NCBI RefSeq assembly: GCF_001713475.1
Contig: NZ_CP016499.1
Span: 2,294,001-2,358,000, forward strand
Reading direction: 5' to 3'
Source: Agrobacterium sp. RAC06
Lineage (GTDB): Bacteria > Pseudomonadota > Alphaproteobacteria > Rhizobiales > Rhizobiaceae
DNA length: 64,000 bases
Shown here: positions 1 to 64,000 of the stretch, one piece after another
How the letters are laid out: each line of letters starts with the position of its first letter
How positions within the stretch are numbered: the first letter of the stretch is position 1
Notes under the pieces: generated by a model
Databases searched by the model: none
Told to the model about the DNA's origin: nothing
What the model saw: the letters and a program-made list of their open reading frames with translations, nothing else
Translations under genes and position numbers: made by a program

Positions 1-2
1 CT

Positions 3-187
3 CCGGGGAGCGTGCAGTCTTCGTGTTCGGCTTCTCCAAGAATGACCGCGCGAACATCAGCGCTGAGGATGAAGTGGCGCTCAAAAAAGCTGCAAAACTG
101 ATTCTCGGCCTACCGGACGACGCTATGGCCAGAGAAGTACAAAGCGGCAGGATGAAGGAGGTAACGGGTAGTGAGCAAGGGCTATAA
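3..187 (+). CDS. RelE/HigB-type toxin, C-terminal part (cut by window edge)
   Basis: An open frame entering from the left edge encodes 61 residues ending in a stop at 187. It contains the segment RAVFVFGFSKNDRANIS followed by ALKKAAKLILGLPDD, which matches the C-terminal half of RelE/HigB-like toxins (PF06296-type), enzymes that typically cleave mRNA in or near the ribosome. The stop lies 17 bases inside the following HTH gene, as expected for a toxin-first type II toxin-antitoxin pair. The N-terminus and promoter lie outside the window. Toxic activity is inferred from family and gene order only. Confidence 0.6.
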   Translation, partial: GERAVFVFGFSKNDRANISAEDEVALKKAAKLILGLPDDAMAREVQSGRMKEVTGSEQGL

Positions 188-488
188 GAGCGAGATCATG
201 GCTTCTGTCCACGAGATGGTCGAAGGCCTTCACCAAAGTGGAGCAGTGGACAAACGCACGATGCGCGAGTTCGACATGGCCTGCCTCAAAGAGGTTCAAT
301 CAATTGAGCCAGGTGAGATCCGTATGATCCGCGAGCGAGAGCAGGTCTCGCAACCAGTATTTGCGAGGTATCTGAATGTGAGCAAAGGCCTCGTCTCCGA
401 CTGGGAGCGCGGGGTAAAGAAGCCAGGAGGCCCTGCTCTGCGGCTGCTTACGGTCATCAAGGCCAAAGGACTTCAAGCGATCGCTTGA
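171..488 (+). CDS. HTH (XRE/HigA-type) antitoxin
   Basis: This 105-residue protein starts with GTG inside the upstream toxin frame. The second half holds a Cro/C1-type helix-turn-helix (QVSQPVFARYLNVSKGLVSDWERG, about residues 62-85) with the usual W-E-R-G end. HigA-like antitoxins bind and neutralise the toxin and repress their own operon through this domain. The 17-base overlap indicates translational coupling. The N-terminal 50 residues probably hold the toxin-binding part, an inference. Such pairs commonly stabilise integrated elements. Confidence 0.75.
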   Translation: MSKGYKSEIMASVHEMVEGLHQSGAVDKRTMREFDMACLKEVQSIEPGEIRMIREREQVSQPVFARYLNVSKGLVSDWERGVKKPGGPALRLLTVIKAKGLQAIA

Positions 489-641
489 GGAACACGCTAT
501 CGCGCAACTGACGCGAATTTCTTGAGTGGCCAATTTGGGGCCGATGGCCGACAGTCCGCTTTTGCACCACGTGGCGCAAAAGCGGACTTCTTACATGAGC
601 ATCCTCAAGAATGTGCCTGAGCCTCGCCCCAAGGACGCCCG

Positions 642-980
642 TTAGATTTCAGTCCGCTCAGCCAGTTCTAGTGCGTCTTCAATGTCGACGCCAAGGTACC
701 TCCCTGTGTTCTCGATCTTGGTATGGCCATGCAGGATCTGGATAGCTCGAAGGATGCCTGTGGACTTATAGACCATGTTCAGGAGCTTCTTGACACCGAC
801 GCGCTTGCCTGCGTTCCAAGCCGGACGACCCAGCGCAGCAGGATTATACTGTGACATCCCCGTTTTAATTCTCCTATCGTCACCCTTGGCCAGAGGGAGA
901 ATGCGCACCTTCGTTGATATGACGGGGCCGACTGCAGACCGTCTGATTCCGGCTTCGCTGATGGCAAAGCGAACGCTCAT
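642..980 (-). pseudogene. Tyrosine recombinase remnant with internal deletion
   Basis: A 112-residue frame brings together two distant parts of a rhizobial tyrosine integrase. Residues 50-66 (ALGRPAWNAGKRVGVKK) resemble the N-terminal RPWN-G-G-K segment of that family, and residues 73-112 (KSTGILRAIQILHGHTKIENTGRYLG onward) resemble the C-terminal end with the LGHTKxExTxRYLG box. The whole catalytic middle, including the first catalytic Arg, is missing, so it cannot act as a recombinase. It marks an old integration event at the left of the window. The first 45 residues do not look like integrase. Confidence 0.6.
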
Positions 981-1000
981 CGCAACCGACGATGTAATCC

Positions 1001-1034
1001 CGGGGGGGCTCGGTTCGAGCCCCTAGTCCATCTG
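1001..1034. other. T-arm-like hairpin, possible tRNA 3'-end remnant
   Basis: The sequence GGGCTCGGTTCGAGCCC forms a 5-bp stem with a seven-base TTCGA-type loop, extendable to an 8-bp stem, like a tRNA T-arm, and is followed by TAGTCCATCTGCCA. No matching 5' acceptor half is visible upstream. It could be the tRNA fragment left by an integrating element, fitting the integrase remnant beside it, or a chance hairpin. Confidence 0.25.
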
Positions 1035-1082
1035 CCATTCTTTCCTTCGCCGTATCAATTACTTAAGTCGATCCTGACGGCG

Positions 1083-4000
1083 CTATAGCCTCAAGAAGTC
1101 AAGCGACAGGCCGCGTGCAGCCTTTTCCCAGGTCAGGCGAATCTCAAGCTCCGCGCGCAACTTCGCAGCCCGGGCGAATGTGGCTTTATGGTCCGACAGC
1201 GCGGCGCCAACTTTCGCTGCCCACTCTTCACGATTCGCCGCGTCAGCGAGCGCTACAGGTGCAATGCTGGGCTCAAAAAGGTGTGCGTCGAGTCCTTGGT
1301 TCAACTCAGGATCGCGCAGGTATTCAGCGAGGCCGCTTTCCGCCGAAATGATGGCAGGCACGCCGGCGGCAATCGCTTCGAGACCAGTCAGCCCGAATCC
1401 TTCCGCGACCGACGGCATGATTATCAGCGCTGAGCCGAGGTAGTCCTGCACGAGTTTCGCCGGTTCAGTCGAGAACGACCTTAGCTGTACAAATTGCGAA
1501 TAGTCCTTGAACTCCCCGATATTCTCGAACTCGGCAAGTGCCTTTTCTTTCGTGAAACCGCGCATCACCAGCTTCGGCGTCTGCCCGGATTTCCAGAGCC
1601 GCTCGGTCGCAACCCTCTTGATCACGTCGCACGCCAGCAGACCTCCCTTAACGCCGGCGTCCTCCATGCGGCCCGACATCAAGCAGGAATTCATTTGAAG
1701 ATTTTGGGGGTCTGGGACCAACTTCAGCAATGGCGGGCTGAGGCCCGGCACGAGCATGGTCATGGTAGGCAAAGGCGCTTGCCACAGAAAGCTTCTCTTG
1801 ATGCGTGGCCCCACAGCGACGACCAAATTGGCCAGCTCCGCGAGTGCGATCTGATCGTCGAGTTTTGCCTCGCCTCGTAGCGGATCGAAAAGGGCATCTC
1901 CATGAGGCGTTTTCAACCCTTCGTTTTCGTGGGGAATAGTGTGGAGAAAATGGACGTATTTAGCGCCGAACCGGGTGGCCAAAGCGCGCGCGGCGGGACC
2001 TGTGATATGATCATGACCGATCAGCAGATCCGGTTTGGTGCTGAGGTGTCCCGCCTCGCACAAAAGGAACTGCGCGTGCCCCCCAATCTGGACTGAGTCA
2101 GGGCATCGGACGAGCTCAACCCGGGCCGTTTTTGCATCAAGGACGTCGGCGTCGGACGCATTCGGGACGAGACACAGAACGGTGTGCCCAAGTGCGGCTA
2201 GCGCGATACAGAGCTCGCGGTTGAGCGTAGATATCCCGCCGTGATGCGAAGCCCATTCAGTCGCCACTGCAAGTATGGTGCGCCGATCTGCGATTGGTAG
2301 GAGGCCCGACGGCGCCGGTGCGGGCACCGCGATGTCCATTTCGATAGGCACGTCGTCGCTGTCAGCTGTCTTGGCCTTGGACTTTTCCTCAACGTCCGGT
2401 TCGGGCGGCTCGGTCGGAGCGCCCATGTAGCCGATCCTTGCCAGAATATCGGCGGGATCCTCACGACGCGTTGCCTTTGCACGGACTGCGTGGCGGGCCT
2501 GCTCGATCGACCAGCCCAGAGCATCTTGCAGTTCGGGCAATGCATCGCGCATTCGGTACATTTGCTCGAGCGCGGCGTTTGTCCCCGCTGCGACTAGCCG
2601 CGACAGCAGTACACTGCGCAATTGCTCGACATAATCCGGCACTCCAAGAACGCGCGCGCCAGCCCCGGTCGGCGGGCGCTCGGGCAGCAAGACGACCAGA
2701 TCAATATAGGCCTGAGCCAAGGCATATTCGGACAGCGCGTCGAAATCGAACGAGCGATGGAAGGCAACGTCGTGAGCGAAGCTAGTCCAGATCGAGCGGG
2801 CGAGCGCCTCGTTTCGCTCGCGCAACGCAAGCAACTCGAACCACGTGTCTGCCGGCCTTTTGCAAAGGAGCTCAACGACACCCTTTTCAATCCGAGAGCC
2901 TTCCGTCGCCGCACCTGCTAGCTTCGCGGAAGACGAAGTCAGGGCATCGTGGATGAGCTGTACCGCGCGTAGGTCGCCGTTGCGCACTAGATACGCTAGA
3001 ATCTCAGACGCCGCGTCAATGCTCTTGAGATCTCCGGCACGGCGCAACTCGTGCAGAAGTTCCGAAAGCGGTCGGTCGAGCAAGCCGTCAAGGAGCTCAA
3101 ACACCCGCGTGCTCAACCCCTCGGATGCAGCGCCGGAGGCGATCTGCCGGACTGCGGCGAGCACCGAATCTGGCGCAAGGCGATAGGCGACTCGCATCAG
3201 GTCACGCTGGGGATTTCCTTCGGTGTAAAAGTCGTTCCCTTGAAAGCCAAGCACCGCCGGTGCCCAGACAGCCCAGGTTTCGGCGGACAGTCCTTCGAAG
3301 GTGCTCGGCTCCTCGTCGCGCAGTAAGCGCAGCGCCCGGACGCCGGCATTGGCAGGCCGGTGACTGGTGCTCGTGCCCAGCCAACTGATATCGGTCAGCG
3401 GGGCGTCGCGAAGATAGACGAGGGCCGTCCGACAAATTCGCTCGCGCTCTCGGCCGTCGAGCGCCTGCCAGCCCGGCGTCGCGGTCAGATCGGTCTCGAA
3501 CTCGAAATGCCCATCATAGTCGCCGTTCGGCTCGTGGAAGAGCTCGAGGTTGAGTTGCCACCACAGTGACGCTTCGCCCGCTTCGATCCGGTCGAGAAGA
3601 TTGATCACTGACGACCGCCAAGACGTCTTGGCTTTAGTTTCTCGCTCCTCTGCTTCGTGCCTCTCGCGTTGCCGTTCGACACTCTTGCGCATGTACTCGG
3701 CAGCAGTCGAATCCAGATCGATCGAGTAACGGGCTGCGAGAGTTCGCTGCAGCTCGGGAACGCGCGATGCTGCCTCCCAGACACGATCGAGTGTGTCAAA
3801 CGGCAGCGATTGTGTAAGGTCAGCGATGATCTGAGTAAGCGGCCCGCGTAGGTCTGCACGCTCCGCCAGCATCATCGCGAGATACGAGTCGAGATCGTCC
3901 GGTCTGACCAGACCGGCCAAGTGATGCACAAGCAGTGCTACGGCGCGAGACGGATCGTCCGCATGCCGAAGGGTTTCAAGCACAAATGCGGATCGCGCTT

Positions 4001-6011
4001 CGGAATTATCCGGCCACGGCAGCGATACCACACCGTTATTCAGGACGATCTGATAGATTTTGCGGTCAGCAGTGACGACAAAGGCCGCCAGCGCCTTCCG
4101 TACTTCGGGATCAGCAATCCGGGCAATGATCGCGCGAAACAGCTTGACCATTACCGGCTGGAGCCGGTCATGCTCGCCTTGATCGATGTCAAGCCGGCGC
4201 TGCAGCCAGGCAATGGTGTCGAGCGCTTGGCGCGAGGTGAGATCCGGCGCTGCGAACCGGTGGAGAAAAAGCTGGTAACTGCCGATGAAATTCTTTTGGC
4301 GAGGGACCGTCAGCGCCCCAAGCAATTGGCGAAATGGCAACGCTTTCGGCCAGCAAATCGATAGCAGGACGCCGCGCAAGCGATCTTCTGTGTCACTATC
4401 GAGATCGCCCGCCAGAAGCGGCGCGAGGAGTTCGGGTGCGTCGTCCCCGTTTAATCTCGCAACCGTGCGTGCAGCCATCGATCTGATCGGCCCGTCGGCT
4501 TTGGGATCACCAGCCACCTCGAGCAGCACCGGCGTCAAACCAATTTCTCTTGCCTCCGCTGTGATATCGATCGCAGCACGCCGCTCGAAGGGCGGCGTCA
4601 GAGCGCCGGCGATGACAGGCCGCAATTGCTCGGTGAGTTCTGGGTGTCGCAAGGAGCCGAACAACGGAACCAACTGATCGTACTGGTCGAGCAAATCGCC
4701 CGCCGCAAATCGCTTCAGTATCGCCGCCGTCAGCCTGGACTGATCCGCAGGCTCAAGGACGGCGGCCTGCGCGCGCAGCAATATATCGGGCTGCCGCTCG
4801 AGGAGCATATCGAAAAATGGCGGGACCATCGCTGCAGCCCAGCCCGCCACCTCAAGAAGCTGTGGCGCGATCCCGCCGGGTCCGCCGAGTTCGGGTACAT
4901 TCAGTAAAGACAGGATCTGATCAGCAGACAGGCGATGATCGGCCAGATATCGAGCTGTGAGATAATCGACGAACGTCCTGTGGGTCCATTCGAAGATCCC
5001 CGGTTCCACTTCGGCGAAAAGCGGCGTGCGCAGAATTTCGGTAAGCAGCGCGGGTGTCGCAACGACGCTCCCAGCCGTGGACGGTTCAAGGCCTCCGGCA
5101 ATTCGAGCGATCGGCAGAATGTCCGGGCTGACTGCAGCGACGCCGGGAGTGAACCGCATGATACCGGAGAAGGTCGTTGCAACAGCGAGGCGGCCGGCGA
5201 CAACCATGCGGGTCGCGGGGTTCGCGACGGCGCCCCCCCCCAACGCGCGTTCGACGACGCGCTCGAGCAGATCCGCCTGCCTCGCCGGCAGCGTTTCACT
5301 TCCAATATGGCTCCGAAGCAGCAGTCTCAGCAACAACGGGCGGCTCGCCACCGCCCGCAACTGTTCACCCAGCAGACGTTCGGAAAGACGCTCGCGTTCG
5401 GCGACCTGCGGCTCCGTGCGCTCGACTGCTGCGAGGATGTCTTCTTCTTCGAGCGGCGCCAGCGTTAGCTTCTTGAAGCTTCCGATTGGCCAGCGCTGTT
5501 CAATTACCCGGTCAAGCCCCTCGGTCCAAGCCGCTGTTCGGCATGTCAACGCGATCCGTAGCAACGCTCTCTTGCGATTGCTGGAAAAAAGCTGATCGAG
5601 GAAATGGCTAAGGAGTTGTTCAGCCGACGACGGCAATCCGGCGATCTCGTCAATGCCATCGATCAGGATATGCCATGGCCGCTCATCGTCAGCCCAGCGG
5701 CGGTGATGTTCGGACGTGATCAACGCGTCGAGTTCGGTGGGGAACTTACCGTCCCCGCCGCGGAGCAGATCGAACTGCTCGCCCTTGTCCCCTAGCCAGG
5801 CCGCGAGTCCTTCTATCTCGTGCGTCTTGCCCATACCGGGGTCGCCTAAGAGCACAAGGCACGGTGTTTCCGCTATTTCGGTCAACACCACGGGGGTGGT
5901 TTCGCTCGTCGCGTCCCAACGATCCGTCCCAACGGGCTCGCCACCTTCCGGAATCCAGTGTCGCGTCCAGGCAAAACTCTCTTCGCGCGCGTCGATGTGG
6001 CTGATTGTCAT
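1083..6011 (-). CDS. NACHT-like STAND NTPase fused to GT4 glycosyltransferase
   Basis: This 1642-residue protein has three parts. Residues about 45-380 form a NACHT-like NTPase: Walker A GDPGMGKT near residue 57, Walker B-type ILIDGIDEIAG near 110, and a later FEWTHRTFVDYLTARYLAD segment of the kind that follows NACHT domains. About 380-1240 is long, helical, leucine-rich and repeat-like (HEAT/TPR-type by appearance). About 1270-1642 is a GT-B glycosyltransferase of family 4 type: GGIS nucleotide-fold start near 1290 and the EX7E motif in EGFGLTGLEAIAAG. STAND NTPases act as signal sensors, many in anti-phage defence. A C-terminal glycosyltransferase as effector would be unusual. It stands alone with no partner on its strand. 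A run of nine G lies in its coding strand near residue 257. The catalytic state of the transferase was not tested. Confidence 0.7.
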   Translation of the reverse strand: MTISHIDAREESFAWTRHWIPEGGEPVGTDRWDATSETTPVVLTEIAETPCLVLLGDPGMGKTHEIEGLAAWLGDKGEQFDLLRGGDGKFPTELDALITSEHHRRWADDERPWHILIDGIDEIAGLPSSAEQLLSHFLDQLFSSNRKRALLRIALTCRTAAWTEGLDRVIEQRWPIGSFKKLTLAPLEEEDILAAVERTEPQVAERERLSERLLGEQLRAVASRPLLLRLLLRSHIGSETLPARQADLLERVVERALGGGAVANPATRMVVAGRLAVATTFSGIMRFTPGVAAVSPDILPIARIAGGLEPSTAGSVVATPALLTEILRTPLFAEVEPGIFEWTHRTFVDYLTARYLADHRLSADQILSLLNVPELGGPGGIAPQLLEVAGWAAAMVPPFFDMLLERQPDILLRAQAAVLEPADQSRLTAAILKRFAAGDLLDQYDQLVPLFGSLRHPELTEQLRPVIAGALTPPFERRAAIDITAEAREIGLTPVLLEVAGDPKADGPIRSMAARTVARLNGDDAPELLAPLLAGDLDSDTEDRLRGVLLSICWPKALPFRQLLGALTVPRQKNFIGSYQLFLHRFAAPDLTSRQALDTIAWLQRRLDIDQGEHDRLQPVMVKLFRAIIARIADPEVRKALAAFVVTADRKIYQIVLNNGVVSLPWPDNSEARSAFVLETLRHADDPSRAVALLVHHLAGLVRPDDLDSYLAMMLAERADLRGPLTQIIADLTQSLPFDTLDRVWEAASRVPELQRTLAARYSIDLDSTAAEYMRKSVERQRERHEAEERETKAKTSWRSSVINLLDRIEAGEASLWWQLNLELFHEPNGDYDGHFEFETDLTATPGWQALDGRERERICRTALVYLRDAPLTDISWLGTSTSHRPANAGVRALRLLRDEEPSTFEGLSAETWAVWAPAVLGFQGNDFYTEGNPQRDLMRVAYRLAPDSVLAAVRQIASGAASEGLSTRVFELLDGLLDRPLSELLHELRRAGDLKSIDAASEILAYLVRNGDLRAVQLIHDALTSSSAKLAGAATEGSRIEKGVVELLCKRPADTWFELLALRERNEALARSIWTSFAHDVAFHRSFDFDALSEYALAQAYIDLVVLLPERPPTGAGARVLGVPDYVEQLRSVLLSRLVAAGTNAALEQMYRMRDALPELQDALGWSIEQARHAVRAKATRREDPADILARIGYMGAPTEPPEPDVEEKSKAKTADSDDVPIEMDIAVPAPAPSGLLPIADRRTILAVATEWASHHGGISTLNRELCIALAALGHTVLCLVPNASDADVLDAKTARVELVRCPDSVQIGGHAQFLLCEAGHLSTKPDLLIGHDHITGPAARALATRFGAKYVHFLHTIPHENEGLKTPHGDALFDPLRGEAKLDDQIALAELANLVVAVGPRIKRSFLWQAPLPTMTMLVPGLSPPLLKLVPDPQNLQMNSCLMSGRMEDAGVKGGLLACDVIKRVATERLWKSGQTPKLVMRGFTKEKALAEFENIGEFKDYSQFVQLRSFSTEPAKLVQDYLGSALIIMPSVAEGFGLTGLEAIAAGVPAIISAESGLAEYLRDPELNQGLDAHLFEPSIAPVALADAANREEWAAKVGAALSDHKATFARAAKLRAELEIRLTWEKAARGLSLDFLRL

Positions 6012-6407
6012 CGCGACTTGTTAGCCGATTCGGATGCATTGGGCCAATCGCGTGATACAACCAGACTGACCCATTTCAGCGAAACACCGCGTGTCCCATT
6101 AGGTGAGATTCGCTCGAAAGTGCTTGGCTCAGCAACGACCGTTAAGCGCAAATGGCACCCGCCAGCCGACAAGCTCAAGAAGTGGCAGCTATCGGGGTCG
6201 CGGCTGTCGGTCTCGGATGACCACATCGGAGGCGCGAAGCTGCCGCCCCTTGCCGTTGAACCGTCACTGTCGACGTCATCGTCCTAAACCAATTCGTCCG
6301 ATGAAGGATGCGGGCGGTCGCATATTGGCTGGGGGCCATACACTGCGATCCGTTTTCGAGGGTCGGAGGTTCGCACCCCGCCCGCACGTTTACAAACCAA
6401 CCATTCA
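6012..6407. other. Intergenic stretch with a tRNA-sized structured segment
   Basis: No convincing gene is seen between the NACHT-glycosyltransferase start and the next small gene. The right half holds the folded segment described at 6309-6386. The promoter of the large leftward gene should lie in the left part, but no clear -35/-10 pair stands out. Confidence 0.4.
6309..6386 (+). other. tRNA-like or structured RNA segment
   Basis: Seventy-eight bases are closed by a perfect 9-bp stem (TGCGGGCGG at 6309-6317 with CCGCCCGCA at 6378-6386). The 3' half contains GGTCGGAGGTTCGCACCCC, like the 3' half of a rhizobial tRNA. Inside, TCGCA (6318-6322) pairs with TGCGA (6344-6348) around a TGGC/GCCA hairpin. 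The T-stem pairs poorly and no CCA end follows, so a working tRNA is unlikely. It may be a decayed tRNA or another structured RNA. Confidence 0.3.
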
Positions 6408-6716
6408 TCAGTCGCGACAATTCCAAGATTTTACCTCTTGCAACTGGGGAAGCCCTTTCCCTCGCTCTAGTGAATTGAAGGAAGCTGATAGGCGCGTCCG
6501 ATCGACGTTAGATAGCGCGCAATTCGGCGAGGAGGTGGTCTCTCGACCGTATCGCACAATGATATCGAGCAGCTTCACCTGCACCGTCTCGCAGCTTTGC
6601 TGTGCAAGATCCCGGTCCCCAATCAGGTATCCATCCCCGACCGGAGTTGGACTGCATCCAGTGGCAATCACCTCGTCGATGAAGTCGGGAATGTCTGTGC
6701 GGGACATCTTCTTCAT
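6408..6716 (-). CDS. Small element protein, paralogue of the gene at 25982-26209
   Basis: A protein of about 102 residues of unknown function. Its first 60 residues share a pattern with the small protein encoded at 25982-26209: DIP-F--E----G at the start, G-Y-IGD in the middle and RYG-E later. The C-terminal 35 residues have no counterpart there. ATG codons at 6716 and 6707 are both possible, and the paralogue starts at the equivalent of 6707. Two copies in one element suggest a family tied to this type of mobile DNA. No domain is recognised. Confidence 0.45.
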   Translation of the reverse strand: MKKMSRTDIPDFIDEVIATGCSPTPVGDGYLIGDRDLAQQSCETVQVKLLDIIVRYGRETTSSPNCALSNVDRTRLSASFNSLERGKGLPQLQEVKSWNCRD

Positions 6717-6971
6717 GGGGCGCCTGCAGGTTACTCGCAGAGACATAATAACGCACAGATAGCCACTGGCGACGAGGGCTGCACCCAACTCGCGAGAGGT
6801 CGACCGCCCTTACCCTTCGAGATCACGACGGTACCCTGCCAATCACAACGGCGCTTGATGCGATGGAATTGGACGAGGAAGCGGCAATGCGGCGGTAGTG
6901 GCGCAGTCGCTTGCCACGGACTGCCCGGTGCCGATATCGTTCCCGTATCCTGAACGAGACAGTTTTCGAGC

Positions 6972-8282
6972 ATGCAACTGACGCGCATTGAGCTTTACCA
7001 AAGGGTCTGCAACTCGCCCCTGAACAAGATTGCACCTGAACTCGGACTATCGGCGCCAGCCTTGTCAGCCATCTGCAAGAAGCATGATGTGCCGTTTCCA
7101 GGGGCGGGTTACTGGACCCGAAAGGCAATGGGCCTGCCCGCGGAACTCCTACCCCTTCCCGTGGCCGATGACGATATCATCGACCTCTCACAACCGGTCA
7201 AAAGGCCGCAACGACAAGGGCCACCTCTGACCCGAGAGCCTCGCAAGAAGAGGAGCGTCAAGCCCCACCGGAGATCACGGCATCCTTTCCTCCTTGGCGT
7301 CGAGGAGCATTTTCGTAAGACCCGAGTTGCTGAGGAGTATGAGTTTCTTCGCCCATACAAGAGAATTCTTCCAGATATCGTCGCCTCAGAGAGCTCCCTG
7401 CCCCGCGCGCTTGCGATTGCCAACCAGCTTTATCTCACTATCGAAGAAGCCGGCTGCAAACTGCGTATCGCGACAGCAGAGGAAAAGCTGCAACGCATCG
7501 ACATCGACGAACGGGAAAACGAGCGCAAGGATCGTAAGTATGGTCGCTACCAATCCGGCCGCCCATGGGGTCCCGACCGAGCGACTGTTTTCGAGATCGG
7601 GACGGTTCCGATCGGCATCGCAGTGACCGAGATGACGGAGCGCGTCACGATGCGGTACCTTGAAGGGAGTTACCATCGAGTCGACAGCAAGATCATCAGG
7701 TCGGCCAAGGCCTGGCAGCTGGTTCATTCCTACACGCATCTTCAGGACGTACCCAGCGGACGTTTCAAGATCGTCGCCTACTCGCCGAAATCAGGGGTCG
7801 AATGGTCGATATCGAGGCAGGATACTGAGCAAGCCTCGCTGGAAAGCATGATCCCTGAGTTTGTCGAAGCCCTGCAAGTTGCGGTGAGCAAGGTGCAAGC
7901 CTTGATGATTGCTGCCGACGAAGCGGCCGAACAACGCAGACAAGAATGGAAAGCAGAGTGGGAGCGGTACCTCCGCAAAGAGGACAAGCGAAAGTCGGCA
8001 GAAGCCCTGCTCGAAAGCCAGAAACAGTTGGTCCAGATCATCGAGCAATGGACAAAAGTCATGGCGGTGGAGCAGTTTTTCAGGCAGGCGGAAAATCGTC
8101 TGGTTGACGTTGCGGACGACCGGCGCGAGCACATCGAAACGCGTCTTGCGCTAGCCAGGAAAATGATCGGTGATACCGACCCCTTCCAGTTCCTCGCATC
8201 CTGGGTCGCGCCTGAAGAGCGCTACAAGTCTCCTTACGATGATGCCCCTGAACCCAAACCGGAAAAATCTAGCTCCGCGTGA
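6972..8282 (+). CDS. Hypothetical protein with N-terminal HTH, element-associated
   Basis: A 436-residue soluble protein. Residues 1-45 (LTRIELYQRVCNSPLNKIAPELGLS then LSAICKKHDVPFP) read as a helix-turn-helix that decides between closely related steps, so DNA binding is plausible. A basic, proline-rich linker with clusters of Arg/Lys covers residues 75-105. The rest is a mixed fold with a highly charged helical part around 310-360. Proteins of this form are common in rhizobial plasmids and islands, but no function is known to me. It stands alone, with no operon partner. Confidence 0.6.
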   Translation: MQLTRIELYQRVCNSPLNKIAPELGLSAPALSAICKKHDVPFPGAGYWTRKAMGLPAELLPLPVADDDIIDLSQPVKRPQRQGPPLTREPRKKRSVKPHRRSRHPFLLGVEEHFRKTRVAEEYEFLRPYKRILPDIVASESSLPRALAIANQLYLTIEEAGCKLRIATAEEKLQRIDIDERENERKDRKYGRYQSGRPWGPDRATVFEIGTVPIGIAVTEMTERVTMRYLEGSYHRVDSKIIRSAKAWQLVHSYTHLQDVPSGRFKIVAYSPKSGVEWSISRQDTEQASLESMIPEFVEALQVAVSKVQALMIAADEAAEQRRQEWKAEWERYLRKEDKRKSAEALLESQKQLVQIIEQWTKVMAVEQFFRQAENRLVDVADDRREHIETRLALARKMIGDTDPFQFLASWVAPEERYKSPYDDAPEPKPEKSSSA

Positions 8283-8365
8283 GATTAATATCTGGACCGC
8301 TCATACAGCCTGAGGCACCTTGCGAGCGGGCCAGGGTTCTCTCCAGGCAATCTCAGCTCAATTCG

Positions 8366-8390
8366 TTAATGCGCGTCAATGTTGACGCAT
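8366..8390. repeat. 25-bp repeat, copy 1, with GCGTCA-N4-TGACGC palindrome
   Basis: The repeat contains GCGTCA-ATGT-TGACGC, a perfect 6-bp inverted repeat, within TTAATGCGCGTCAATG followed by TTGACGCAT. A second copy at 23387-23411 is identical at 23 of 25 positions in the same orientation. The half-site GCGTCA is also present in the parA promoter region. It may be a binding site for the partition proteins or a shared repressor. That role is inference. Confidence 0.55.
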
Positions 8391-8578
8391 CTTGATGCTG
8401 CCGCGTGCCAGCCTCCCGCTTCGAAGCAGCATAGGAGTGCCGCTTCGCCCCCCGGAGACCCGGTTTAAAGATATTCGAGCTTCCACTTAGGCCACTGAGG
8501 AAAGTGTCGTGAAATCTGGTCTGCGGCTGACGTCTTCCGGCAGTCGTACATTTCTCCAGCCAACAAGGAAACCGCCGC

Positions 8579-9481
8579 TTACGCGACGGCCCCCTCGCCT
8601 GCGTTTGGAGAGCTCTGCAGACCATGCAGATATTCGACCGCCCGCTGCGCATGAGCCGCGGCGCTGAATATGGCCCGTTTGTCCTCTTTCAGCACCTTGA
8701 GCCAGCTCTGAATATAGGCTGCATGATCGGCAGCGGGCTTCGGCGTCAAGGCGAGATCCGCACACAGGAACGCGGCACCCAGTTCGGCCACAAGCTCTTC
8801 GCGGGCATAACCTTCATCACCCCATTTCTTGCGCCCGAAGTCGCGGTTCAGGCGGTCTTCTCTTTTCGTCCAGTGGACAATCTCATGCGCAAGCGTCGCC
8901 GCGTGCGCCTCAGGGCTCCGGAAACTCTCGAAGAGAGGCATCTGCACATGATCGCTGCCGGCATTGTAGTAGGCTCGATTGCCGCCATGACGGATATCGG
9001 CACCCGTAGCGGCAAAGAACTGATCCACATGGGCAATACGCTGGACGGGATCCATCACCGGCTCCGGCCTCACATGATACTGCTCGGGCAGCCCCTCGAT
9101 CTGTTCGGTGTTGAAGACCGCGTAGGATTTCAGAAACGGAATCTGCTTCACCTCGTCGCCGGACTCCTCCTCGTCCTCTGCCCGGGGGATCGTCCCCGCA
9201 TAGACGACCATACTGCCCTTCTCACCCTTTCGCACATGGGCGCCGAGTTCATCGGCCTGGCGGAAGGTCATCCAGCAGGCCGATGAGTAACCCGCCTCAG
9301 TTGCCGCCGCCCACAGCATCAGTATATTGATGCCGCAATAGGGAAGTCCGTTGTGGCGCAGCGGTCTTGAGATCCGTTCGGCCGCGTTGCCGGCACTCCA
9401 GGGCTTCAGCCAGGTCAGTTCGCCCTTTTCGAGATCGGCAATGATCTTCGCCGTCACCTTCGCGTAAACATCGCTTCTCAT
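8579..9481 (-). CDS. ardC: ArdC-type antirestriction zincin
   Basis: A 300-residue protein of the ArdC/DUF1738 family. The N-terminal part (YAKVTAKIIADLEKGELTWLKPW) matches the ssDNA-binding ArdC-N domain. The C-terminal part carries the zincin motif HEIVH near residue 188 with downstream acidic residues in REELVAELGAAF. ArdC proteins bind single-stranded DNA and shield incoming plasmids from host restriction. The start at 9481 is preceded by the strong ribosome site AAGGAGAAGGGAC; an upstream in-frame ATG lacks one. It sits between the HTH gene and the sugar cluster. Its presence supports conjugative transfer of the element. Confidence 0.85.
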   Translation of the reverse strand: MRSDVYAKVTAKIIADLEKGELTWLKPWSAGNAAERISRPLRHNGLPYCGINILMLWAAATEAGYSSACWMTFRQADELGAHVRKGEKGSMVVYAGTIPRAEDEEESGDEVKQIPFLKSYAVFNTEQIEGLPEQYHVRPEPVMDPVQRIAHVDQFFAATGADIRHGGNRAYYNAGSDHVQMPLFESFRSPEAHAATLAHEIVHWTKREDRLNRDFGRKKWGDEGYAREELVAELGAAFLCADLALTPKPAADHAAYIQSWLKVLKEDKRAIFSAAAHAQRAVEYLHGLQSSPNAGEGAVA

Positions 9482-9910
9482 GTCCCTTCTCCTTTGATCG
9501 GGTTGCGCATGCAACCAATCTGCCCCTCTGGCGAAGAGCGGGGGGGAGCCCGTCCAGACCCAAAGGCGTCCGGGGTGGTGCGGGCGCAGGGGCTAAGAGC
9601 CCCGAGCCACGGCCCGGACGGCTTTGCCCGAAGGGTTCAAGGTCTTGACGGGTGATGGGGCGTCAGCCCCTTATTTGGAGAGAGGCCCAATGGCTCCGCA
9701 TTCTTCGAACGGTTTGATGCCTCGAGGAGAGCTTGAACACCGAGGGAGCACCGGAAGTAAACAATTTCGGCTCATGCCGACCGTGCGGCGACGAATGCGT
9801 CGACTTGGTGTCGCACCTCCGCCCTGTATTGCTCGGACAGGGTCAGGTGGAGGGAGGAACCGCCTGCCTGCATCTTCTCGGCAGGAAGCTCAAGTGTGCC
9901 GACTGCGACA

Positions 9911-9966
9911 TGTCGACGGAACGGCCGTTCGTCGACAGGAGCCAGCGGTATGTCGACATCGTCGAC
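9911..9966. repeat. Cluster of four GTCGAC palindromes with hairpin
   Basis: GTCGAC occurs four times (9912, 9931, 9952, 9961) within 55 bases. The first two form an imperfect 11-bp hairpin around GGCC, with one bulged G; the last two enclose the bases AT-C between TGTCGAC and GTCGACA. The arrangement looks like a repeated protein-binding site. No binding protein can be assigned. Confidence 0.4.
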
Positions 9967-10104
9967 AGATCCGTTCCTCAGAATGGCTCAGCCATCAGGA
10001 CGATCGCATCTAACGGAACGGCAGAAATCGGATCGGGAGCATCGCAAATGGCGTCTTGCCTGAACCCTGTACCGCCCGAACGACAGGCGTACCCACGAAG
10101 CGGT

Positions 10105-10116
10105 TGACTTTTGTCA
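10105..10116. promoter_or_regulatory. Putative operator upstream of SorC-type regulator
   Basis: TGAC-TTTT-GTCA is a perfect short palindrome overlapping a TTGACT -35-like hexamer at 10104-10109. A further TGTCAG lies at 10131-10136. Similar half-sites (TGTCAA, TTGACA) occur in the divergent region at 17055-17078, so this may be an autoregulatory site of the regulator encoded just downstream. Inference from sequence similarity. Confidence 0.35.
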
Positions 10117-10158
10117 GCGGTAGTGAATTATGTCAGAAGCACCTGACGAGTACATCAT

Positions 10159-11139
10159 ATGTCGATCCGCGCCACCGACCAAATCATTCACAAGGCCGCC
10201 TGGCTTTACTACACACATGGGCTCCGTCAGGACGAAGTGGCGCAAAGGCTGGAAATCTCCAGAGCCTCGGTTGCAATGTATCTTCGCCGAGCGCGCGAGA
10301 TGGGTATCGTTACGATCACCACCTCCTCGGAACTCTTTTCGGATGAAGTGCTGGCACGCGAACTTGAAGACGCAACGGGGCTGACGACCGTCTGGATAGT
10401 GCCGGAAGACCGTCAGGCCATGGATCCGGCGGCCGAAATGCCTGTCGTTGCCGCGTCCGTCTTCCTTGAGCTGATAAACAAGGGTGAGCGGGTGGGCGTA
10501 GCCTGGGGTCGCACTGTCTATCACATCGCCGACGTGATGCCCTTCGCTGACCTGCGCGGTGTAACTGTTGTCCAGCTCTGCGGCAATTTGGGAGCCCCAT
10601 ACTCCTATCGCCCAGACCAGTGCACCACGGAAATTGCCCGACGTTTGAATGCAGAGGGCATCAATTTTTACGCACCGCTGGTGCTCTCTTCGGAGCGACT
10701 GGCCGACGAGCTACGCGGCGAGCCGGTCATTCAGGAGCAGCTTGCCGCAATTTCCGACTGCCAGCTGGCGCTCTATTCCGTCGGGGGCATCGAGGCTGAC
10801 AGTCATCTCGTAAAATGCGGAGCTCTTTCGGCACAAGACATGCACGAAATGGGCGAACTGGGAGCAGCAGGCGTCATTGCCGGACAACTCATCGATCAGG
10901 ACGGCCGCTGGATGGATTGCGCCCATAATCGACGTTGCATCTCTGCAGATCTTGATTCCATCAGAGCGATCAAGAAACGAATGCTTGTCGTCCAGGAAGA
11001 CAACAAGTTCGAACCGCTCGTCGCTGCATTGAAGGGCGGCTTTGCTTCGCATCTGATCGTCACCACCTCGATGGCACGAAGGGTTCTGCAACACTGGAGC
11101 CGCGAGGGGCTCGGCAAGGTGGGTTCGGGCACGGCTTGA
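10159..11139 (+). CDS. SorC/LsrR-family sugar-binding transcriptional regulator
   Basis: A 326-residue protein with an N-terminal helix-turn-helix (residues 11-52; LRQDEVAQRLEISRASVAMYLRRARE) and a C-terminal sugar-phosphate-binding domain of the SorC type with GERVGVAWGRTVY and the later LYSVGGIEADSHL segment. SorC/LsrR regulators usually repress sugar operons until a phosphorylated sugar binds. It is the first gene of the catabolic cluster and is followed 59 bases later by the aldolase fusion. Its likely inducer is a product of the MtnK/MtnA steps, an inference. The ribosome site before the ATG is weak (GACGAG). Confidence 0.85.
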   Translation: MSIRATDQIIHKAAWLYYTHGLRQDEVAQRLEISRASVAMYLRRAREMGIVTITTSSELFSDEVLARELEDATGLTTVWIVPEDRQAMDPAAEMPVVAASVFLELINKGERVGVAWGRTVYHIADVMPFADLRGVTVVQLCGNLGAPYSYRPDQCTTEIARRLNAEGINFYAPLVLSSERLADELRGEPVIQEQLAAISDCQLALYSVGGIEADSHLVKCGALSAQDMHEMGELGAAGVIAGQLIDQDGRWMDCAHNRRCISADLDSIRAIKKRMLVVQEDNKFEPLVAALKGGFASHLIVTTSMARRVLQHWSREGLGKVGSGTA

Positions 11140-11198
11140 ACCCTTGGAGTTTGGGTCCACCGATGCCGGTCGGGCCGGTATATCGGGAGGTCAATATC

Positions 11199-13253
11199 AT
11201 GGAGAATCTCTGGCGCGACGACGAGGCGGAACGTTTCGTTGCAAGCTATGCTGCGAAGGGCGTCAATCGTGACCTGGCGCTACGCACCTACACGACACGT
11301 CTTCTTGGGGGGGAGCCGCGTCTCGTTCTGCACGGCGGCGGCAACACGTCCGTCAAGACCGAGGTGACCGATCTCGTTGGCGATACCCATGCCGTCCTCT
11401 GCGTCAAAGGCAGTGGCTGGGACATGGGCAGCATCGAACCGGCGGGCTTGCCGGCCGTAAAGCTCGCTTCACTGTTGAAGAGCCGCAGACTGGCGACGCT
11501 CTCCGACGAGAACATGGTGACGCTATTGCGCGCCAACCTGATTGACCCGGGTGCTCCCAATCCATCGGTGGAAGCACTTCTGCATGCCTTCCTGCCCCAC
11601 AAGTTCATCGACCACACCCATTCGACGGCGATCCTTGCGATTGCCGACCAGGCAGAGAGCCGGGAAATGAGCCGCCAACTGTTCGGCAGCAAGATGGGCT
11701 TCGTGCCATACATCATGCCAGGATTTGCCTTGGCAAAGGCGGCGGCTGAGGTATTCGACCAGGATCCCACAGTCGAGGGACTGATCCTCGACAAACACGG
11801 GATCTTCACCTTCGGCGATACGGCCCAAGAAGCCTACGACCGGATGATCCACTATGTCACCGTTGCCGAGGATCACGTCAGGAACAATGGTCGCAATCCC
11901 TTCACGCCGGCCAGTATCCCGACCGAACTCGCAAATGTGGGCGATATCGCACCGCTCCTGCGCGGTGCCGTCGCCGTTTCCAAAGGCGAAGGCCGCTACG
12001 ATCGCATGGTAAACGTGTTCCGCACCTCGCCGCAGATCCTGGACTTCGTCAATGCAGCCGAAGTCGTCGACATGGCCGCCAGAGGGGTATCCACCCCAGA
12101 CCTCTCGATCCGCATAAAGACCGGCCCAATGGTGCTGCCCGCACCTTCCAGGGACGACACCCCCGGTTACCGCGCTGTAATCAACGAGAGGGTTGCCGCC
12201 TTCGCTGCTGACTATACAGAGTATTTCCGCAGCAATGACGCCCGCGACGACGTCGTGCGCATCATGCTCGATCCCATGCCACGCCTGACGCTTGTGCCGG
12301 GCCTTGGCATGTTCGGCCATGGCCGAACCTTCAAGGATGCAACAATCGCGGCGGATGTCGGCGAGATGTGGATCGAGGCAGCACGCGACGCAGAAGCTTT
12401 GGGGCGCTTCGAGCCAGTGAGCAGGCCCGATCTTTTCGACCTCGAATACTGGTCGCTGGAACAGGCAAAGCTCGCCGGCGCCAAGCCAAAACCCTTTACG
12501 GGCCAGGTCGCCGTGGTCACCGGTGGAGCCGGAGCCATCGGTGCGGCCATCGTAAAGGCATTTGCAGCCGAGGGCGCCCATGTCGTGGCGCTCGATCTCG
12601 ATGGCGACAAGGCGGCGGCGACAGCCAGGTCCGCTGGAAACAGCTCGATTGGCATCGCCTGCGACATCACCGATCCTATCTCCGTGCGTGCCGCCTTCGA
12701 CACGACGGTCGCCACCTTTGGGGGCGTCGACATCGTGGTATCGAATGCCGGTGCGGCATGGGAAAGCCCGATCGCCACCATGGATGATGCGCTGCTCCGC
12801 CGGAGCTTCGAACTGAACTTCTTCGCTCATCAGACGGTGGCACAGAATGCGGTGCGCATCATGAAGGCGCAACAGACCGGGGGTGTGCTTCTGTTCAATG
12901 CCTCCAAGCAGGCGGTCAATCCGGGAGCCAAATTCGGTGCATACGGGCTGCCGAAGGCTGCCACACTGTTCCTGTCCCGCCAGTACGCGCTTGAGCATGG
13001 AGCAGACAACATCCGGGTGAACGCCGTGAATGCGGATCGCATCCGCTCTGGTCTGCTCAACGACGAGATGATCGCCAACCGTGCTGCCGCCCGTGGCCTT
13101 TCCGTAAAGGAATACATGGGAGGCAACCTGCTCGGCCTGGAAGTCACGGCCGAGGATGTGGCACGAGCATTCGTACACCACGCACTCGCCGAACGCACGA
13201 CCGCCGATGTCACCACTGTCGACGGCGGCAACATCGCAGCGGCGATGCGCTGA
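11199..13253 (+). CDS. Bifunctional class II aldolase / short-chain dehydrogenase (RhaD/YuxG type)
   Basis: A 684-residue fusion. The N-terminal 430 residues are a class II aldolase/adducin domain (LVLHGGGNTSVKT near 40, HTHSTAIL near 143 giving metal-binding His, and LDKHGIFTFGD near 205). Residues about 435-684 are a short-chain dehydrogenase with the NAD-binding GGAGAIGAA motif, NAG and the active-site triad region YGLPKAA. Related enzymes cleave rhamnulose- or fuculose-1-phosphate to DHAP plus lactaldehyde and then oxidise or reduce the aldehyde. Here, beside mtnK and mtnA, the likely substrate is 5-methylthioribulose-1-phosphate or 5-deoxyribulose-1-phosphate, as in the DHAP shunt. The start at 11199 follows a GGGAGG ribosome site. 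Confidence 0.85.
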   Translation: MENLWRDDEAERFVASYAAKGVNRDLALRTYTTRLLGGEPRLVLHGGGNTSVKTEVTDLVGDTHAVLCVKGSGWDMGSIEPAGLPAVKLASLLKSRRLATLSDENMVTLLRANLIDPGAPNPSVEALLHAFLPHKFIDHTHSTAILAIADQAESREMSRQLFGSKMGFVPYIMPGFALAKAAAEVFDQDPTVEGLILDKHGIFTFGDTAQEAYDRMIHYVTVAEDHVRNNGRNPFTPASIPTELANVGDIAPLLRGAVAVSKGEGRYDRMVNVFRTSPQILDFVNAAEVVDMAARGVSTPDLSIRIKTGPMVLPAPSRDDTPGYRAVINERVAAFAADYTEYFRSNDARDDVVRIMLDPMPRLTLVPGLGMFGHGRTFKDATIAADVGEMWIEAARDAEALGRFEPVSRPDLFDLEYWSLEQAKLAGAKPKPFTGQVAVVTGGAGAIGAAIVKAFAAEGAHVVALDLDGDKAAATARSAGNSSIGIACDITDPISVRAAFDTTVATFGGVDIVVSNAGAAWESPIATMDDALLRRSFELNFFAHQTVAQNAVRIMKAQQTGGVLLFNASKQAVNPGAKFGAYGLPKAATLFLSRQYALEHGADNIRVNAVNADRIRSGLLNDEMIANRAAARGLSVKEYMGGNLLGLEVTAEDVARAFVHHALAERTTADVTTVDGGNIAAAMR

Positions 13254-13304
13254 CCTTCCGAACGGATCGGGCATTTGCCCGATTTGCTTCGCCACCTAAA
13301 ACAA

Positions 13305-13331
13305 AAGGGGCGGTCCGCCGGACCGCCCCTT
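13305..13331. terminator. Bidirectional terminator between convergent genes
   Basis: A perfect 12-bp stem (AAGGGGCGGTCC / GGACCGCCCCTT) with loop GCC, with A-rich sequence to the left and TTCTTC to the right. It lies between the stop of the aldolase fusion and the stop of the convergent binding-protein gene and can serve both. Confidence 0.85.
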
Positions 13332-13353
13332 CTTCATGGCGATGGACAGGAAT

Positions 13354-14397
13354 TCAAGGCTTGGGCATCCAATCCGGCATAGCGACATCTGCATGCGCGA
13401 ATTGCGGCAGCTTCGCACCCAGTTCTTCCATATTCTTGATGTCCTGCTCGTTCAGGTCCTTCTGCGTGATGAGCGTTGGCGGCACGATGACCTGCTTGCC
13501 CGGATCTTCTCCGGCCAGCAGCATGGCAAGTGTCCGCACGGAAACCTGGCCGACGACCGCCGGGTTTGTCGCGGCGGTCGCAACCCAGGCGGAGCCCGGC
13601 TCGCGCATCGCGGCGATGTCGGAGGTCGAGATATCGGCGGAATAGATCTTCACGCTGGAGGACATACCCGCTTCGTCGACGGCGATCTTCACACCCTTGG
13701 CGAACTCATCATAAGGCGCGAACATCACGGTAATGTCGGGATTGGCCGAGATGACCGAACGGGCCTGGTTGGCGACCGAATTCGCAATCGGGTTGTCCAT
13801 CGTGCCGAACTGGGCCGCTTCGTTGATACCCGGATACTTGGCCTTGAATTCTTTCCATGTCTCATCGCGGCGGTCGAGTGGCGCAATGCCGGCGACGTAA
13901 ACATAGCCGGCCTTGAAGCTCTCACCATTGTCCTTCACAGCCTCCTCAAGCGCCAGGCGGGCCAGATCCCGGTCGGACTGTTCGACCTGCGGGATCATAT
14001 CGTTTTCGACATTCACATCAAAGGCAACGACCTTGATGCCAGCGTCGACTGCACGCTGAGCAGCTTCCTTCATCGACTCCGTGAGCCCGTGCTGGATGAT
14101 AATGCCCTGCACGCCAAGCGCGATCGCCTGATCCACCATATCGGCCTGGAGGGCCGCGTCCTGCCGGCTGTCAAGGACCTGAAGCTGGACACCGAGCGCC
14201 TTGGCCTGCGCCTCCACCCCGGCGAGGTATGACTGGAAGAAGTCGCCTGTCGACAGGTAGCGCACGAGCGCGATCTTGACGTCACCGGGGTTGTCGAACG
14301 GCTTGGGCATATCGGCTGCAAAGGATGGTGCCACGAATGTCGTTGCAGCCATCAGTCCGAGCGTCATCCTGCCGAGAGTCCTTCGTGTAAAATGCAT
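13354..14397 (-). CDS. Sugar ABC transporter, periplasmic binding protein
   Basis: A 347-residue protein of the ribose/galactose-type binding family (Peripla_BP_4). A signal peptide is evident (MHFTRRTLGRMTLGLMAAT then FVAPSFAA, cleavage near residue 28). KIALVRYLSTGDFFQSYLAGVEAQAKALG is the typical first strand and helix, and GVQGIIIQHG and KVVAFDVN follow. It would deliver a pentose-like sugar to the permease and ATPase encoded next. The start at 14397 has the ribosome site GGAGGAG; upstream in-frame ATGs do not. Gene context points to methylthioribose or deoxyribose as ligand, by inference. Confidence 0.85.
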   Translation of the reverse strand: MHFTRRTLGRMTLGLMAATTFVAPSFAADMPKPFDNPGDVKIALVRYLSTGDFFQSYLAGVEAQAKALGVQLQVLDSRQDAALQADMVDQAIALGVQGIIIQHGLTESMKEAAQRAVDAGIKVVAFDVNVENDMIPQVEQSDRDLARLALEEAVKDNGESFKAGYVYVAGIAPLDRRDETWKEFKAKYPGINEAAQFGTMDNPIANSVANQARSVISANPDITVMFAPYDEFAKGVKIAVDEAGMSSSVKIYSADISTSDIAAMREPGSAWVATAATNPAVVGQVSVRTLAMLLAGEDPGKQVIVPPTLITQKDLNEQDIKNMEELGAKLPQFAHADVAMPDWMPKP

Positions 14398-14446
14398 TTC
14401 GGTCTCCTCCACTTTGAACATTGACTTTTCGCCGAGACCTCCCGTC

Positions 14447-15496
14447 TCAGCGTTTGCCTCTTTTCGAGAGCGCAAAGGTGAAAATCAGGGCTATGACAAG
14501 CACTGCGCCCTTGACGAAATCCTGCGTGTAATAGGGCGCGTTCATCATCGTCAGACCCTGCAGAAGGATGCCGACGAACAGCGCGCCGATGGCGGTGCCG
14601 AATGCATTCGGCTTGGCGGCCCCCAGTACCGCAAAGCCGATGAGGGCGGCGGCCACAGCATCCAGAAGCAGATTGTTGCCCGAGGCTATGTCTCCGCGAC
14701 CGAGACGAGCGGCAAGCAGGATTCCGCCAATCGAAGCGAAAACGCCGGAGATCATATAGGCTGTGATCTTGTAGGCATTCACCGGCGCACCGGCCAGACT
14801 GGCCGCACGCTCGTTGGAGCCAACTGCATACATCATGCGGCCGAAACGGGTGTATTCGAGGAAGAACCAGATGACGATCGCCAGCACGATCAGAACGACC
14901 ACCGAGACCGGAACGAGGTTTGGCAGGATCAGATCGAACCGATGGCGGCCGAGCGCCAGGAATGCCGGACTGAAAGCGCCGGTCGCTGTTGAACCGTCAG
15001 GAAGTGTCATGCCAGCTGCGATCGAGCGGCCCTCGGTCGGAATGCGCTGAAGCCCCAGAAGCAGGAACATCATGCCGAGCGTCGCCAAGAGGTCCGGTAC
15101 CCGCATGTAGACGATGATCAGGCCGTTGATGAGGCCAACAGCCATGCCGACAGCAAGGCAGACAAGTGTCGCGGTCAAGGCATCGCCACCCAGCACCACC
15201 ATCACATAAGAGGAGGCCATCATGGCTGTCGTGGCGACAGAGCCGATCGAAAGATCGAAGCCGCCGACCACAAGCGTGGCCGTTACGCCAAGCGCCAGGA
15301 TCCCCGTGATCGACACCGATTGCAGGATGAAGACCGCACTCTGAGGCGAGGCAAAGCCCCCGGTAACCAGAGAGAAATAGAGGACCATTCCTGCGAGAAG
15401 AACAAGAAAGCCGTATTTGATCGCCGCTTCACGTATGTTCAGACCGGCCGGTGGAACGACGCCGGTGGTGGCGGATTTGCTCTCTTCATTCATCAT
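14447..15496 (-). CDS. Sugar ABC transporter permease (RbsC type)
   Basis: A 349-residue inner-membrane protein with about eight to ten hydrophobic segments and the ribose-permease signature VVGGFDLSIGSVATTAMMAS around residues 75-95, plus GRGDIASGNNLLLDAVAAALIG near 265-287. It forms the channel of the importer. Its ATG overlaps the stop of the ATPase gene by four bases, so the two are translationally coupled. The only permease of the cassette, it probably acts as a homodimer, as is usual for this family. Confidence 0.9.
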   Translation of the reverse strand: MMNEESKSATTGVVPPAGLNIREAAIKYGFLVLLAGMVLYFSLVTGGFASPQSAVFILQSVSITGILALGVTATLVVGGFDLSIGSVATTAMMASSYVMVVLGGDALTATLVCLAVGMAVGLINGLIIVYMRVPDLLATLGMMFLLLGLQRIPTEGRSIAAGMTLPDGSTATGAFSPAFLALGRHRFDLILPNLVPVSVVVLIVLAIVIWFFLEYTRFGRMMYAVGSNERAASLAGAPVNAYKITAYMISGVFASIGGILLAARLGRGDIASGNNLLLDAVAAALIGFAVLGAAKPNAFGTAIGALFVGILLQGLTMMNAPYYTQDFVKGAVLVIALIFTFALSKRGKR

Positions 15497-17010
15497 CTTG
15501 CGCTCACCTGTTGATAGGAATTTCCGGCGATCTCGGATAGCAGCCGCTCGACATCGATGTCTGTATTGCGGTGCTCGCCAACGATGGTCTGTTCCGACAT
15601 CACCAGGATGCGATCGGCGACCTCGAAGGCTTCGTCGAGTTCCGTCAGGAAAAGAATGGTAGATCGGCCCGCGGCGGAAGCGCGAAGCTTGTCGCCAATG
15701 TCCCGGCGCGCGGCAATGTCGACACCCTGGAAGGGCTCATCGAGGATCAGCAGGCGTGACGGTTCGGATAGCCAGCGGCCGACCATGACCTTCTGCTGAT
15801 TGCCGCCTGACAGCGTCTGCATCTCGTCGCGCTCACTTCGGCAAACAACGCCCAGATCGGCGATCTGCTGTCGCGCCTTTGCTCTCTCCGCCCGACGGCT
15901 GGCAACACCCAGGGAGGAAAGGCGTCGCAGGAACGGCAGGCTGATATTCTCATAGATATTGAAATCCGGCACGATGCCGCTGATCGCCCGGTCCTTGGCA
16001 ACAAGGAAAACGCCGCGCGCAATGGCCTGTCTTGTTGTCCTTGGCGCGTAACGCGTGCCGTCGAGTGTCATCTCGCCGGCGGCCGGTGTGCGGGCGCCGA
16101 AAAGTGTCTCGGCGAGCGCGCTCTTGCCGACGCCAACGAGCCCCGTGACCGCGACGATCTCTCCATCACCGAGGTCAAAATCGAATGGACGTGTCTGCGA
16201 AGAAAGCTTCAGTCCGCGAACGCTAAAGACCGGACGGCCCGCTGCACGCACGGCAACGTCGCCAGCGGCGACCTTTCGTCCGAGCATCGCGTTCACTGCG
16301 CCCTCATAGTCCAGGTCCGGACCTTCAAAACGGCCAGTAATGCGGCCGTCGCGCAGCGCCAGAATGCTGTCAGCAAGGCGACGAATATCTGACATGCGAT
16401 GGGAAATGTAGAGAATGGCGACGCCACGCTCTTTCAGCCGATCGACAAGCTCGAACAGGCGGTCGGCCTCGGCGCTCGATAGCGACGAGGTGGGCTCGTC
16501 GAGGATCAGAACCCGCGGCTCATGGGCCATTGCCCTTGCAATCGCCACCATTTGACGGTCCGCGAGGGTCAGGTCGTTGATGCTCGCGGAAAGATCGATC
16601 GAAAGACCCATGCGTTGTGCGACGGCCGCAGCCTCGCGGCGTACCCGGCGCGGATTGAAGAACAATCTGGCGCCGCGTCCATTCAGCCGGTCAAGAGTAA
16701 GGTTGGTCGCAACATCAAGGTCGGCAACAACGCCGTCATTGATGTTCTGGTGCACGGTAACCACCCCTGCCCGGATCGCCTCGGCTGGCGTAGCTGGCTC
16801 GAAAGCAGCTCCCGAAAGCGTGATGGTGCCTGCGTCCCGCGTGTAGACACCGGAGAGAATCCGCACGAGCGTGGATTTGCCGGCACCGTTGGCACCCATC
16901 AAGACCGTTACCGCGCCAGCCTTGAGCTCGAGATCCAACCCCTGGAGCACCGGCACCTGGCCAAACGATTTGCGCACGCCCTCCACGCGAAACACTGCGA
17001 TTTCACCCAT
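15493..17010 (-). CDS. Sugar ABC transporter ATPase with two ABC domains (RbsA type)
   Basis: A 505-residue protein with two nucleotide-binding domains. The first has Walker A GANGAGKST (about 38-46) and Walker B RVLILDEPTSSLS. The second has the looser Walker A GLVGVGKSAL, signature LSGGNQQKV and ILDEPFQGVD. The first domain lacks a clean LSGGQ (LTLADRQMVAIARA), which is normal for this family. It powers import by the adjacent permease and binding protein. It is transcribed divergently from mtnK with the operator region 17055-17078 between them. Confidence 0.92.
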   Translation of the reverse strand: MGEIAVFRVEGVRKSFGQVPVLQGLDLELKAGAVTVLMGANGAGKSTLVRILSGVYTRDAGTITLSGAAFEPATPAEAIRAGVVTVHQNINDGVVADLDVATNLTLDRLNGRGARLFFNPRRVRREAAAVAQRMGLSIDLSASINDLTLADRQMVAIARAMAHEPRVLILDEPTSSLSSAEADRLFELVDRLKERGVAILYISHRMSDIRRLADSILALRDGRITGRFEGPDLDYEGAVNAMLGRKVAAGDVAVRAAGRPVFSVRGLKLSSQTRPFDFDLGDGEIVAVTGLVGVGKSALAETLFGARTPAAGEMTLDGTRYAPRTTRQAIARGVFLVAKDRAISGIVPDFNIYENISLPFLRRLSSLGVASRRAERAKARQQIADLGVVCRSERDEMQTLSGGNQQKVMVGRWLSEPSRLLILDEPFQGVDIAARRDIGDKLRASAAGRSTILFLTELDEAFEVADRILVMSEQTIVGEHRNTDIDVERLLSEIAGNSYQQVSAR

Positions 17011-17054
17011 GCATTCCTCCCATTGGCATCACGTTAGGATAGCCATTCATCAAA

Positions 17055-17078
17055 TGTCAAGGCCGTTGACAATTGACA
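17055..17078. promoter_or_regulatory. Divergent operator/promoter between transporter and mtnK
   Basis: TGTCAA-GGCCG-TTGACA is a perfect inverted repeat at 17055-17071, followed by another TTGACA at 17073-17078. Read on either strand it also supplies a consensus -35 hexamer, with weaker -10 sequences downstream. A repressor bound here could control the transporter and catabolic operons together. The SorC-type regulator at 10159 is the obvious candidate. Confidence 0.5.
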
Positions 17079-17155
17079 GAATCTCGCCTTAGCTTTGCGC
17101 AAAGACAGCATGGAGCATGCGGTGGAGGCCGCCCCGTGCACAGGAGGAGATTGCC

Positions 17156-18427
17156 ATGGACAGCCAGGCCTTCGAGGCTCTCAGTGCGGATACATTGCCG
17201 GTTCGACTAGGCGGAAACACTGCCGTCACGGACCGGATAGGTGAGGATTCATCTCGGTGGACCATCAGGGAAGTCGGCGACGGCAACCTCAATCTGGTCT
17301 TCATCGTGACGGGCGAAAAGGGCGCAGTCATCGTCAAGCAGGCGCTACCCTATGTGCGACTCGTCGGTGAGAGCTGGCCGCTGCCGCTCAAGCGTTCGTT
17401 CTTCGAGTATCATGCACTGACGCGTCAGGCGCGGCGCGATCCGGGCATGGTGCCGGAAGTCTTTTTCTTCGACGAGACCCAGGCGATCATCGTCATGGAG
17501 TTTCTGACGCCGCACGTCATCCTCAGGCGGGCCCTGATCGATGGGAGACCACTGCCGAGAGTGGGGCGCGATCTCGGCCTGTTTGTTGCCCGCACGCTGT
17601 TTCGCGGCTCCGACTTGTCTATGGTGACGCGTGAGAAGAAGGCGGATGTCGCACTGTTCTGCGACAACGTCGAGCTCTGCGACATTACGGAAAACCTCGT
17701 CTTCTCCGATCCCTATTTCGAAGCGACACTCAACCGCCACACCACACCACAACTCGATCCGCTCGTGGCTGAACTGCGATCCGACCGGGACTTAAAGGTC
17801 GAGGCGCAGCGCTTGAAGCACATCTTCTCGGCCAAGGCAGAAACGCTCTGCCATGGCGACCTGCATACGGGCTCCGTGATGGTGACGGAACACGAGACGC
17901 GCGTCATCGACCCGGAGTTCGCCTTTTACGGCCCGATCAGCTTCGACGTCGGCATGTTGATCGCCAATTTCTGGATAAGCTACTTCTCGCAGGCGGGCCA
18001 TGAGACCACCCCTGGTGCTCGCGACGAGATGCGCCTCTACCTGCTTGAGACGATCGAGACGTTGTGGGACACATTCCGCAGCGAGTTTGCCCATCTCTGG
18101 CGCACCGAGCGCCGGGGCATCCTCTACCAAGCGAGCCTGTTCGAAGATCGACGGGATCCGCTTGCCGCCGAGCAGGCATTGAACATCGTCATCGATGAGA
18201 TCTGGTCCGAAATGCTCGGGTTCGCCGGCATCGAGATCCACCGTCGTGTCCTCGGCCTCGCACACAATGCCGATTTCGAAACCATCGCCGATCCCGAACG
18301 CCGTGCATCCTGCGAAAGCAAGGCGCTCAAGCTCGGGCGTCACCTCGCCGTCAATCGACAGCGCATCCACAGTCTCCGGGACATCCGAACTGCCGTGGAG
18401 CGACTTGAAAAGGAGATTCTCGCGTGA
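17156..18427 (+). CDS. mtnK: S-methyl-5-thioribose kinase
   Basis: A 423-residue protein of the MtnK family (aminoglycoside phosphotransferase fold). It shows [12 protein letters not shown] near 40, the catalytic CHGDLHTGS near 240 and the metal-binding DPEFAFYGP near 258, both typical of MtnK. It converts 5-methylthioribose, and in relaxed enzymes 5-deoxyribose, to the 1-phosphate with ATP. Start 17156 has ribosome site AGGAGGAG. It opens a tightly packed operon: mtnA starts within its stop codon. The gene opposite encodes the presumed importer of the substrate. Confidence 0.9.
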
Positions 18428-19518
18428 AAGTCGGAGAACGCCACTACCATACCATCTGGGTGAACGAAGACGGTCGCTCGGTCGACATCATCGACCAGCG
18501 CTGGCTGCCGCACGAATTCCGGATCGTGACCTTGAAGAGCGTCAACGACGTTGCAGTCGCAATCCGCGACATGTGGGTGCGCGGGGCGCCCCTGATTGGT
18601 GTGACCGCCGCCTATGGCGTTGCAATCGCCATGGCAAAGGACCCATCGGACGCGCATCTCGATGCCGTCTGGGAGGAGTTGAACGAGACCCGCCCGACAG
18701 CAATAAACCTGCGCTGGGCACTGAATGCCATGCGCGCTCACCTCGCCGATCTGCCGGCGGACGATCGTGCCGAGGCTGCCTACAAGCGTGCCGCCGAGAT
18801 CGCCGAGGAGGATGTTGAACTCAACCGCTCCATCGGCGCCAATGGTCTCGCGGTGATCCGTCAGATCGCCTCGACGAAGAAACCGGGTGAACCGGTCCGT
18901 ATCCTCACGCATTGCAATGCCGGATGGCTCGCGACGGTCGATTACGGCACCGCCACCGCCCCCATCTACATGGCCGTCGAAGCGGGCATTCCTGTTCATG
19001 TCTATGTCGATGAAACGCGGCCGCGGAACCAGGGGGCCTATCTCACAGCCTGGGAGATGAACGGACATGGCGTGCCCCATACGCTGATCGTCGACAATGC
19101 CGGCGGGCACCTGATGCAGCACGGCGATATCGACATGGTGATCGTGGGAACCGATCGGACCACTGCAAACGGCGACGTCTGCAACAAGATTGGCACCTAT
19201 CTCAAGGCGCTCGCAGCCCGCGACAACGGCGTACCGTTTTATGTGGCACTGCCTTCGCCGACCATCGACTGGACGGTGCGTGACGGTGTGAAGGAGATAC
19301 CGATCGAGGAACGCGCCGCCGATGAGGTGAGCTTCGTCCAGGGGCGCGCAACGGACGGCTCGATTGCGACCGTGCGCATCTCGCCGGAGGGCAGCCCTGC
19401 CGCCAACCCTGCTTTCGACGTCACGCCTGCGCGCCTGATCACCGGCCTCATTACCGAGCGCGGTATTGCTGCGGCGTCGCCCGAGGGTCTGAAGGCCCTT
19501 TTCCCGGAACGGAGCTGA
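18424..19518 (+). CDS. mtnA: S-methyl-5-thioribose-1-phosphate isomerase
   Basis: A 364-residue protein of the eIF-2B/MtnA family. Visible hallmarks are [13 protein letters not shown] (about 57-69), [17 protein letters not shown] with the catalytic Cys (about 160-176), and [19 protein letters not shown] with the catalytic Asp (about 241-259). It interconverts methylthioribose-1-phosphate and methylthioribulose-1-phosphate. The GTG start overlaps the mtnK stop by four bases. A few bases separate it from the transketolase gene. Neither mtnB, mtnC nor mtnD follows, so the product must be used by other enzymes of this cluster. Confidence 0.92.
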
Positions 19519-19522
19519 GACT

Positions 19523-20458
19523 ATGAGCCTGCCCAACGAAAAATCCACCGAAGAGATCGCACTCGGCATCCGGCGTCGCGTGTTCTTTCACACGATGAAG
19601 CACAATGGTGGCTATCTCAGCCAGGCCTGCTCGGCAGCAGAAAGCCTGGCCCTGCTCTATAACGAATTGCTGAAGCTCGGCGAACCAACGCTGCCCAAGG
19701 TACCATTGCCGTTCCGCGGCGTTCCCTCGGCAAACAACCCGGATTCCTTCACCGGCGCCGGCTATCATGGCCCAATCGGCCCGGAATATGACCGTTTCTT
19801 CATTTCACCCGCTCATTATGCACTCGTGATCTATTCGGCGCTGATCGAGACAGGCCGCATGGACGAACATGCGCTCGACCACTTCAACAAGGACGGCGGT
19901 TCGGTTGAGATGATCGGTGCCGAGCACAGCCCCGGCATGGAGGTGACAACCGGGTCCCTCGCCCAGGGGCTCTCCATGGCATCGGGTGTCGCCTGGGCGC
20001 GGCTTCGGAGAAAGGAATCTGGCCAAGTCTGGGTCTACATGTCCGACGGCGAATTCCAGGAGGGACAGACCTGGGAATGCCTGGCGGCGATGAGTTACCA
20101 TCAGATCGACAATATTCGCGTCGTCGTCGACGTGAACCGGCAGCAATGCGACGGCGCCATGTCATCGGTGCTCGATCTTGGCGATCTCGCAGCCCGTGTC
20201 ACATCATTCGGCGTGACATGCCGCTCGGTTAACGGCCATGACCTTGATGCCCTCCGGAACGCAGCAAGCAGTGCCGAGCCGGGCAAGCCGCTCGTCATAC
20301 TTGCCAATACCTCGCCGTATCAGGGCATGGATTTCCTGAAGAAACGCTTCCCGCGGCTGCACTATGTCCGCTTCAAGAGCGTCGAGGAAAGGCAGGAAAT
20401 GCGGGTCGCACTTGCCGCCGAACTCGGTATCGATCTTAACGCGATGGAAGGAGCCTGA
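19523..20458 (+). CDS. Transketolase N-terminal (TPP-binding) subunit
   Basis: A 311-residue protein matching the N-terminal half of transketolase. It has the substrate/TPP His segments (GYHGPIGPEYDRFFISPAHYAL; GAEHSPGMEVTTGSLAQGLS, about 133-152) and the TPP/metal motif SDGEFQEGQTWE ending in DVNR (about 174-204), where GDG is SDG. Split transketolases work as a heteromer with the next gene, which starts three bases later. In this operon a two-carbon transfer from a xylulose-5-phosphate analogue is possible. The same layout is used by apulose-4-phosphate transketolase AptA/AptB, so the substrate cannot be read from sequence. Confidence 0.85.
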   Translation: MSLPNEKSTEEIALGIRRRVFFHTMKHNGGYLSQACSAAESLALLYNELLKLGEPTLPKVPLPFRGVPSANNPDSFTGAGYHGPIGPEYDRFFISPAHYALVIYSALIETGRMDEHALDHFNKDGGSVEMIGAEHSPGMEVTTGSLAQGLSMASGVAWARLRRKESGQVWVYMSDGEFQEGQTWECLAAMSYHQIDNIRVVVDVNRQQCDGAMSSVLDLGDLAARVTSFGVTCRSVNGHDLDALRNAASSAEPGKPLVILANTSPYQGMDFLKKRFPRLHYVRFKSVEERQEMRVALAAELGIDLNAMEGA

Positions 20459-20460
20459 TC

Positions 20461-21462
20461 ATGGTCGAAATCGTCAACCGACCCTATGCCAGGGCTTTCG
20501 AAGCTTTCGCCACGGCGCGCCCTGAAGTACTCTGCCTGTCTGCCGACCTCACTTCCTCCTGCGAGGTCGATGGTTTCCGGGACCGTCATCCCGACCAGTT
20601 TCTGTCGCTGGGCATGGCCGAGCAGAACATGCTCTCCTTTGCCGGCGGTCTCGCCATGCAGGGATACCGCCCCTTTATCCATACGTTTTCAGTCTTCCTG
20701 TATCGCCGGCCTTACGACCAGTTGATCAACTCCATTGCCTATTCCAACCGCAAGGTCCGCCTGATCGGCTTCCTGCCCGGCATCACCACGCCCGGCGGCA
20801 TCACCCACCAGGCGATCGAAGACATAGCCATCCTGCGCGCCGTCCCGAACATGACGATCCTCGAAACGGGTGATGCGACGGAAGTGGAGACCGTGCTCGA
20901 AGTCGCCGACAGCATCGACGGGCCCGTTTATGTTCGCATCCTTCGCGGCGAGGTGCCGCGGCTGTTCTCGACGCCGTTTGAGTTCAACAAACTGCGTACG
21001 CTGTCACAGGGTGATGACATTCTGGTCGTCTCCTCCGGCGTTTGCACCGAGGAAGCCCTGCGTGCCACGGGGCCGCTCACGGCGCGCGGTATCGGCGTCC
21101 ATCATCTGCACGCCTCCACCCTGAAACCCTTCGACCGTGACGGGCTGATCGAAGCCGCGCGCGGCAAGAAGGGCGTCATTACCCTGGAAAACCACACGAT
21201 CATCGGCGGCCTCGGCTCTTCGGTGGCGGAAATCCTTGCCGAAGAAGGGCTCGGCATCCGTCTGAAGCGTCTCGGCCTGAAAGATACCTTCGCCCACGGC
21301 GCGTCAAAACCCTATCTCATGAAGAAATACGGGCTCGACGCCGGTGCGCTCGTGGCCGCTGTCGGTGAGCTCACCGGCAGGTCAGTTGATATCGGCGAGG
21401 ATGAGCTTGCGGAAGTTCGCCTGGATCACGTCCATTCGGCCCAGAAGGCGGAGGCGCTGTGA
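20461..21462 (+). CDS. Transketolase C-terminal (pyrimidine-binding) subunit
   Basis: A 333-residue protein corresponding to the middle and C-terminal domains of transketolase. It has the pyrimidine-binding strand (VLCLSADLTSSCEVDGF), the catalytic-Glu-type segment FLSLGMAEQNMLSFAGGLAMQGY (about 56-78) and a C-terminal domain with KGVITLENHTIIGGLGSSVAE. It should complete the enzyme encoded by the preceding gene. The following RuBisCO-like gene starts inside its stop codon, which ties the two functions together. Confidence 0.85.
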   Translation: MVEIVNRPYARAFEAFATARPEVLCLSADLTSSCEVDGFRDRHPDQFLSLGMAEQNMLSFAGGLAMQGYRPFIHTFSVFLYRRPYDQLINSIAYSNRKVRLIGFLPGITTPGGITHQAIEDIAILRAVPNMTILETGDATEVETVLEVADSIDGPVYVRILRGEVPRLFSTPFEFNKLRTLSQGDDILVVSSGVCTEEALRATGPLTARGIGVHHLHASTLKPFDRDGLIEAARGKKGVITLENHTIIGGLGSSVAEILAEEGLGIRLKRLGLKDTFAHGASKPYLMKKYGLDAGALVAAVGELTGRSVDIGEDELAEVRLDHVHSAQKAEAL

Positions 21463-22580
21463 TGGCTCCACGCTTCAGCGTCACTTATTTCGTTCGTGCA
21501 AGTGATGAAGAGGAGGCTAGACAACGCGCCCTCGACATCGCGCTGGAACAGACGGTAGAAATTCCCCGCAGCTGCGTTCCGAAGGGCTATGTCGAGGATG
21601 AGATACTCGGCAGGCTGGAGACCTTGGAGAAAGACCCATCCGGCAGGCCGGGATATCTCGCCGACATCTCCTATTCGGAAGATGACGTTGGCGGTGATTT
21701 CCTGCAATTCCTCAACATCGTCTTTGGCAACAGTTCGATCAAGCCGGGTCTGAAGGTCGAAGACATTGCGCTGTCGCCGGGCATCCTCGCCTTGAGCAAG
21801 GGACCTCGCCATGGCATTGCCGGACTGCGCGCGAGGGCAGGCATAGGCCAAACCCCGCTGCTCATGTCGGCCATCAAGCCTGTCGGGCTGCCGACTTCCG
21901 AACTGGCTCGTCTGGCCCATGACTTCGCGCTGGGCGGAATGCACTTCGTCAAGGACGATCACGGGCTTGTCGACCAGAAGACCTCGCCGTTTGAGGAGCG
22001 GCTAAGGGCCTGCGTCGAGGCAGTCGGTGAGGCGAACGCGAAAACGGACGGGCGCACAAGCTTCGTGCCCAATGTTACCGGTCCGGCAACAATGATCGTC
22101 GAGCGTGCAATGTTGGCACAAGAGACCGGCGCGGGCGCCGTGATGATTGCTCCGGCACTGGCCGGCTACGATATCATCCGAATCCTGGCCGCGGAGCCGG
22201 ATTTCTCGCTGCCGATCATCTCCCACCCCGCGTTTTCCGGCGCCAACGTTGTGTCGCCCGATTGCGGTTTTTCCCATCGCAGCTTCTTCGGCACCTTGCA
22301 TAGGCTGATGGGCGCCGACGCGGTCATCTATCCGAATTTCGGCGGCAGGTTCGGTTTCACCCGGGACGAGTGCCTGTCTATTGCCAAAGCCTGTGCGGAC
22401 GAAATCGGGGGGCCGAAGGCGATCGTTGCGGCTCCTGGTGGCGGCATGACGTTCAGCCGCGTACCCGAAATGCGCGAGGCCTATGGGAGTGATGTCATGT
22501 ACCTGATCGGTGGCGCGCTGCTTCAGGAAGAGAATCTGGTCGACGCCTGCCGACGCCTCGTCTCAGCGGTATATTCGTAA
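21462..22580 (+). CDS. RuBisCO-like protein (form IV)
   Basis: A 372-residue protein of the RuBisCO large-chain superfamily. Conserved positions include SAIKPVGL (the Lys175 equivalent near 135) and GGMHFVKDDHGL near 159-170, which keeps the carbamylated Lys and the Asp but has His in place of Glu204. HPAF near 233 and APGGGMTFSRVPEM near 323 follow. Loop-6 Lys of true RuBisCO is not evident, so CO2 fixation is not expected. Relatives isomerise methylthioribulose-1-phosphate, enolise, or act on isoapionate phosphates. It is last in the mtnK-mtnA-transketolase operon. ATG 21462 sits seven bases after a GGAGG; GTG 21459 is also possible. Confidence 0.88.
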   Translation: MAPRFSVTYFVRASDEEEARQRALDIALEQTVEIPRSCVPKGYVEDEILGRLETLEKDPSGRPGYLADISYSEDDVGGDFLQFLNIVFGNSSIKPGLKVEDIALSPGILALSKGPRHGIAGLRARAGIGQTPLLMSAIKPVGLPTSELARLAHDFALGGMHFVKDDHGLVDQKTSPFEERLRACVEAVGEANAKTDGRTSFVPNVTGPATMIVERAMLAQETGAGAVMIAPALAGYDIIRILAAEPDFSLPIISHPAFSGANVVSPDCGFSHRSFFGTLHRLMGADAVIYPNFGGRFGFTRDECLSIAKACADEIGGPKAIVAAPGGGMTFSRVPEMREAYGSDVMYLIGGALLQEENLVDACRRLVSAVYS

Positions 22581-23436
22581 GGCAAATGCGTCTGAAGCTA
22601 TCGTAGCTGCGTCAGCGAATGCACCTGCCCAGCGTGTCGCGCATGTCGCCAAATGGGCGGAGGCATGAAACGGGCCGGCCCCTTTAGGATCTGGCTGGAT
22701 GGAGAAGGCGCGAGGGTTCCTGAGGCAGGATTGGAGCAAAGATTGGGGGTAGAGGTCTGCCGCGACCCGACATGCGTGAACGGCAATTGACCGACAGGCA
22801 TCTGTCTTTCGCCAAGGACAATGTTGGCAGCCTATTCGGCCATCAGAATGCAACCCGGTCCGGGTCCACGATATCCCAGTGCTCTTGTGCAGTCTCAGTT
22901 CGCGCTTTCTGATCTCGGAGCTTCAACGAGAACGATCGCCCCGACGGGTGGCCTGTTCCGCCGGCCAAGATCGTCCTTACGGAAGCCGGTGAAGTCGGGC
23001 GGACGCTCCACAGGGCAAGTGTCCAATGGCGGCGCCAAGATCGCCGCGCGAGAGAAAAGCAACTCTGCTGGGCAATATTCTGGCACGCATGGCAAGTTCA
23101 GCGGTCGCGACACGCCGCCATAGTCGTGCGTTTCGAATATCCTGTCCCAGTCTTCGCAGGCCGGCTTCACCTTGGGGACACATTTCAATCGTCCACATTT
23201 GAACGACTCTGGCCACCAATCAATCATATTTGATGGATTGAGGCGGGGCCAATGTGTTCTCACGGGACGGAATGCGTACCAAAAGAACGCCGCTCTTGCT
23301 GCCACCCCATCCCGGCGAGAAGAACCTATCCGGCAGACCCTTGAGTCACGATGCAAGGCCCGATCTCAGCCCAACGGTCACGCTGATTAACGCGCGTCAA
23401 TGATGACGCATGAGCAAGCAGGCATGGAACTAGCTG
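22581..23436. other. Gene-poor stretch after the sugar operon
   Basis: No gene is supported. A leftward open frame at 22895-23356 has no recognisable motif, no ribosome site and an erratic composition. The stretch may hold remnants of the DNA that received the sugar cluster. The second copy of the 25-bp palindromic repeat is at 23387-23411. Confidence 0.45.
23387..23411. repeat. 25-bp repeat, copy 2, with GCGTCA-N4-TGACGC palindrome
   Basis: Contains GCGTCA-ATGA-TGACGC and differs from the copy at 8366-8390 at two positions only. It lies 26 bases beyond the stop of the small partition partner gene. With the sites upstream of parA it frames the partition operon, as centromere-like sites often do. 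Function is inferred. Confidence 0.55.
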
Positions 23437-23727
23437 TCATACGCCTGCCCGGTCCATCAACTCCTTCAGCGCCTCGGGATAGGACATCCTGTTCTGCTCG
23501 CAGAATATCAGGAACCGGTTGAAGGTCGACACCGGCGGCCGGATGTTCAGGTTGGCCGAAGGCTCTGAGGGCTTGCGGCGCGTCAGCTTCTGGATCGGCT
23601 CCCGTGCCACGAAACCATGGCGTTCACCGATCTCGTCAATCCGCGCGTCAGCGATCTTTAGCGGCTCTTCCGCATCAGGCGTGATGTTGGCAAGTTTGCC
23701 ACCGAAACCCAGGTTCTTCCCGCTCAC
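23437..23727 (-). CDS. Small partition partner (ParB/ParG-like) protein
   Basis: A 96-residue protein whose ATG overlaps the stop of the parA-like gene by four bases. The N-terminal 60 residues are polar and flexible in appearance. The C-terminal 35 ([20 protein letters not shown] and the following [12 protein letters not shown]) form one strong amphipathic helix pair. Small DNA-binding partners of ParA-type ATPases have this general shape, but no ribbon-helix-helix motif can be proven by eye. The role is inferred mainly from position. Confidence 0.55.
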
Positions 23728-24398
23728 GCTGCAACCCTCGCATCAATAACCAGATTCACCAGCTCCTCCGCGAGCCGGAATGCATTGTCTCTTGCGGCCG
23801 GCAAGCCATTTACGTTCCTCGGATCAAGCTCATCGAGATCCTGCTGGTAAAAAAACATCGCCTTGTAGGCGGACCGCTCATTCAGATGGTTTCGAAACAT
23901 CGGCACCTCGCTTGCCTTCAATTGCGCCGTGATCTGCGTTTCCAGCTTGGAGGCTATCGCTGGCGACGTCCGTGTGAACAGCACCCTGTAGGGAATGGTC
24001 TTTTCGAAGGCCTGTTCTTCCTCGCGGATGAGATGGATCGCCCGCGCCGCAAGCTCCGCATCCGGCGGACTTGCCTGGATCGGAATGATCACGAGTTGCG
24101 CCCGGGCGAGCGCTCGGGACATGAGCCGGCTCGCGGTACCTTCAAGGTCGACGAACACGAACTGGTATTTCTTGCGGTAGTCATCAAGCTTGCCGGTGAT
24201 CGTAGCCTCGGTGATCCCGCCATCTACGACAACAGGATTCCTCGAACTCCCTGCCCGCCAACCCTGGATCGCCCTGTTGGGGTCGCAGTCGAGAATGATG
24301 ACGCTTGCACCCTGCTGCGCCAGCGACGTGGCAAGCACGAGGGCTGCTGTCGACTTTCCCGCCCCTCCCTTAGGGTTGGCTACTGTGATCACCGGCAT
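23724..24398 (-). CDS. parA: ParA-family partition ATPase
   Basis: A 224-residue ATPase with the deviant Walker [14 protein letters not shown] at residues 10-22 (both signature Lys present: K9 in [10 protein letters not shown] and the later Lys), the switch segment [11 protein letters not shown] and the [12 protein letters not shown] strand. ParA proteins move or space DNA by ATP-dependent nucleoid binding. The size and absence of an N-terminal HTH fit the short plasmid/ICE type. The start at 24398 has GGAGG at the right spacing; upstream ATG/other starts do not. It forms an operon with the small partner downstream. No replication initiator is nearby. Confidence 0.88.
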
Positions 24399-24426
24399 TG
24401 TAGGCCTCCAGCTTAACTCGATACAA

Positions 24427-24469
24427 CGCATTATAATGCGTCAAGATACGTTATAATGCGTCTTGACGC
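24427..24469. promoter_or_regulatory. parA operator/promoter with nested repeats
   Basis: CGCATTATAATGCG at 24427-24440 is a perfect 14-bp palindrome. TTATAATGCGTC is repeated at 24431 and 24451, exactly 20 bp apart. GCGTCAAGA (24438-24446) and TCTTGACGC (24461-24469) form a 9-bp inverted repeat. On the parA strand TTGACG acts as a -35, with the palindrome in the spacer. This layout suits autorepression by the partition proteins and possibly a parS-type centromere. Confidence 0.6.
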
Positions 24470-24633
24470 GACACAATGCGATCAGCAGCTACGGAGCGGC
24501 TTTTCGGAGAGTTTTCCAGCGATGATTGCCACGTGTAAGGACCTTGCCTCAGATCAGTTTTCGCGGGATACAGCGGTCGGCGGCAATTTCAACGATGGTC
24601 GGGCCATATGCGGCCGCCCACGAGACACTGCCC

Positions 24634-24897
24634 ATGCAAGCTTCCAAGGGAGCCCGCACAATTGCCAACTTCGCCGACCGCAAGATTTACGTTGAGTGTC
24701 TGAGATGTGAGATCCGGCGCCGCTACGACGGCAGCGCCATGCTCGCCCGTGTCAGTGCTCGGGTTGCGATGCCTGATCTGCTGAACATGATCGCCCGTGG
24801 CAACGGCTGCATCCTGAACGATGCACCGACACCAAACGGCATCAGGTGTGGTATGCACTATTGTGGCGCGGTCGAGACGATCTGCGACCGAACTTGA
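24634..24897 (+). CDS. Small hypothetical protein with two Cys pairs
   Basis: An 87-residue protein beginning MQASKGARTIANFADRKIY. It contains VECLRCEIRRRYDG (CxxC, about 22-25) and later Cys residues in NGCILNDAPTPNGIRCGMHY. The CxxC plus spaced C-C pattern suggests a small zinc-binding fold. Similar short proteins sit in rhizobial islands near SOS-associated peptidase genes, as here, but function is unknown. An in-frame ATG at 24595 is a possible alternative start. Confidence 0.5.
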   Translation: MQASKGARTIANFADRKIYVECLRCEIRRRYDGSAMLARVSARVAMPDLLNMIARGNGCILNDAPTPNGIRCGMHYCGAVETICDRT

Positions 24898-25262
24898 TCG
24901 AGGTCCATGCTGATCAACTCCCTGGAAAGCACACCAGCGGATGGCTGCCTCTATACTCTTCACATCTTCGAAAAGGCCGCAGAATCATAGATGGTGCATG
25001 GCAAACCGTGAGGACTGGAGCGAACAACGCTCGACTTGCGGCTGCAGCATCGATCTGCATATCATGCCGGCGTCGGCTCAATGTTGCGCTTCATGCCGAA
25101 GGGTCGGCCTTGCTCGACACGTTATGCTACGAGACACTAGCCCGCGTCGTATTCCGGCATGGACTGCGGCCAATTGCTAAGGTGCCGTCGCAGAACGGGC
25201 CCGGTTACCCCTGCTTCATGTCCACTATGCATCTTTAGATTAGTCGAACGAGGACAGTTTGG
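24898..25262. other. Stretch with no supported gene
   Basis: Between the small Cys-pair protein and the HMCES-type peptidase. Overlapping open frames on the plus strand show no motif and no ribosome site. The promoter for the rightward peptidase gene presumably lies near the right end (TTTAGATTAGTC precedes it). Confidence 0.35.
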
Positions 25263-25973
25263 ATGTGCAACCTCTACAACATCACGACCAATCAGGAAGC
25301 CATCAGGGCGCTTACCAAGGCGATCGACCGCCTTGGCAACCTCGAGCCGACGCTGAACGTCTACCCCGACCAGATGGCGCCGATCGTCCGCAACAGTGCG
25401 GGCGGGCGCGAAGCAACAATGGTGCGCTGGGGGATGCCCTCATCGCAGAAGGCACTCTTTGACGCCGCCTCCAAGCGTGCCGACAAGCTGCGCGAGAAGG
25501 GCAAGCCCGTCGATTTCGACCACCTGCTGAAGCACGAGCCCGATCGTGGGACGACGAACATCCGCAACACGGCCAGCTCCCACTGGAAGCGCTGGCTAGG
25601 CGTCGAGAACCGCTGCGTTGTGCCGCTCAATCGGTTCGCCGAACCGGATCCCGCCTCCAAGCCGGAGGGTGGCGTCACGCCAAACGCCTGGTTTGCCGGT
25701 GACGCAACCGAACCGCTGATGTTCTTCGCGGGGATCTGGGTTTCGCAATGGGAAAGCGTGCGGAAGGTGAAGGACGGCCTAATACGTGACGATCTATTCG
25801 GCTTCCTGACGACGGAGCCAAACGGGGTCGTTGGCCCCATTCATCCGAAAGCTATGCCAGTGATCCTGAAGCGAGAAGAGGAGATTGAAACATGGCTCAC
25901 CGCACCTTGGCCTGAGGCGAAACTGCTCCAGCGCCCGCTCCCGGATAGTGAACTGGTGCTCCTTCGGACCTAA
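25263..25973 (+). CDS. yedK: HMCES/YedK-type SOS response-associated peptidase
   Basis: A 236-residue protein starting MCNLYN, where Cys2, exposed after Met removal, is the catalytic and DNA-crosslinking residue. The usual Asn, Glu and His positions are suggested by RNTASS (about 101), RCVVPLNRFAEP (about 119-130) and VVGPIHPKAMPVIL (about 183-196, the conserved H-x-R/K-MP). The family forms covalent thiazolidine links to abasic sites in single-stranded DNA and shields them. On mobile elements it may protect DNA during transfer, an inference. Confidence 0.88.
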   Translation: MCNLYNITTNQEAIRALTKAIDRLGNLEPTLNVYPDQMAPIVRNSAGGREATMVRWGMPSSQKALFDAASKRADKLREKGKPVDFDHLLKHEPDRGTTNIRNTASSHWKRWLGVENRCVVPLNRFAEPDPASKPEGGVTPNAWFAGDATEPLMFFAGIWVSQWESVRKVKDGLIRDDLFGFLTTEPNGVVGPIHPKAMPVILKREEEIETWLTAPWPEAKLLQRPLPDSELVLLRT

Positions 25974-25981
25974 TGCAAAGT

Positions 25982-26209
25982 TTAGCACGCTACGTCGAGG
26001 AACCGTCCGGTTGAGCGCAGATACGCTATGATTTCTAAGATCAAGTGATCTCTTTCACCATATCGGTTGCAGATCTCCCATACGACTTCCGCCTTCTCAT
26101 CCGGAAGGTTGGGATCGCCGATGACGTAGAGTTCGCGGCCTACCCCGCATATCGGCACACCAGCATCGACCAGCTCGGAAACGAAACTCGGGATGTCGTC
26201 CATTTGCAT
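25982..26209 (-). CDS. Small element protein, paralogue of the gene at 6408-6716
   Basis: A 75-residue protein of unknown function. It shares DIP-F--E--D-G, the G--LYVIGD core and NRYGE-D with the product of 6408-6716. It is acidic and helical in appearance, with no membrane segment or signal peptide. It converges on the HMCES-type gene, whose stop is eight bases away. It follows the small secreted protein gene on the same strand. Confidence 0.5.
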   Translation of the reverse strand: MQMDDIPSFVSELVDAGVPICGVGRELYVIGDPNLPDEKAEVVWEICNRYGERDHLILEIIAYLRSTGRFLDVAC

Positions 26210-26254
26210 TCGGCGAAAGGTACTCGCCGAGATGTTTGGGGCAACCCAGAATTC

Positions 26255-26401
26255 TTAGTGGCAATGGACGCTACCAGTCTTTCTGTCCATGTGGCAGCAT
26301 TGACCCGGCGGCAAACTCTTGCGGCAGCCTCCGCCGTGAGCGCCGGCCGGTGCGAAGGACGAAGCGAGTAGCGCGACGGCAAGCGAAATACGAAGGGTCA
26401 T
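26255..26401 (-). CDS. 48-residue secreted Cys/His protein
   Basis: ATG at 26401 is preceded by a strong ribosome site GGAGGAG. The product starts with a signal peptide (MTLRISLAVALLASSFAPAG, then AHG) and leaves a mature part of about 26 residues: GGGCRKSLPPGQCCHMDRKT followed by GSVHCH. Four Cys and three His in so short a peptide suggest a metal-binding or disulphide-linked periplasmic peptide, resembling the YHYH/excalibur-type tails seen with thermonucleases. It lies downstream of the secreted nuclease gene on the same strand. Confidence 0.6.
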   Translation of the reverse strand: MTLRISLAVALLASSFAPAGAHGGGCRKSLPPGQCCHMDRKTGSVHCH

Positions 26402-26472
26402 GATCTCCTCCCTTGTAGAGGGGCGACCATAACAATCAGCGCGAGCGTGTCCATCAGGTTGAGGAAACTAGG

Positions 26473-26571
26473 TTAAACCGCGCCAAGGGCGCGAGCGATC
26501 TGCAGCCCTACCGAGACGACGATGCCCGCGATTAATAGGGCGAGCAAGCCGATCTCAAAAGCGTTTCTCAC
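26473..26571 (-). CDS. Possible 32-residue membrane peptide
   Basis: A GTG start four bases after the thermonuclease stop opens a frame for VRNAFEIGLLALLIAGIVVS followed by VGLQIARALGAV, one hydrophobic segment of about 20 residues. It resembles the hydrophobic stem of Flp-type pilins but is too short to be one. No clear ribosome site. It may be translated by coupling from the nuclease gene, or may be noncoding. Confidence 0.35.
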   Translation of the reverse strand: MRNAFEIGLLALLIAGIVVSVGLQIARALGAV

Positions 26572-26575
26572 GGTT

Positions 26576-27061
26576 TCACTCGCATTTCGCGCCACGGACG
26601 ACGCACGGCCATTCGAACCGACCGGCCCACAGACCTCTATTGCTCGCCTGGGCTTGTCTCTGATCGGCAGCGTACCTGCCGCGGCTATACTTTGGCCAGT
26701 CGATCGCATGCCCCTGCTGGACCATCCATTTGTGGACGTCGGCACCGTCAGCACGGCGGCATGTTCCCACGAGCCTGTCCCAGCTTTTGCCCTTGATCTG
26801 ACAGGTTGTCGGGCGAGATCTCGCCAGATACACATCGAGCGCCTCAGCAGAGACCTTGCCGCACCAGTAGGGCTTTCCGCTCGCATCCTCGCAGCGCTGC
26901 CGAGCCTCAGGGGCGTCTATTCCGTCAAAGCGGATCCGCTGCCCGCGGATCTCGATCGTATCGCCGTCGATCACTGAAGCGCGGCCGGTGACTTCCTGTG
27001 CTTGGGCTTGGGGCGGAAAAGCCGCCAGAATGAATATGACGGCGCCCAAAAGTACTCTCAT
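26576..27061 (-). CDS. Secreted thermonuclease (SNase-like)
   Basis: A 161-residue protein with a signal peptide (MRVLLGAVIFILAAFPPQAQ, cleavage near AQA) and a staphylococcal-nuclease fold. Visible are VIDGDTIEIRGQRIRFDGIDAPE (about 34-56), with Asp residues for calcium and the first Arg, and later GLWAGRFEWP. Such nucleases cut DNA and RNA in the periplasm or outside the cell and are common on rhizobial conjugative elements, where they may process substrate or entry DNA (speculative). It heads a short leftward run of small genes. Confidence 0.85.
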   Translation of the reverse strand: MRVLLGAVIFILAAFPPQAQAQEVTGRASVIDGDTIEIRGQRIRFDGIDAPEARQRCEDASGKPYWCGKVSAEALDVYLARSRPTTCQIKGKSWDRLVGTCRRADGADVHKWMVQQGHAIDWPKYSRGRYAADQRQAQASNRGLWAGRFEWPCVVRGAKCE

Positions 27062-27378
27062 TGCATGCTCCGAACAATTACCGTGCGTTGCATCGTATGG
27101 AAACGGACAGATTGCAAGGTGGCACTAGGGGCCGCGGGCGGCGATCCATTGATCGCTCGTATTGCCGGTCGCCATCGGGAGTATAGTCCGCCGGTCTTGA
27201 ACCTCAGATACCGTTGCGAGTATGCCGCATTTTGAGTGCGGCGCTTTCGACCACTCAGCCACCTCTCCGGTCACTTCGGTCAGCGCTCGATGGCGCGGGC
27301 TGCCTCAAGCGGCGAGAGTGGTGGCTTACACGCACGAAAACTCACGCGTCCAGCGGCGAGCTGTGGCCGCAATGCGCC
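27062..27378. other. Intergenic with decayed tRNA-Ser
   Basis: No gene. Most of the stretch is occupied by the degenerate tRNA-Ser copy at 27184-27268 and flanking sequence between the thermonuclease start and the Fic gene stop. Confidence 0.5.
27184..27268 (-). pseudogene. Decayed tRNA-Ser gene
   Basis: Read on the minus strand it begins GGAGAGGTGGCTGAGTGGTC and runs through a Ser-type D-arm and the anticodon stem CCGCA/TGCGG, with loop CTCAAAA. Rhizobial tRNA-Ser(CGA) has CTCGAAA, so the anticodon is now CAA. The long variable arm is recognisable (ATACTCGCAACGGTAT), but the T-stem no longer pairs and the 3' acceptor strand is lost. It is therefore a pseudo-tRNA. A partial copy in the same orientation lies at 28769-28813. 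Confidence 0.6.
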
Positions 27379-28512
27379 TCAGTCCCGCACGATCTGCAGC
27401 AGGGGCTCAAAGCTGTAGAGTGCCGGTCGACGCCCGGCTGCAGGCTCCAGAGTTCGAATTAGTTCCTTATCGACCAGAATACGTGTGAACCGGTGTGCCG
27501 TGGTCTCGGGAATGCCCGACCGGCTGGTGAAAACGTTGTTGCGGAACACAGGTCGGGAAAAAAGGAAGTCGAGTGCTGCCGTGGCCCATTGGGAGCTCAA
27601 AAGTTGGGGGAACTCCCTCTTCAATTCCTCATAGAGATCACGTATCCGCTCCGCAGTCGCCAAGTTCTTCTGCGCCTGCGCCTCCAGCGCCTCCAGAAAA
27701 AACACGATCCACTCGGTCCATGCACCCGACTTCGAGACCTCCCGCATACGGTCGATATACTCATCGCGACGATCTTCGAAATAACTACTGATGTAGAAAT
27801 GCGGCGCCGAGATCGCACCAGATTTCCAGAGCATCAGCGTGATTAGCATCCGGCCAATGCGACCGTTACCGTCCTTAAAGGGATGTAGAGCCTCGAATTC
27901 GAGATGAGCCAGCGCGGTCTTGATGAGAATCTGCCACTCGTCAGACTGGATGAAGGCAGATAGCCGTTCCATTCCATCGTTAAGCTGTTCGGGTCGCATA
28001 GGCACGAACAAGACCTTTCGTCTTGTCCTGTCGGCCAGATAATTCTGCTCGTTCTTGAATTCGCCAGGAGACAGCTGTGCGCCGCGTCCGAAGCCCAGGA
28101 GCACTTTGTGCGCGCTTTTGATGAGAAAGCTCGACAGAGGAGCGCCTTGTTCCATGGCACGTTGGGCAGCACTCAAGGCGCGGCTGTAAAGAAAGACCTC
28201 AACTGCCTCATTGGGGTAGTTACCGTTGGCGATATCCTCGTTGTCTTCCTGATCCGCTTCGTAGCGCAACACCTCGTCCAGCGTGCTAACGGTGCCTTCC
28301 ATACGCGAGGAGACAACGGCTTCCTGGTTCCGCAAAGGAGCGAGCAGGATTTCGCTGTTATGCATGCCCTTGAGCATCTGATCATACCGTGCCAACGCCG
28401 CAGATGCTGAAGCTATCGGCATTATTAGCTTGTTGGCATCCATTCCGGATGGCGGGAACTGATCGTAGTGATAGTTCACGGCTTCGCTAAGATCGAGACT
28501 GGGGCGGTTCAT
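27379..28512 (-). CDS. Fic-family AMPylase-type protein, class II
   Basis: A 377-residue protein with the full Fic motif HPFKDGNGRIGR near residue 190 and an N-terminal inhibitory-helix motif SSRMEG (S/TxxxE-G/N) near 68, which marks class II Fic proteins that keep themselves inactive. A C-terminal winged-helix-like region (FRNNVFTSRSGIPETTAHRF) follows. Fic enzymes transfer AMP or other nucleotides to target hydroxyls; this two-domain type is widespread with unknown targets. The ATG at 28512 gives the usual start MNRPSLDL; upstream in-frame ATGs precede non-conserved sequence. It lies between two tRNA-Ser remnants. Confidence 0.88.
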   Translation of the reverse strand: MNRPSLDLSEAVNYHYDQFPPSGMDANKLIMPIASASAALARYDQMLKGMHNSEILLAPLRNQEAVVSSRMEGTVSTLDEVLRYEADQEDNEDIANGNYPNEAVEVFLYSRALSAAQRAMEQGAPLSSFLIKSAHKVLLGFGRGAQLSPGEFKNEQNYLADRTRRKVLFVPMRPEQLNDGMERLSAFIQSDEWQILIKTALAHLEFEALHPFKDGNGRIGRMLITLMLWKSGAISAPHFYISSYFEDRRDEYIDRMREVSKSGAWTEWIVFFLEALEAQAQKNLATAERIRDLYEELKREFPQLLSSQWATAALDFLFSRPVFRNNVFTSRSGIPETTAHRFTRILVDKELIRTLEPAAGRRPALYSFEPLLQIVRD

Positions 28513-28876
28513 GATTACGGTCCAAAAGGTGCAACAGAAGCTAAAAGCCTGAGCGAGCCGGTATGGCATATAGTCTGGTTGACTGTCAAAATATCTATTT
28601 TTTGAAAGACAAATTAGTTTGAGCCATGCGTGTGACACTCAACCGCGCTTGAGTCCCATTCAGGACTCTTTGTGAAAGTCAAACTCGCTTGTCTTCCATA
28701 AGAGAGATGCAAACAGTTTCGCCTGCCAGAAAGACTAAAAAATGACAGGCAACGACGGCGAGGGCTTTATTCGAACCCACGATACCCTTGCGAATATGCC
28801 GCATTCCCAGTGCCGAGTTCTCCGCCCTGATCCTTCTCCCTCCCCAATTCCTAGGAAAAGCCAAGTAGGCTTGCAC
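28513..28876. other. Intergenic with tRNA-Ser fragment, between fic and traA
   Basis: No gene is supported. The right half includes the partial tRNA-Ser copy at 28769-28813. The promoter of the Fic gene should lie at the left end, which is AT-richer than the surroundings. Confidence 0.45.
28769..28813 (-). pseudogene. Partial tRNA-Ser copy
   Basis: On the minus strand the sequence GCACTGGGAATGCGGCATAT, then TCGCAAGGGTATCGTGGGTTCGAAT, covers the anticodon arm, variable arm and 5' half of the T-arm of a tRNA-Ser. It stops at the T-loop; the 3' half and the D-arm are missing. It shares the variable arm and T-arm with the remnant at 27184-27268, in the same orientation, across the Fic gene. Confidence 0.55.
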
Positions 28877-31800
28877 CTACATCCCCATACCCAACCCAAG
28901 CCCCTTCCTCTCACTCCTCACTAGTTCCTCCTGCCTGAACATCTCCGCCGTCTTCGCGCGATACGTGATCTGGGCCACCTCAACCAATCGCGCCAGCCCT
29001 GCCTCATCCACCTGCCCCCTGGCCCGTTTCGCCGGGTCCAGACCCCTGATATCGCTTCTGCCAAACCGCTGCCTCATCCCATCGGTGACTGCCTCCGCCT
29101 CTTCAAGCGCCCGCTTACCCTCCGGCGTCCCGACGAGCTTCTCCAGAAACGCATGCCTCTCCTCACGCTCGAGTCCATCCAATTGCCGAAGTATTGTTTC
29201 AGTCCGCGGACTTAACCCTGGCACCTCGATCACATCCTCCTTCTCCCGCGTCCACTGTTCGGACTTCACCGCCTCCTCATATCGCCTCGTCCAGTGGCGT
29301 GCCGCACGTACGACATGGGCACCTAACGGGCCAGCCATCTGACGCGCTTGCCTGCGCTCCCAGTTTTCGCCCAGAAGCCCAGCCCTGCCACGCATCTCGC
29401 CGAATGCCTCCGGACGTTTGGCCACCGCCTCAGCCAGATCAGCGACATCCCCGTTGCGCTCACGGAGCGTCTTTGCGACCAGTCCAGCAAATTGTTCTGG
29501 ATTGGCAAACACACTGCGCCCAAGTGAGCGCACACCACCGAGGACCTGGTCGAGATGCCGCGATGCCTCTGCCAGCGCCACCTCCTCGATCGTCTGGGCA
29601 TAGTGGGTGATCACCGGCACAAGCGGCTGGACCTTGCCGTCTTGCGCGTCGGCCGCCGGACTATTTTCGATCCTATGCGCCCGACCCATCTCTGCCCGAG
29701 CAGTCTCCTCCAAGGGCTGCCGATCGGCGGGCGAGCGAACGCGCGCACCCAAAGCGCCGTAGTGAGCCGCGAGCCGATCGTCAGCCCGCTGTGCCCCATC
29801 CCGTTGTGGCGTTGGGCCGAGGACAATCTCACTCGTGACACCAATGCCCTCCCCGAGCCCGCGCCGGGCCGCGAATGCATGCGCGTAGTCAAGCACCGAC
29901 TCCTTGGCGCCTGATCGCCCAAGACTGGCGGCGAGTGTCTTCATGTCCTTCAGTTCGTCGCGCCCGGCATAAAGCGTGACTGCCTCCCGATGCCTGGTCA
30001 TTGCGACATAGGTCAGATGTCGATCCATGGTGGCGGATGCCATGACGAAGGCGCGATCGACCGTTGCCCCTTGCGCCTTGTGGATCGTCGTGGCGTAGCC
30101 ATGGTCAAAACTCTGGTAACTTCTGACCGGTATGGAGATGACACGGGCAGCATTCTGCCCTGCGCCGTCGAGCCTCACCTGTAGTGCGTCAAGCTCGACG
30201 GCAGTCACCGTCCCCAGCATCCCGTTCTTCACCCCTAGATCCCGGTTGTTCTCCAGGAGCACGATGCGGTCACCTGGCGCGAAGCCGCGCTTGCCGTCAT
30301 TCGTCTGATAGACGATCTCCCGGTCGACGCTGTCCGCCCCCTGCCCTTGCCCTTGATCTTGACCTTGCCGAATGCCCTGCCACGGCTCTCCTGCTTCATT
30401 GACCTGATCGGCTTTCGCCAGATCTCCCCGCGCCTGCAATGCAGATCGGACCGCATCGTTGATGGCCCCGACATCGACACGCCGGTGAGCGAGCGCAATA
30501 CGTGAACCCTCCGGTCGTGAATCCCGATCGGCGAGATAATCCTGCACCAGCGCTTCACGTGCACCCTCTCGGTTTTCGGCAAAGCGCACTTGGTCGCGTT
30601 CGGCATAGGCAGACAGACCCTCGCCAGTACGATGGGTGGCAAAGGCAATCGAGGCCTGTCGCTGCCAGTCCTCTTTCTGCCGTCGGATCTCCGAGAGTTC
30701 TACCGCACCGATCCGCTCGGCAATCGCCCTGAACGGTGATCCCGCCCCGATCGCCTGCAGCTGTTCGTGATCGCCAACCAGAACCAGCTTTGCACCGCGC
30801 CTCTCGACCTCTTCGACAAATCTGCCAAGCTGGCGACTGCCGATCATGCCAGCTTCGTCGATGACCAGGATGTCACCAGACTGGAGCTCCGCCCTTCCCG
30901 CCTGCCAGCTGTGCTCCCAGGAGGCGAGCGTACGCGAGATGATGCCGGAGGATTCCTCCAGCCCCTCCGCCGCCTTGCCGGCAAGAGCTGCCCCATGCAC
31001 CCGATACCCTTGCGCCTCCCAGGCGGTGCGCGCTGCCGCCAGCATGGTCGACTTGCCAGCCCCGGCGAAGCCGATGACCGCGGCAATGCGCTCGGGACCG
31101 GTGACATGCCGGACCGCAAGCCGCTGTTCTTCGCTCAGTCCTGCTGGAGGAGTGTAGCGGACCCAGGGGACAGTTCGTGTTCGCTGTTCAACTGTCCGCC
31201 AGCTCGAGCCATCTGTCATTGCACTGATGGCCTCGTCCTGTAGCCTCAAGGCACGGTCGACATGATGTCGGTCGACGCCATGGCCACTCCCATCATGGGA
31301 CGCGTGCGAGCCGACTTGAGTGAATGAGTGGCGGCTCATTCGATCCGCACGCAGGGCCATGGCGTGCTCGATCTCCAGCATCTCGCGTGTCGTATAGCGG
31401 GCAAGCTCACCACCCGTCTCCTTGCGCAATTCCACCAGGGCCTTCGATCCCATGACCGCGGCAAAGGCATTGCGGAACTGGCTTGCATCATCGATGTAAC
31501 GGTGGAGTGCCCTCGCCACATCGTATCGATCGAAGACGCTTTTCTCGCCGGTGATCAGCGTCAGTACCTGCTCCGGCTTCTCGCGGATCAGCTCGGCATT
31601 GCGCCGTGCCGCCTCGTCATCGATCCGTGTGCGGGAGACAGAGCCTCCGCGCCGGTCGATCTCGGAGGCATGCACACCCATGTGCTCGGTCGGCTCGATC
31701 TCCAGCCCACGTTCAAGGTGCGAGCGATGATCGATCCTCACCTCATGGCCTGCCAGCATCAGTGCCCGGTTAGCATGCGTCTCCCAGGCCTGGCGGATTT

Positions 31801-32338
31801 CCCGCAACTGCATCTGTGACGTCGGCATGTTATGGTTCAACAGCCACTTGTTCTCCCGCTCGATCAGCGTCTTCTCGCCAAGTCCGGATGCCTCGACCTT
31901 GCGCGTCGTCATCATCACATGGGCATGGCTGTTGCGGATGTCGCTGTCGCCGCCGGGCGCATGAATGGCAAAGTCGACGGCTGCCCCATGTCGGTCTGCA
32001 AGATCACGGGCAAAGGCACGCACCATCGCTAACCTCTCTCCCGCATTCAGCTCATGCGGAAGCGCCACTTCGAACTCACGCGCCAGCCGGGCATCCTTGC
32101 GCTTCTCGGCAAACTCAACCGCGTTCCACAGCGCAGATCTGTCGAGCGCCCACCTAGCCTGCGAGCCCTCGGGAAGCACGATCTCCACATGCACGACACC
32201 GGCCTTGGCTGTGAAGTCATGCACCAGACCGTCGCGCTCGTTGACGATCCGGCTTGCAGTTCGATAGGCGATTGCGGCCACGGCACTTCGGCCGCCCGAG
32301 CGGCTCACCGGCTTCATGCTGCAATGGTAGATCGCCAT
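28877..32338 (-). CDS. traA: Conjugative relaxase/helicase TraA
   Basis: A 1153-residue protein of the Agrobacterium/Rhizobium TraA type. It has an N-terminal MobA/MobL relaxase domain with the nicking Tyr in AAIAYRTAS (Y25) and the metal-binding HxH in IRNSHAHVMM near residue 150. A RecD-like SF1 helicase follows with Walker A GFAGAGKSTML near 408 and VIDEAGM near 470, then a helical C-terminus. It nicks oriT and unwinds the transferred strand. Start 32338 (MAIYHCSMKPVSR) has a GGAG ribosome site. oriT lies 39 bases upstream and traC/traG diverge from it. traF and traB, which follow traA on Ti plasmids, are absent. Confidence 0.93.
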   Translation of the reverse strand: MAIYHCSMKPVSRSGGRSAVAAIAYRTASRIVNERDGLVHDFTAKAGVVHVEIVLPEGSQARWALDRSALWNAVEFAEKRKDARLAREFEVALPHELNAGERLAMVRAFARDLADRHGAAVDFAIHAPGGDSDIRNSHAHVMMTTRKVEASGLGEKTLIERENKWLLNHNMPTSQMQLREIRQAWETHANRALMLAGHEVRIDHRSHLERGLEIEPTEHMGVHASEIDRRGGSVSRTRIDDEAARRNAELIREKPEQVLTLITGEKSVFDRYDVARALHRYIDDASQFRNAFAAVMGSKALVELRKETGGELARYTTREMLEIEHAMALRADRMSRHSFTQVGSHASHDGSGHGVDRHHVDRALRLQDEAISAMTDGSSWRTVEQRTRTVPWVRYTPPAGLSEEQRLAVRHVTGPERIAAVIGFAGAGKSTMLAAARTAWEAQGYRVHGAALAGKAAEGLEESSGIISRTLASWEHSWQAGRAELQSGDILVIDEAGMIGSRQLGRFVEEVERRGAKLVLVGDHEQLQAIGAGSPFRAIAERIGAVELSEIRRQKEDWQRQASIAFATHRTGEGLSAYAERDQVRFAENREGAREALVQDYLADRDSRPEGSRIALAHRRVDVGAINDAVRSALQARGDLAKADQVNEAGEPWQGIRQGQDQGQGQGADSVDREIVYQTNDGKRGFAPGDRIVLLENNRDLGVKNGMLGTVTAVELDALQVRLDGAGQNAARVISIPVRSYQSFDHGYATTIHKAQGATVDRAFVMASATMDRHLTYVAMTRHREAVTLYAGRDELKDMKTLAASLGRSGAKESVLDYAHAFAARRGLGEGIGVTSEIVLGPTPQRDGAQRADDRLAAHYGALGARVRSPADRQPLEETARAEMGRAHRIENSPAADAQDGKVQPLVPVITHYAQTIEEVALAEASRHLDQVLGGVRSLGRSVFANPEQFAGLVAKTLRERNGDVADLAEAVAKRPEAFGEMRGRAGLLGENWERRQARQMAGPLGAHVVRAARHWTRRYEEAVKSEQWTREKEDVIEVPGLSPRTETILRQLDGLEREERHAFLEKLVGTPEGKRALEEAEAVTDGMRQRFGRSDIRGLDPAKRARGQVDEAGLARLVEVAQITYRAKTAEMFRQEELVRSERKGLGLGMGM

Positions 32339-32376
32339 TCGCAGTCTCCAGCACGTCGTGGGGTCACCTGAGCACT

Positions 32377-32406
32377 GAGTTGCGCAGCAACTCGTAAGTG
32401 CGCCCT
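32377..32406. other. oriT: Origin of transfer (oriT) with nic region
   Basis: A perfect 7-bp inverted repeat (GAGTTGC-GCA-GCAACTC, 32377-32393) sits directly beside GTAAGTGCGCCCT (32394-32406), the conserved nic core of RSF1010/Ti-type transfer origins. It lies in the traA-traC divergent region, the expected place for TraA-type systems. The nick is expected within the GTGCGCCCT part. Confidence 0.82.
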
Positions 32407-32540
32407 TGTTGCCTTCTTCGCTTCGCTTGTCAGCCACCGGGATGCGGCTTCGCCGCCCGTCGCTTACCGCAACAGATTTGTACCTTGTGCGATTTTCCCC
32501 ATCCGCGTCGAATTAAGTCTTGTTTCGAAAGGACGAGGCG

Positions 32541-32858
32541 ATGGCGAGACGCAGCATTCAGGAAAGACTGAGACAGCTCGAAGCCCGCAGAGACGTGCTG
32601 GTGGCACGGTTGGGCAAAGAGCAGCGAGCCCGTGATACAAGACGTAAGATCCTGATCGGAGCACTCGTGCTCGTCCGGATCGAACGGCAGCCGGAGCGAT
32701 ACCTAAACGGCCGTCTCGATGAATGGCTGAGGGCCGAACTGCCGGGCTTCCTCACCCGTGACAATGACCGGCAGCTATTCGACGATATCCTCGAGCTCGA
32801 GAAGCTAGAGCAACAGGAGAAGCCGAACGACCTTGCCGACGGGGAGGAGCAGCCATGA
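32541..32858 (+). CDS. traC: TraC-type relaxosome accessory protein
   Basis: A 105-residue, charged, mainly helical protein. A coiled-coil-like start (RRSIQERLRQLEARRDVLVA and onward) is followed by KILIGALVLVRI, then an acidic tail. Position between oriT and traG and the sequence pattern match TraC/MobC proteins that help TraA load at oriT. ATG 32541 follows AAGGACGAGG; a start seven codons upstream is less likely. Its stop overlaps the traG start by four bases. Confidence 0.75.
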   Translation: MARRSIQERLRQLEARRDVLVARLGKEQRARDTRRKILIGALVLVRIERQPERYLNGRLDEWLRAELPGFLTRDNDRQLFDDILELEKLEQQEKPNDLADGEEQP

Positions 32859-34456
32859 CCCTCATCACGCGCCTTCGCCTGCTGGCAATCGGCATCAAGC
32901 TTGCCGTGATCTACCTGTTCATGGCCTATCTCGTGGTCGGCATCATTCTCGGCATAGATGTCGTCATCCAGCACAATGCAGAACCCGGCGAAGAGCGCGG
33001 TTGGCTGAGCAGCAATCTGCCCGATGTGCTGAAGTATGTGCCCTTGATCGCAGCGGGCATCGGAGTTCTCATTCCCTTCCTCGCCCGGGCTCGTGCCTCA
33101 TGGGTCCATGGGACGGCAGAATGGGCAACACCGAAGGAGCTGATCAGGCTGACCAGGAGCAATGACGGGCTGCTGACCGGTCGGGATCTGCATTCTGGCA
33201 AGCTGCTGCACCATGATGGACCGGGCCATCTCCTCACCATGGCACCGACGAGAACCGGCAAGGGTGTGGGCACGATCATTCCCAATCTCCTGACCATTGA
33301 TCGATCGGTGATCTGCATCGATCCGAAGGGCGAGAATGCCAGGATCACGGCACGCGCCAGGCTGACGTTCGGCCCGGTCTACATCCTTGATCCCTTCGCC
33401 GTGACCGGCTTCAACACCTCTGCCTTCAATCCTCTCGACCGTCTTGATCCCCAGAGCCTCGATCTTGCTGAAGATGCCGGCACGCTTGCCGATGCGCTCG
33501 TCTTCGATGAACCGGGCATGGCAGGAGAAGCGCATTGGAACGAGGAGGCAAAGGCGCTGATCGCGGGACTGATCCTGATGATCGTTGCAACAGCGCGACC
33601 CCACGAGCGGCATCTTGGAACGCTCCGCCGGTATCTCACCGCCGACCCGCATCGGTTCACAGATCTGCTGAAGGACATGCAGCAGATGCCTGAAGCAAAT
33701 GGCCTGATTGCGCGTGCTGCCAATCGCCATCTCGGCAAGGCGGACCGGGAGGCGGCCGGCGTGCTCTCCGCTGCCCAGCGCCACACGCACTTCCTGGACA
33801 GTCCGCGCATGGTGGAGGTGCTGAAGCGATCGGATTTCCGCTTTGCCGATCTGAAACACCAGGCAGCAACCGTCTTCCTTGTCCTGCCGCCGGATCGGTT
33901 GTCGACCTATTCACGGTGGCTGAGATTGCTCATCACCCAGAGCCTCACCGACATGGCGCGTGATCCCGCCATTCCGGAAAAGCCCGTCCTTTATCTGCTC
34001 GACGAGTTCGCAGCGCTTGGCCATCTCGCACCTGTCGAACGGGCCATGGGTCTGATGGCAGGCTACGGCGTCCAGCTCTGGCCAATCCTGCAGGACCTGC
34101 ATCAACTGCGGGCTACCTACGGCGAACGCTCTGGCACCTTTCTCTCCAATGCCAGCGTACTTCAGGTATTCGGCGTCAACGACATCGAGACCGCAAGTCT
34201 GATTGCCCGGACCATCGGCCGCATGGACGAACGGCACGTCACGCAATCCTGGAGCAGTCCCAACCTACCGTGGAAGCCACCCAGCATCACATCGAGCGAG
34301 CATATCGTTGCCCGTGACCTGATGACCCCGGATGAGATCATGCGGCTCCCTGACGAAGCAATGATCCTGCTCAACAGGGGGCAGAGACCGGCACTGGCGC
34401 GCAAGATCCGCTACCACTCCGACCCGGAGTTCCGCACTCTCTTCGACCCGTCTTGA
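32855..34456 (+). CDS. traG: Type IV coupling protein TraG/VirD4
   Basis: A 533-residue ATPase of the VirD4/TraG family. Two N-terminal membrane helices (about 8-32 and 63-82) are followed by Walker A TRTGKGVGT near 132 and Walker B VLYLLDEFAALGHL near 378. It links the relaxosome to the secretion channel and pumps DNA. It is shorter than Ti plasmid TraG (around 640 residues), mostly at the C-terminus, but both nucleotide motifs are intact. No mating-pair-formation genes (virB/trb) are present in the window, so they must be elsewhere or be supplied in trans. Confidence 0.9.
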   Translation: MTLITRLRLLAIGIKLAVIYLFMAYLVVGIILGIDVVIQHNAEPGEERGWLSSNLPDVLKYVPLIAAGIGVLIPFLARARASWVHGTAEWATPKELIRLTRSNDGLLTGRDLHSGKLLHHDGPGHLLTMAPTRTGKGVGTIIPNLLTIDRSVICIDPKGENARITARARLTFGPVYILDPFAVTGFNTSAFNPLDRLDPQSLDLAEDAGTLADALVFDEPGMAGEAHWNEEAKALIAGLILMIVATARPHERHLGTLRRYLTADPHRFTDLLKDMQQMPEANGLIARAANRHLGKADREAAGVLSAAQRHTHFLDSPRMVEVLKRSDFRFADLKHQAATVFLVLPPDRLSTYSRWLRLLITQSLTDMARDPAIPEKPVLYLLDEFAALGHLAPVERAMGLMAGYGVQLWPILQDLHQLRATYGERSGTFLSNASVLQVFGVNDIETASLIARTIGRMDERHVTQSWSSPNLPWKPPSITSSEHIVARDLMTPDEIMRLPDEAMILLNRGQRPALARKIRYHSDPEFRTLFDPS

Positions 34457-34768
34457 GTGGCAAGCATACGCGAAGCGCCAAGAGCGCGCAGACCGCACCC
34501 GACGGGCCCATACCGACCCTGATCAAAGCCGCGCTTGCGCGAGATCCGGGTCAGACAATGAAGAATATCGGAGCGTTCAGCATAGCGGCGACCGCAGGGC
34601 GCGAACGCGGGAATTCTCGTCACGTCAGGGCCGGAAGAAGCGAAGCCGCAGGAGCCTGAGCATAGCGACCCCCAATTGGGGTCAGGCGGGACCGACTTCG
34701 CCCGGCCATGGCGTTCCGCTTCAAGGAGGCAGTGGGCTAGGTGAGCGCAGTAGCCCACACCACGTCCC
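34457..34768. other. Stretch with no supported gene
   Basis: Between the traG stop and the convergent LysR stop. It is GC-rich, and opposing open frames show no motif or ribosome site. No clear terminator hairpin is seen. Confidence 0.4.
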
Positions 34769-35659
34769 TCAATTGCCCGGCCTTCCCAGCGTCCGGGCAA
34801 TATCGATGATGTCATCACGGGCGGCCGTCGGATCATCCTTGCTCCAGGCAACACCAAGCCCGATCTTCAGATCGATCCCCGTCACCTTCTTCAGCACCAC
34901 GTCCCTGCCCGGCAGATCTGCCGTCCACTCCGGGGCAAAGCCCACCCCGAGACCTGAGGAGACAAGCGTGATCAGCGAGAAGGTGTCGTCACAGGTATAG
35001 GCGACATTGTCATTCAGCCCGTGCTCCTCGAAGGTCTCTGCAAAATAGCGCTCGGTGAAGGACAGGTTCTGTCGTTTGAAGGCGATGATCTTCTCCGCCC
35101 TCAAATCCTCGATCGTCACCTCGTGCTTCGAGGCGAGCGGGTTTCCCGTTGGCACAGCCAGCCGGTACCGCTCATGGGCAATCGAGAAGAAGCGCAAGGA
35201 ACCGATGTTCTCGACAGGCCGGATGAAGCCGAGGTTCAACTTGCCGCATTCCAGCTGCCGGATGATTTCCGATGTCGAACCGTTCGAGACATGCAGGCGG
35301 ATGTCGGGAAACTTCCGGCCGATCCGGGCGAGGAATGCCGGCAGTACCCCTGTCGTTGCCGGATAGATCGTGCCGATCCTGATTTCCCGCATGGTCCTGC
35401 CTCCTGCCGCACGCGCCATCTCGGCTGAGAGATCGAGCTCTCCCAACATCCTGATACAGCGATCGTAGAACACCTCCCCTGCCCGCGTCAGCTCCACCTT
35501 GCGGGTCGAGCGAGTTAAGAGCTGCACCCCAAGCCCCTTCTCCAGCGCCTGGACCTGGGTGCTCAGTGCCGGCTGGGCAATGTTCACCCGCATGGCGGCA
35601 CGACCGAAGTGGAGTTCCTCGGCTACAGCGACGAAGTAGGAGAGTTGGCGGAGTTCCAT
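34769..35659 (-). CDS. LysR-family transcriptional regulator
   Basis: A 296-residue LysR-type regulator: N-terminal winged HTH (MELRQLSYFVAVAEELHFGR and AAMRVNIAQPALSTQVQALE, residues 1-40) and a periplasmic-binding-type effector domain (IRIGTIYPATTGVLPAFLAR, FARE-like core LVSSGLGVGFAPEW near 235). The set of residues resembles the BenM/CatM group that senses aromatic acids, but the inducer cannot be read. No neighbouring operon on the opposite strand fits as target; the divergent neighbour is the small HTH gene at 35861. Confidence 0.88.
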   Translation of the reverse strand: MELRQLSYFVAVAEELHFGRAAMRVNIAQPALSTQVQALEKGLGVQLLTRSTRKVELTRAGEVFYDRCIRMLGELDLSAEMARAAGGRTMREIRIGTIYPATTGVLPAFLARIGRKFPDIRLHVSNGSTSEIIRQLECGKLNLGFIRPVENIGSLRFFSIAHERYRLAVPTGNPLASKHEVTIEDLRAEKIIAFKRQNLSFTERYFAETFEEHGLNDNVAYTCDDTFSLITLVSSGLGVGFAPEWTADLPGRDVVLKKVTGIDLKIGLGVAWSKDDPTAARDDIIDIARTLGRPGN

Positions 35660-35860
35660 TGGCAGCTCCTGTGCACGGCTAAGCCTGCAGCCCTCGACGC
35701 TGGCACTTCGTTGAAGGCTGACACTGATAGACCTATGGATACAGGCGAGCAGGCGCAGCTATGCGAATCGATAGCTTACGCCTACAGTTGTAGTCATAGA
35801 CGCCGTGACGCCACAGGTCAAGCGTTTTCGCTACACACGTATTCATTTTTTGGAAGTTTC

Positions 35861-36100
35861 ATGGCAGAGCTGACTCCAGAAGCAAATCGGGCCGCTCGGG
35901 CGATGTTGAAATGGTCGGTCCGCAATCTGGCAGACAACGCCGGGATTGCATTTTCTACAGTGCATCGCTTCGAATCTACGGGATCGGCAACTGAACGCAC
36001 TAAGGAAAAGATCAAGGCAGCCTATGCTGCCCACGGCGTCGAAATAACGAACGGAGATTACACCGGCGCCAGGCTTCGACTTGATCGAGGGACTTCGTAG
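35861..36100 (+). CDS. Small XRE-family DNA-binding protein
   Basis: A 79-residue protein with one helix-turn-helix (residues about 13-40: MLKWSVRNLADNAGIAFSTV then HRFESTG) and a short C-terminal extension (AYAAHGVEITNGD) typical of small phage or island repressors in rhizobia. It lies divergently from the LysR gene and just left of the defence island, so it may regulate either. An upstream in-frame ATG at 35609 would add 84 non-conserved residues. Confidence 0.65.
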   Translation: MAELTPEANRAARAMLKWSVRNLADNAGIAFSTVHRFESTGSATERTKEKIKAAYAAHGVEITNGDYTGARLRLDRGTS

Positions 36101-36146
36101 AGCGAACCAACTGCCTCACGGCGGCCTATCGATAAAGCTGGGCACT

Positions 36147-36216
36147 GGGCAGAGGGCAGAGGGCAGAGGGCAGAGGGCAGAGGGCAGAGGGCAGAGGGCA
36201 GAGGGCAGAGGGCAGA
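36147..36216. repeat. Ten tandem copies of a 7-bp unit (GGGCAGA)
   Basis: Ten perfect copies of GGGCAGA in a row, 70 bp, about 50 bp after the small HTH gene. Perfect identity suggests active slippage and variable copy number between isolates. It lies outside recognisable genes, about 425 bp upstream of the methyltransferase gene of the defence operon. Confidence 0.9.
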
Positions 36217-36641
36217 GGCTGCGGCAATTTTGGGCAGATTGAGCAAGTGAAAAACTAGAACCGACGGCATAAGATTCGTGGGAACCAGAGTGCAAATTCC
36301 TTCACACCGAAGTGGAGGATGACTTCGCCCCCCCCCAACAGGCCCGCGATACCGACAGAACCGAGCACGCCTTCGAGGACGATTGCGGATCGTGGCGACT
36401 GGTGGAACCTTGAGGCCTTCTTGGCTGGTCCACCTTTACTTCTGGAAGAGAATCGAGGTCTTGACGTGCACACACCAGCTGGGCCTCAGCTCCCGATTCA
36501 ACCCCGTTGCTCCAACAATTTTGCGACCGCCCAAACACGCTTCCATTTGGTATATTTCCCTATGGATTATTCGCCAACATACCTGGACCGGCAGCATCCG
36601 TTGGACTACATTGAAGATTAATCGACTCACCGCGAGGAAGC
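36217..36641. other. Stretch upstream of the defence operon without a supported gene
   Basis: Short open frames on both strands show no recognisable domain. A run of nine C is at 36328-36336. The right half is AT-richer than the flanks and presumably holds the promoter of the operon that starts at 36642; no clear -35/-10 pair was assigned. Confidence 0.4.
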
Positions 36642-38063
36642 ATGCTTCAAAGAAACATGGCCTGGGATACCATAGGATCCAGGGGAACAGACACTATTCC
36701 CACTTCAAACATCTATTCGATGATTGACCTATTTGCTGGGTGCGGCGGACTGTCGCTAGGGTTCGAGAACGCGGGGTTCACACCCGTTTTCGTCAATGAA
36801 CTCGACGGGGACGCGCGTGCAAGCTACTTGTTGAACCGTCATCATAAACTTGGAGGATTGCGGTTCTCTGAAAACCGTGACCTCCACAGCAGCGACGCCC
36901 ATGAGCTCAAGGGACAGCGCCTAGAGCAACTCGTAGCAGACCTTGCGAACATCCCCGAGCTCGACCTCCAGGTGGATAAACGCTCGCGTCCCGAAGCTGG
37001 AGGGGGCAGCTCCATCGACGTGTTGGCGGGAGGACCTCCCTGTCAGGGATTTTCTGGAATAGGCATCAGGCGCTCCTATTCGGTGGATAAGAAGGAGCTT
37101 CCTTCCAACCGCCTCTATGTCCGGATGGCCGACGTGATAAGGCGCGTGCGACCCCGTGTTTTCTTGTTTGAGAATGTTCGCGGCTTGCTGAATTCAAGAT
37201 GGACGAGGGATGGAGGCGACATGATCTTTCCTGATGTCCTTGCGGAGTTCAGGAAGATCACAGGCTATGAAGTGCGCTGGTCGCTGGTGTTTGCCAAGGA
37301 TTATGGGGTGCCACAAAACAGGCCACGTGTCCTGCTTGTTGGGATAAGGAAGGACATTCTGGAAAAATGTACGTTCCTTGAGCCGGGCCGTGATGCGAAT
37401 GATGCGATCGCTTGCGGGTTCCTGCCCGCGGGCGCGCCCGGACAATTTCCTGACCTTATTGACCTGCTAGATGATCTTATTGACGATTCAGTTCCGCCAA
37501 AACTTCATTTGCAGGAATTTGGTCCCGGTGCGTTTGAGACGCAGAAATACCTCCGACCACCCCGGACACAAATACAGAAAAAGCTGCGCAAGGCTCCTAA
37601 GTGGTACCGCGGCAAAAACGTGAGCCTAACCGAGCAAGAATACAGCCGTCATAAAGAGGACGTGGTAGCGAAATTCGAGTACATGCTGCGCAACCACGGG
37701 CGGATACCTGAGCATTTCAAGACCAAGAAATTCTCCCAGCGCCTGCTTAAGCCGCAGTGGGGCGAGGATGGTCCTAACATTACCGCGACCTCGCTCCCGG
37801 ATGACTATGTTCACTTTGCGCAGCCACGCATACTGACAGTGCGCGAGTGGGCTCGTCTCCAACTATTCCCGGACTGGTACCAGTTCGCCGGGAAACGCAC
37901 CACTGGAGGAATCAGGCGCGCGGGTAATCCGCGGGAAGGCGTATTTGAACGCGAAGTTCCGAAATACACCCAAATCGGGAATGCCGTCCCCGTCGGCCTT
38001 GCCGAGCATGTCGGTGGGCATTTCAAGCGAATACTAGACGAAGCCTTAGGTCGGGATGCTTGA
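36642..38063 (+). CDS. DNA (cytosine-5) methyltransferase
   Basis: A 473-residue C5 methyltransferase. Motif I MIDLFAGCGGLSLGFENAGF starts at residue 27, motif IV GGPPCQGFSGIG with the catalytic Cys is near 133, the ENVRGL motif near 177, QNRPRVLLVG near 226, and the C-terminal YTQIGNAVPVGLAEHV motif X is present. It methylates the target of the endonuclease encoded next, whose start overlaps its stop by eight bases. The first 26 residues precede motif I, so a later start at 36720 is less likely. A methyltransferase of this class also occurs in Druantia type II (DruM), but here it pairs with an endonuclease. Confidence 0.9.
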   Translation: MLQRNMAWDTIGSRGTDTIPTSNIYSMIDLFAGCGGLSLGFENAGFTPVFVNELDGDARASYLLNRHHKLGGLRFSENRDLHSSDAHELKGQRLEQLVADLANIPELDLQVDKRSRPEAGGGSSIDVLAGGPPCQGFSGIGIRRSYSVDKKELPSNRLYVRMADVIRRVRPRVFLFENVRGLLNSRWTRDGGDMIFPDVLAEFRKITGYEVRWSLVFAKDYGVPQNRPRVLLVGIRKDILEKCTFLEPGRDANDAIACGFLPAGAPGQFPDLIDLLDDLIDDSVPPKLHLQEFGPGAFETQKYLRPPRTQIQKKLRKAPKWYRGKNVSLTEQEYSRHKEDVVAKFEYMLRNHGRIPEHFKTKKFSQRLLKPQWGEDGPNITATSLPDDYVHFAQPRILTVREWARLQLFPDWYQFAGKRTTGGIRRAGNPREGVFEREVPKYTQIGNAVPVGLAEHVGGHFKRILDEALGRDA

Positions 38064-39258
38064 GAAAAGCGATACAGGCATAAGCAAAACCCTGAAGCTT
38101 TTCAATTCGTATGAGCTTGAGGTTGGGCTCCTTGTGCCCACTCCCACTGGGCTGAAGAAGTCAATAATGGACGCCACGGCGTCCGTTCGCGATTTCCTGC
38201 GGGATTTCGAGTTTCACGACTATAACGCTCAGCAGAAAGGCAGTGATGCCAAAGTCGGGCGGCGGGCCTACTACGTATACGCCAACCGCGTCGAAGAGAC
38301 GACGGTGTCGCTCTATCGTCCCGAAACCAAGAATGGCGATCCGCGCATTTGGTTTAGCAAGATGGGCACCTATGCAGAGCCCTTCAATTTGCTGGCCCTG
38401 TTAATCCATCACGGTGAACTGTATCTGGTCAACTGCAGCAGGCCGGAAATCACGGCCTCCTTGAATGATGCAAGCACGCCACTTGGTTCCATCGCAGCGC
38501 AGCTTCGCAAGGCCATCGACCCGGCAGTGGTCGAATTGCTCGACATGATCCAAGAGATTTCGCGGAGGGGTTTCATTCCGACGCTGCGTCCCGGCGATAC
38601 CGGCATCGGCATGACACTCGAGACCCATCTTGGTATTGCGGCTAACGCGAGCAAGGCGCCAGACTATAAAGGCATCGAGATCAAGGCGAAGAGACTACGC
38701 GGTAAGAAACCGAACAGGGTGACGCTGTTTTCACAGGTGCCGAACTGGTCGTTGAGCCCGATCAATTCGGCATGGAACCTTCTCTCGACCTACGGCTACC
38801 AACGGTCCGGGAAACTCAGGCTCAACCATGAAATCAATGCTACGAGCCCCAACTCCCTCGGATTCCAACTGGAGGTCGATGCGGGCAGGGACTGGCTGAA
38901 ACAGAACCATGTTGACGTGGTCAAGGATGCAAAGCGCCACGTCGTCACTTGGGAGATGGAGCATCTCAGGAAACGGCTAGCAGAAAAGCACCCCCAGACC
39001 TTTTGGGTTGGTGCACAGTGCCGGGGGCGTGGCGCTGGCGAAGAATTTCACTATATACAAGTCGAGCACACGCGCGCACCCAAAGTGCGGAATTTCGACG
39101 CGCTGCTTGAAGGTGGGCTGATATCCGTGGACTACCTCATGTCGCAGAAGGAGCCCACAAAGCAGAGGGTGCGGGACCATGGATACTTGTTTAAGATCCA
39201 CCCTTCGGACTTTGATGCGCTATTTCCGCCTGCGGACGTTCATCTGCTCGCACACTAA
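38056..39258 (+). CDS. MvaI/BcnI-family type II restriction endonuclease
   Basis: A 400-residue protein. Its central part, residues about 178-213 (RPGDTGIGMTLETHLGIAA, then APDYKGIEIKAKR), matches the MvaI/BcnI family: Glu189, Asp203 and the E208-x-K210 active-site pair. BcnI cuts CCSGG and MvaI CCWGG, so a related CC-N-GG-type target is likely but unproven. The first 170 residues form a separate domain, making it longer than BcnI (about 240 residues). It is coupled to the methyltransferase gene by overlap. Confidence 0.82.
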   Translation: MLEKSDTGISKTLKLFNSYELEVGLLVPTPTGLKKSIMDATASVRDFLRDFEFHDYNAQQKGSDAKVGRRAYYVYANRVEETTVSLYRPETKNGDPRIWFSKMGTYAEPFNLLALLIHHGELYLVNCSRPEITASLNDASTPLGSIAAQLRKAIDPAVVELLDMIQEISRRGFIPTLRPGDTGIGMTLETHLGIAANASKAPDYKGIEIKAKRLRGKKPNRVTLFSQVPNWSLSPINSAWNLLSTYGYQRSGKLRLNHEINATSPNSLGFQLEVDAGRDWLKQNHVDVVKDAKRHVVTWEMEHLRKRLAEKHPQTFWVGAQCRGRGAGEEFHYIQVEHTRAPKVRNFDALLEGGLISVDYLMSQKEPTKQRVRDHGYLFKIHPSDFDALFPPADVHLLAH

Positions 39259-39318
39259 TAGGGCCGCTAAACGAGCAATGAAGTTAGGATACTGCTGGAT
39301 GCAGTTCGGATCGCTGGC

Positions 39319-39744
39319 ATGGTCGATACCCTAACTCCCGCGGAACGTTCAACACGGATGGCTCTCATCCGGTCGCGTGATACATCCCCGGAGCTCGCCC
39401 TGCGCCGAGCGCTTCACCGCCGCGGATTTCGGTATCGGGTGAACGATAAGCGCTTACCGGGGAAACCCGACTTAGTCTTCAAAAAACATGGGGTCGTCAT
39501 CTTCGTGCACGGTTGCTTTTGGCACCGGCACGAAGGCTGCTCGGTCGCGAACAAGCCAAAGTCAAATACCGCGTTTTGGACGGCGAAATTCGACAGGAAC
39601 GTGCAGCGCGATGCACAAGTGCAAGATCGCCTTGCTCAAATGGGTTGGGACGTTTGGGTCGTGTGGGAGTGTGACTTAAATACAAAAGCCAAGGTCGAAG
39701 CGACCGCGGAACGGCTGCAGGGGATGCTATTAAGGGTTGAATAG
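39319..39744 (+). CDS. vsr: Very short patch repair endonuclease
   Basis: A 141-residue protein with the Vsr fold: STRMALIRSRDTSPELALRR (about 11-30), the FxVHGCFWHRHEGC segment (about 58-72) with catalytic and zinc-binding residues, and the C-terminal WDVWVVWECDL. Vsr nicks 5' of the T in T:G mismatches that arise when 5-methylcytosine deaminates, protecting the modified sites. Its place in the operon fits a cytosine-5 methyltransferase target. Proteins of the phage-associated DNA mismatch type are close relatives. Confidence 0.9.
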   Translation: MVDTLTPAERSTRMALIRSRDTSPELALRRALHRRGFRYRVNDKRLPGKPDLVFKKHGVVIFVHGCFWHRHEGCSVANKPKSNTAFWTAKFDRNVQRDAQVQDRLAQMGWDVWVVWECDLNTKAKVEATAERLQGMLLRVE

Positions 39745-39815
39745 GCCGGGCGGCTATGATCTCATAAGGATATAGAAAACAATACATTACGAAATGCAAA
39801 CTGGCGGGGGGCGGT

Positions 39816-42800
39816 TTGAGCGCGACATACATAAAATATAACCATGCGCTCAACGAATTGTTCTTCTCCGGGCGCTTTGCCTGGCGGCCGGTCTACCTGT
39901 CCCTTGATGCGAAGATGCGCCGCGAACTTGCTGGAATGCTCGGCGAGGACGAAGACGGGCTTGAAGAGAAGATCTGCAGCGTGGCAGGGAATGTGTTGGA
40001 CAAGCACGGCGATCCGTATGCGGCCATGAATGCCCATGCGCGCATTTGGTGGAGTAAATCACGGTCGACGCCACCGCCATTTACCGCCTTGCTGTTTACG
40101 CTTTCGCACGCCGCCGCCCTCATGGCGGCCGAGGGGGATTTCGGGTCTAACAATTATTATTTGAGGCTGGCGCAAGTTACGGGGCGTGACCGACAGGTCC
40201 TTAGTTTCAACGGTAAATCCACGGATCGACTTTGGGAACTGCTGAACCTCTGGCTGACTGAAAACGACTATGAGTTTGGCCGCCCCACCTCGGCTGCAAT
40301 CAACAAGTGGACATATGTCGGCAAAGCGCTGTCCCAAGTTGTCGTCCGCGCAGGCGACCGGGAGCTCTTCCATGATCTTTTCGCCCGGTACGGTTTTTCC
40401 GGAAATGAATCCATCTCCGCAGATGAGATGCGCCACTATTTGGCAAACTGGATTCTAACTAGCAAGCCCAACCGCCGCTTGAAGGCCGCTTGGCAGAAGC
40501 CGGAGCTTCAGCAGCGCGTGTGTGAAACGGCGGTTGCGGAGCTTGCAAACTGGGGTAGCGCAGACGGCACGCCCACCAAAGGCGTTGCATCCTCTGGAAA
40601 GAGGTCAGTCAAGCTGTCGTTGATTGCAAGCTTTGTGACGCGCTTCCCGCGTCCAACGAAGTTGGACTTGCAGCTCGGACGAACCGAGGAGCGAAGCGAG
40701 CCTTTGCGGCCCCTGTCGATCGAAGGGGCGCCCGGGCAGGAATTTGCTTTGGCAAACGAGGACTTTGGAACTTTCGCGACTATCCTACCGCGCCCCATAG
40801 GTGCGGATGGGCGCAGCCTAAGCCGATCGTACAGCTTTGCCGTGCCCGGTCAGGAAGCGAACCTTGATTGGCAACCTCGTCTTGTCATTCCACTCGCCAA
40901 GGCAAACGACGGGCCCTATTGGATTGAAGTGACGCGGGTCACGTTTGGCCAGCCTCACCTTATCCTTGTGCGAAACATCAGTAGCTTTCCGAAAAAGGTT
41001 GAGACCTATCTGTCGGATGCTGCCTTGGAGATGCCCGCAAAGCTGACGTCGCAAGAGTTGCCGGGCCTTCCCTCGGATTGGGTCTTGTACAAAGACGCAA
41101 GGCTAGGCCAGCCATGTTCGACGCCACCCTTGGACCTAGAAGCTCTCGTGCCGATCGGAGACGAGGGTGCGCTGGTCGTTGAGGGAAGCTTCCAACTTGC
41201 ACGGGGGATTTTCCATTCGCGTTCCAGTCTAGTCGCTAGTTTCCTGGCTTCCACTGGACCTACCGAAATTTTCGCCATGCCCATCGCAGCCACGGCAGGC
41301 GAAATCCTTGGTCGGGCCAAGGATGCTGGCAAGGCATGCCGGCTTGAGATCGCGGGAGGGGCTGCCAAGGGATATCCCGGATTGCGGCTGGAAAGCCGCA
41401 AGGGCCCCACTGTCGTGGCAAGCACTGAAATCCTCCTGCGAGATGCCAACAATCCGCGCCCCCTCGATAGGCAAGGCAGGGATGCCCTCTGCTACACTGC
41501 GATCGTGTCAGCAAGTAGCCATGCGCAAGGCCAAGGGCAGGAAATCCCCATCCGGGTCGCTGGCATGCTCACTGCAGGGATCAATGTCGCCGTCGATGAC
41601 ATAGGGAGTTCGCCCGTCGAAGGGGACTTGCCGACTGGCGACTGGGAAGAGGTGCAGGATGCAACCCTTACAAGCCCCATCCTGAACCATGTAGCGAACC
41701 AGACATGCGCGGAACGTGGCTACCACATATGGCTATGCGAGACGCTGGAGCCTGGCAGGCCTAAGAAGACCCCGCTAAGGCAGGAGTGCAAAGACTGCGC
41801 CCAAGCCATCGTCGTTGTAGATCGCGGGAAAACCACGGCGCGCATCTTGGCCCCAACCCTCCGCCCCTTGAAGACGTTCACGGGCGTCGGCAGCCCCGAG
41901 GCTCCCCGCATCGACCACGACTTGTTATTTGATGCCTTGTGTTTCCTTGGCACAGGTTCCTGGGGGCGGTTTGAAACGCTATTAGCCGACAAGGTGGATA
42001 TGCCATGGCAGGCCAGGGAAATCGCACATAATTATTCGTTGCTAGGCCTGCTGGATATCGAGCTGCGACCAGGCACTAACATTGTGCAGCGCTGGTCAGT
42101 ACCCGCCAGCGTGGTTAGCTTCATCGACGAAGAGTCAGCATTCCTATCCGGTTTCCGCTGCCAGTCCATGCTTGAGTCTATCTTTACTGCCGTGCGTAAA
42201 GCCGGAGGGGAGATCGTGCAGGCGCGCCGCTCATTTGTCCCTGCGCATGTAGAGATAAACAGCCTGTCTCCCGAGGCATTGTCGCGAGCCTTGGACGGAA
42301 TCGCGGACCCCTTGGGACGTCCAATATCCATCAACCAACACCCTGGCCGCGCTATCGCGCGCGCATGTCTCGAATGGAGCGATCTCGATTCCTGCCTGAT
42401 ACCGATCTCGATAGGGCGTCAATCTAACTTGCAGGTCTTTAACCTGCAGACGGCGCGCTGGGAAACGACTAACGCGATTAGTTCGCAGGGTGGCGCATAT
42501 CGATGGAACGATGGCAGGCAGGCCTATGCCTTTGTCGACGAAAGTGGCCGGGGATTGGCCGGTCCATACCAAGTCGTAAAACTGATGGCGGCCCGGTCCA
42601 AGCGGCGCCAGCTCCACGCTTATGATGGAAAGAAGCGAGCACTTCTTTCCACCTTGGGATGCGACGTCCCCGGCCTGCTTGGGCGCGCCCTCGTTGCGTG
42701 CTCTGGAACATTGCCCGAGATTTCCGACGGCTTGCTCAAATACAGCAATGTCGATCCCGCGACTGCCCGATACGTCCTTGATGCCATGTACAAGAAAGAA

Positions 42801-42842
42801 GAAGCACGCGATGAAGCACGCTACGCCCACCAGCGTCATTGA
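39816..42842 (+). CDS. Druantia type III-like DruH candidate
   Basis: A 1008-residue protein starting at TTG, 71 bases after vsr. The N-terminus (residues 6-30, IKYNHALNELFFSGRFAWRP and VYLSL) resembles DruH-type proteins as I recall them, and its size and place directly before a DUF1998 helicase fit Druantia type III, which consists of druH and druE. No enzymatic motif is seen. A CxxC-type cluster (C630, C641, C661, C664) may bind zinc. The C-terminus overlaps the helicase start by 32 bases. Druantia assignment rests on context and architecture, not on a search. Confidence 0.55.
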   Translation: MSATYIKYNHALNELFFSGRFAWRPVYLSLDAKMRRELAGMLGEDEDGLEEKICSVAGNVLDKHGDPYAAMNAHARIWWSKSRSTPPPFTALLFTLSHAAALMAAEGDFGSNNYYLRLAQVTGRDRQVLSFNGKSTDRLWELLNLWLTENDYEFGRPTSAAINKWTYVGKALSQVVVRAGDRELFHDLFARYGFSGNESISADEMRHYLANWILTSKPNRRLKAAWQKPELQQRVCETAVAELANWGSADGTPTKGVASSGKRSVKLSLIASFVTRFPRPTKLDLQLGRTEERSEPLRPLSIEGAPGQEFALANEDFGTFATILPRPIGADGRSLSRSYSFAVPGQEANLDWQPRLVIPLAKANDGPYWIEVTRVTFGQPHLILVRNISSFPKKVETYLSDAALEMPAKLTSQELPGLPSDWVLYKDARLGQPCSTPPLDLEALVPIGDEGALVVEGSFQLARGIFHSRSSLVASFLASTGPTEIFAMPIAATAGEILGRAKDAGKACRLEIAGGAAKGYPGLRLESRKGPTVVASTEILLRDANNPRPLDRQGRDALCYTAIVSASSHAQGQGQEIPIRVAGMLTAGINVAVDDIGSSPVEGDLPTGDWEEVQDATLTSPILNHVANQTCAERGYHIWLCETLEPGRPKKTPLRQECKDCAQAIVVVDRGKTTARILAPTLRPLKTFTGVGSPEAPRIDHDLLFDALCFLGTGSWGRFETLLADKVDMPWQAREIAHNYSLLGLLDIELRPGTNIVQRWSVPASVVSFIDEESAFLSGFRCQSMLESIFTAVRKAGGEIVQARRSFVPAHVEINSLSPEALSRALDGIADPLGRPISINQHPGRAIARACLEWSDLDSCLIPISIGRQSNLQVFNLQTARWETTNAISSQGGAYRWNDGRQAYAFVDESGRGLAGPYQVVKLMAARSKRRQLHAYDGKKRALLSTLGCDVPGLLGRALVACSGTLPEISDGLLKYSNVDPATARYVLDAMYKKEEARDEARYAHQRH

Positions 42843-45800
42843 TTATGTTCGGGACGGTTACCGCCGCTACTATGACAGCGCGTTCTGGATGCGAGATCCC
42901 GCCATCATGGCGGAACGCTTGGCGATCCTAAACTCCTACGGAGTGATGGCGCAGGAGCCACTGATCGAGGCAGTACCGCAATATCCGTCCCTTAGGCCTA
43001 TTGAAGAGACCTGCCGGGAGGCGGGGCTTGATCCGGCCGTAGCGAAAAACCTTGCCCATGTCGTTTTCGGGGGCGATACCAGCATCAAGCTGAGGGAACA
43101 CCAAGCGCAGGCCTTGCGCACGGGCATGCGAGGCGATGAGGAAGGACGATGCAATGTCGTCGTCACTTCAGGAACGGGCTCGGGCAAGACTGAGTCGTTC
43201 CTGTTGCCCCTGTTGGCGCGCCTCATGCAGGAGCGTCGTAACGGCGTGGGACCAGTGGGCCTCAACCCTTGGTGGGAACGCGAGTTGACCACGGCTAATG
43301 CGACCTGGCGACACGCCCGCGATGGCATGGAACCTTATGTTACGCCTGCCGTGCGCGCGATGGTGCTCTATCCAACGAATGCTCTGGTGGAAGACCAGAT
43401 CTCACGACTGCGCCAAGCGGCAGCGCGCGCCTTGGCCATCCATGGGAAGCCGCTATTCTACTTTGGACGCTACACTGGCGCGACCATTGGCTCGACATGG
43501 GTTCCCCCGGTAGCGCTCAAGGCAGCAGACCGCAATCGCATCAACGAGGTCGGCCGCGAGGTGAACCGCATTGCACGCGAGGTCGTAGCGATCGAGCAGG
43601 CCATGCGGGCCGAAGGGCGCAAGGAGGACGGCGTCCTTGAGGTTTGCAGCCAATTCCAAGATCCCCGCATCGGGGAAATGCTCACGCGCTGGGACATGAT
43701 CGCGTCCCCGCCAGATATCCTCATCACCAACACCAGCATGATGAACATCATGCTTATGCGTGACGTGGAGGCGCCTATCTTCGAGAGCACGCGCCGTTGG
43801 CTTCAGCAAGATAGCAACAACAAGTTCACGCTCATCGTCGACGAACTTCATAGCTACCGTGGCACGCAAGGGACCGAAGTGGCCCTTGTTGTGCGCAACA
43901 TGCTCGATCGCCTCGGTTTGGGTCCAGATTCCGAGCAGCTGCGCTGCATTGCAACGAGCGCCTCCTTGGATGGTGAAGCGGGCAAGGAATACCTAGAGCA
44001 ATTCTTTGGCGTTCCCGGCCGGACGTTTGCCATCTACCCCGGAAATCCGAAAGTGTTCGATGTCGAGCTGCCGGTTAATCCAAGTGTTATCGAAAAAAAC
44101 TCTGCGGCCCTCGCCGATGGAGGAGAGGCGGCTACCGCGGCGCTGGCTTTGATTACGAGTCATTTCTCGCCGAGGGAAGCCCTCGCCTCCGCGTGCCGCG
44201 TTGCCGGCCAGGCACTGGTCTTTAATCCCACGACGGGCAAGCAAGAACCGGTGGTGCGCCCGGCATCATTGTCGTCAATATCGGCCGCCCTGTTTGGCGA
44301 GGAGACGAGGACCGATCTCCTTGAGCCGTTGTTCATTGCCGCGAAGATGGAAGGTCGCGGATCGTGGGAAGAGCCAAAGCCCACGTTCCGGTCCCACATG
44401 TTCCTTCGTCAGGTCCAAGGCATATGGGCGTGCTCAAATCCATCTTGCACGGAAGTCCCCGAGAATTTCCGGTCGGAAGGGCGCAAGATCGGCCGCCTGT
44501 TCAAGGCACCAGCCATGAAGTGCAATTGCGGTGGGCAAGTCCTTGAACTCCTCTATTGCTATGATTGCGGGGAAGCTTTCCTCGGAGGCTTTGTCGTGCC
44601 GTCCACGGATGGCGGGCTGTCAGGGCTTACATTCCTGGAAGCAACGAAGGCAGGGGAAGGCAATAGCAAGGCAAGCCAGGTCTTTGAGCGCACCCGCGAC
44701 GAATTCCGTTGGTACTGGCCCGGTGGAAAGATTCCTGCCGGGAATGCGAGCTGGACTCATACATCACCAAGCAAAAAAACGATCAGGTTGCAGTTTGTGA
44801 AAGGTCGATTCGATCCCTTCGTCGGAACACTCAACCAAGGGGAAGATGGTGGCGTTGTATTCGACGTGTCTGGCAATCTTGCTGACAATGAGAAAATAGC
44901 CGCCCTTCCTGAAAACTGCCCTTGCTGCGGCAGCTCTCGTTCCTTCTTCAATTCCCGCGACAGCAAGACCTTCTTCAGGGGCGTCGTTGAAACGCCGATC
45001 CGCGGGTTGCGGACCGGTTTGAATGTCACGACGCAGCTCGTGGCGGACCGTGTGATGTTCGCCACTAGTGATACCAATGACGCGGAAAAAATGATTGCGT
45101 TCACGGATAGTCGTGACGATGCAGCGGACCTCGCGGCTGGGTTGGAGCTTCATCACTTCCGAGATCTCATCCGCCAGCTAATATTCGTAGGCATACAACC
45201 GCGCGCCGTACCCTCCAGTGGAGAGCTTGAGACACTCGTCGGCAAGGATCCCGATTCTGATCCTGAGGTGCGCCGCGTCCTAGACGAGGCAGAGCGGCGG
45301 ACACCTGGCGTATTCAATGCCGTTAGGGCCAATAAATTCAGCGCTGCAAGTACAAGCGAGAAAGAACTCATCGCCAAGCATGATGCCAGCCTCGCGGCCA
45401 ATTCCGTGACCTGGCCGTCCCTGCTGACATCAATGCGCAATGAACTCATCAGGCTGGGGCAAAACCCTGCTGGAACTGAGGCTAGCCGCTCAAAATGGGG
45501 TGACGGCAAGACGCCGTGGTGGCGTTACTTTGACCCGCCAAACGATGAATGGAAGCCTCTGGACAACGACGTCGCGGCCGACGAACGTCGCCGGATCATG
45601 GGGTATTTTTCAACTCATGTCGCGAAATCCTTGTTCGACAAGGCTGGACGCGACATGGAGTCCATGCGGATCGCTACCATCGAGGTTGAAGGCAGGGCTG
45701 GGCCCGCCCTCGGCCTCGATGAGGAGGTTGCGCACGGGGTGTTGGCTAACGTTGTTCGCGTCCTCGGTCATACACGGCATTTTGTCGGCGAGCGTACAAG

Positions 45801-48279
45801 GACTTCAACGAACCTGCCCCAAGCCGTGGCCGCTTATGTCGACAAAGTTTCCGGCCTGCTCAACCGAGATAAAAACGAGCTAGGTGCCACCATCGGTGAA
45901 TTCCTGGGAAGTCGAGGGATCATCAGCGAGAATTGGCTCTTGCGGATGGACAATCACACAAACCTTCCCTTGAAAATTGTTCCGGCTGGGGAACGGCCGC
46001 TCTTTAGGTGCGACAGCTGTTCTCGCCTCACCATGGTGCTACCCGTCAAGGCATGCACGACACCGCATTGCCAAGGGCATCAGTTCACCCAAGTCGAGAA
46101 TCCCGGCGAAGACTACTATAGCTGGGTATCTCGCGAGCCCGCCCATCGCACGGCCGTGGCGGAGCTGACGGGTCAGACAAAGCCAATGAGCGAGCAGCGA
46201 CGCAGGCAAAGGCTGTTCAAGGGCACGGCCTTCCTTGGCGACGAAACGATAACAACGCATGGACTAGAGGCGCTATCCGTCACGACGACGATGGAGGTCG
46301 GCGTCGACATCGGTTCCTTGAAGCTTGTCCTGATGGCCAACATGCCTCCCCAGCGCTTCAATTACCAGCAGCGCGTGGGTCGCGCCGGTCGTGCGGGACA
46401 GGCATTCTCATATGCTGTCACGATCTCGCGTGGCGCTGCCCACGACGACTATTATTTCAACAATCCGGAACGAATGACAGGTGATGTTCCGCCGCAGCCG
46501 CAGCTTGATCTTTCCCGCCCAGAGATCATCCGGCGCGTCCTTGCTGCAGAATGCTTACGCCGTGCATTTGGACAATTGGATCCGGGCCCAACCCGCAACG
46601 AAGAGAGCCTGCATGGAAATTTTGGCCGGGCGGGCGAGTGGCTAGGGATCTACCGAGAGCCCGTTACAGCTTGGTTGGCCGGGGCAAGCGACGTTGACTA
46701 TGTTGCTGCACGCCTTGCTGCCCACACTGGGTTGGTTGGCCGGGAACGAGTGCTTGTAGACTATATTCGCACCAGCTTGCCTGCCGAGATTGATGAGTGC
46801 GTTCAGGATTCCCGTTTCATCCAAGAGGAATTGAGCCACCGCTTGGCGGTCGCTGGCCTGATGCCGATGTTTGGATTCCCGACGCAAGTACGCAGCTTGT
46901 TTCGCGACGATTTCAAGGCAAGCAAGGTCGAGCAAACCGTCATCAGTGATCGTCCGCTAGATCATGCGGTCTGGGCATTCTCTCCCGGCTCTGAGATTCC
47001 TAAAGACAAACAGCTCAATACGGCGAGCGGGTTCGTCTTCAAGAAGGATGGGTTCAGAGGTATCGAGAACCAGCCTGAACCTTTGGGGAAAGCGATGCCG
47101 TTCACGCGCTGCACAAGTCCGTCTTGCGGTGCGATCGCGCATGGCAGCAGCACGAGTTGTGGAGTTTGCCAGCAGCCGTCACGCAACTTCTCCCTGTACC
47201 AACCAAAAGGCTTCTTGGCTTCATACAAGGCAAATGACTATGACGGCCAAAGACAGCGCGGCCCCGCGCTTCCGCCGCCTGTCCGTGCCTTCCCGCAAGA
47301 ATACGGCGATCTCGCATGTGGTCCGATGAAACTGGCCATAGGGCCTGGACCCATCGCTGTCGTGAATGACAATGGAGGACGCCTGTACGATTTTTATCAA
47401 GAGATCAACAATCGGGTTGCTGTAAGGGATCCCGACCTTTTCCGGGTGTCCGTGCCGTGGCCAGACCCGACAACGCAACCATTCGACAAGGGGGCGATTG
47501 GCGCGGTGTTCACAACGGATGTCCTCAGCTTCCATATCGCAGGAGCAGCGGGGATCGGGAACCTTGGCGTTCTAGATGTGCGAGGCCAACCTTCCGCCCG
47601 CGCGGCGATGGCGTCTTTTGCTGAGTTGGTGAAGCTTTCACTTGCAACCGCGCTTGACGTCGATCCCTCGGAATTCCGCGTGGGTCGCCAGCCGCTTGCG
47701 GTTCCGACCTGTGAAACTGAGCAAGTTTTCGTAGCAGACGCCTTGGAGAATGGTGCTGGCTACGCCCGCTGGGCGTCCGAGCCGGCGCACATGGAGGGCG
47801 CAATCAAAGCGTTCTACGGCAGCGTCGCGCCAAAGTGGGAGCACCCTCGCCATTCTGATGACTGTGATCGGTCATGTCCTGACTGCCTGCGCAATTACAG
47901 CAACCGTTTTAGCCACGGCATGCTGGATTGGCGGCTGGCTCTGGACCTTGCTGACCTGATTCTCGGCAATCCCCTCAAGCTGGAGCGATGGTTGGAGGGA
48001 GCGGAGGATCCTTCGATCGATGCTTTCCTGCGGATTTGCGAGGGGGCAGGATTGTCCGTTGAGCGGGACTACAGCAGCGAGGGATTGCCGGTCTTGCGAT
48101 CCGGGAGTCGCGCATTGGTCCTCGGCCATCCATTGTGGCATACACAGAATGGTTTGCTGCAACCCCAACAAATATCAGCGCGTGACGAGCTGAGGACGAG
48201 TGGCGTTGAGCCCTTGTTCGTTGACGTCAGGGATTTTTCGGCCCGCAGTGCGGCCTATTTCTTGAGGTTGCAATCTTGA
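42811..48279 (+). CDS. druE: DEAD/DEAH-type helicase with DUF1998 (DruE candidate)
   Basis: An 1822-residue helicase. Walker A GTGSGKTES is near residue 122, the box II variant VDELHSYRG near 343, zinc-type Cys clusters CSNPSC...CNCGG...CYDCGE near 540-590, the helicase C-terminal domain with VGRAGRAGQ near 1190, and the DUF1998 block CDRSCPDCLRNYSNRFSHGM near 1686. Druantia DruE proteins have this exact order and size; DISARM splits it into DrmA and DrmB. ATG 42811 (MKHATPTSVIDYVR) is the likely start; an upstream extension to 42622 overlaps the previous gene and looks unlike protein. It is coupled to the next gene by a TTGA overlap. Confidence 0.82.
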   Translation: MKHATPTSVIDYVRDGYRRYYDSAFWMRDPAIMAERLAILNSYGVMAQEPLIEAVPQYPSLRPIEETCREAGLDPAVAKNLAHVVFGGDTSIKLREHQAQALRTGMRGDEEGRCNVVVTSGTGSGKTESFLLPLLARLMQERRNGVGPVGLNPWWERELTTANATWRHARDGMEPYVTPAVRAMVLYPTNALVEDQISRLRQAAARALAIHGKPLFYFGRYTGATIGSTWVPPVALKAADRNRINEVGREVNRIAREVVAIEQAMRAEGRKEDGVLEVCSQFQDPRIGEMLTRWDMIASPPDILITNTSMMNIMLMRDVEAPIFESTRRWLQQDSNNKFTLIVDELHSYRGTQGTEVALVVRNMLDRLGLGPDSEQLRCIATSASLDGEAGKEYLEQFFGVPGRTFAIYPGNPKVFDVELPVNPSVIEKNSAALADGGEAATAALALITSHFSPREALASACRVAGQALVFNPTTGKQEPVVRPASLSSISAALFGEETRTDLLEPLFIAAKMEGRGSWEEPKPTFRSHMFLRQVQGIWACSNPSCTEVPENFRSEGRKIGRLFKAPAMKCNCGGQVLELLYCYDCGEAFLGGFVVPSTDGGLSGLTFLEATKAGEGNSKASQVFERTRDEFRWYWPGGKIPAGNASWTHTSPSKKTIRLQFVKGRFDPFVGTLNQGEDGGVVFDVSGNLADNEKIAALPENCPCCGSSRSFFNSRDSKTFFRGVVETPIRGLRTGLNVTTQLVADRVMFATSDTNDAEKMIAFTDSRDDAADLAAGLELHHFRDLIRQLIFVGIQPRAVPSSGELETLVGKDPDSDPEVRRVLDEAERRTPGVFNAVRANKFSAASTSEKELIAKHDASLAANSVTWPSLLTSMRNELIRLGQNPAGTEASRSKWGDGKTPWWRYFDPPNDEWKPLDNDVAADERRRIMGYFSTHVAKSLFDKAGRDMESMRIATIEVEGRAGPALGLDEEVAHGVLANVVRVLGHTRHFVGERTRTSTNLPQAVAAYVDKVSGLLNRDKNELGATIGEFLGSRGIISENWLLRMDNHTNLPLKIVPAGERPLFRCDSCSRLTMVLPVKACTTPHCQGHQFTQVENPGEDYYSWVSREPAHRTAVAELTGQTKPMSEQRRRQRLFKGTAFLGDETITTHGLEALSVTTTMEVGVDIGSLKLVLMANMPPQRFNYQQRVGRAGRAGQAFSYAVTISRGAAHDDYYFNNPERMTGDVPPQPQLDLSRPEIIRRVLAAECLRRAFGQLDPGPTRNEESLHGNFGRAGEWLGIYREPVTAWLAGASDVDYVAARLAAHTGLVGRERVLVDYIRTSLPAEIDECVQDSRFIQEELSHRLAVAGLMPMFGFPTQVRSLFRDDFKASKVEQTVISDRPLDHAVWAFSPGSEIPKDKQLNTASGFVFKKDGFRGIENQPEPLGKAMPFTRCTSPSCGAIAHGSSTSCGVCQQPSRNFSLYQPKGFLASYKANDYDGQRQRGPALPPPVRAFPQEYGDLACGPMKLAIGPGPIAVVNDNGGRLYDFYQEINNRVAVRDPDLFRVSVPWPDPTTQPFDKGAIGAVFTTDVLSFHIAGAAGIGNLGVLDVRGQPSARAAMASFAELVKLSLATALDVDPSEFRVGRQPLAVPTCETEQVFVADALENGAGYARWASEPAHMEGAIKAFYGSVAPKWEHPRHSDDCDRSCPDCLRNYSNRFSHGMLDWRLALDLADLILGNPLKLERWLEGAEDPSIDAFLRICEGAGLSVERDYSSEGLPVLRSGSRALVLGHPLWHTQNGLLQPQQISARDELRTSGVEPLFVDVRDFSARSAAYFLRLQS

Positions 48280-50228
48280 TCGAGCTTGTAGGTATCTCCG
48301 GAAGTCCTGAAAATGAAGCAGCGCTCGCCATCAAGCAGGCGTTTATGCAAACTTGGCCCGGCATCGAGTCTTCTCCGGAAGAGGAGGACTTGATTAGGAT
48401 TGCCTCAAACGTGAAGCTTTCGGGGCACAAGGTTAGCGATATAGACGTCGTGGTCATGGCACGGCTGAGAAACAAGCGATACATCGTGACAAACGCCGTC
48501 ATCCACGATGCCGATGGAAATCGCATCCTCGGCGGACAAGTGCGCGTACGGTCTTTCGTCGCGGCTATAGAAGTCAAGGACCACACTGCGGATGGCATGC
48601 AAATCGCCGCCGGTGGTGTAATGGTCCGGTACGGAGGTAGGTGGAAGAGCGCGACGGACCAGAATGAAGAGCAGAGGTACGCCCTGCTAGAGTATCTACA
48701 GGGTGCAACGAACGCTAATCCATGGGTCTATCGATGCCTGATGCTGCGCGGAATCGACCAGCTCCCGAAAGTCCGGGGCCGAATCCATCCTTCCGCAGGC
48801 GCAGTAGCCGGACAGTTCACCACGGCAAACCTGCTTGTGGCCATGGCATCCGTCAATGGAATACCGAAGATCGGACATGAACATGTCATTCGATCGGCAA
48901 ATGATGAGGTTATGGAGCAGGTCATCGATGATCCCTTGCTCATACCCATGGTGCCTTCCGATCTTGATCGCAAGCGGATGGACCGCATTGCCGCTCGGCC
49001 AGCAGAGGCCCGGGAACTCGCGGAATTTCTGGGCGAACATCGCGTGCATCTTCGTGGCCACGGAGGAACAGGCAAGACCATTTTGCTCTTGCAGGCAGCA
49101 TACGAAGCCTATGTCCGTCATGGAAAGAGGTGCCTGCTGCTGACCTACAACACGGCTCTGGCCGCGGATATCCAGCGGACGCTTGCGTTGATGAACATCC
49201 CCGCTGACGGGGAAGGCGGTGGCCTTGCCATCCGTACAGTCATGTCATTCATGTTTTCTTGGTTGCGCAGGCTCGGCGTTGCCGAGGGCGGGGAGCTAGA
49301 TTTTTCATCCTATGAAGCGAAATGCCGAGAAGCACTGGATTACATCGACCAAGGCGCGGTGGGAGAGGCAGAAATTGAAGCCATAAAGGCCGAGGATTTC
49401 ATTCAGTTTGATTTTGATGCCGTCCTGATCGACGAAGCACAAGACTGGCCACAGCCCGAGGCAGACTTGCTGTGCCGCCTATATGGTGGCAACAGGATTT
49501 CCCTAGCCGATGGAATGTCGCAGATTATTCGTGGCAACCCCACCAATTGGAAATCTTCGGTCATAGGCCAGCCCAAGGTCGGACAGCGCCACTTGCAAGG
49601 TGGACTGCGTATGAAAGCGAATCTCTGTGTATTTGCTAATGCGCTGGCCGAGGAAGTTGGCCTGCCATGGCGCGTGGACGTGAACCGGGATGCGCCCGGA
49701 GGGCGGGTCATTGTCATTGAGGGAAGCTATTGCGACGCAACTGAGCTTCAGAAAGATGTAATGGCGTCTGCGCTGAAGACGGGCAATATGCCCTTGGATC
49801 TCCTTCATTGCGTGCCGCCGTCCGGGGTCACCGAAAAGGAAGGCCGGAGGTCAAGCCGGCTAGGCCAAGCCTTCATGCAGCAAAACTGGAGCATCTGGGA
49901 TGCCGTGGACGAACGCATACGACGCCAATTCCCTCGGTCGGCGGAAGAGCTTCGCATCCTCCAGTATGATTCTTGCCGAGGCCTAGAAGGCTGGACTACC
50001 GTTTTGGAGGGACTGGACGAGTTTTGGGAGCTAAAACGTTCACAAGCGGCGCGGGACCTCCACGACGGTTTTGCGACGGGTGCGTCGCCGGAAGCTATCG
50101 CCTGGCGATGGTGCATGATCCCCCTTACGCGCCCGATTGATACGCTGGTGGTTACCTGCTGTCCGAGCAGCGTGGTTGGCCAGGTGCTGTCTGACATGCG
50201 GAAGAAATTGCCTGATTTCTTTACCTAG
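48276..50228 (+). CDS. NERD-type nuclease fused to SF1 helicase/ATPase
   Basis: A 650-residue protein starting at TTG inside the stop of the DruE-like gene. Residues 1-105 show a NERD/PD-(D/E)XK nuclease pattern: D55-I-D57 followed by E99-V-K101. The rest is an UvrD/DUF2075-like SF1 helicase with Walker A GHGGTGKTILLL near 259, VLIDEAQDWPQ near 383, and C-terminal DSCRGLEGWTTVLEG and the PLTRPIDTLVV motif. It probably cuts and unwinds or loads on DNA. It is not a standard Druantia component, so its coupling to DruE is notable. The nuclease activity is inferred. Confidence 0.8.
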   Translation: MIELVGISGSPENEAALAIKQAFMQTWPGIESSPEEEDLIRIASNVKLSGHKVSDIDVVVMARLRNKRYIVTNAVIHDADGNRILGGQVRVRSFVAAIEVKDHTADGMQIAAGGVMVRYGGRWKSATDQNEEQRYALLEYLQGATNANPWVYRCLMLRGIDQLPKVRGRIHPSAGAVAGQFTTANLLVAMASVNGIPKIGHEHVIRSANDEVMEQVIDDPLLIPMVPSDLDRKRMDRIAARPAEARELAEFLGEHRVHLRGHGGTGKTILLLQAAYEAYVRHGKRCLLLTYNTALAADIQRTLALMNIPADGEGGGLAIRTVMSFMFSWLRRLGVAEGGELDFSSYEAKCREALDYIDQGAVGEAEIEAIKAEDFIQFDFDAVLIDEAQDWPQPEADLLCRLYGGNRISLADGMSQIIRGNPTNWKSSVIGQPKVGQRHLQGGLRMKANLCVFANALAEEVGLPWRVDVNRDAPGGRVIVIEGSYCDATELQKDVMASALKTGNMPLDLLHCVPPSGVTEKEGRRSSRLGQAFMQQNWSIWDAVDERIRRQFPRSAEELRILQYDSCRGLEGWTTVLEGLDEFWELKRSQAARDLHDGFATGASPEAIAWRWCMIPLTRPIDTLVVTCCPSSVVGQVLSDMRKKLPDFFT

Positions 50229-50233
50229 CGTTA

Positions 50234-50250
50234 GTCCTTGGCCTAAGGAC
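50234..50250. terminator. Possible weak terminator between convergent genes
   Basis: GTCCTT-GGCCT-AAGGAC forms a 6-bp hairpin six bases after the stop of the NERD-helicase gene and overlaps the convergent nuclease gene's stop. No T-run follows on the plus strand, so it may be weak. Confidence 0.3.
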
Positions 50251-51112
50251 CGACGCCTGCAAAAAGACCATTCTTCACTACTATTGCTTTTTCAATGCTC
50301 GTCACTACGTCGCTGTCGAATGCGCTGCCGAAATTCCGGACGAATATCTCCGAAACCGAAAGGGCGACGCCGGAAGATGTTGGCTGGCCCCAGAAATTGC
50401 CGCCTGACAAATTATTCGTCCGCTTGACAGGCATTGAAGTCGACTTGAAGGCGCTTTTCTGTGTGGGAGTCGTCACGAAAGAGTATGTGAACGCTTTTAA
50501 GTGCTTCACTGAATATCCGTTCCGGCCCAACTTGATGTTCGTGCCTTTGTCGAAAGACGCCCGATATACCATGTCCCACAGCATCGGTATTTGCGCGTTA
50601 TCGTTCCAATTGGCTTTACACTGGACGATCCCGAGTTCGATGTCGCCAAAAGCCTTGGCGACTGCGACATCGAGCGCGGCCTTATAGCCACGCCCTGCAC
50701 CCGGGTATGGAAAACCTGCGGGATAAACGATGACGCAGAGGTCTGACTCCGTGTTGGTCTGGTATGACCCATATGTCATAGTCGTTGCGTCGAGTAGGCA
50801 TGTTGGCACCAGTTGGCGGGATTGCCTCATAGCAACGCCCCTTGTCCCCGAGAGTACTAAGTTCAGGTACCAGCAGACCAAGCACTCCCAGGCCATCCCC
50901 GCACCTGAAACGGCACTCTGGGTCCGGGCTCCCGTAGTCGTCTTGAAGAAGATTTCTCTGAGTTGCGACCCCAGGTGGTAGATCCTCGCGGCGTTCGTTA
51001 GGCCGTCAGTGCGCAACAGGATTTCTTTTTTCCATAGCGGCCAACATGCGGCCCATGTAGTCGTGGACACGATTGCCTTCATGGCTTTGGCGCGATGCTC
51101 TTCAATGGACAT
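50243..51112 (-). CDS. PD-(D/E)XK-like nuclease, possible restriction endonuclease
   Basis: A 289-residue protein of uncertain family. An early conserved Glu (E76 in AGMAWECLV), D124 in TESDLCVIV, and Q164-C-K166 in GIVQCKANWNDNAQIPMLWD form a pattern expected for a PD-(D/E)XK fold with Q replacing E. The QCKANWND segment resembles type II endonucleases. It converges on the defence operon and is the only leftward gene there, and no methyltransferase accompanies it. It could be the effector of a second system or an orphan restriction enzyme using the methyltransferase at 36642. Confidence 0.5.
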   Translation of the reverse strand: MSIEEHRAKAMKAIVSTTTWAACWPLWKKEILLRTDGLTNAARIYHLGSQLREIFFKTTTGARTQSAVSGAGMAWECLVCWYLNLVLSGTRGVAMRQSRQLVPTCLLDATTMTYGSYQTNTESDLCVIVYPAGFPYPGAGRGYKAALDVAVAKAFGDIELGIVQCKANWNDNAQIPMLWDMVYRASFDKGTNIKLGRNGYSVKHLKAFTYSFVTTPTQKSAFKSTSMPVKRTNNLSGGNFWGQPTSSGVALSVSEIFVRNFGSAFDSDVVTSIEKAIVVKNGLFAGVGP

Positions 51113-51965
51113 AATCTTCTATCACTCACTTAGGCGCTCATCGGACATCAGTTGTTTCTGGCCTACTCGAAACGGCCGTTCATCTGTGGCTTGATTCGTC
51201 CGACGAAAACTAGCGTTCGGTGGGCTTGCCTGTGGATTGAATGACCCCGATGGTGCAAGCGCACGACGGACTATCGTTTCGGCGCGACTAAATGTCATGT
51301 GCATCGAGCTAAATCAGCAGCAGATCGCCGCGTGCCAGTTCGCTGAGCATATTGCGTTGCATGCAATTGCGCGATCAATGGCCGATCCAAGTAACCATGT
51401 GGGTCGCCGGCAACGCGTTAATCGTCTGGCTTCTTCTAGCCATCGACTACCAGAGGAACGATAGCGTGATCAGGCAGCTGCAAAGGTAGCCTGCCCTCGG
51501 CCTCTGCAGGCCGTCCAGACGATCAACAAGTTATTTGTCCGGCATGCTGCAGCAGCCCGCGGCCGCCGTGCGCCGTTACTTGAACCCGATTTAAGTTGCA
51601 CGTGAAAGCAACGCGTTGGTGGCTCAGAGCGTGGCCTGCCATGGAAAGGCACTCACAGCCTTTTAGATCCGTCAACAACAGATCTGCACATTGACAAAAC
51701 GATAGGGTTCAAAAACGTCGCCGCAGACAGCGGCTTCTACACCAAAACACCGAATTGCGACATTCCTGCCTCCTCTCGAAAATACAATTCCTGAGCGAAA
51801 ACAAAGGGTAACATAGCCTACGCCCTGTCGTCTGATTGACAGATTTGCGGATTTACACCCTGTCAAATCGATGCACTCTGTTTCCTATGAATGCGCATTC
51901 GAGCCGGCGGGTCAGAATGAGTCCCGCCACACAGACACCAGCACGTGGAACCGGAGACTGCCGAA
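51113..51965. other. Long stretch without a supported gene, before xis
   Basis: Only short open frames without recognisable motifs occur. A leftward 60-residue frame at 51122-51304 ends just before the nuclease gene and a rightward 75-residue frame lies at 51237-51464, neither with a ribosome site. The region just upstream of the excisionase-like gene should hold the xis-int promoter and arm-type integrase sites. Confidence 0.4.
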
Positions 51966-52202
51966 ATGACAAACACCATGTTGAACATAAAGGTCGTTCA
52001 GCCCCGCATGATGTCGATGCGACAAGCGGCCGATTACATCGGAATACCACTCAAGCGCTTCAGCCGGATCTGCTCCGTCAGACCGGTTGCACTGGCTGAC
52101 GGAGACGATCGCTATGACATTCGTGACCTCGACCAGTGGCTCGACCACCTAAAGGCCGGGCACGCCGACCCCGACAACGAAATCGTGGGGCGGCTCGGAT
52201 GA
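51966..52202 (+). CDS. xis: Excisionase/MerR-like HTH protein
   Basis: A 78-residue protein with a MerR/Xis-type helix-turn-helix at its start (residues 16-35: MSMRQAADYIGIPLKRFSRI) and RYDIRDLDQWLDHLKAG near its end, the usual pattern of recombination directionality factors and of HTH_17 DNA-binding proteins. Its stop overlaps the integrase start by ATGA, so the two are co-translated. It probably controls the direction of recombination at tRNA-Phe and may regulate int. Confidence 0.75.
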   Translation: MTNTMLNIKVVQPRMMSMRQAADYIGIPLKRFSRICSVRPVALADGDDRYDIRDLDQWLDHLKAGHADPDNEIVGRLG

Positions 52203-53290
52203 CGACGGGAAGAGAAAGACGCACCAACAAGTACAAGGGCTGGCAAATCTTCCGTGACAAGGACGGCCATTGGCGATGCTATCACCGCAAGTCCCGCCAC
52301 AAGATCGACTGCGTGAGGTTCGAACCCTACAGCCTGCCCTTCGACATGGAAGTTCATCGGATCAACGAGCTCCTGGCAGAGAAGCAGGCAAAGCCTGGCA
52401 CACTCGGCATGCTGATCACGCGCTATCGGGATAGTGTCCGGTTTAGAACCGAGCTGGCACCAAGGACGCGCGCCGACTACCAGAATTGTTTCGACTACCT
52501 GCAGGCGATCGAGGACACGCCACTTGACCGCTTCAATCCGCCGCTAATCGCGAAGATCCGCGACAAGGCCCTCGAGCAGCGCAAGTTCAGATTCGCGAAC
52601 TATGTCCGCTCCGTACTGTCGGTGATCTTCGACTGGGGTATCGAGTACGGCTATACGAAGGACAACCCGGCCTCGCGGGTCAAACCGGCCCGTCGACCGA
52701 AGTCCCTGCCTGACGCCAACAGGCCCTGGACGGACGCTGAGCGCGAAACGGTACTTGCGGCACTTCCATCCCATATGAAGCTGCCGATCGCGCTGATGAT
52801 GTTCTACGCGCTCGATCCGCAGGATGCACTTAGCCTCCCCCGGTCGGCGATCTCGGATGCCGGGCTGGACACCCGTCGCAACAAGACTGGACGACCAATC
52901 TACCTGCCATTGTTCGAACCGGTCGCCGAGGCAATGGCCAATGCACCTCAACACGATGCCGTCACGCTATGCGCCAACAGCCGGGGCTTGCCCTGGACCT
53001 ATCACGGCTTCAGTACCAACTGGATCAAGCTGAAGGGCAAGCTCGAGGTGGAGGGTGCCATCCAGCCGGGCCTGACGTTGAAGGGACTAAGGCACACCGT
53101 CGCGACCATCCTTGCCGAGATGGGCCGCGATCACGGCACGATCGCGCTGGTGCTCGGCCACGCCACCGAGGCCATGGCAAAGCATTATTCAAGACGCGCC
53201 GACATGACCCGACAAGCGACATCGGTGGTCGCGGATTTCGGGGAAGAATTGAACAAACGGAAAACGAGAGTTGTCAAACCGGCTGGCTGA
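52199..53290 (+). CDS. int: Tyrosine integrase of the element
   Basis: A 363-residue phage-type integrase. Box II GLRHTVATILAEMGR (about 296-310), LGHATEAM and the catalytic Tyr in KHYSRRADM close the C-terminus. The usual first catalytic Arg (TG-R region) reads YALDPQDALSL, with Asp206 where Arg is expected, and the box II His reads Lys (KGLR). The N-terminal arm-binding part contains GWQIFRDKDGHWRCYHR. It is placed 70 bp from the 3' end of tRNA-Phe, the expected layout for integration there. Activity may be lowered by the missing Arg. The start is ATG 52199 within the xis stop. Confidence 0.88.
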   Translation: MTTGRERRTNKYKGWQIFRDKDGHWRCYHRKSRHKIDCVRFEPYSLPFDMEVHRINELLAEKQAKPGTLGMLITRYRDSVRFRTELAPRTRADYQNCFDYLQAIEDTPLDRFNPPLIAKIRDKALEQRKFRFANYVRSVLSVIFDWGIEYGYTKDNPASRVKPARRPKSLPDANRPWTDAERETVLAALPSHMKLPIALMMFYALDPQDALSLPRSAISDAGLDTRRNKTGRPIYLPLFEPVAEAMANAPQHDAVTLCANSRGLPWTYHGFSTNWIKLKGKLEVEGAIQPGLTLKGLRHTVATILAEMGRDHGTIALVLGHATEAMAKHYSRRADMTRQATSVVADFGEELNKRKTRVVKPAG

Positions 53291-53360
53291 AACTGTCAAA
53301 CCCAAGAAAACAAGGAGATGAGAAATGTTCGAAAACTATAGCCATATCAAGGGCTTGGAA

Positions 53361-53436
53361 TGGTGCCCGGAGGCGGATTTGAACCACCGACACGCGGATT
53401 TTCAATCCGCTGCTCTACCAACTGAGCTATCCGGGC
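53361..53436 (-). tRNA. tRNA-Phe (GAA)
   Basis: Seventy-six bases including the encoded CCA. Acceptor GCCCGGA/TCCGGGC, D-arm GCTCAGTTGGTAGAGC, anticodon loop TTGAAAA giving anticodon GAA, T-arm GTCGGTGGTTCAAATCCGCC. The 3' end points to the integrase, so this tRNA is the presumed insertion target of the element to its left. No second copy of its 3' end was seen within the window. Confidence 0.95.
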
Positions 53437-53642
53437 ATCTCGGCTTGTTTGCAAAGCCTGCCGGTCTTTATTTCAAGACCGCCGGGGCGTTTCCCCGGGA
53501 GCGAGCGGGGTTATAACATCTTGTTCGGCCATGTCCAGCGGCTTCGACCACTTTTTTGAAGAAGATGTGAAAATCGCTGAAAGGTGAACGAGAACAAGGG
53601 GATCGGGGGAGGTCGCGAACAGGCTTTACGGCCAGCGAGCGA

Positions 53643-53855
53643 TCAGTCGCGGTAGTCGTCGTCCGCCTTGGACTCGTCGTCGGCAACAGGGATGGCGTAG
53701 GAGCCCTTCAGCCAGCGCGAGAGGTCGAGATTTCGGCAGCGATCGGAGCAGAACGGATAATTGTCCCGCGTCGAGGGACGGCTGCATTCGGGGCATGGCC
53801 GCGTCTTGCGCAGCGGCTCGACCTTGGCGGTCCGCTGTTCGTCTCCGTCTGCCAT
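53643..53855 (-). CDS. yacG: DNA gyrase inhibitor YacG
   Basis: A 70-residue zinc protein with CPECSRPSTRDNYPFCSDRC (about 20-39), followed by RNLDLSRWLKGSYAIP and an acidic tail. This is the YacG pattern; E. coli YacG binds GyrB and blocks gyrase. It starts two bases after the maf stop and is co-directional with it, as often seen in Rhizobiales. It marks the beginning of the chromosomal core past the element. Confidence 0.92.
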   Translation of the reverse strand: MADGDEQRTAKVEPLRKTRPCPECSRPSTRDNYPFCSDRCRNLDLSRWLKGSYAIPVADDESKADDDYRD

Positions 53856-53857
53856 GG

Positions 53858-54478
53858 TCAGCCCTCCGTCCAGCCCGTATGCACGTCATAGCCCTCGCCC
53901 GAGAGCATCTGCAGCGTCTCGAAGAGCGGCAGGCCGACAACGTTGGTGTAGGATCCGACGATCTTCTGGACGAAACTGCCGGCAATGCCCTGGATGGCAT
54001 AGGCGCCGGCCTTGCCACGCCATTCGCCTGACGCGAGGTAGCATTCGATGTCGTAGCCGGAGAGGCGCTTGAAGCGGACCTTGGTTTCGACGATCTTCTG
54101 GCGCAGCTTGCCATCAGGGGCGATCAGGCAGACCCCAGTGAAGACCCAGTGGCTGCGGCCCGACAGAAGATGCAGGGCCGAGGAGGCCTCCTGCATCAGT
54201 TCAGCCTTGGGCAGGATGCGGCGCCCGACCGCGACCACGGTGTCGGCAGCGAGAATGTAGCTATCGCCCCAGGTCAGATCCTTGCGCACCTGCAGATGAG
54301 CCGCCCTCGCCTTGTCTGCCGACAGGCGGCGAGCGAGCGAGCGCGGATGCTCCGACTTCTTCGGAGTCTCATCGAGATCCATCGGCATCAGGCGTGCGGG
54401 ATCGATACCTGCCTGCTTGAGGAGATCCACGCGGCGCGGCGACCCGGAGGCCAAAATCAGCTTCTGTCTCAATTCCAT
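53858..54478 (-). CDS. maf: Maf-like nucleoside triphosphate pyrophosphatase
   Basis: A 206-residue protein with the family start [19 protein letters not shown] (8-26), SADKARA (about 53), [15 protein letters not shown] with the key Asp (about 75-89), and [26 protein letters not shown] near the end. Maf-type enzymes hydrolyse dTTP/UTP or modified nucleotides in the cytoplasm and help limit errors. It lies between infA and yacG. Confidence 0.93.
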
Positions 54479-54518
54479 CCGAACGCGCTCCTCAAGCCTT
54501 AAGGTCTTGGCCCAAGGT

Positions 54519-54737
54519 TTACTTGAAGCGGTAGGTGATACGGCCCTTGGTCAGGTCGTAAGGGGTCATTTCGACCAGGACCTTGTCGCCGGCGAGAACG
54601 CGGATACGGTTCTTGCGCATGCGGCCCGCGGTATGGGCGATGATTTCGTGTTCGTTTTCAAGCTTTACGCGGAAGGTGGCGTTCGGCAGCAATTCGGTGA
54701 CGACGCCTGGGAATTCGAGGACTTCTTCTTTAGCCAT
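54519..54737 (-). CDS. infA: Translation initiation factor IF-1
   Basis: A 72-residue S1-fold protein, full length for IF-1: [50 protein letters not shown] and the C-terminal RITYRFK are nearly invariant. It binds the ribosomal A site during initiation. It is followed by maf after 40 bases. Confidence 0.97.
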
Positions 54738-54880
54738 AGAGTGGTTGTCTTTCCTGGGGTTTTAGGAGGGGCGCACGAGGGGCCCCTGAAAATGTGGGCG
54801 GAAACTACACAATCGCCCGGCATTTGTGAACCTTGTAGATTCGGCTTTTGGATTTTGTTTCAAGAGGGGCAAAACCGGCG

Positions 54881-55342
54881 CTAATCCGGGGCTAGAACCA
54901 GCCTGTCCCGGATCAGCTTCGTCAGGCGATCCCGCACGTCTCGATAGGCGGTGAGCCGCTGTTCGCGACTGCCGGTTTCGACGGTCGGATCCGGCATCGG
55001 CCAATATTCAACCTCGACCGCGGAAGACCGCGTCAATTCGAGGGCTGCGTGATGGGCTTCCGGCGTGAGAGTGATCACGAGGTCGAAGTAGTCGTCTTCC
55101 AGATCTTCCAGCGTCTGGGGCTGGCGCCGGCCGAGCGACAGGCCGATTTCATCGAGCACGACATCGACGAAGGGATCGCGCTCGCCCTTCTTGACGCCCG
55201 CAGAGGCAACCCAGGTGCCGGACGGCAGGGCCTGTCTCGCAATCGCCTCGGCCATGGGGCTGCGGATGACGTTTTGGCCGCACATGAAGAGGACCGCGCC
55301 GGGCCGCGACGGACGGCGGCTGTCGTCTGCGCCCTCGCTCAT
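54881..55342 (-). CDS. Low-molecular-weight phosphatase / arsenate reductase-like protein
   Basis: A 153-residue protein with the phosphate-binding loop CGQNVIRSPMAE (CX5R) near residue 21 and the general-acid segment EVEYWPMPDPTVETG near 119. This is the low-MW tyrosine phosphatase fold, also used by ArsC-type arsenate reductases. No ars genes are near. The start at 55342 (MSEGADDS) avoids the TTG upstream that overlaps the UPF0262 stop. It belongs to the conserved hisD-infA cluster. Confidence 0.87.
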   Translation of the reverse strand: MSEGADDSRRPSRPGAVLFMCGQNVIRSPMAEAIARQALPSGTWVASAGVKKGERDPFVDVVLDEIGLSLGRRQPQTLEDLEDDYFDLVITLTPEAHHAALELTRSSAVEVEYWPMPDPTVETGSREQRLTAYRDVRDRLTKLIRDRLVLAPD

Positions 55343-55347
55343 CGAGC

Positions 55348-55821
55348 CTAGCCCCGCCAATAGAGCACGCAGACCAGGGTGAAGAGACGCCGTGCAGTAT
55401 CGAAGTCGATCTTGATCTTGCCGGAGAGCCTGTCCATCAGTGTCTGGGAGCCATCATTGTGGATGCCACGGCGGCCCATGTCGATAGCTTCGATCTGCGA
55501 CGGCGTCGAGGAGCGGATCGCCTCGTAATAGCTTTCGCAAATCATGAAGTAGTCTTTGATAATCCGCTGCAAGGGCGTCAGCGACAGGATGTGCACGGCG
55601 ACATCCTCGCCGGTCTCCGTCTTGATAGAGAAGACGAGCTTGCGATCCATCAGTGACAGAAAGAGGTGATAGGGACCGCCAGGATGGCCGGCGGGCTCGA
55701 ACGAGTTTTCCTCGATCAGGTCGAAGATGGCAACGGCCCGCTCATGCTCGACATCAGGGGTCGAGCGCCCGATGGTCTCGTCCAGCACGACATCTGAGAG
55801 CCGGAAGTCGCCCGCCGCCAT
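55348..55821 (-). CDS. UPF0262 family protein
   Basis: A 157-residue conserved alphaproteobacterial protein ([53 protein letters not shown]). No function is known. It starts three bases after the hisD stop and precedes the phosphatase-like gene, an order typical of Rhizobiales. It is soluble and has no membrane segment. Confidence 0.93.
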
Positions 55822-55824
55822 GTG

Positions 55825-57123
55825 CTAGTCCCCGAGATTGAGTCGGATGGCGACGGAGCGGGCATGGGCTTCGAGCCCTTCCGATTTCGCCAGCGCAATC
55901 GCAGCCGGCGCAAGCTTGCGCAACTGCTCCGGCCCGAGCCGCAGGATCGAGGTGCGCTTGACATAGTCCAGCACCCCCAGCCCAGAGGAGAAGCGTGCGG
56001 ATCGCGCCGTCGGCAGAACGTGGTTCGAACCGCCGACATAGTCGCCGATCACCTCCGGCGTATGGCGACCGACGAAGATGGCACCGGCATTTCGGATGCC
56101 TTCGAACAGCGGCTCCGGATCGTCGACGGCGAGTTCCAGATGCTCGGCTGCGATGCGGTTGGCCAGAGGTATCGAATCCTCGAGCTTCTCCACCATGATG
56201 ATCGCGCCGAAATCGCGCCAGCTGGCCGACGCCGTCTCGGCGCGCGGAAGGGATTTCAGCTGCCGCTCGACGGCCGCCTCCACCGCCTCGCCGAGTGCGC
56301 GATTGTCAGTGATGACGATGGACTGGGCGCCCGGATCGTGCTCGGCCTGGGCGAGAAGGTCGGCCGCCAGCCAATCCGGGTCATTGTCTTTGTCGGCGAT
56401 GATGAGGACTTCGGAGGGACCGGCGATCATGTCGATGCCGACGGTGCCGAAGACGTGGCGCTTGGCTGCTGCGACATAGGCATTGCCCGGGCCGACGATC
56501 TTGGCAACCGGCGCGATCGTCTCTGTGCCATAGGCAAGGGCTGCCACGGCCTGGGCGCCGCCAATGCGATAGATCTCGGTGACACCGGCAATGCTCGCGG
56601 CTGCCAGCACGGTCGGGTTGATGGTCCCGCCCGTTGCCGGCACGACCATGACAACGCGCGGAACGCCTGCCACCTTGGCCGGCAGCGCATTCATCAACAC
56701 CGAGCTCGGATAGCTCGCCGTGCCGCCAGGCACGTAAAGGCCGACGGCATCGATCGCCGTCCAGCGCGATCCGAGTCCGACCCCGATCGCATCCTCGTAA
56801 ATGTCGTCCTTCGGCATCTGGCGGGCATGGTGACGCTCGATGCGCTCGGCGGCGAGATTCAGGGCGTCGATCAGCTCAGGCGCAGTCGAGGCGAGTGCTG
56901 CTGCAATCTCTTCATCCGTCACCCGCATGGAAACGGTCGAAAAATCCACGCCATCGAAGCGTTTGGAATAGTCGGCGAGTGCCGCATCGCCACGCGCGCG
57001 CACATCGTCGATGATCTTGCGCACGACATCGTTGACGTCGTCGGAAACTTCACGCTTGGTCGTCAGGAAGGCCGCAAAACGCGCCTCGAAATCTCCCGAT
57101 GCCTGATCCAGCCAGATTGCCAC
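55825..57123 (-). CDS. hisD: Histidinol dehydrogenase
   Basis: A 432-residue enzyme of the last steps of histidine synthesis (histidinol to histidine, with two NAD). Visible are VGLYVPGGTASYPSSVLMNA near 118, the IAGPSEVLIIADKDNDPDWLAADLLAQAEHDP block near 232-263 with zinc-ligand residues, and GGSNHVLPTARSARFSSGLG near 355. GTG 57123 (AIWLDQASGDFEARF) follows GAGGGAAATACGG; ATG 57147 is possible. DUF2948 lies upstream and UPF0262 downstream. Confidence 0.95.
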   Translation of the reverse strand: MAIWLDQASGDFEARFAAFLTTKREVSDDVNDVVRKIIDDVRARGDAALADYSKRFDGVDFSTVSMRVTDEEIAAALASTAPELIDALNLAAERIERHHARQMPKDDIYEDAIGVGLGSRWTAIDAVGLYVPGGTASYPSSVLMNALPAKVAGVPRVVMVVPATGGTINPTVLAAASIAGVTEIYRIGGAQAVAALAYGTETIAPVAKIVGPGNAYVAAAKRHVFGTVGIDMIAGPSEVLIIADKDNDPDWLAADLLAQAEHDPGAQSIVITDNRALGEAVEAAVERQLKSLPRAETASASWRDFGAIIMVEKLEDSIPLANRIAAEHLELAVDDPEPLFEGIRNAGAIFVGRHTPEVIGDYVGGSNHVLPTARSARFSSGLGVLDYVKRTSILRLGPEQLRKLAPAAIALAKSEGLEAHARSVAIRLNLGD

Positions 57124-57231
57124 GCCCCGTATTTCCCTCTCAAGCATTCTCAATTCAATCAAGCCGCGACGATTGCCCGCCACTCGGCCTCATCAGCCGG
57201 CCTCGTGTGCCAGCCCCGCGATCCAGCCGTC

Positions 57232-57669
57232 TCAGCCGGCCTCGTGTTCCGGCCGAGCCGTCGTTTCCCAGGCGCCGCCGATATCGGCAAGCTGGGCCTC
57301 GATGCATTCCACTTCGAGGGCAACCATACCACCGCCTGCCAAGACGAGCTCGACGACGCCATCGGGACCGTCGCCCTTGGGCACGTAACGGATCGCGAGC
57401 AGGCTCATGACTTCCTCGGCCTTGCCTCGGTCGAAACCGATCGAGCGAACCGCCTCGACGCGCTTGAAGCTCAAGGCCGCACGACGGCGCTCGAAGCTCT
57501 TGGTTGCGCGTGCCGCCTTTTCCCAGACGAAGCGGTTGGCGGCGAGCGAAAACAGGCCCGAGCGGGCCGAAAAGCTCAGGTCACCGACCTTGAACACGGC
57601 GTCCTGCATGTGGGCCGAGATGATCGCGAGATCATCGGCATCGAGCGCCAGCAGCTTCAGGTCCGTCAT
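57232..57669 (-). CDS. DUF2948 family protein
   Basis: A 145-residue protein conserved in Rhizobiales directly before hisD. Recognisable are LKLLALDADDLAIISAHMQD at the start and RRAALSFKRVEAVRSIGFDR in the middle. It is soluble and its function is unknown. The spacing to hisD (about 108 bases) and the shared direction suggest one transcript. Confidence 0.9.
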   Translation of the reverse strand: MTDLKLLALDADDLAIISAHMQDAVFKVGDLSFSARSGLFSLAANRFVWEKAARATKSFERRRAALSFKRVEAVRSIGFDRGKAEEVMSLLAIRYVPKGDGPDGVVELVLAGGGMVALEVECIEAQLADIGGAWETTARPEHEAG

Positions 57670-57807
57670 GTCACCTCACAGTATCGCCTCTCGGCGGTGC
57701 CCGTCGAATTCATGTTTTGGACATAGGTTGCGGCTTGTCCAGTGGCAACGGGGCAAAAAGACTTTTCGCCCCGCATCGCTGTGAAAGAGTGCGCCCGAGC
57801 CGAGGGC

Positions 57808-59100
57808 TCAGTCGGTGATGCGCTCAACAATGGCACCGCAGCGGGTGAGCTTTTCTTCGAGCCGTTCGAAGCCGCGGTCGAGATGGTAGACGCGGGAGAC
57901 CATGGTCTCGCCTTCGGCTGCCAAACCGGCAATGACCAGCGAGACGGAGGCGCGCAGATCGGTTGCCATGACCGGGGCGCCACGCAGGCGGGTGACACCC
58001 TCGATGCGGGCCGTCTGGCCGGAGAGCGTGATCTTGGCGCCAAGGCGGGCGAGTTCCTGCACATGCATGAAACGGTTCTCGAAGATCGTCTCGGTGACGT
58101 GGGACACGCCTTGCGCGCGCGTCATCAGACCCATGAACTGCGCCTGGAGGTCGGTCGGGAAACCGGGGAAGGGTTCGGTGACGATATCGACGGGGCGAAT
58201 GGCATCGCCATGGCCGATGACGCGGATGCCGCCGTCAACGGCCGAAACTTCGGCCCCGGCGCGGCGGATGGCCTCGACGGCAGTGTCGAGAAGCGTGATA
58301 TCGGTGCCAGCCAGGGTCACGTCACCGCCGGTCATGGCAACCGCCATGGCATAGGTCCCGGTCTCGATGCGGTCAGGCAGCACCCGATGGCGCGCACCCG
58401 ACAGGCTGGTGACGCCCTCGATGGTGATCGTCGAGGTGCCGGCACCTGATATCTTCGCACCCATGGCGATCAGGCAATTGGCGAGATCGACGACTTCAGG
58501 TTCACGCGCCGCATTGCCGATCACGGTGGTCCCGCGGGCAAGCGAAGCCGCCATCAGCATGACATGGGTCGCGCCGACGGAAACCTTGGGGAAGGTGTAG
58601 CGGGCGCCGATCAGGCCGCCCTTCGGTGCCTTGGCATTGATGTAGCCGCTGTCGATTTCCATCTCGGCACCGAGCGCGGTCAGCCCCTCGATGAAGAGAT
58701 CGACCGGACGCGTGCCGATGGCGCAGCCGCCCGGCAGGGAGACGCGGGCCTGGCCTTCGCGGGCGAGCAGCGGGCCGATGACCCAGAAGCTGGCGCGCAT
58801 CTTCGAGACAAGCTCGTAAGGTGCGGTCGTATCGGCGACGGTGCGGCAGGTAAAATGCACGGTGCGCGAATAGGAACCGTCCTGATGTTCGCGGCGACCA
58901 TTGACGGCGATGTCGACGCCGTGATTGCCGAGAATCCGGATGAGACCTTCGACATCGGCCAGATGCGGCACGTTTTCGAGCGTCAGCGTATCAGACGTCA
59001 AAAGCGAGGCGATCATCAGGGGAAGCGCTGCGTTCTTGGCGCCCGAGATCGGGATGATCCCGTTCAACGCATTGCCACCAACAATCCTGATGCGATCCAT
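57808..59100 (-). CDS. murA: UDP-N-acetylglucosamine 1-carboxyvinyltransferase
   Basis: A 430-residue enzyme of the EPSP synthase fold that adds enolpyruvate to UDP-GlcNAc, the first committed step of peptidoglycan synthesis. The start [20 protein letters not shown] includes the Lys22 region ([12 protein letters not shown]), the catalytic Cys lies in [21 protein letters not shown] near 117, and [19 protein letters not shown] and [13 protein letters not shown] are near the C-terminus. An upstream in-frame ATG adds 21 non-conserved residues. Confidence 0.96.
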
Positions 59101-59226
59101 AAGAGCCTGCGATACGGGCGAGAGATGCCCGCCTTTCCTTGAGAACGTGTGAGGGGAAGCCAATCCGGCGAGGCTGGCTCTTTAGACGAAAACAACGAGC
59201 GGTTCAATTGAAGCCGCAACGCTCGG

Positions 59227-59541
59227 TTAATCACCGGGTTTGGGCGAATTTGCGACAGGATTGGCATTGCCCATATCCCGATCACCGCCCTCGCCCTCCG
59301 CCGCGGGCTCCACCGAAGCAGCCTGCGCGGCCGGCAGACCCACGCCGTCTTCAGCCTCACCAGCTCGCCGTGCCCGAGACTGCTGCTTGCGACGGGCGAG
59401 ATTTTCCCTGAGTTTCGCCGCCGCGCGTTCACGCCGCCGCTGTTCGGCGTCGGAGAGCGCACGTTTTCCACGATCGGCGAGCGGCGCGGCTTCGGGCCGG
59501 CCTTCGTCCGCTTCGCCCTTGTTTTCCGGGTCATTTGTCAT
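59227..59541 (-). CDS. Conserved small charged hypothetical protein
   Basis: A 104-residue, highly charged protein. The middle (SDAEQRRRERAAAKLRENLA and RRKQQSRARR) is a basic helix and the ends are acidic or disordered in appearance. Short proteins of this type precede murA in Rhizobiales. Function unknown; nucleic-acid or ribosome contact is possible. It lies between murA and tRNA-Thr. Confidence 0.7.
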   Translation of the reverse strand: MTNDPENKGEADEGRPEAAPLADRGKRALSDAEQRRRERAAAKLRENLARRKQQSRARRAGEAEDGVGLPAAQAASVEPAAEGEGGDRDMGNANPVANSPKPGD

Positions 59542-59695
59542 GAGCGGGTGATATCCGATTGGATAAAAATCGCAAAGTGCCTTCCGGCCCCGTCACAAAA
59601 CTTGGCTACACAAACGCTTTACGGCTTGCGCTGCCCGAAACTCTATGGCAATAGGCGCCTCGTTCCGGGCCGACCAAACGCGTCGCCCGCCAGAT

Positions 59696-59770
59696 GCTGC
59701 TATAGCTCAGGGGTAGAGCACTCCCTTGGTAAGGGAGAGGCCGAGAGTTCAAATCTCTCTAGCAGCACCA
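59696..59770 (+). tRNA. tRNA-Thr (GGT)
   Basis: Seventy-five bases including CCA. Acceptor GCTGCTA/TAGCAGC, D-arm GCTCAGGGGTAGAGC, anticodon stem CTCCC/GGGAG with loop TTGGTAA giving anticodon GGT, T-arm GAGAGTTCAAATCTCTC. No mobile gene is attached to it on either side. Confidence 0.95.
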
Positions 59771-59839
59771 TTTCACTCGCATATTCTGTTCCACCTGACG
59801 TTGATGGTTGTTGCGCTACCAGTCGATTGACGGGTGCAC

Positions 59840-60460
59840 TCAACCTAGGCCCGCGTGCTTTTCGACCATACGGGCTACTGCCCGCTTTTCGGTTTTGGAG
59901 CGAATCTGCCTGGAAGTCATTCGCGTGGGAATGAGGATGGTCTGTTGCACTTCATTGCGACGTAGCCTGAACGATCTTTCCGCTGCGGCAAGGCGATCGT
60001 GCCACGTGTAGCTGCCAACCGTGACGACCGTGAGCGTGTGAGCCTCAGCCAGTTGGTGCAGAGCGTTTTCCTTGCCGAGCACGGTCGTCAGCAATTCCTC
60101 GAAAGAGCCGAGCTCCAGAAAATCGCCGCTGCACAAGGGGCCCTGAACCAGTTCACTACGCCTGTCTGGCGGCGAAAAGCCGGCGCGATCTGCCTCGCTC
60201 AGGGAATAGAGTTGCTCCCGATCGGCAAAGGACAAACGCAGGAAGACCGCCTGGACGAAAATGATTTCGGGGCTCATGTTGGTGATGATGCAACGCGCGG
60301 CAATCGTATCGCCGCCTCCCCGGGTGATCAGGATCTTGGGCCGGATCTGGTGCCGATAGCTCGAATAGAAAAGCTGCAGATAGAGCATCCAGACGCCCAG
60401 CATCGCGAAGCTCGAAAGAGCCGATATGATGCCGTGATTCTCCTTCAGCCAGATCCACAT
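59840..60460 (-). CDS. Hypothetical single-pass membrane protein
   Basis: A 206-residue protein with one N-terminal membrane helix (ISALSSFAMLGVWMLYLQLFY, about 10-30) and a soluble domain of about 170 residues (RPKILITRGGGDTIAARCIITNMS onward) predicted to lie in the cytoplasm or periplasm. No family is recognised. The ATG at 60460 follows GGGAGCGGACG; an ATG at 60478 is the alternative. It lies alone between tRNA-Thr and oxyR. Confidence 0.6.
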   Translation of the reverse strand: MWIWLKENHGIISALSSFAMLGVWMLYLQLFYSSYRHQIRPKILITRGGGDTIAARCIITNMSPEIIFVQAVFLRLSFADREQLYSLSEADRAGFSPPDRRSELVQGPLCSGDFLELGSFEELLTTVLGKENALHQLAEAHTLTVVTVGSYTWHDRLAAAERSFRLRRNEVQQTILIPTRMTSRQIRSKTEKRAVARMVEKHAGLG

Positions 60461-60514
60461 CGTCCGCTCCCTTCCCATGTCGAACGCCTCGAGCGATGGA
60501 AGGTTTCGCGCCCG

Positions 60515-61435
60515 TCAGAAAGACTGGGTGGCGAACCGGAGCTGCAGGTCCCCGGCCGCCCGGCGCACCAGTTCGGCCACTTCCGTCAGCTGTCTGGCGA
60601 TGGGGCTCGTCTTTCGCCAGATCATGCCGATCCTCCGTGACGGCTGGGGGTCCTCAAAGCGGGCGATGGAGACGTCGGCGGAGCGGGTTTCGACCGGCAT
60701 GGCAATCTCGGGAATAAGCGTCACACCGATCCCGGCGCCGACCATCTGGACAAGGGTGGATAGCGAGCTCCCGTCAAGGATCTCGCGTGGGCGCACCGCC
60801 CCCATGTCGCAAAAAGAGAGGGCCTGCTCGCGGAAACAATGCCCCTCCTCCAGCAGAAGCAGGCGCATCTCGCGCAGCATTTCCCTGTTCGGCACCGGCT
60901 TGCCGGCGTCTTCCTTCGGGCGGACGAGCACGAAGTTTTCCTCGAAGAGCGGCATCTCGGTCAGCGATGGCTCCGAGACCGGCAAGGCGACGATCGCCGT
61001 GTCCAGGCGGCCCTCTGCCAGTTCCTGCAGGAGCTTCGGGGTCACGGTTTCGCGGACATGGATATCGAGATCGGGGTTTTCGCGGGTGAGCGCTGATATC
61101 ATGCCGGGCAACAGATAGGGAGCGACCGTCGGGATGACACCGATCCTTAGGCGTCCAACCAGATGTTTGCGATGAGCACGGGCGAGGTCGCCCAGTTCGT
61201 CGACGGAGCGCAGGATGTCGCGCACCCGCAGCAGGAATTCCTCTCCGAACGCAGAAAGGCGCAGCTGTCTGGCCGAGCGCTCGAACAGTTCCACACCGAG
61301 GGTCTCCTCAAGCTCCTTGATCTGAACCGACAGGGCTGGCTGGGAAATCGAACAGGCTTCGGCCGCGCGCCCGAAATGGCCATGACGGGCCAGCGCCTCG
61401 AAATAGCGCAGCTGCCGGAGTGTGAAATTGATCAT
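60515..61435 (-). CDS. oxyR: Hydrogen peroxide-sensing regulator OxyR
   Basis: A 306-residue LysR-type regulator. The N-terminal HTH (LRYFEALARHGHFGRAAEAC and onward) is followed by an effector domain with LLLLEEGHCFREQALSFCD, where the two Cys, eight residues apart, match the redox pair C199/C208 of E. coli OxyR. Oxidation by peroxide forms a disulphide and activates catalase genes. It is divergent from katG, its usual target, with 260 bases between. Confidence 0.93.
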   Translation of the reverse strand: MINFTLRQLRYFEALARHGHFGRAAEACSISQPALSVQIKELEETLGVELFERSARQLRLSAFGEEFLLRVRDILRSVDELGDLARAHRKHLVGRLRIGVIPTVAPYLLPGMISALTRENPDLDIHVRETVTPKLLQELAEGRLDTAIVALPVSEPSLTEMPLFEENFVLVRPKEDAGKPVPNREMLREMRLLLLEEGHCFREQALSFCDMGAVRPREILDGSSLSTLVQMVGAGIGVTLIPEIAMPVETRSADVSIARFEDPQPSRRIGMIWRKTSPIARQLTEVAELVRRAAGDLQLRFATQSF

Positions 61436-63873
<2,438 letters not shown>

Positions 63874-63922
63874 GAGCGAAGGCAACGAGCCTCGTGCCCT
63901 GAGGCTCGGAACCGCTAGAAGA

Positions 63923-63957
63923 AGCCGGAGATGCAGCCGCCTCTCCGGCTTTTTCTT
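63923..63957 (+). terminator. katG terminator
   Basis: An 8-bp stem (AGCCGGAG / CTCCGGCT) with a 12-base loop followed by TTTTC, 50 bases after the katG stop; a typical factor-independent terminator. Confidence 0.8.
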
Positions 63958-64000
63958 GGTCTCAGCGCAGAAAGGCGCGGAAGCGGCGCAGGGACAGGAC

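What the first reader, a model, noticed from the sequence alone, without database searches (positions are those of the whole stretch)
36642..50228. Combined restriction-modification, Vsr and Druantia-like defence operon
Six co-directional genes, several overlapping, join a cytosine methyltransferase, an MvaI/BcnI-type endonuclease and Vsr to a DruH/DruE-like pair and a NERD-helicase. Druantia type III is described as druH plus druE; a type II subtype uses a cytosine methyltransferase. The present layout looks like a hybrid or an unrecorded subtype in which modification may mark self for the large helicase as well as the endonuclease.
Basis: partly seen in the sequence, partly recalled or inferred. 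Interest (0 to 1): 0.84.

Follow-up and report, generated by a model that had tools for sequence, protein, structure and literature searches.

The report
DruG-less Druantia with plug-in restriction cassette
A mobile island in a rhizobium-like bacterium carries an antivirus machine of the Druantia kind joined in one operon to a complete restriction-modification pair and its DNA-repair helper, and relatives suggest that this self-marking part is a swappable module.

Summary
The six genes are real: C5 methyltransferase (M), MvaI/BcnI endonuclease (R), Vsr, DruF, DruE, and a UvrD-like helicase with a putative NERD nuclease domain (P650). The 1008-aa protein is DruF, not DruH, so the core is type II-like, not type III. 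DruG, requisite for PADLOC type II, was not found in the genome; P650 follows DruE in 9 of 9 relatives of this branch (two seen only as fragments).

The R-M pair is no one-off: it lies beside 6 of 8 readable relatives of this branch (4 lineages), on either side and strand, against any MvaI/BcnI gene in 9 of 385 class genomes. DruF, DruE and P650 trees group the window with relatives that carry another methylase family; the M tree does not. So the cassette is exchanged independently of the core. In 5 of 5 relatives where the gene after R is readable it is a MutY/MIG-type glycosylase, suggesting that two mismatch-repair enzymes alternate.

The operon lies on a 54.6-kb element between 48-bp repeats in tRNA-Phe. 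I read it as a layered DNA-targeting defence with a plug-in self-marking module; whether the mark also restrains the core is unproven. New variant of a known kind.

The parts
36642..38063 (+). M: C5-cytosine DNA methyltransferase, 473 aa; PCQ, ENV, QNRPR and GNAVP motifs present (motif names recalled)
   Evidence: PF00145 9.8e-55; best PADLOC profile MTase_II 3.1e-70, DruM2 3.9e-51; alignment
38056..39258 (+). R: MvaI/BcnI-family restriction endonuclease, 400 aa with a ~160-aa N-terminal extension; APDYKGIEIK aligns with MvaI APDFHDIEIK
   Evidence: PF15515 8e-59; R.MvaI 2oa9 3.4e-8 with alignment; D..E-x-K kept in 10 of 10 aligned R
39319..39744 (+). V: Vsr mismatch endonuclease, 141 aa; D of PGKPDL and HGCFWHRH kept
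   Evidence: TIGR00632 4.2e-43; E. coli Vsr 1cw0 7e-31 with alignment
39816..42842 (+). DruF, 1008 aa, the fastest-diverging gene of the core; helical N part, Ig-like beta domain at 448-543, alpha/beta C part (model)
   Evidence: DruF2 PDLC00023 7.5e-95; identities; AlphaFold2 pLDDT 82.9
42811..48279 (+). DruE, 1822 aa YprA-type SF2 helicase; Walker A, D344-E345-L-H347, QRVGRAGR and a C-terminal cysteine cluster invariant in 10 aligned loci; no PD-(D/E)xK signature seen at the C-terminus (by eye)
   Evidence: DruE2 PDLC00014 E=0; alignment
48276..50228 (+). P650: N-terminal putative NERD/PD-(D/E)xK nuclease (E12, D57, E99, K101, Q129 invariant in 32 of 32) plus UvrD-like SF1 helicase
52136..53290 (+). 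tyrosine integrase of the carrying element
   Evidence: PF00589 7e-9
53358..53405 (.). right 48-bp direct repeat, overlapping tRNA-Phe (53361-53436, -); the left copy lies 1.26 kb before the window
28877..32437 (-). MobA/MobL relaxase with helicase domains (TraA-like) of the carrying element
   Evidence: PF03389 5.7e-64, PF13604 3.6e-58
32855..34456 (+). TraG/VirD4-type coupling protein of the carrying element
   Evidence: PF02534 2.8e-73

Best explanation
A composite, modular DNA-targeting defence made of two exchangeable blocks. Block 1 (M-R-V) is a complete Type II restriction-modification pair with its own T:G-mismatch repair enzyme: M puts 5-methylcytosine on host sites (inferred), R cuts sites that lack it (inferred from family and intact catalytic residues), and Vsr mends the T:G mismatches that 5mC deamination leaves (inferred). 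Block 2 (DruF-DruE-P650) is a DruG-less, Druantia type II-like core: DruE is an ATP-driven translocase/helicase whose own C-terminal nuclease looks dead, DruF is a probable sensor or adaptor, and P650 is the probable effector, a UvrD-like helicase with an intact-looking nuclease site. Most likely R breaks unmodified incoming DNA first, and the DruE/DruF/P650 core then engages ends and single-stranded or replicating phage DNA and degrades it; M has to protect the host against R and may also restrain the core. Shown here: gene content, conservation of active-site residues, recurrent linkage of the blocks, independent exchange of the cassette, carriage on an integrated element. Not shown: any activity, the methylated motif, and the order of events.
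For: Linkage: in 6 of 8 readable relatives of the DruF-DruE-P650 branch the same kind of M-R pair is adjacent (L014, L015, L016, L017, L018, L023; not matched in L019, L024; L013 is cut off), in several positions and orientations. Base rate in the class: a MvaI_BcnI gene in 9 of 385 genomes, DruF2 in 2 of 385, both only in the window's own genome. Exact contig lengths shared by R and DruF relatives: 6 of 36 DruF contigs of 12 kb or more, mean chance count 0.13 over the whole lists. Exchange: DruE, DruF and P650 trees put the window with L019/L024 (and L013 for DruF) at 100/100, 100/100 and 100/99; the M tree puts it with the other methylase family at 100/97; L014 and L015 share 88% DruE but only 50% R, with the cassette on opposite sides; R of L016 groups with a Phaeobacter plasmid R at 100/100. 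Repair partner: Vsr directly before DruF in the window, L013 and L019; HhH-GPD glycosylase right after R in 5 of 5 readable others, with no Vsr match there at E<=1. Core partner: P650 directly after DruE in 9 of 9 relatives of this branch, two seen only as N-terminal fragments. Analogy only: Druantia III DruE prefers 3'-tailed DNA (section heading) and engages ssDNA-containing replication intermediates (abstract, PMC13192584).
Against: Two of 8 readable relatives of this branch carry a methylase but no matched R, so R is not essential to the core. The long type of R also exists without Druantia: of 7 plasmids with 80% or more of R covered, DruF was matched in 1. The 6 of 8 are only 4 lineages. 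No expression, phage or biochemical data. The nuclease call for P650's N-terminal domain has no profile or fold match of its own.
Confidence: 0.55

Rival explanations
1. One integrated system: M's methylation marks self for both R and the DruE complex, so M is the DruM of this Druantia and R is an extra effector.
For: A C5 methylase lies near DruF-DruE in 10 of 10 readable relatives, including the 4 without a matched R (L019, L020, L024, L030). Type II is described with a methylase (passages in PMC10273834, and PMC8565338).
Against: The same core clade runs with two methylase families whose recognition regions share 24% identity, so the core would have to read 5mC in general or be re-tuned. 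The best PADLOC profile for M of the window, L019 and L024 (the three of this branch that were scanned) is a generic Type II methylase, whereas in the two loci without P650 (L020, L030) it is DruM2.
Confidence: 0.28
2. Two independent defence units that are merely neighbours on a mobile defence island, with no functional coupling.
For: The cassette sits on either side of the core and on either strand; the element carries another probable conflict gene (GT4-conflict at 1083-6011).
Against: One family of R-M pairs recurs beside one rare core, while both are rare in the class; in the window the cassette stands where L019 has the methylase of an M-V-DruF-DruE-P650 run.
Confidence: 0.12
3. Type IV-like action: the core attacks foreign DNA that carries modified cytosine, and the R-M pair covers unmodified DNA.
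For: Druantia II is called 'Type IV CoCoNuT' in PMC12458937 (passages).
Against: The core lives beside a C5 methylase in 10 of 10 readable relatives, which would make it self-targeting unless motif-specific.
Confidence: 0.05

Closest known systems
Druantia type II (Doron 2018, recalled; PADLOC)
   Same: Full-length DruE2 and DruF2 matches and a C5 methylase in the operon
   Different: No DruG match; P650 instead; methylase closest to Type II R-M enzymes; adjacent R and Vsr
Druantia type IV (PADLOC)
   Same: DruE and DruF without DruG; weak DruL4 match at DruF 758-993, 1.4e-7
   Different: DruE and DruF score higher with type II profiles; no separate DruL match; a methylase is present
Druantia type III
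   Same: DruE homologue
   Different: No DruH; two PLD domains are described for type III DruE (passage of PMC12458937), and no PLD family was among the Pfam matches of this DruE
MvaI/BcnI Type II R-M with m5C methylase, e.g. Phaeobacter plasmid pP75_g
   Same: M 68% and R 36% identical, same gene order
   Different: No Druantia core in the stretch fetched (14.6 of 31.9 kb), and DruF was not matched in that plasmid
dcm-vsr of E. coli, and the G-T mismatch enzyme beside a methanogen R-M (both recalled)
   Same: C5 methylase paired with a T:G repair enzyme, Vsr or HhH-GPD
   Different: Here the two repair enzymes alternate within one defence family

Membership tests
Druantia type II | DruE of type II kind | tested here: met
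   PDLC00014 E=0, 1428 bits, residues 5-1821
Druantia type II | DruF | tested here: met
   PDLC00023 7.5e-95, residues 4-984
Druantia type II | DruM cytosine methylase | tested here: inconclusive
   DruM2 3.9e-51, but MTase_II profiles score higher, 3.1e-70
Druantia type II | DruG | tested here: not met
   PDLC00024 and PDLC00025 have no match in the own genome at E<=1; no DruG in the PADLOC lists of R, V, F, E and P650 (P650 to E<=10); M's list shows 25 of 61 families
Druantia type III | DruH | tested here: not met
   no DruH in the complete PADLOC lists of R, V, F, E and P650 at E<=0.001; M's list shows 25 of 61 families, none DruH
Druantia type IV | DruE + DruF + separate DruL, without DruM | tested here: not met
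   methylase present, no separate DruL gene; only a weak DruL4 match inside DruF
DISARM | DrmA-type helicase with DrmB and DrmC (recalled) | tested here: not met
   DrmA profiles match DruE only locally (3.1e-10); no DrmB or DrmC in the lists shown
Type II restriction-modification, MvaI/BcnI | endonuclease of the family with catalytic residues, next to a C5 methylase | tested here: met
Type II restriction-modification, MvaI/BcnI | M and R recognise the same motif | not testable with these tools
   needs a methylome and cleavage assay
Vsr | Vsr family match and catalytic residues | tested here: met
   TIGR00632 4.2e-43; aligned to 1cw0
NERD nuclease | PD-(D/E)xK active site | tested here: inconclusive
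   E12, D57, E99, K101 and Q129 invariant in 32 of 32, placed on predicted helices and strands; no profile or fold match of the domain itself

The most novel reading that the evidence does not exclude
This branch of Druantia has a plug-in self-marking slot: one DruF-DruE-P650 core works with whatever 5mC cassette occupies the slot (solitary methylase or full R-M pair, with Vsr or a MIG-like glycosylase as the mender). The core would then sense either absence of 5mC in general or DNA ends made by the cassette's endonuclease, and P650 would be the missing effector nuclease of DruG-less Druantia.
Probability: 0.3. Interest if true: 0.75.

Novelty: new variant of a known kind. Interest (0 to 1): 0.5.

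Why it matters
Why Druantia type II carries a methylase is not explained in the passages seen here. A natural set of loci in which the same core is paired with different methylases, with and without an endonuclease, makes the question testable: swap or delete the cassette and see whether the core still tells self from non-self. It would also supply a candidate effector nuclease for a core whose DruE nuclease looks dead, and it suggests two unrelated T:G repair enzymes alternating as companions of one kind of C5 methylation cassette.

Tried and rejected

Rows dropped before counts: L013 (contig starts at Vsr) from the M and R counts; L022 is the same place as L030; L017's glycosylase position is off the contig. 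L020 is in no tree or identity table; L013 is only in the DruF tree (its DruE frame is broken); L017 is missing from the R and P650 trees (fragments); L014's partial M is in the identity table but not in the M tree. L017/L018 (90% DruE) and L014/L015 (88%) are not independent, so the 6 of 8 stand for 4 lineages. In one search the window's own cluster (P0001) and P0008 (no contig length) were left out of 52 DruF rows, and one of 120 P650 rows (P0119) was missed by slip; its length equals none in the other lists.

Full report
WHAT IS THERE. The six genes exist as described. By profile they are a C5-cytosine methyltransferase (PF00145 9.8e-55), an MvaI/BcnI endonuclease (PF15515 8e-59), Vsr (TIGR00632 4.2e-43), DruF (PDLC00023 7.5e-95), DruE (PDLC00014 E=0) and a UvrD-type helicase (PDLC01087 8.3e-12). 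M/R, F/E and E/P650 overlap, and the other two gaps are 60 and 71 bases. Active-site residues look intact: M motifs, R aligned to R.MvaI with D..E-x-K kept, Vsr aligned to the E. coli enzyme, DruE Walker A, DEAH-type and QRVGRAGR motifs invariant in 10 loci. By eye the DruE C-terminus shows no PD-(D/E)xK signature, in line with the 'predicted inactivated Vsr' that PMC12458937 reports for types I and II (passages).

WHAT IT IS NOT. DruH is in none of the complete PADLOC lists of R, V, F, E and P650, nor among the 25 of 61 families shown for M, so the type III reading falls. DISARM falls too. The type II reading fails on DruG: neither DruG2 profile tried matches anywhere in the genome at E<=1, and P650 is not DruG even at E<=10. 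PMC8565338 (passages) names DruM and DruG as requisite for type II and says that type II was seen only in Proteobacteria. So this is a DruG-less, type II-like variant.

THE R-M CASSETTE RECURS. Readable relatives outside the window: 10 (L014-L020, L023, L024, L030; L013 is cut off at Vsr). A C5 methylase is near the core in 10 of 10, and the MvaI/BcnI R in 6 of 10, or 6 of 8 in the P650 branch. Close pairs (L014/L015, L017/L018) reduce the 6 to 4 lineages. In the class sample a MvaI_BcnI gene is in 9 of 385 genomes and DruF2 in 2 of 385; the window's genome is the only one with both. A second, cruder test by exact contig length finds R on 6 of 36 DruF contigs of 12 kb or more (chance mean 0.13 over the whole lists); it is a lower bound, because only 120 of 3028 R relatives were listed and only the longest contig of a cluster is known. 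Against exclusivity: of 7 plasmids with 80% or more of R covered, DruF was matched in only one.

THE CASSETTE MOVES. It lies upstream on the same strand (window, L015), upstream and divergent (L016, L017, L018), downstream on the opposite strand (L014) or downstream on the same strand (L023). Trees of DruE, DruF and P650 group the window with L019 and L024 (and L013 for DruF) at 100/100, 100/100 and 100/99; the methylases of L019 and L024 are a different family (37% to the window's; recognition region 24%), and the M tree groups the window with the R-linked methylases (100/97). L014 and L015 share 88% DruE but 50% R. L016's R groups with the R of a Phaeobacter plasmid in which DruF was not matched (100/100). 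L019 reads M-V-F-E-P650; the window reads M-R-V-F-E-P650 with a different M. The simplest account is that an M-R pair replaced the methylase of an M-V-F-E-P650 operon. Several forks of the M, R and P650 trees are open or weak; only starred ones are used.

TWO MENDERS. In 5 of 5 relatives where the gene after R can be read (L014, L015, L016, L018, L023) it is an HhH-GPD glycosylase, and no Vsr match at E<=1 was found in those loci. Its nearest solved relatives are Geobacillus MutY and, nearly tied for L015, the G-T mismatch enzyme 1kea (3.2e-28 and 4e-28); for L014 MutY is ahead (3.8e-28 against 3e-24). By length the proteins lack the MutY C-terminal domain, and they carry an RT[RT]A segment like 1kea's RTTA. 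T:G activity is therefore probable, not shown; an A:G role is not excluded. Vsr stands directly before DruF in the window, L013 and L019, and 10 kb away in L024.

THE CARRIER. A 48-bp perfect direct repeat covering the 3' part of tRNA-Phe occurs at window 53358-53405 and 54,620 bases to the left, 1.26 kb outside the window. Between them lie an integrase beside the tRNA, a relaxase, a coupling protein, genes of sugar-catabolism type and a GT4-conflict protein. PMC12458937 reports ARMADA/Druantia III elements in tRNA-Phe of E. coli (passages).

HOW IT MOST LIKELY WORKS. R cuts DNA without the M mark; Vsr protects the host from the mutagenic side of that mark; DruE, DruF and P650 then act on ends, single-stranded or replicating phage DNA. 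The second half leans on Druantia III work: the abstract and section headings of PMC13192584 (passages) describe DruE as a helicase-nuclease that prefers 3'-tailed DNA and engages ssDNA-containing intermediates. Whether M also restrains the core is the open point: a C5 methylase is near the core in every readable relative, which speaks for it; two unlike methylases serve one core clade, which speaks against strict motif reading.

NOVELTY. A search for papers holding Druantia, MvaI and 'restriction endonuclease' found 0. Druantia with NERD found 2, neither on this operon in the passages read. Druantia with type II and Vsr found 3: PMC12458937 (passages and sections 5 and 7) and PMC11090510 (passages) do not describe this layout there; PMC10542128, an earlier version of the latter, was not opened. 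The library holds open-licence papers only, so absence here is not absence from print.

Noticed in passing
window 36147-36218: Perfect tandem array of GGGCAGA, 10.3 copies, in the stretch upstream of M; a possible variable repeat.
   Followed up: no
window 1083-6011 (-): 1642-aa protein with a GT4-conflict glycosyltransferase domain (PF20706 1.4e-113) and a weak NACHT match (0.00047, under the cut-off), on the same element: a second probable conflict gene.
   Followed up: no
window 27379-28638 (-): Fic/DOC family protein next to the relaxase.
   Followed up: no
L024 2892-13777: Shinella plasmid: between Vsr and the methylase beside the Druantia core lie a DndH-like 1817-aa protein and two proteins of 503 and 702 aa without PADLOC matches; perhaps another defence system sharing the methylase.
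   Followed up: partly
L026 11202-11252: Right after R of the Phaeobacter plasmid, a 17-residue match (82%, E 0.006) to the start of the L014 glycosylase; perhaps a remnant of the same third gene.
   Followed up: no
L013 3633-9053: The DruE frame of the Mesorhizobium tianshanense locus is split into several open frames; described only.
   Followed up: no
L023 14950-15759 (-): UzuA-like GIY-YIG protein (8.2e-46) directly upstream of the Druantia core on the Alisedimentitalea plasmid.
   Followed up: no
L030 1987-15145: More distant layout DruF-DruE-371 aa-314 aa-M-147 aa; the 371-aa protein resembles PD-Lambda-5_A N-terminally, and the methylase fits DruM2 best.
   Followed up: partly
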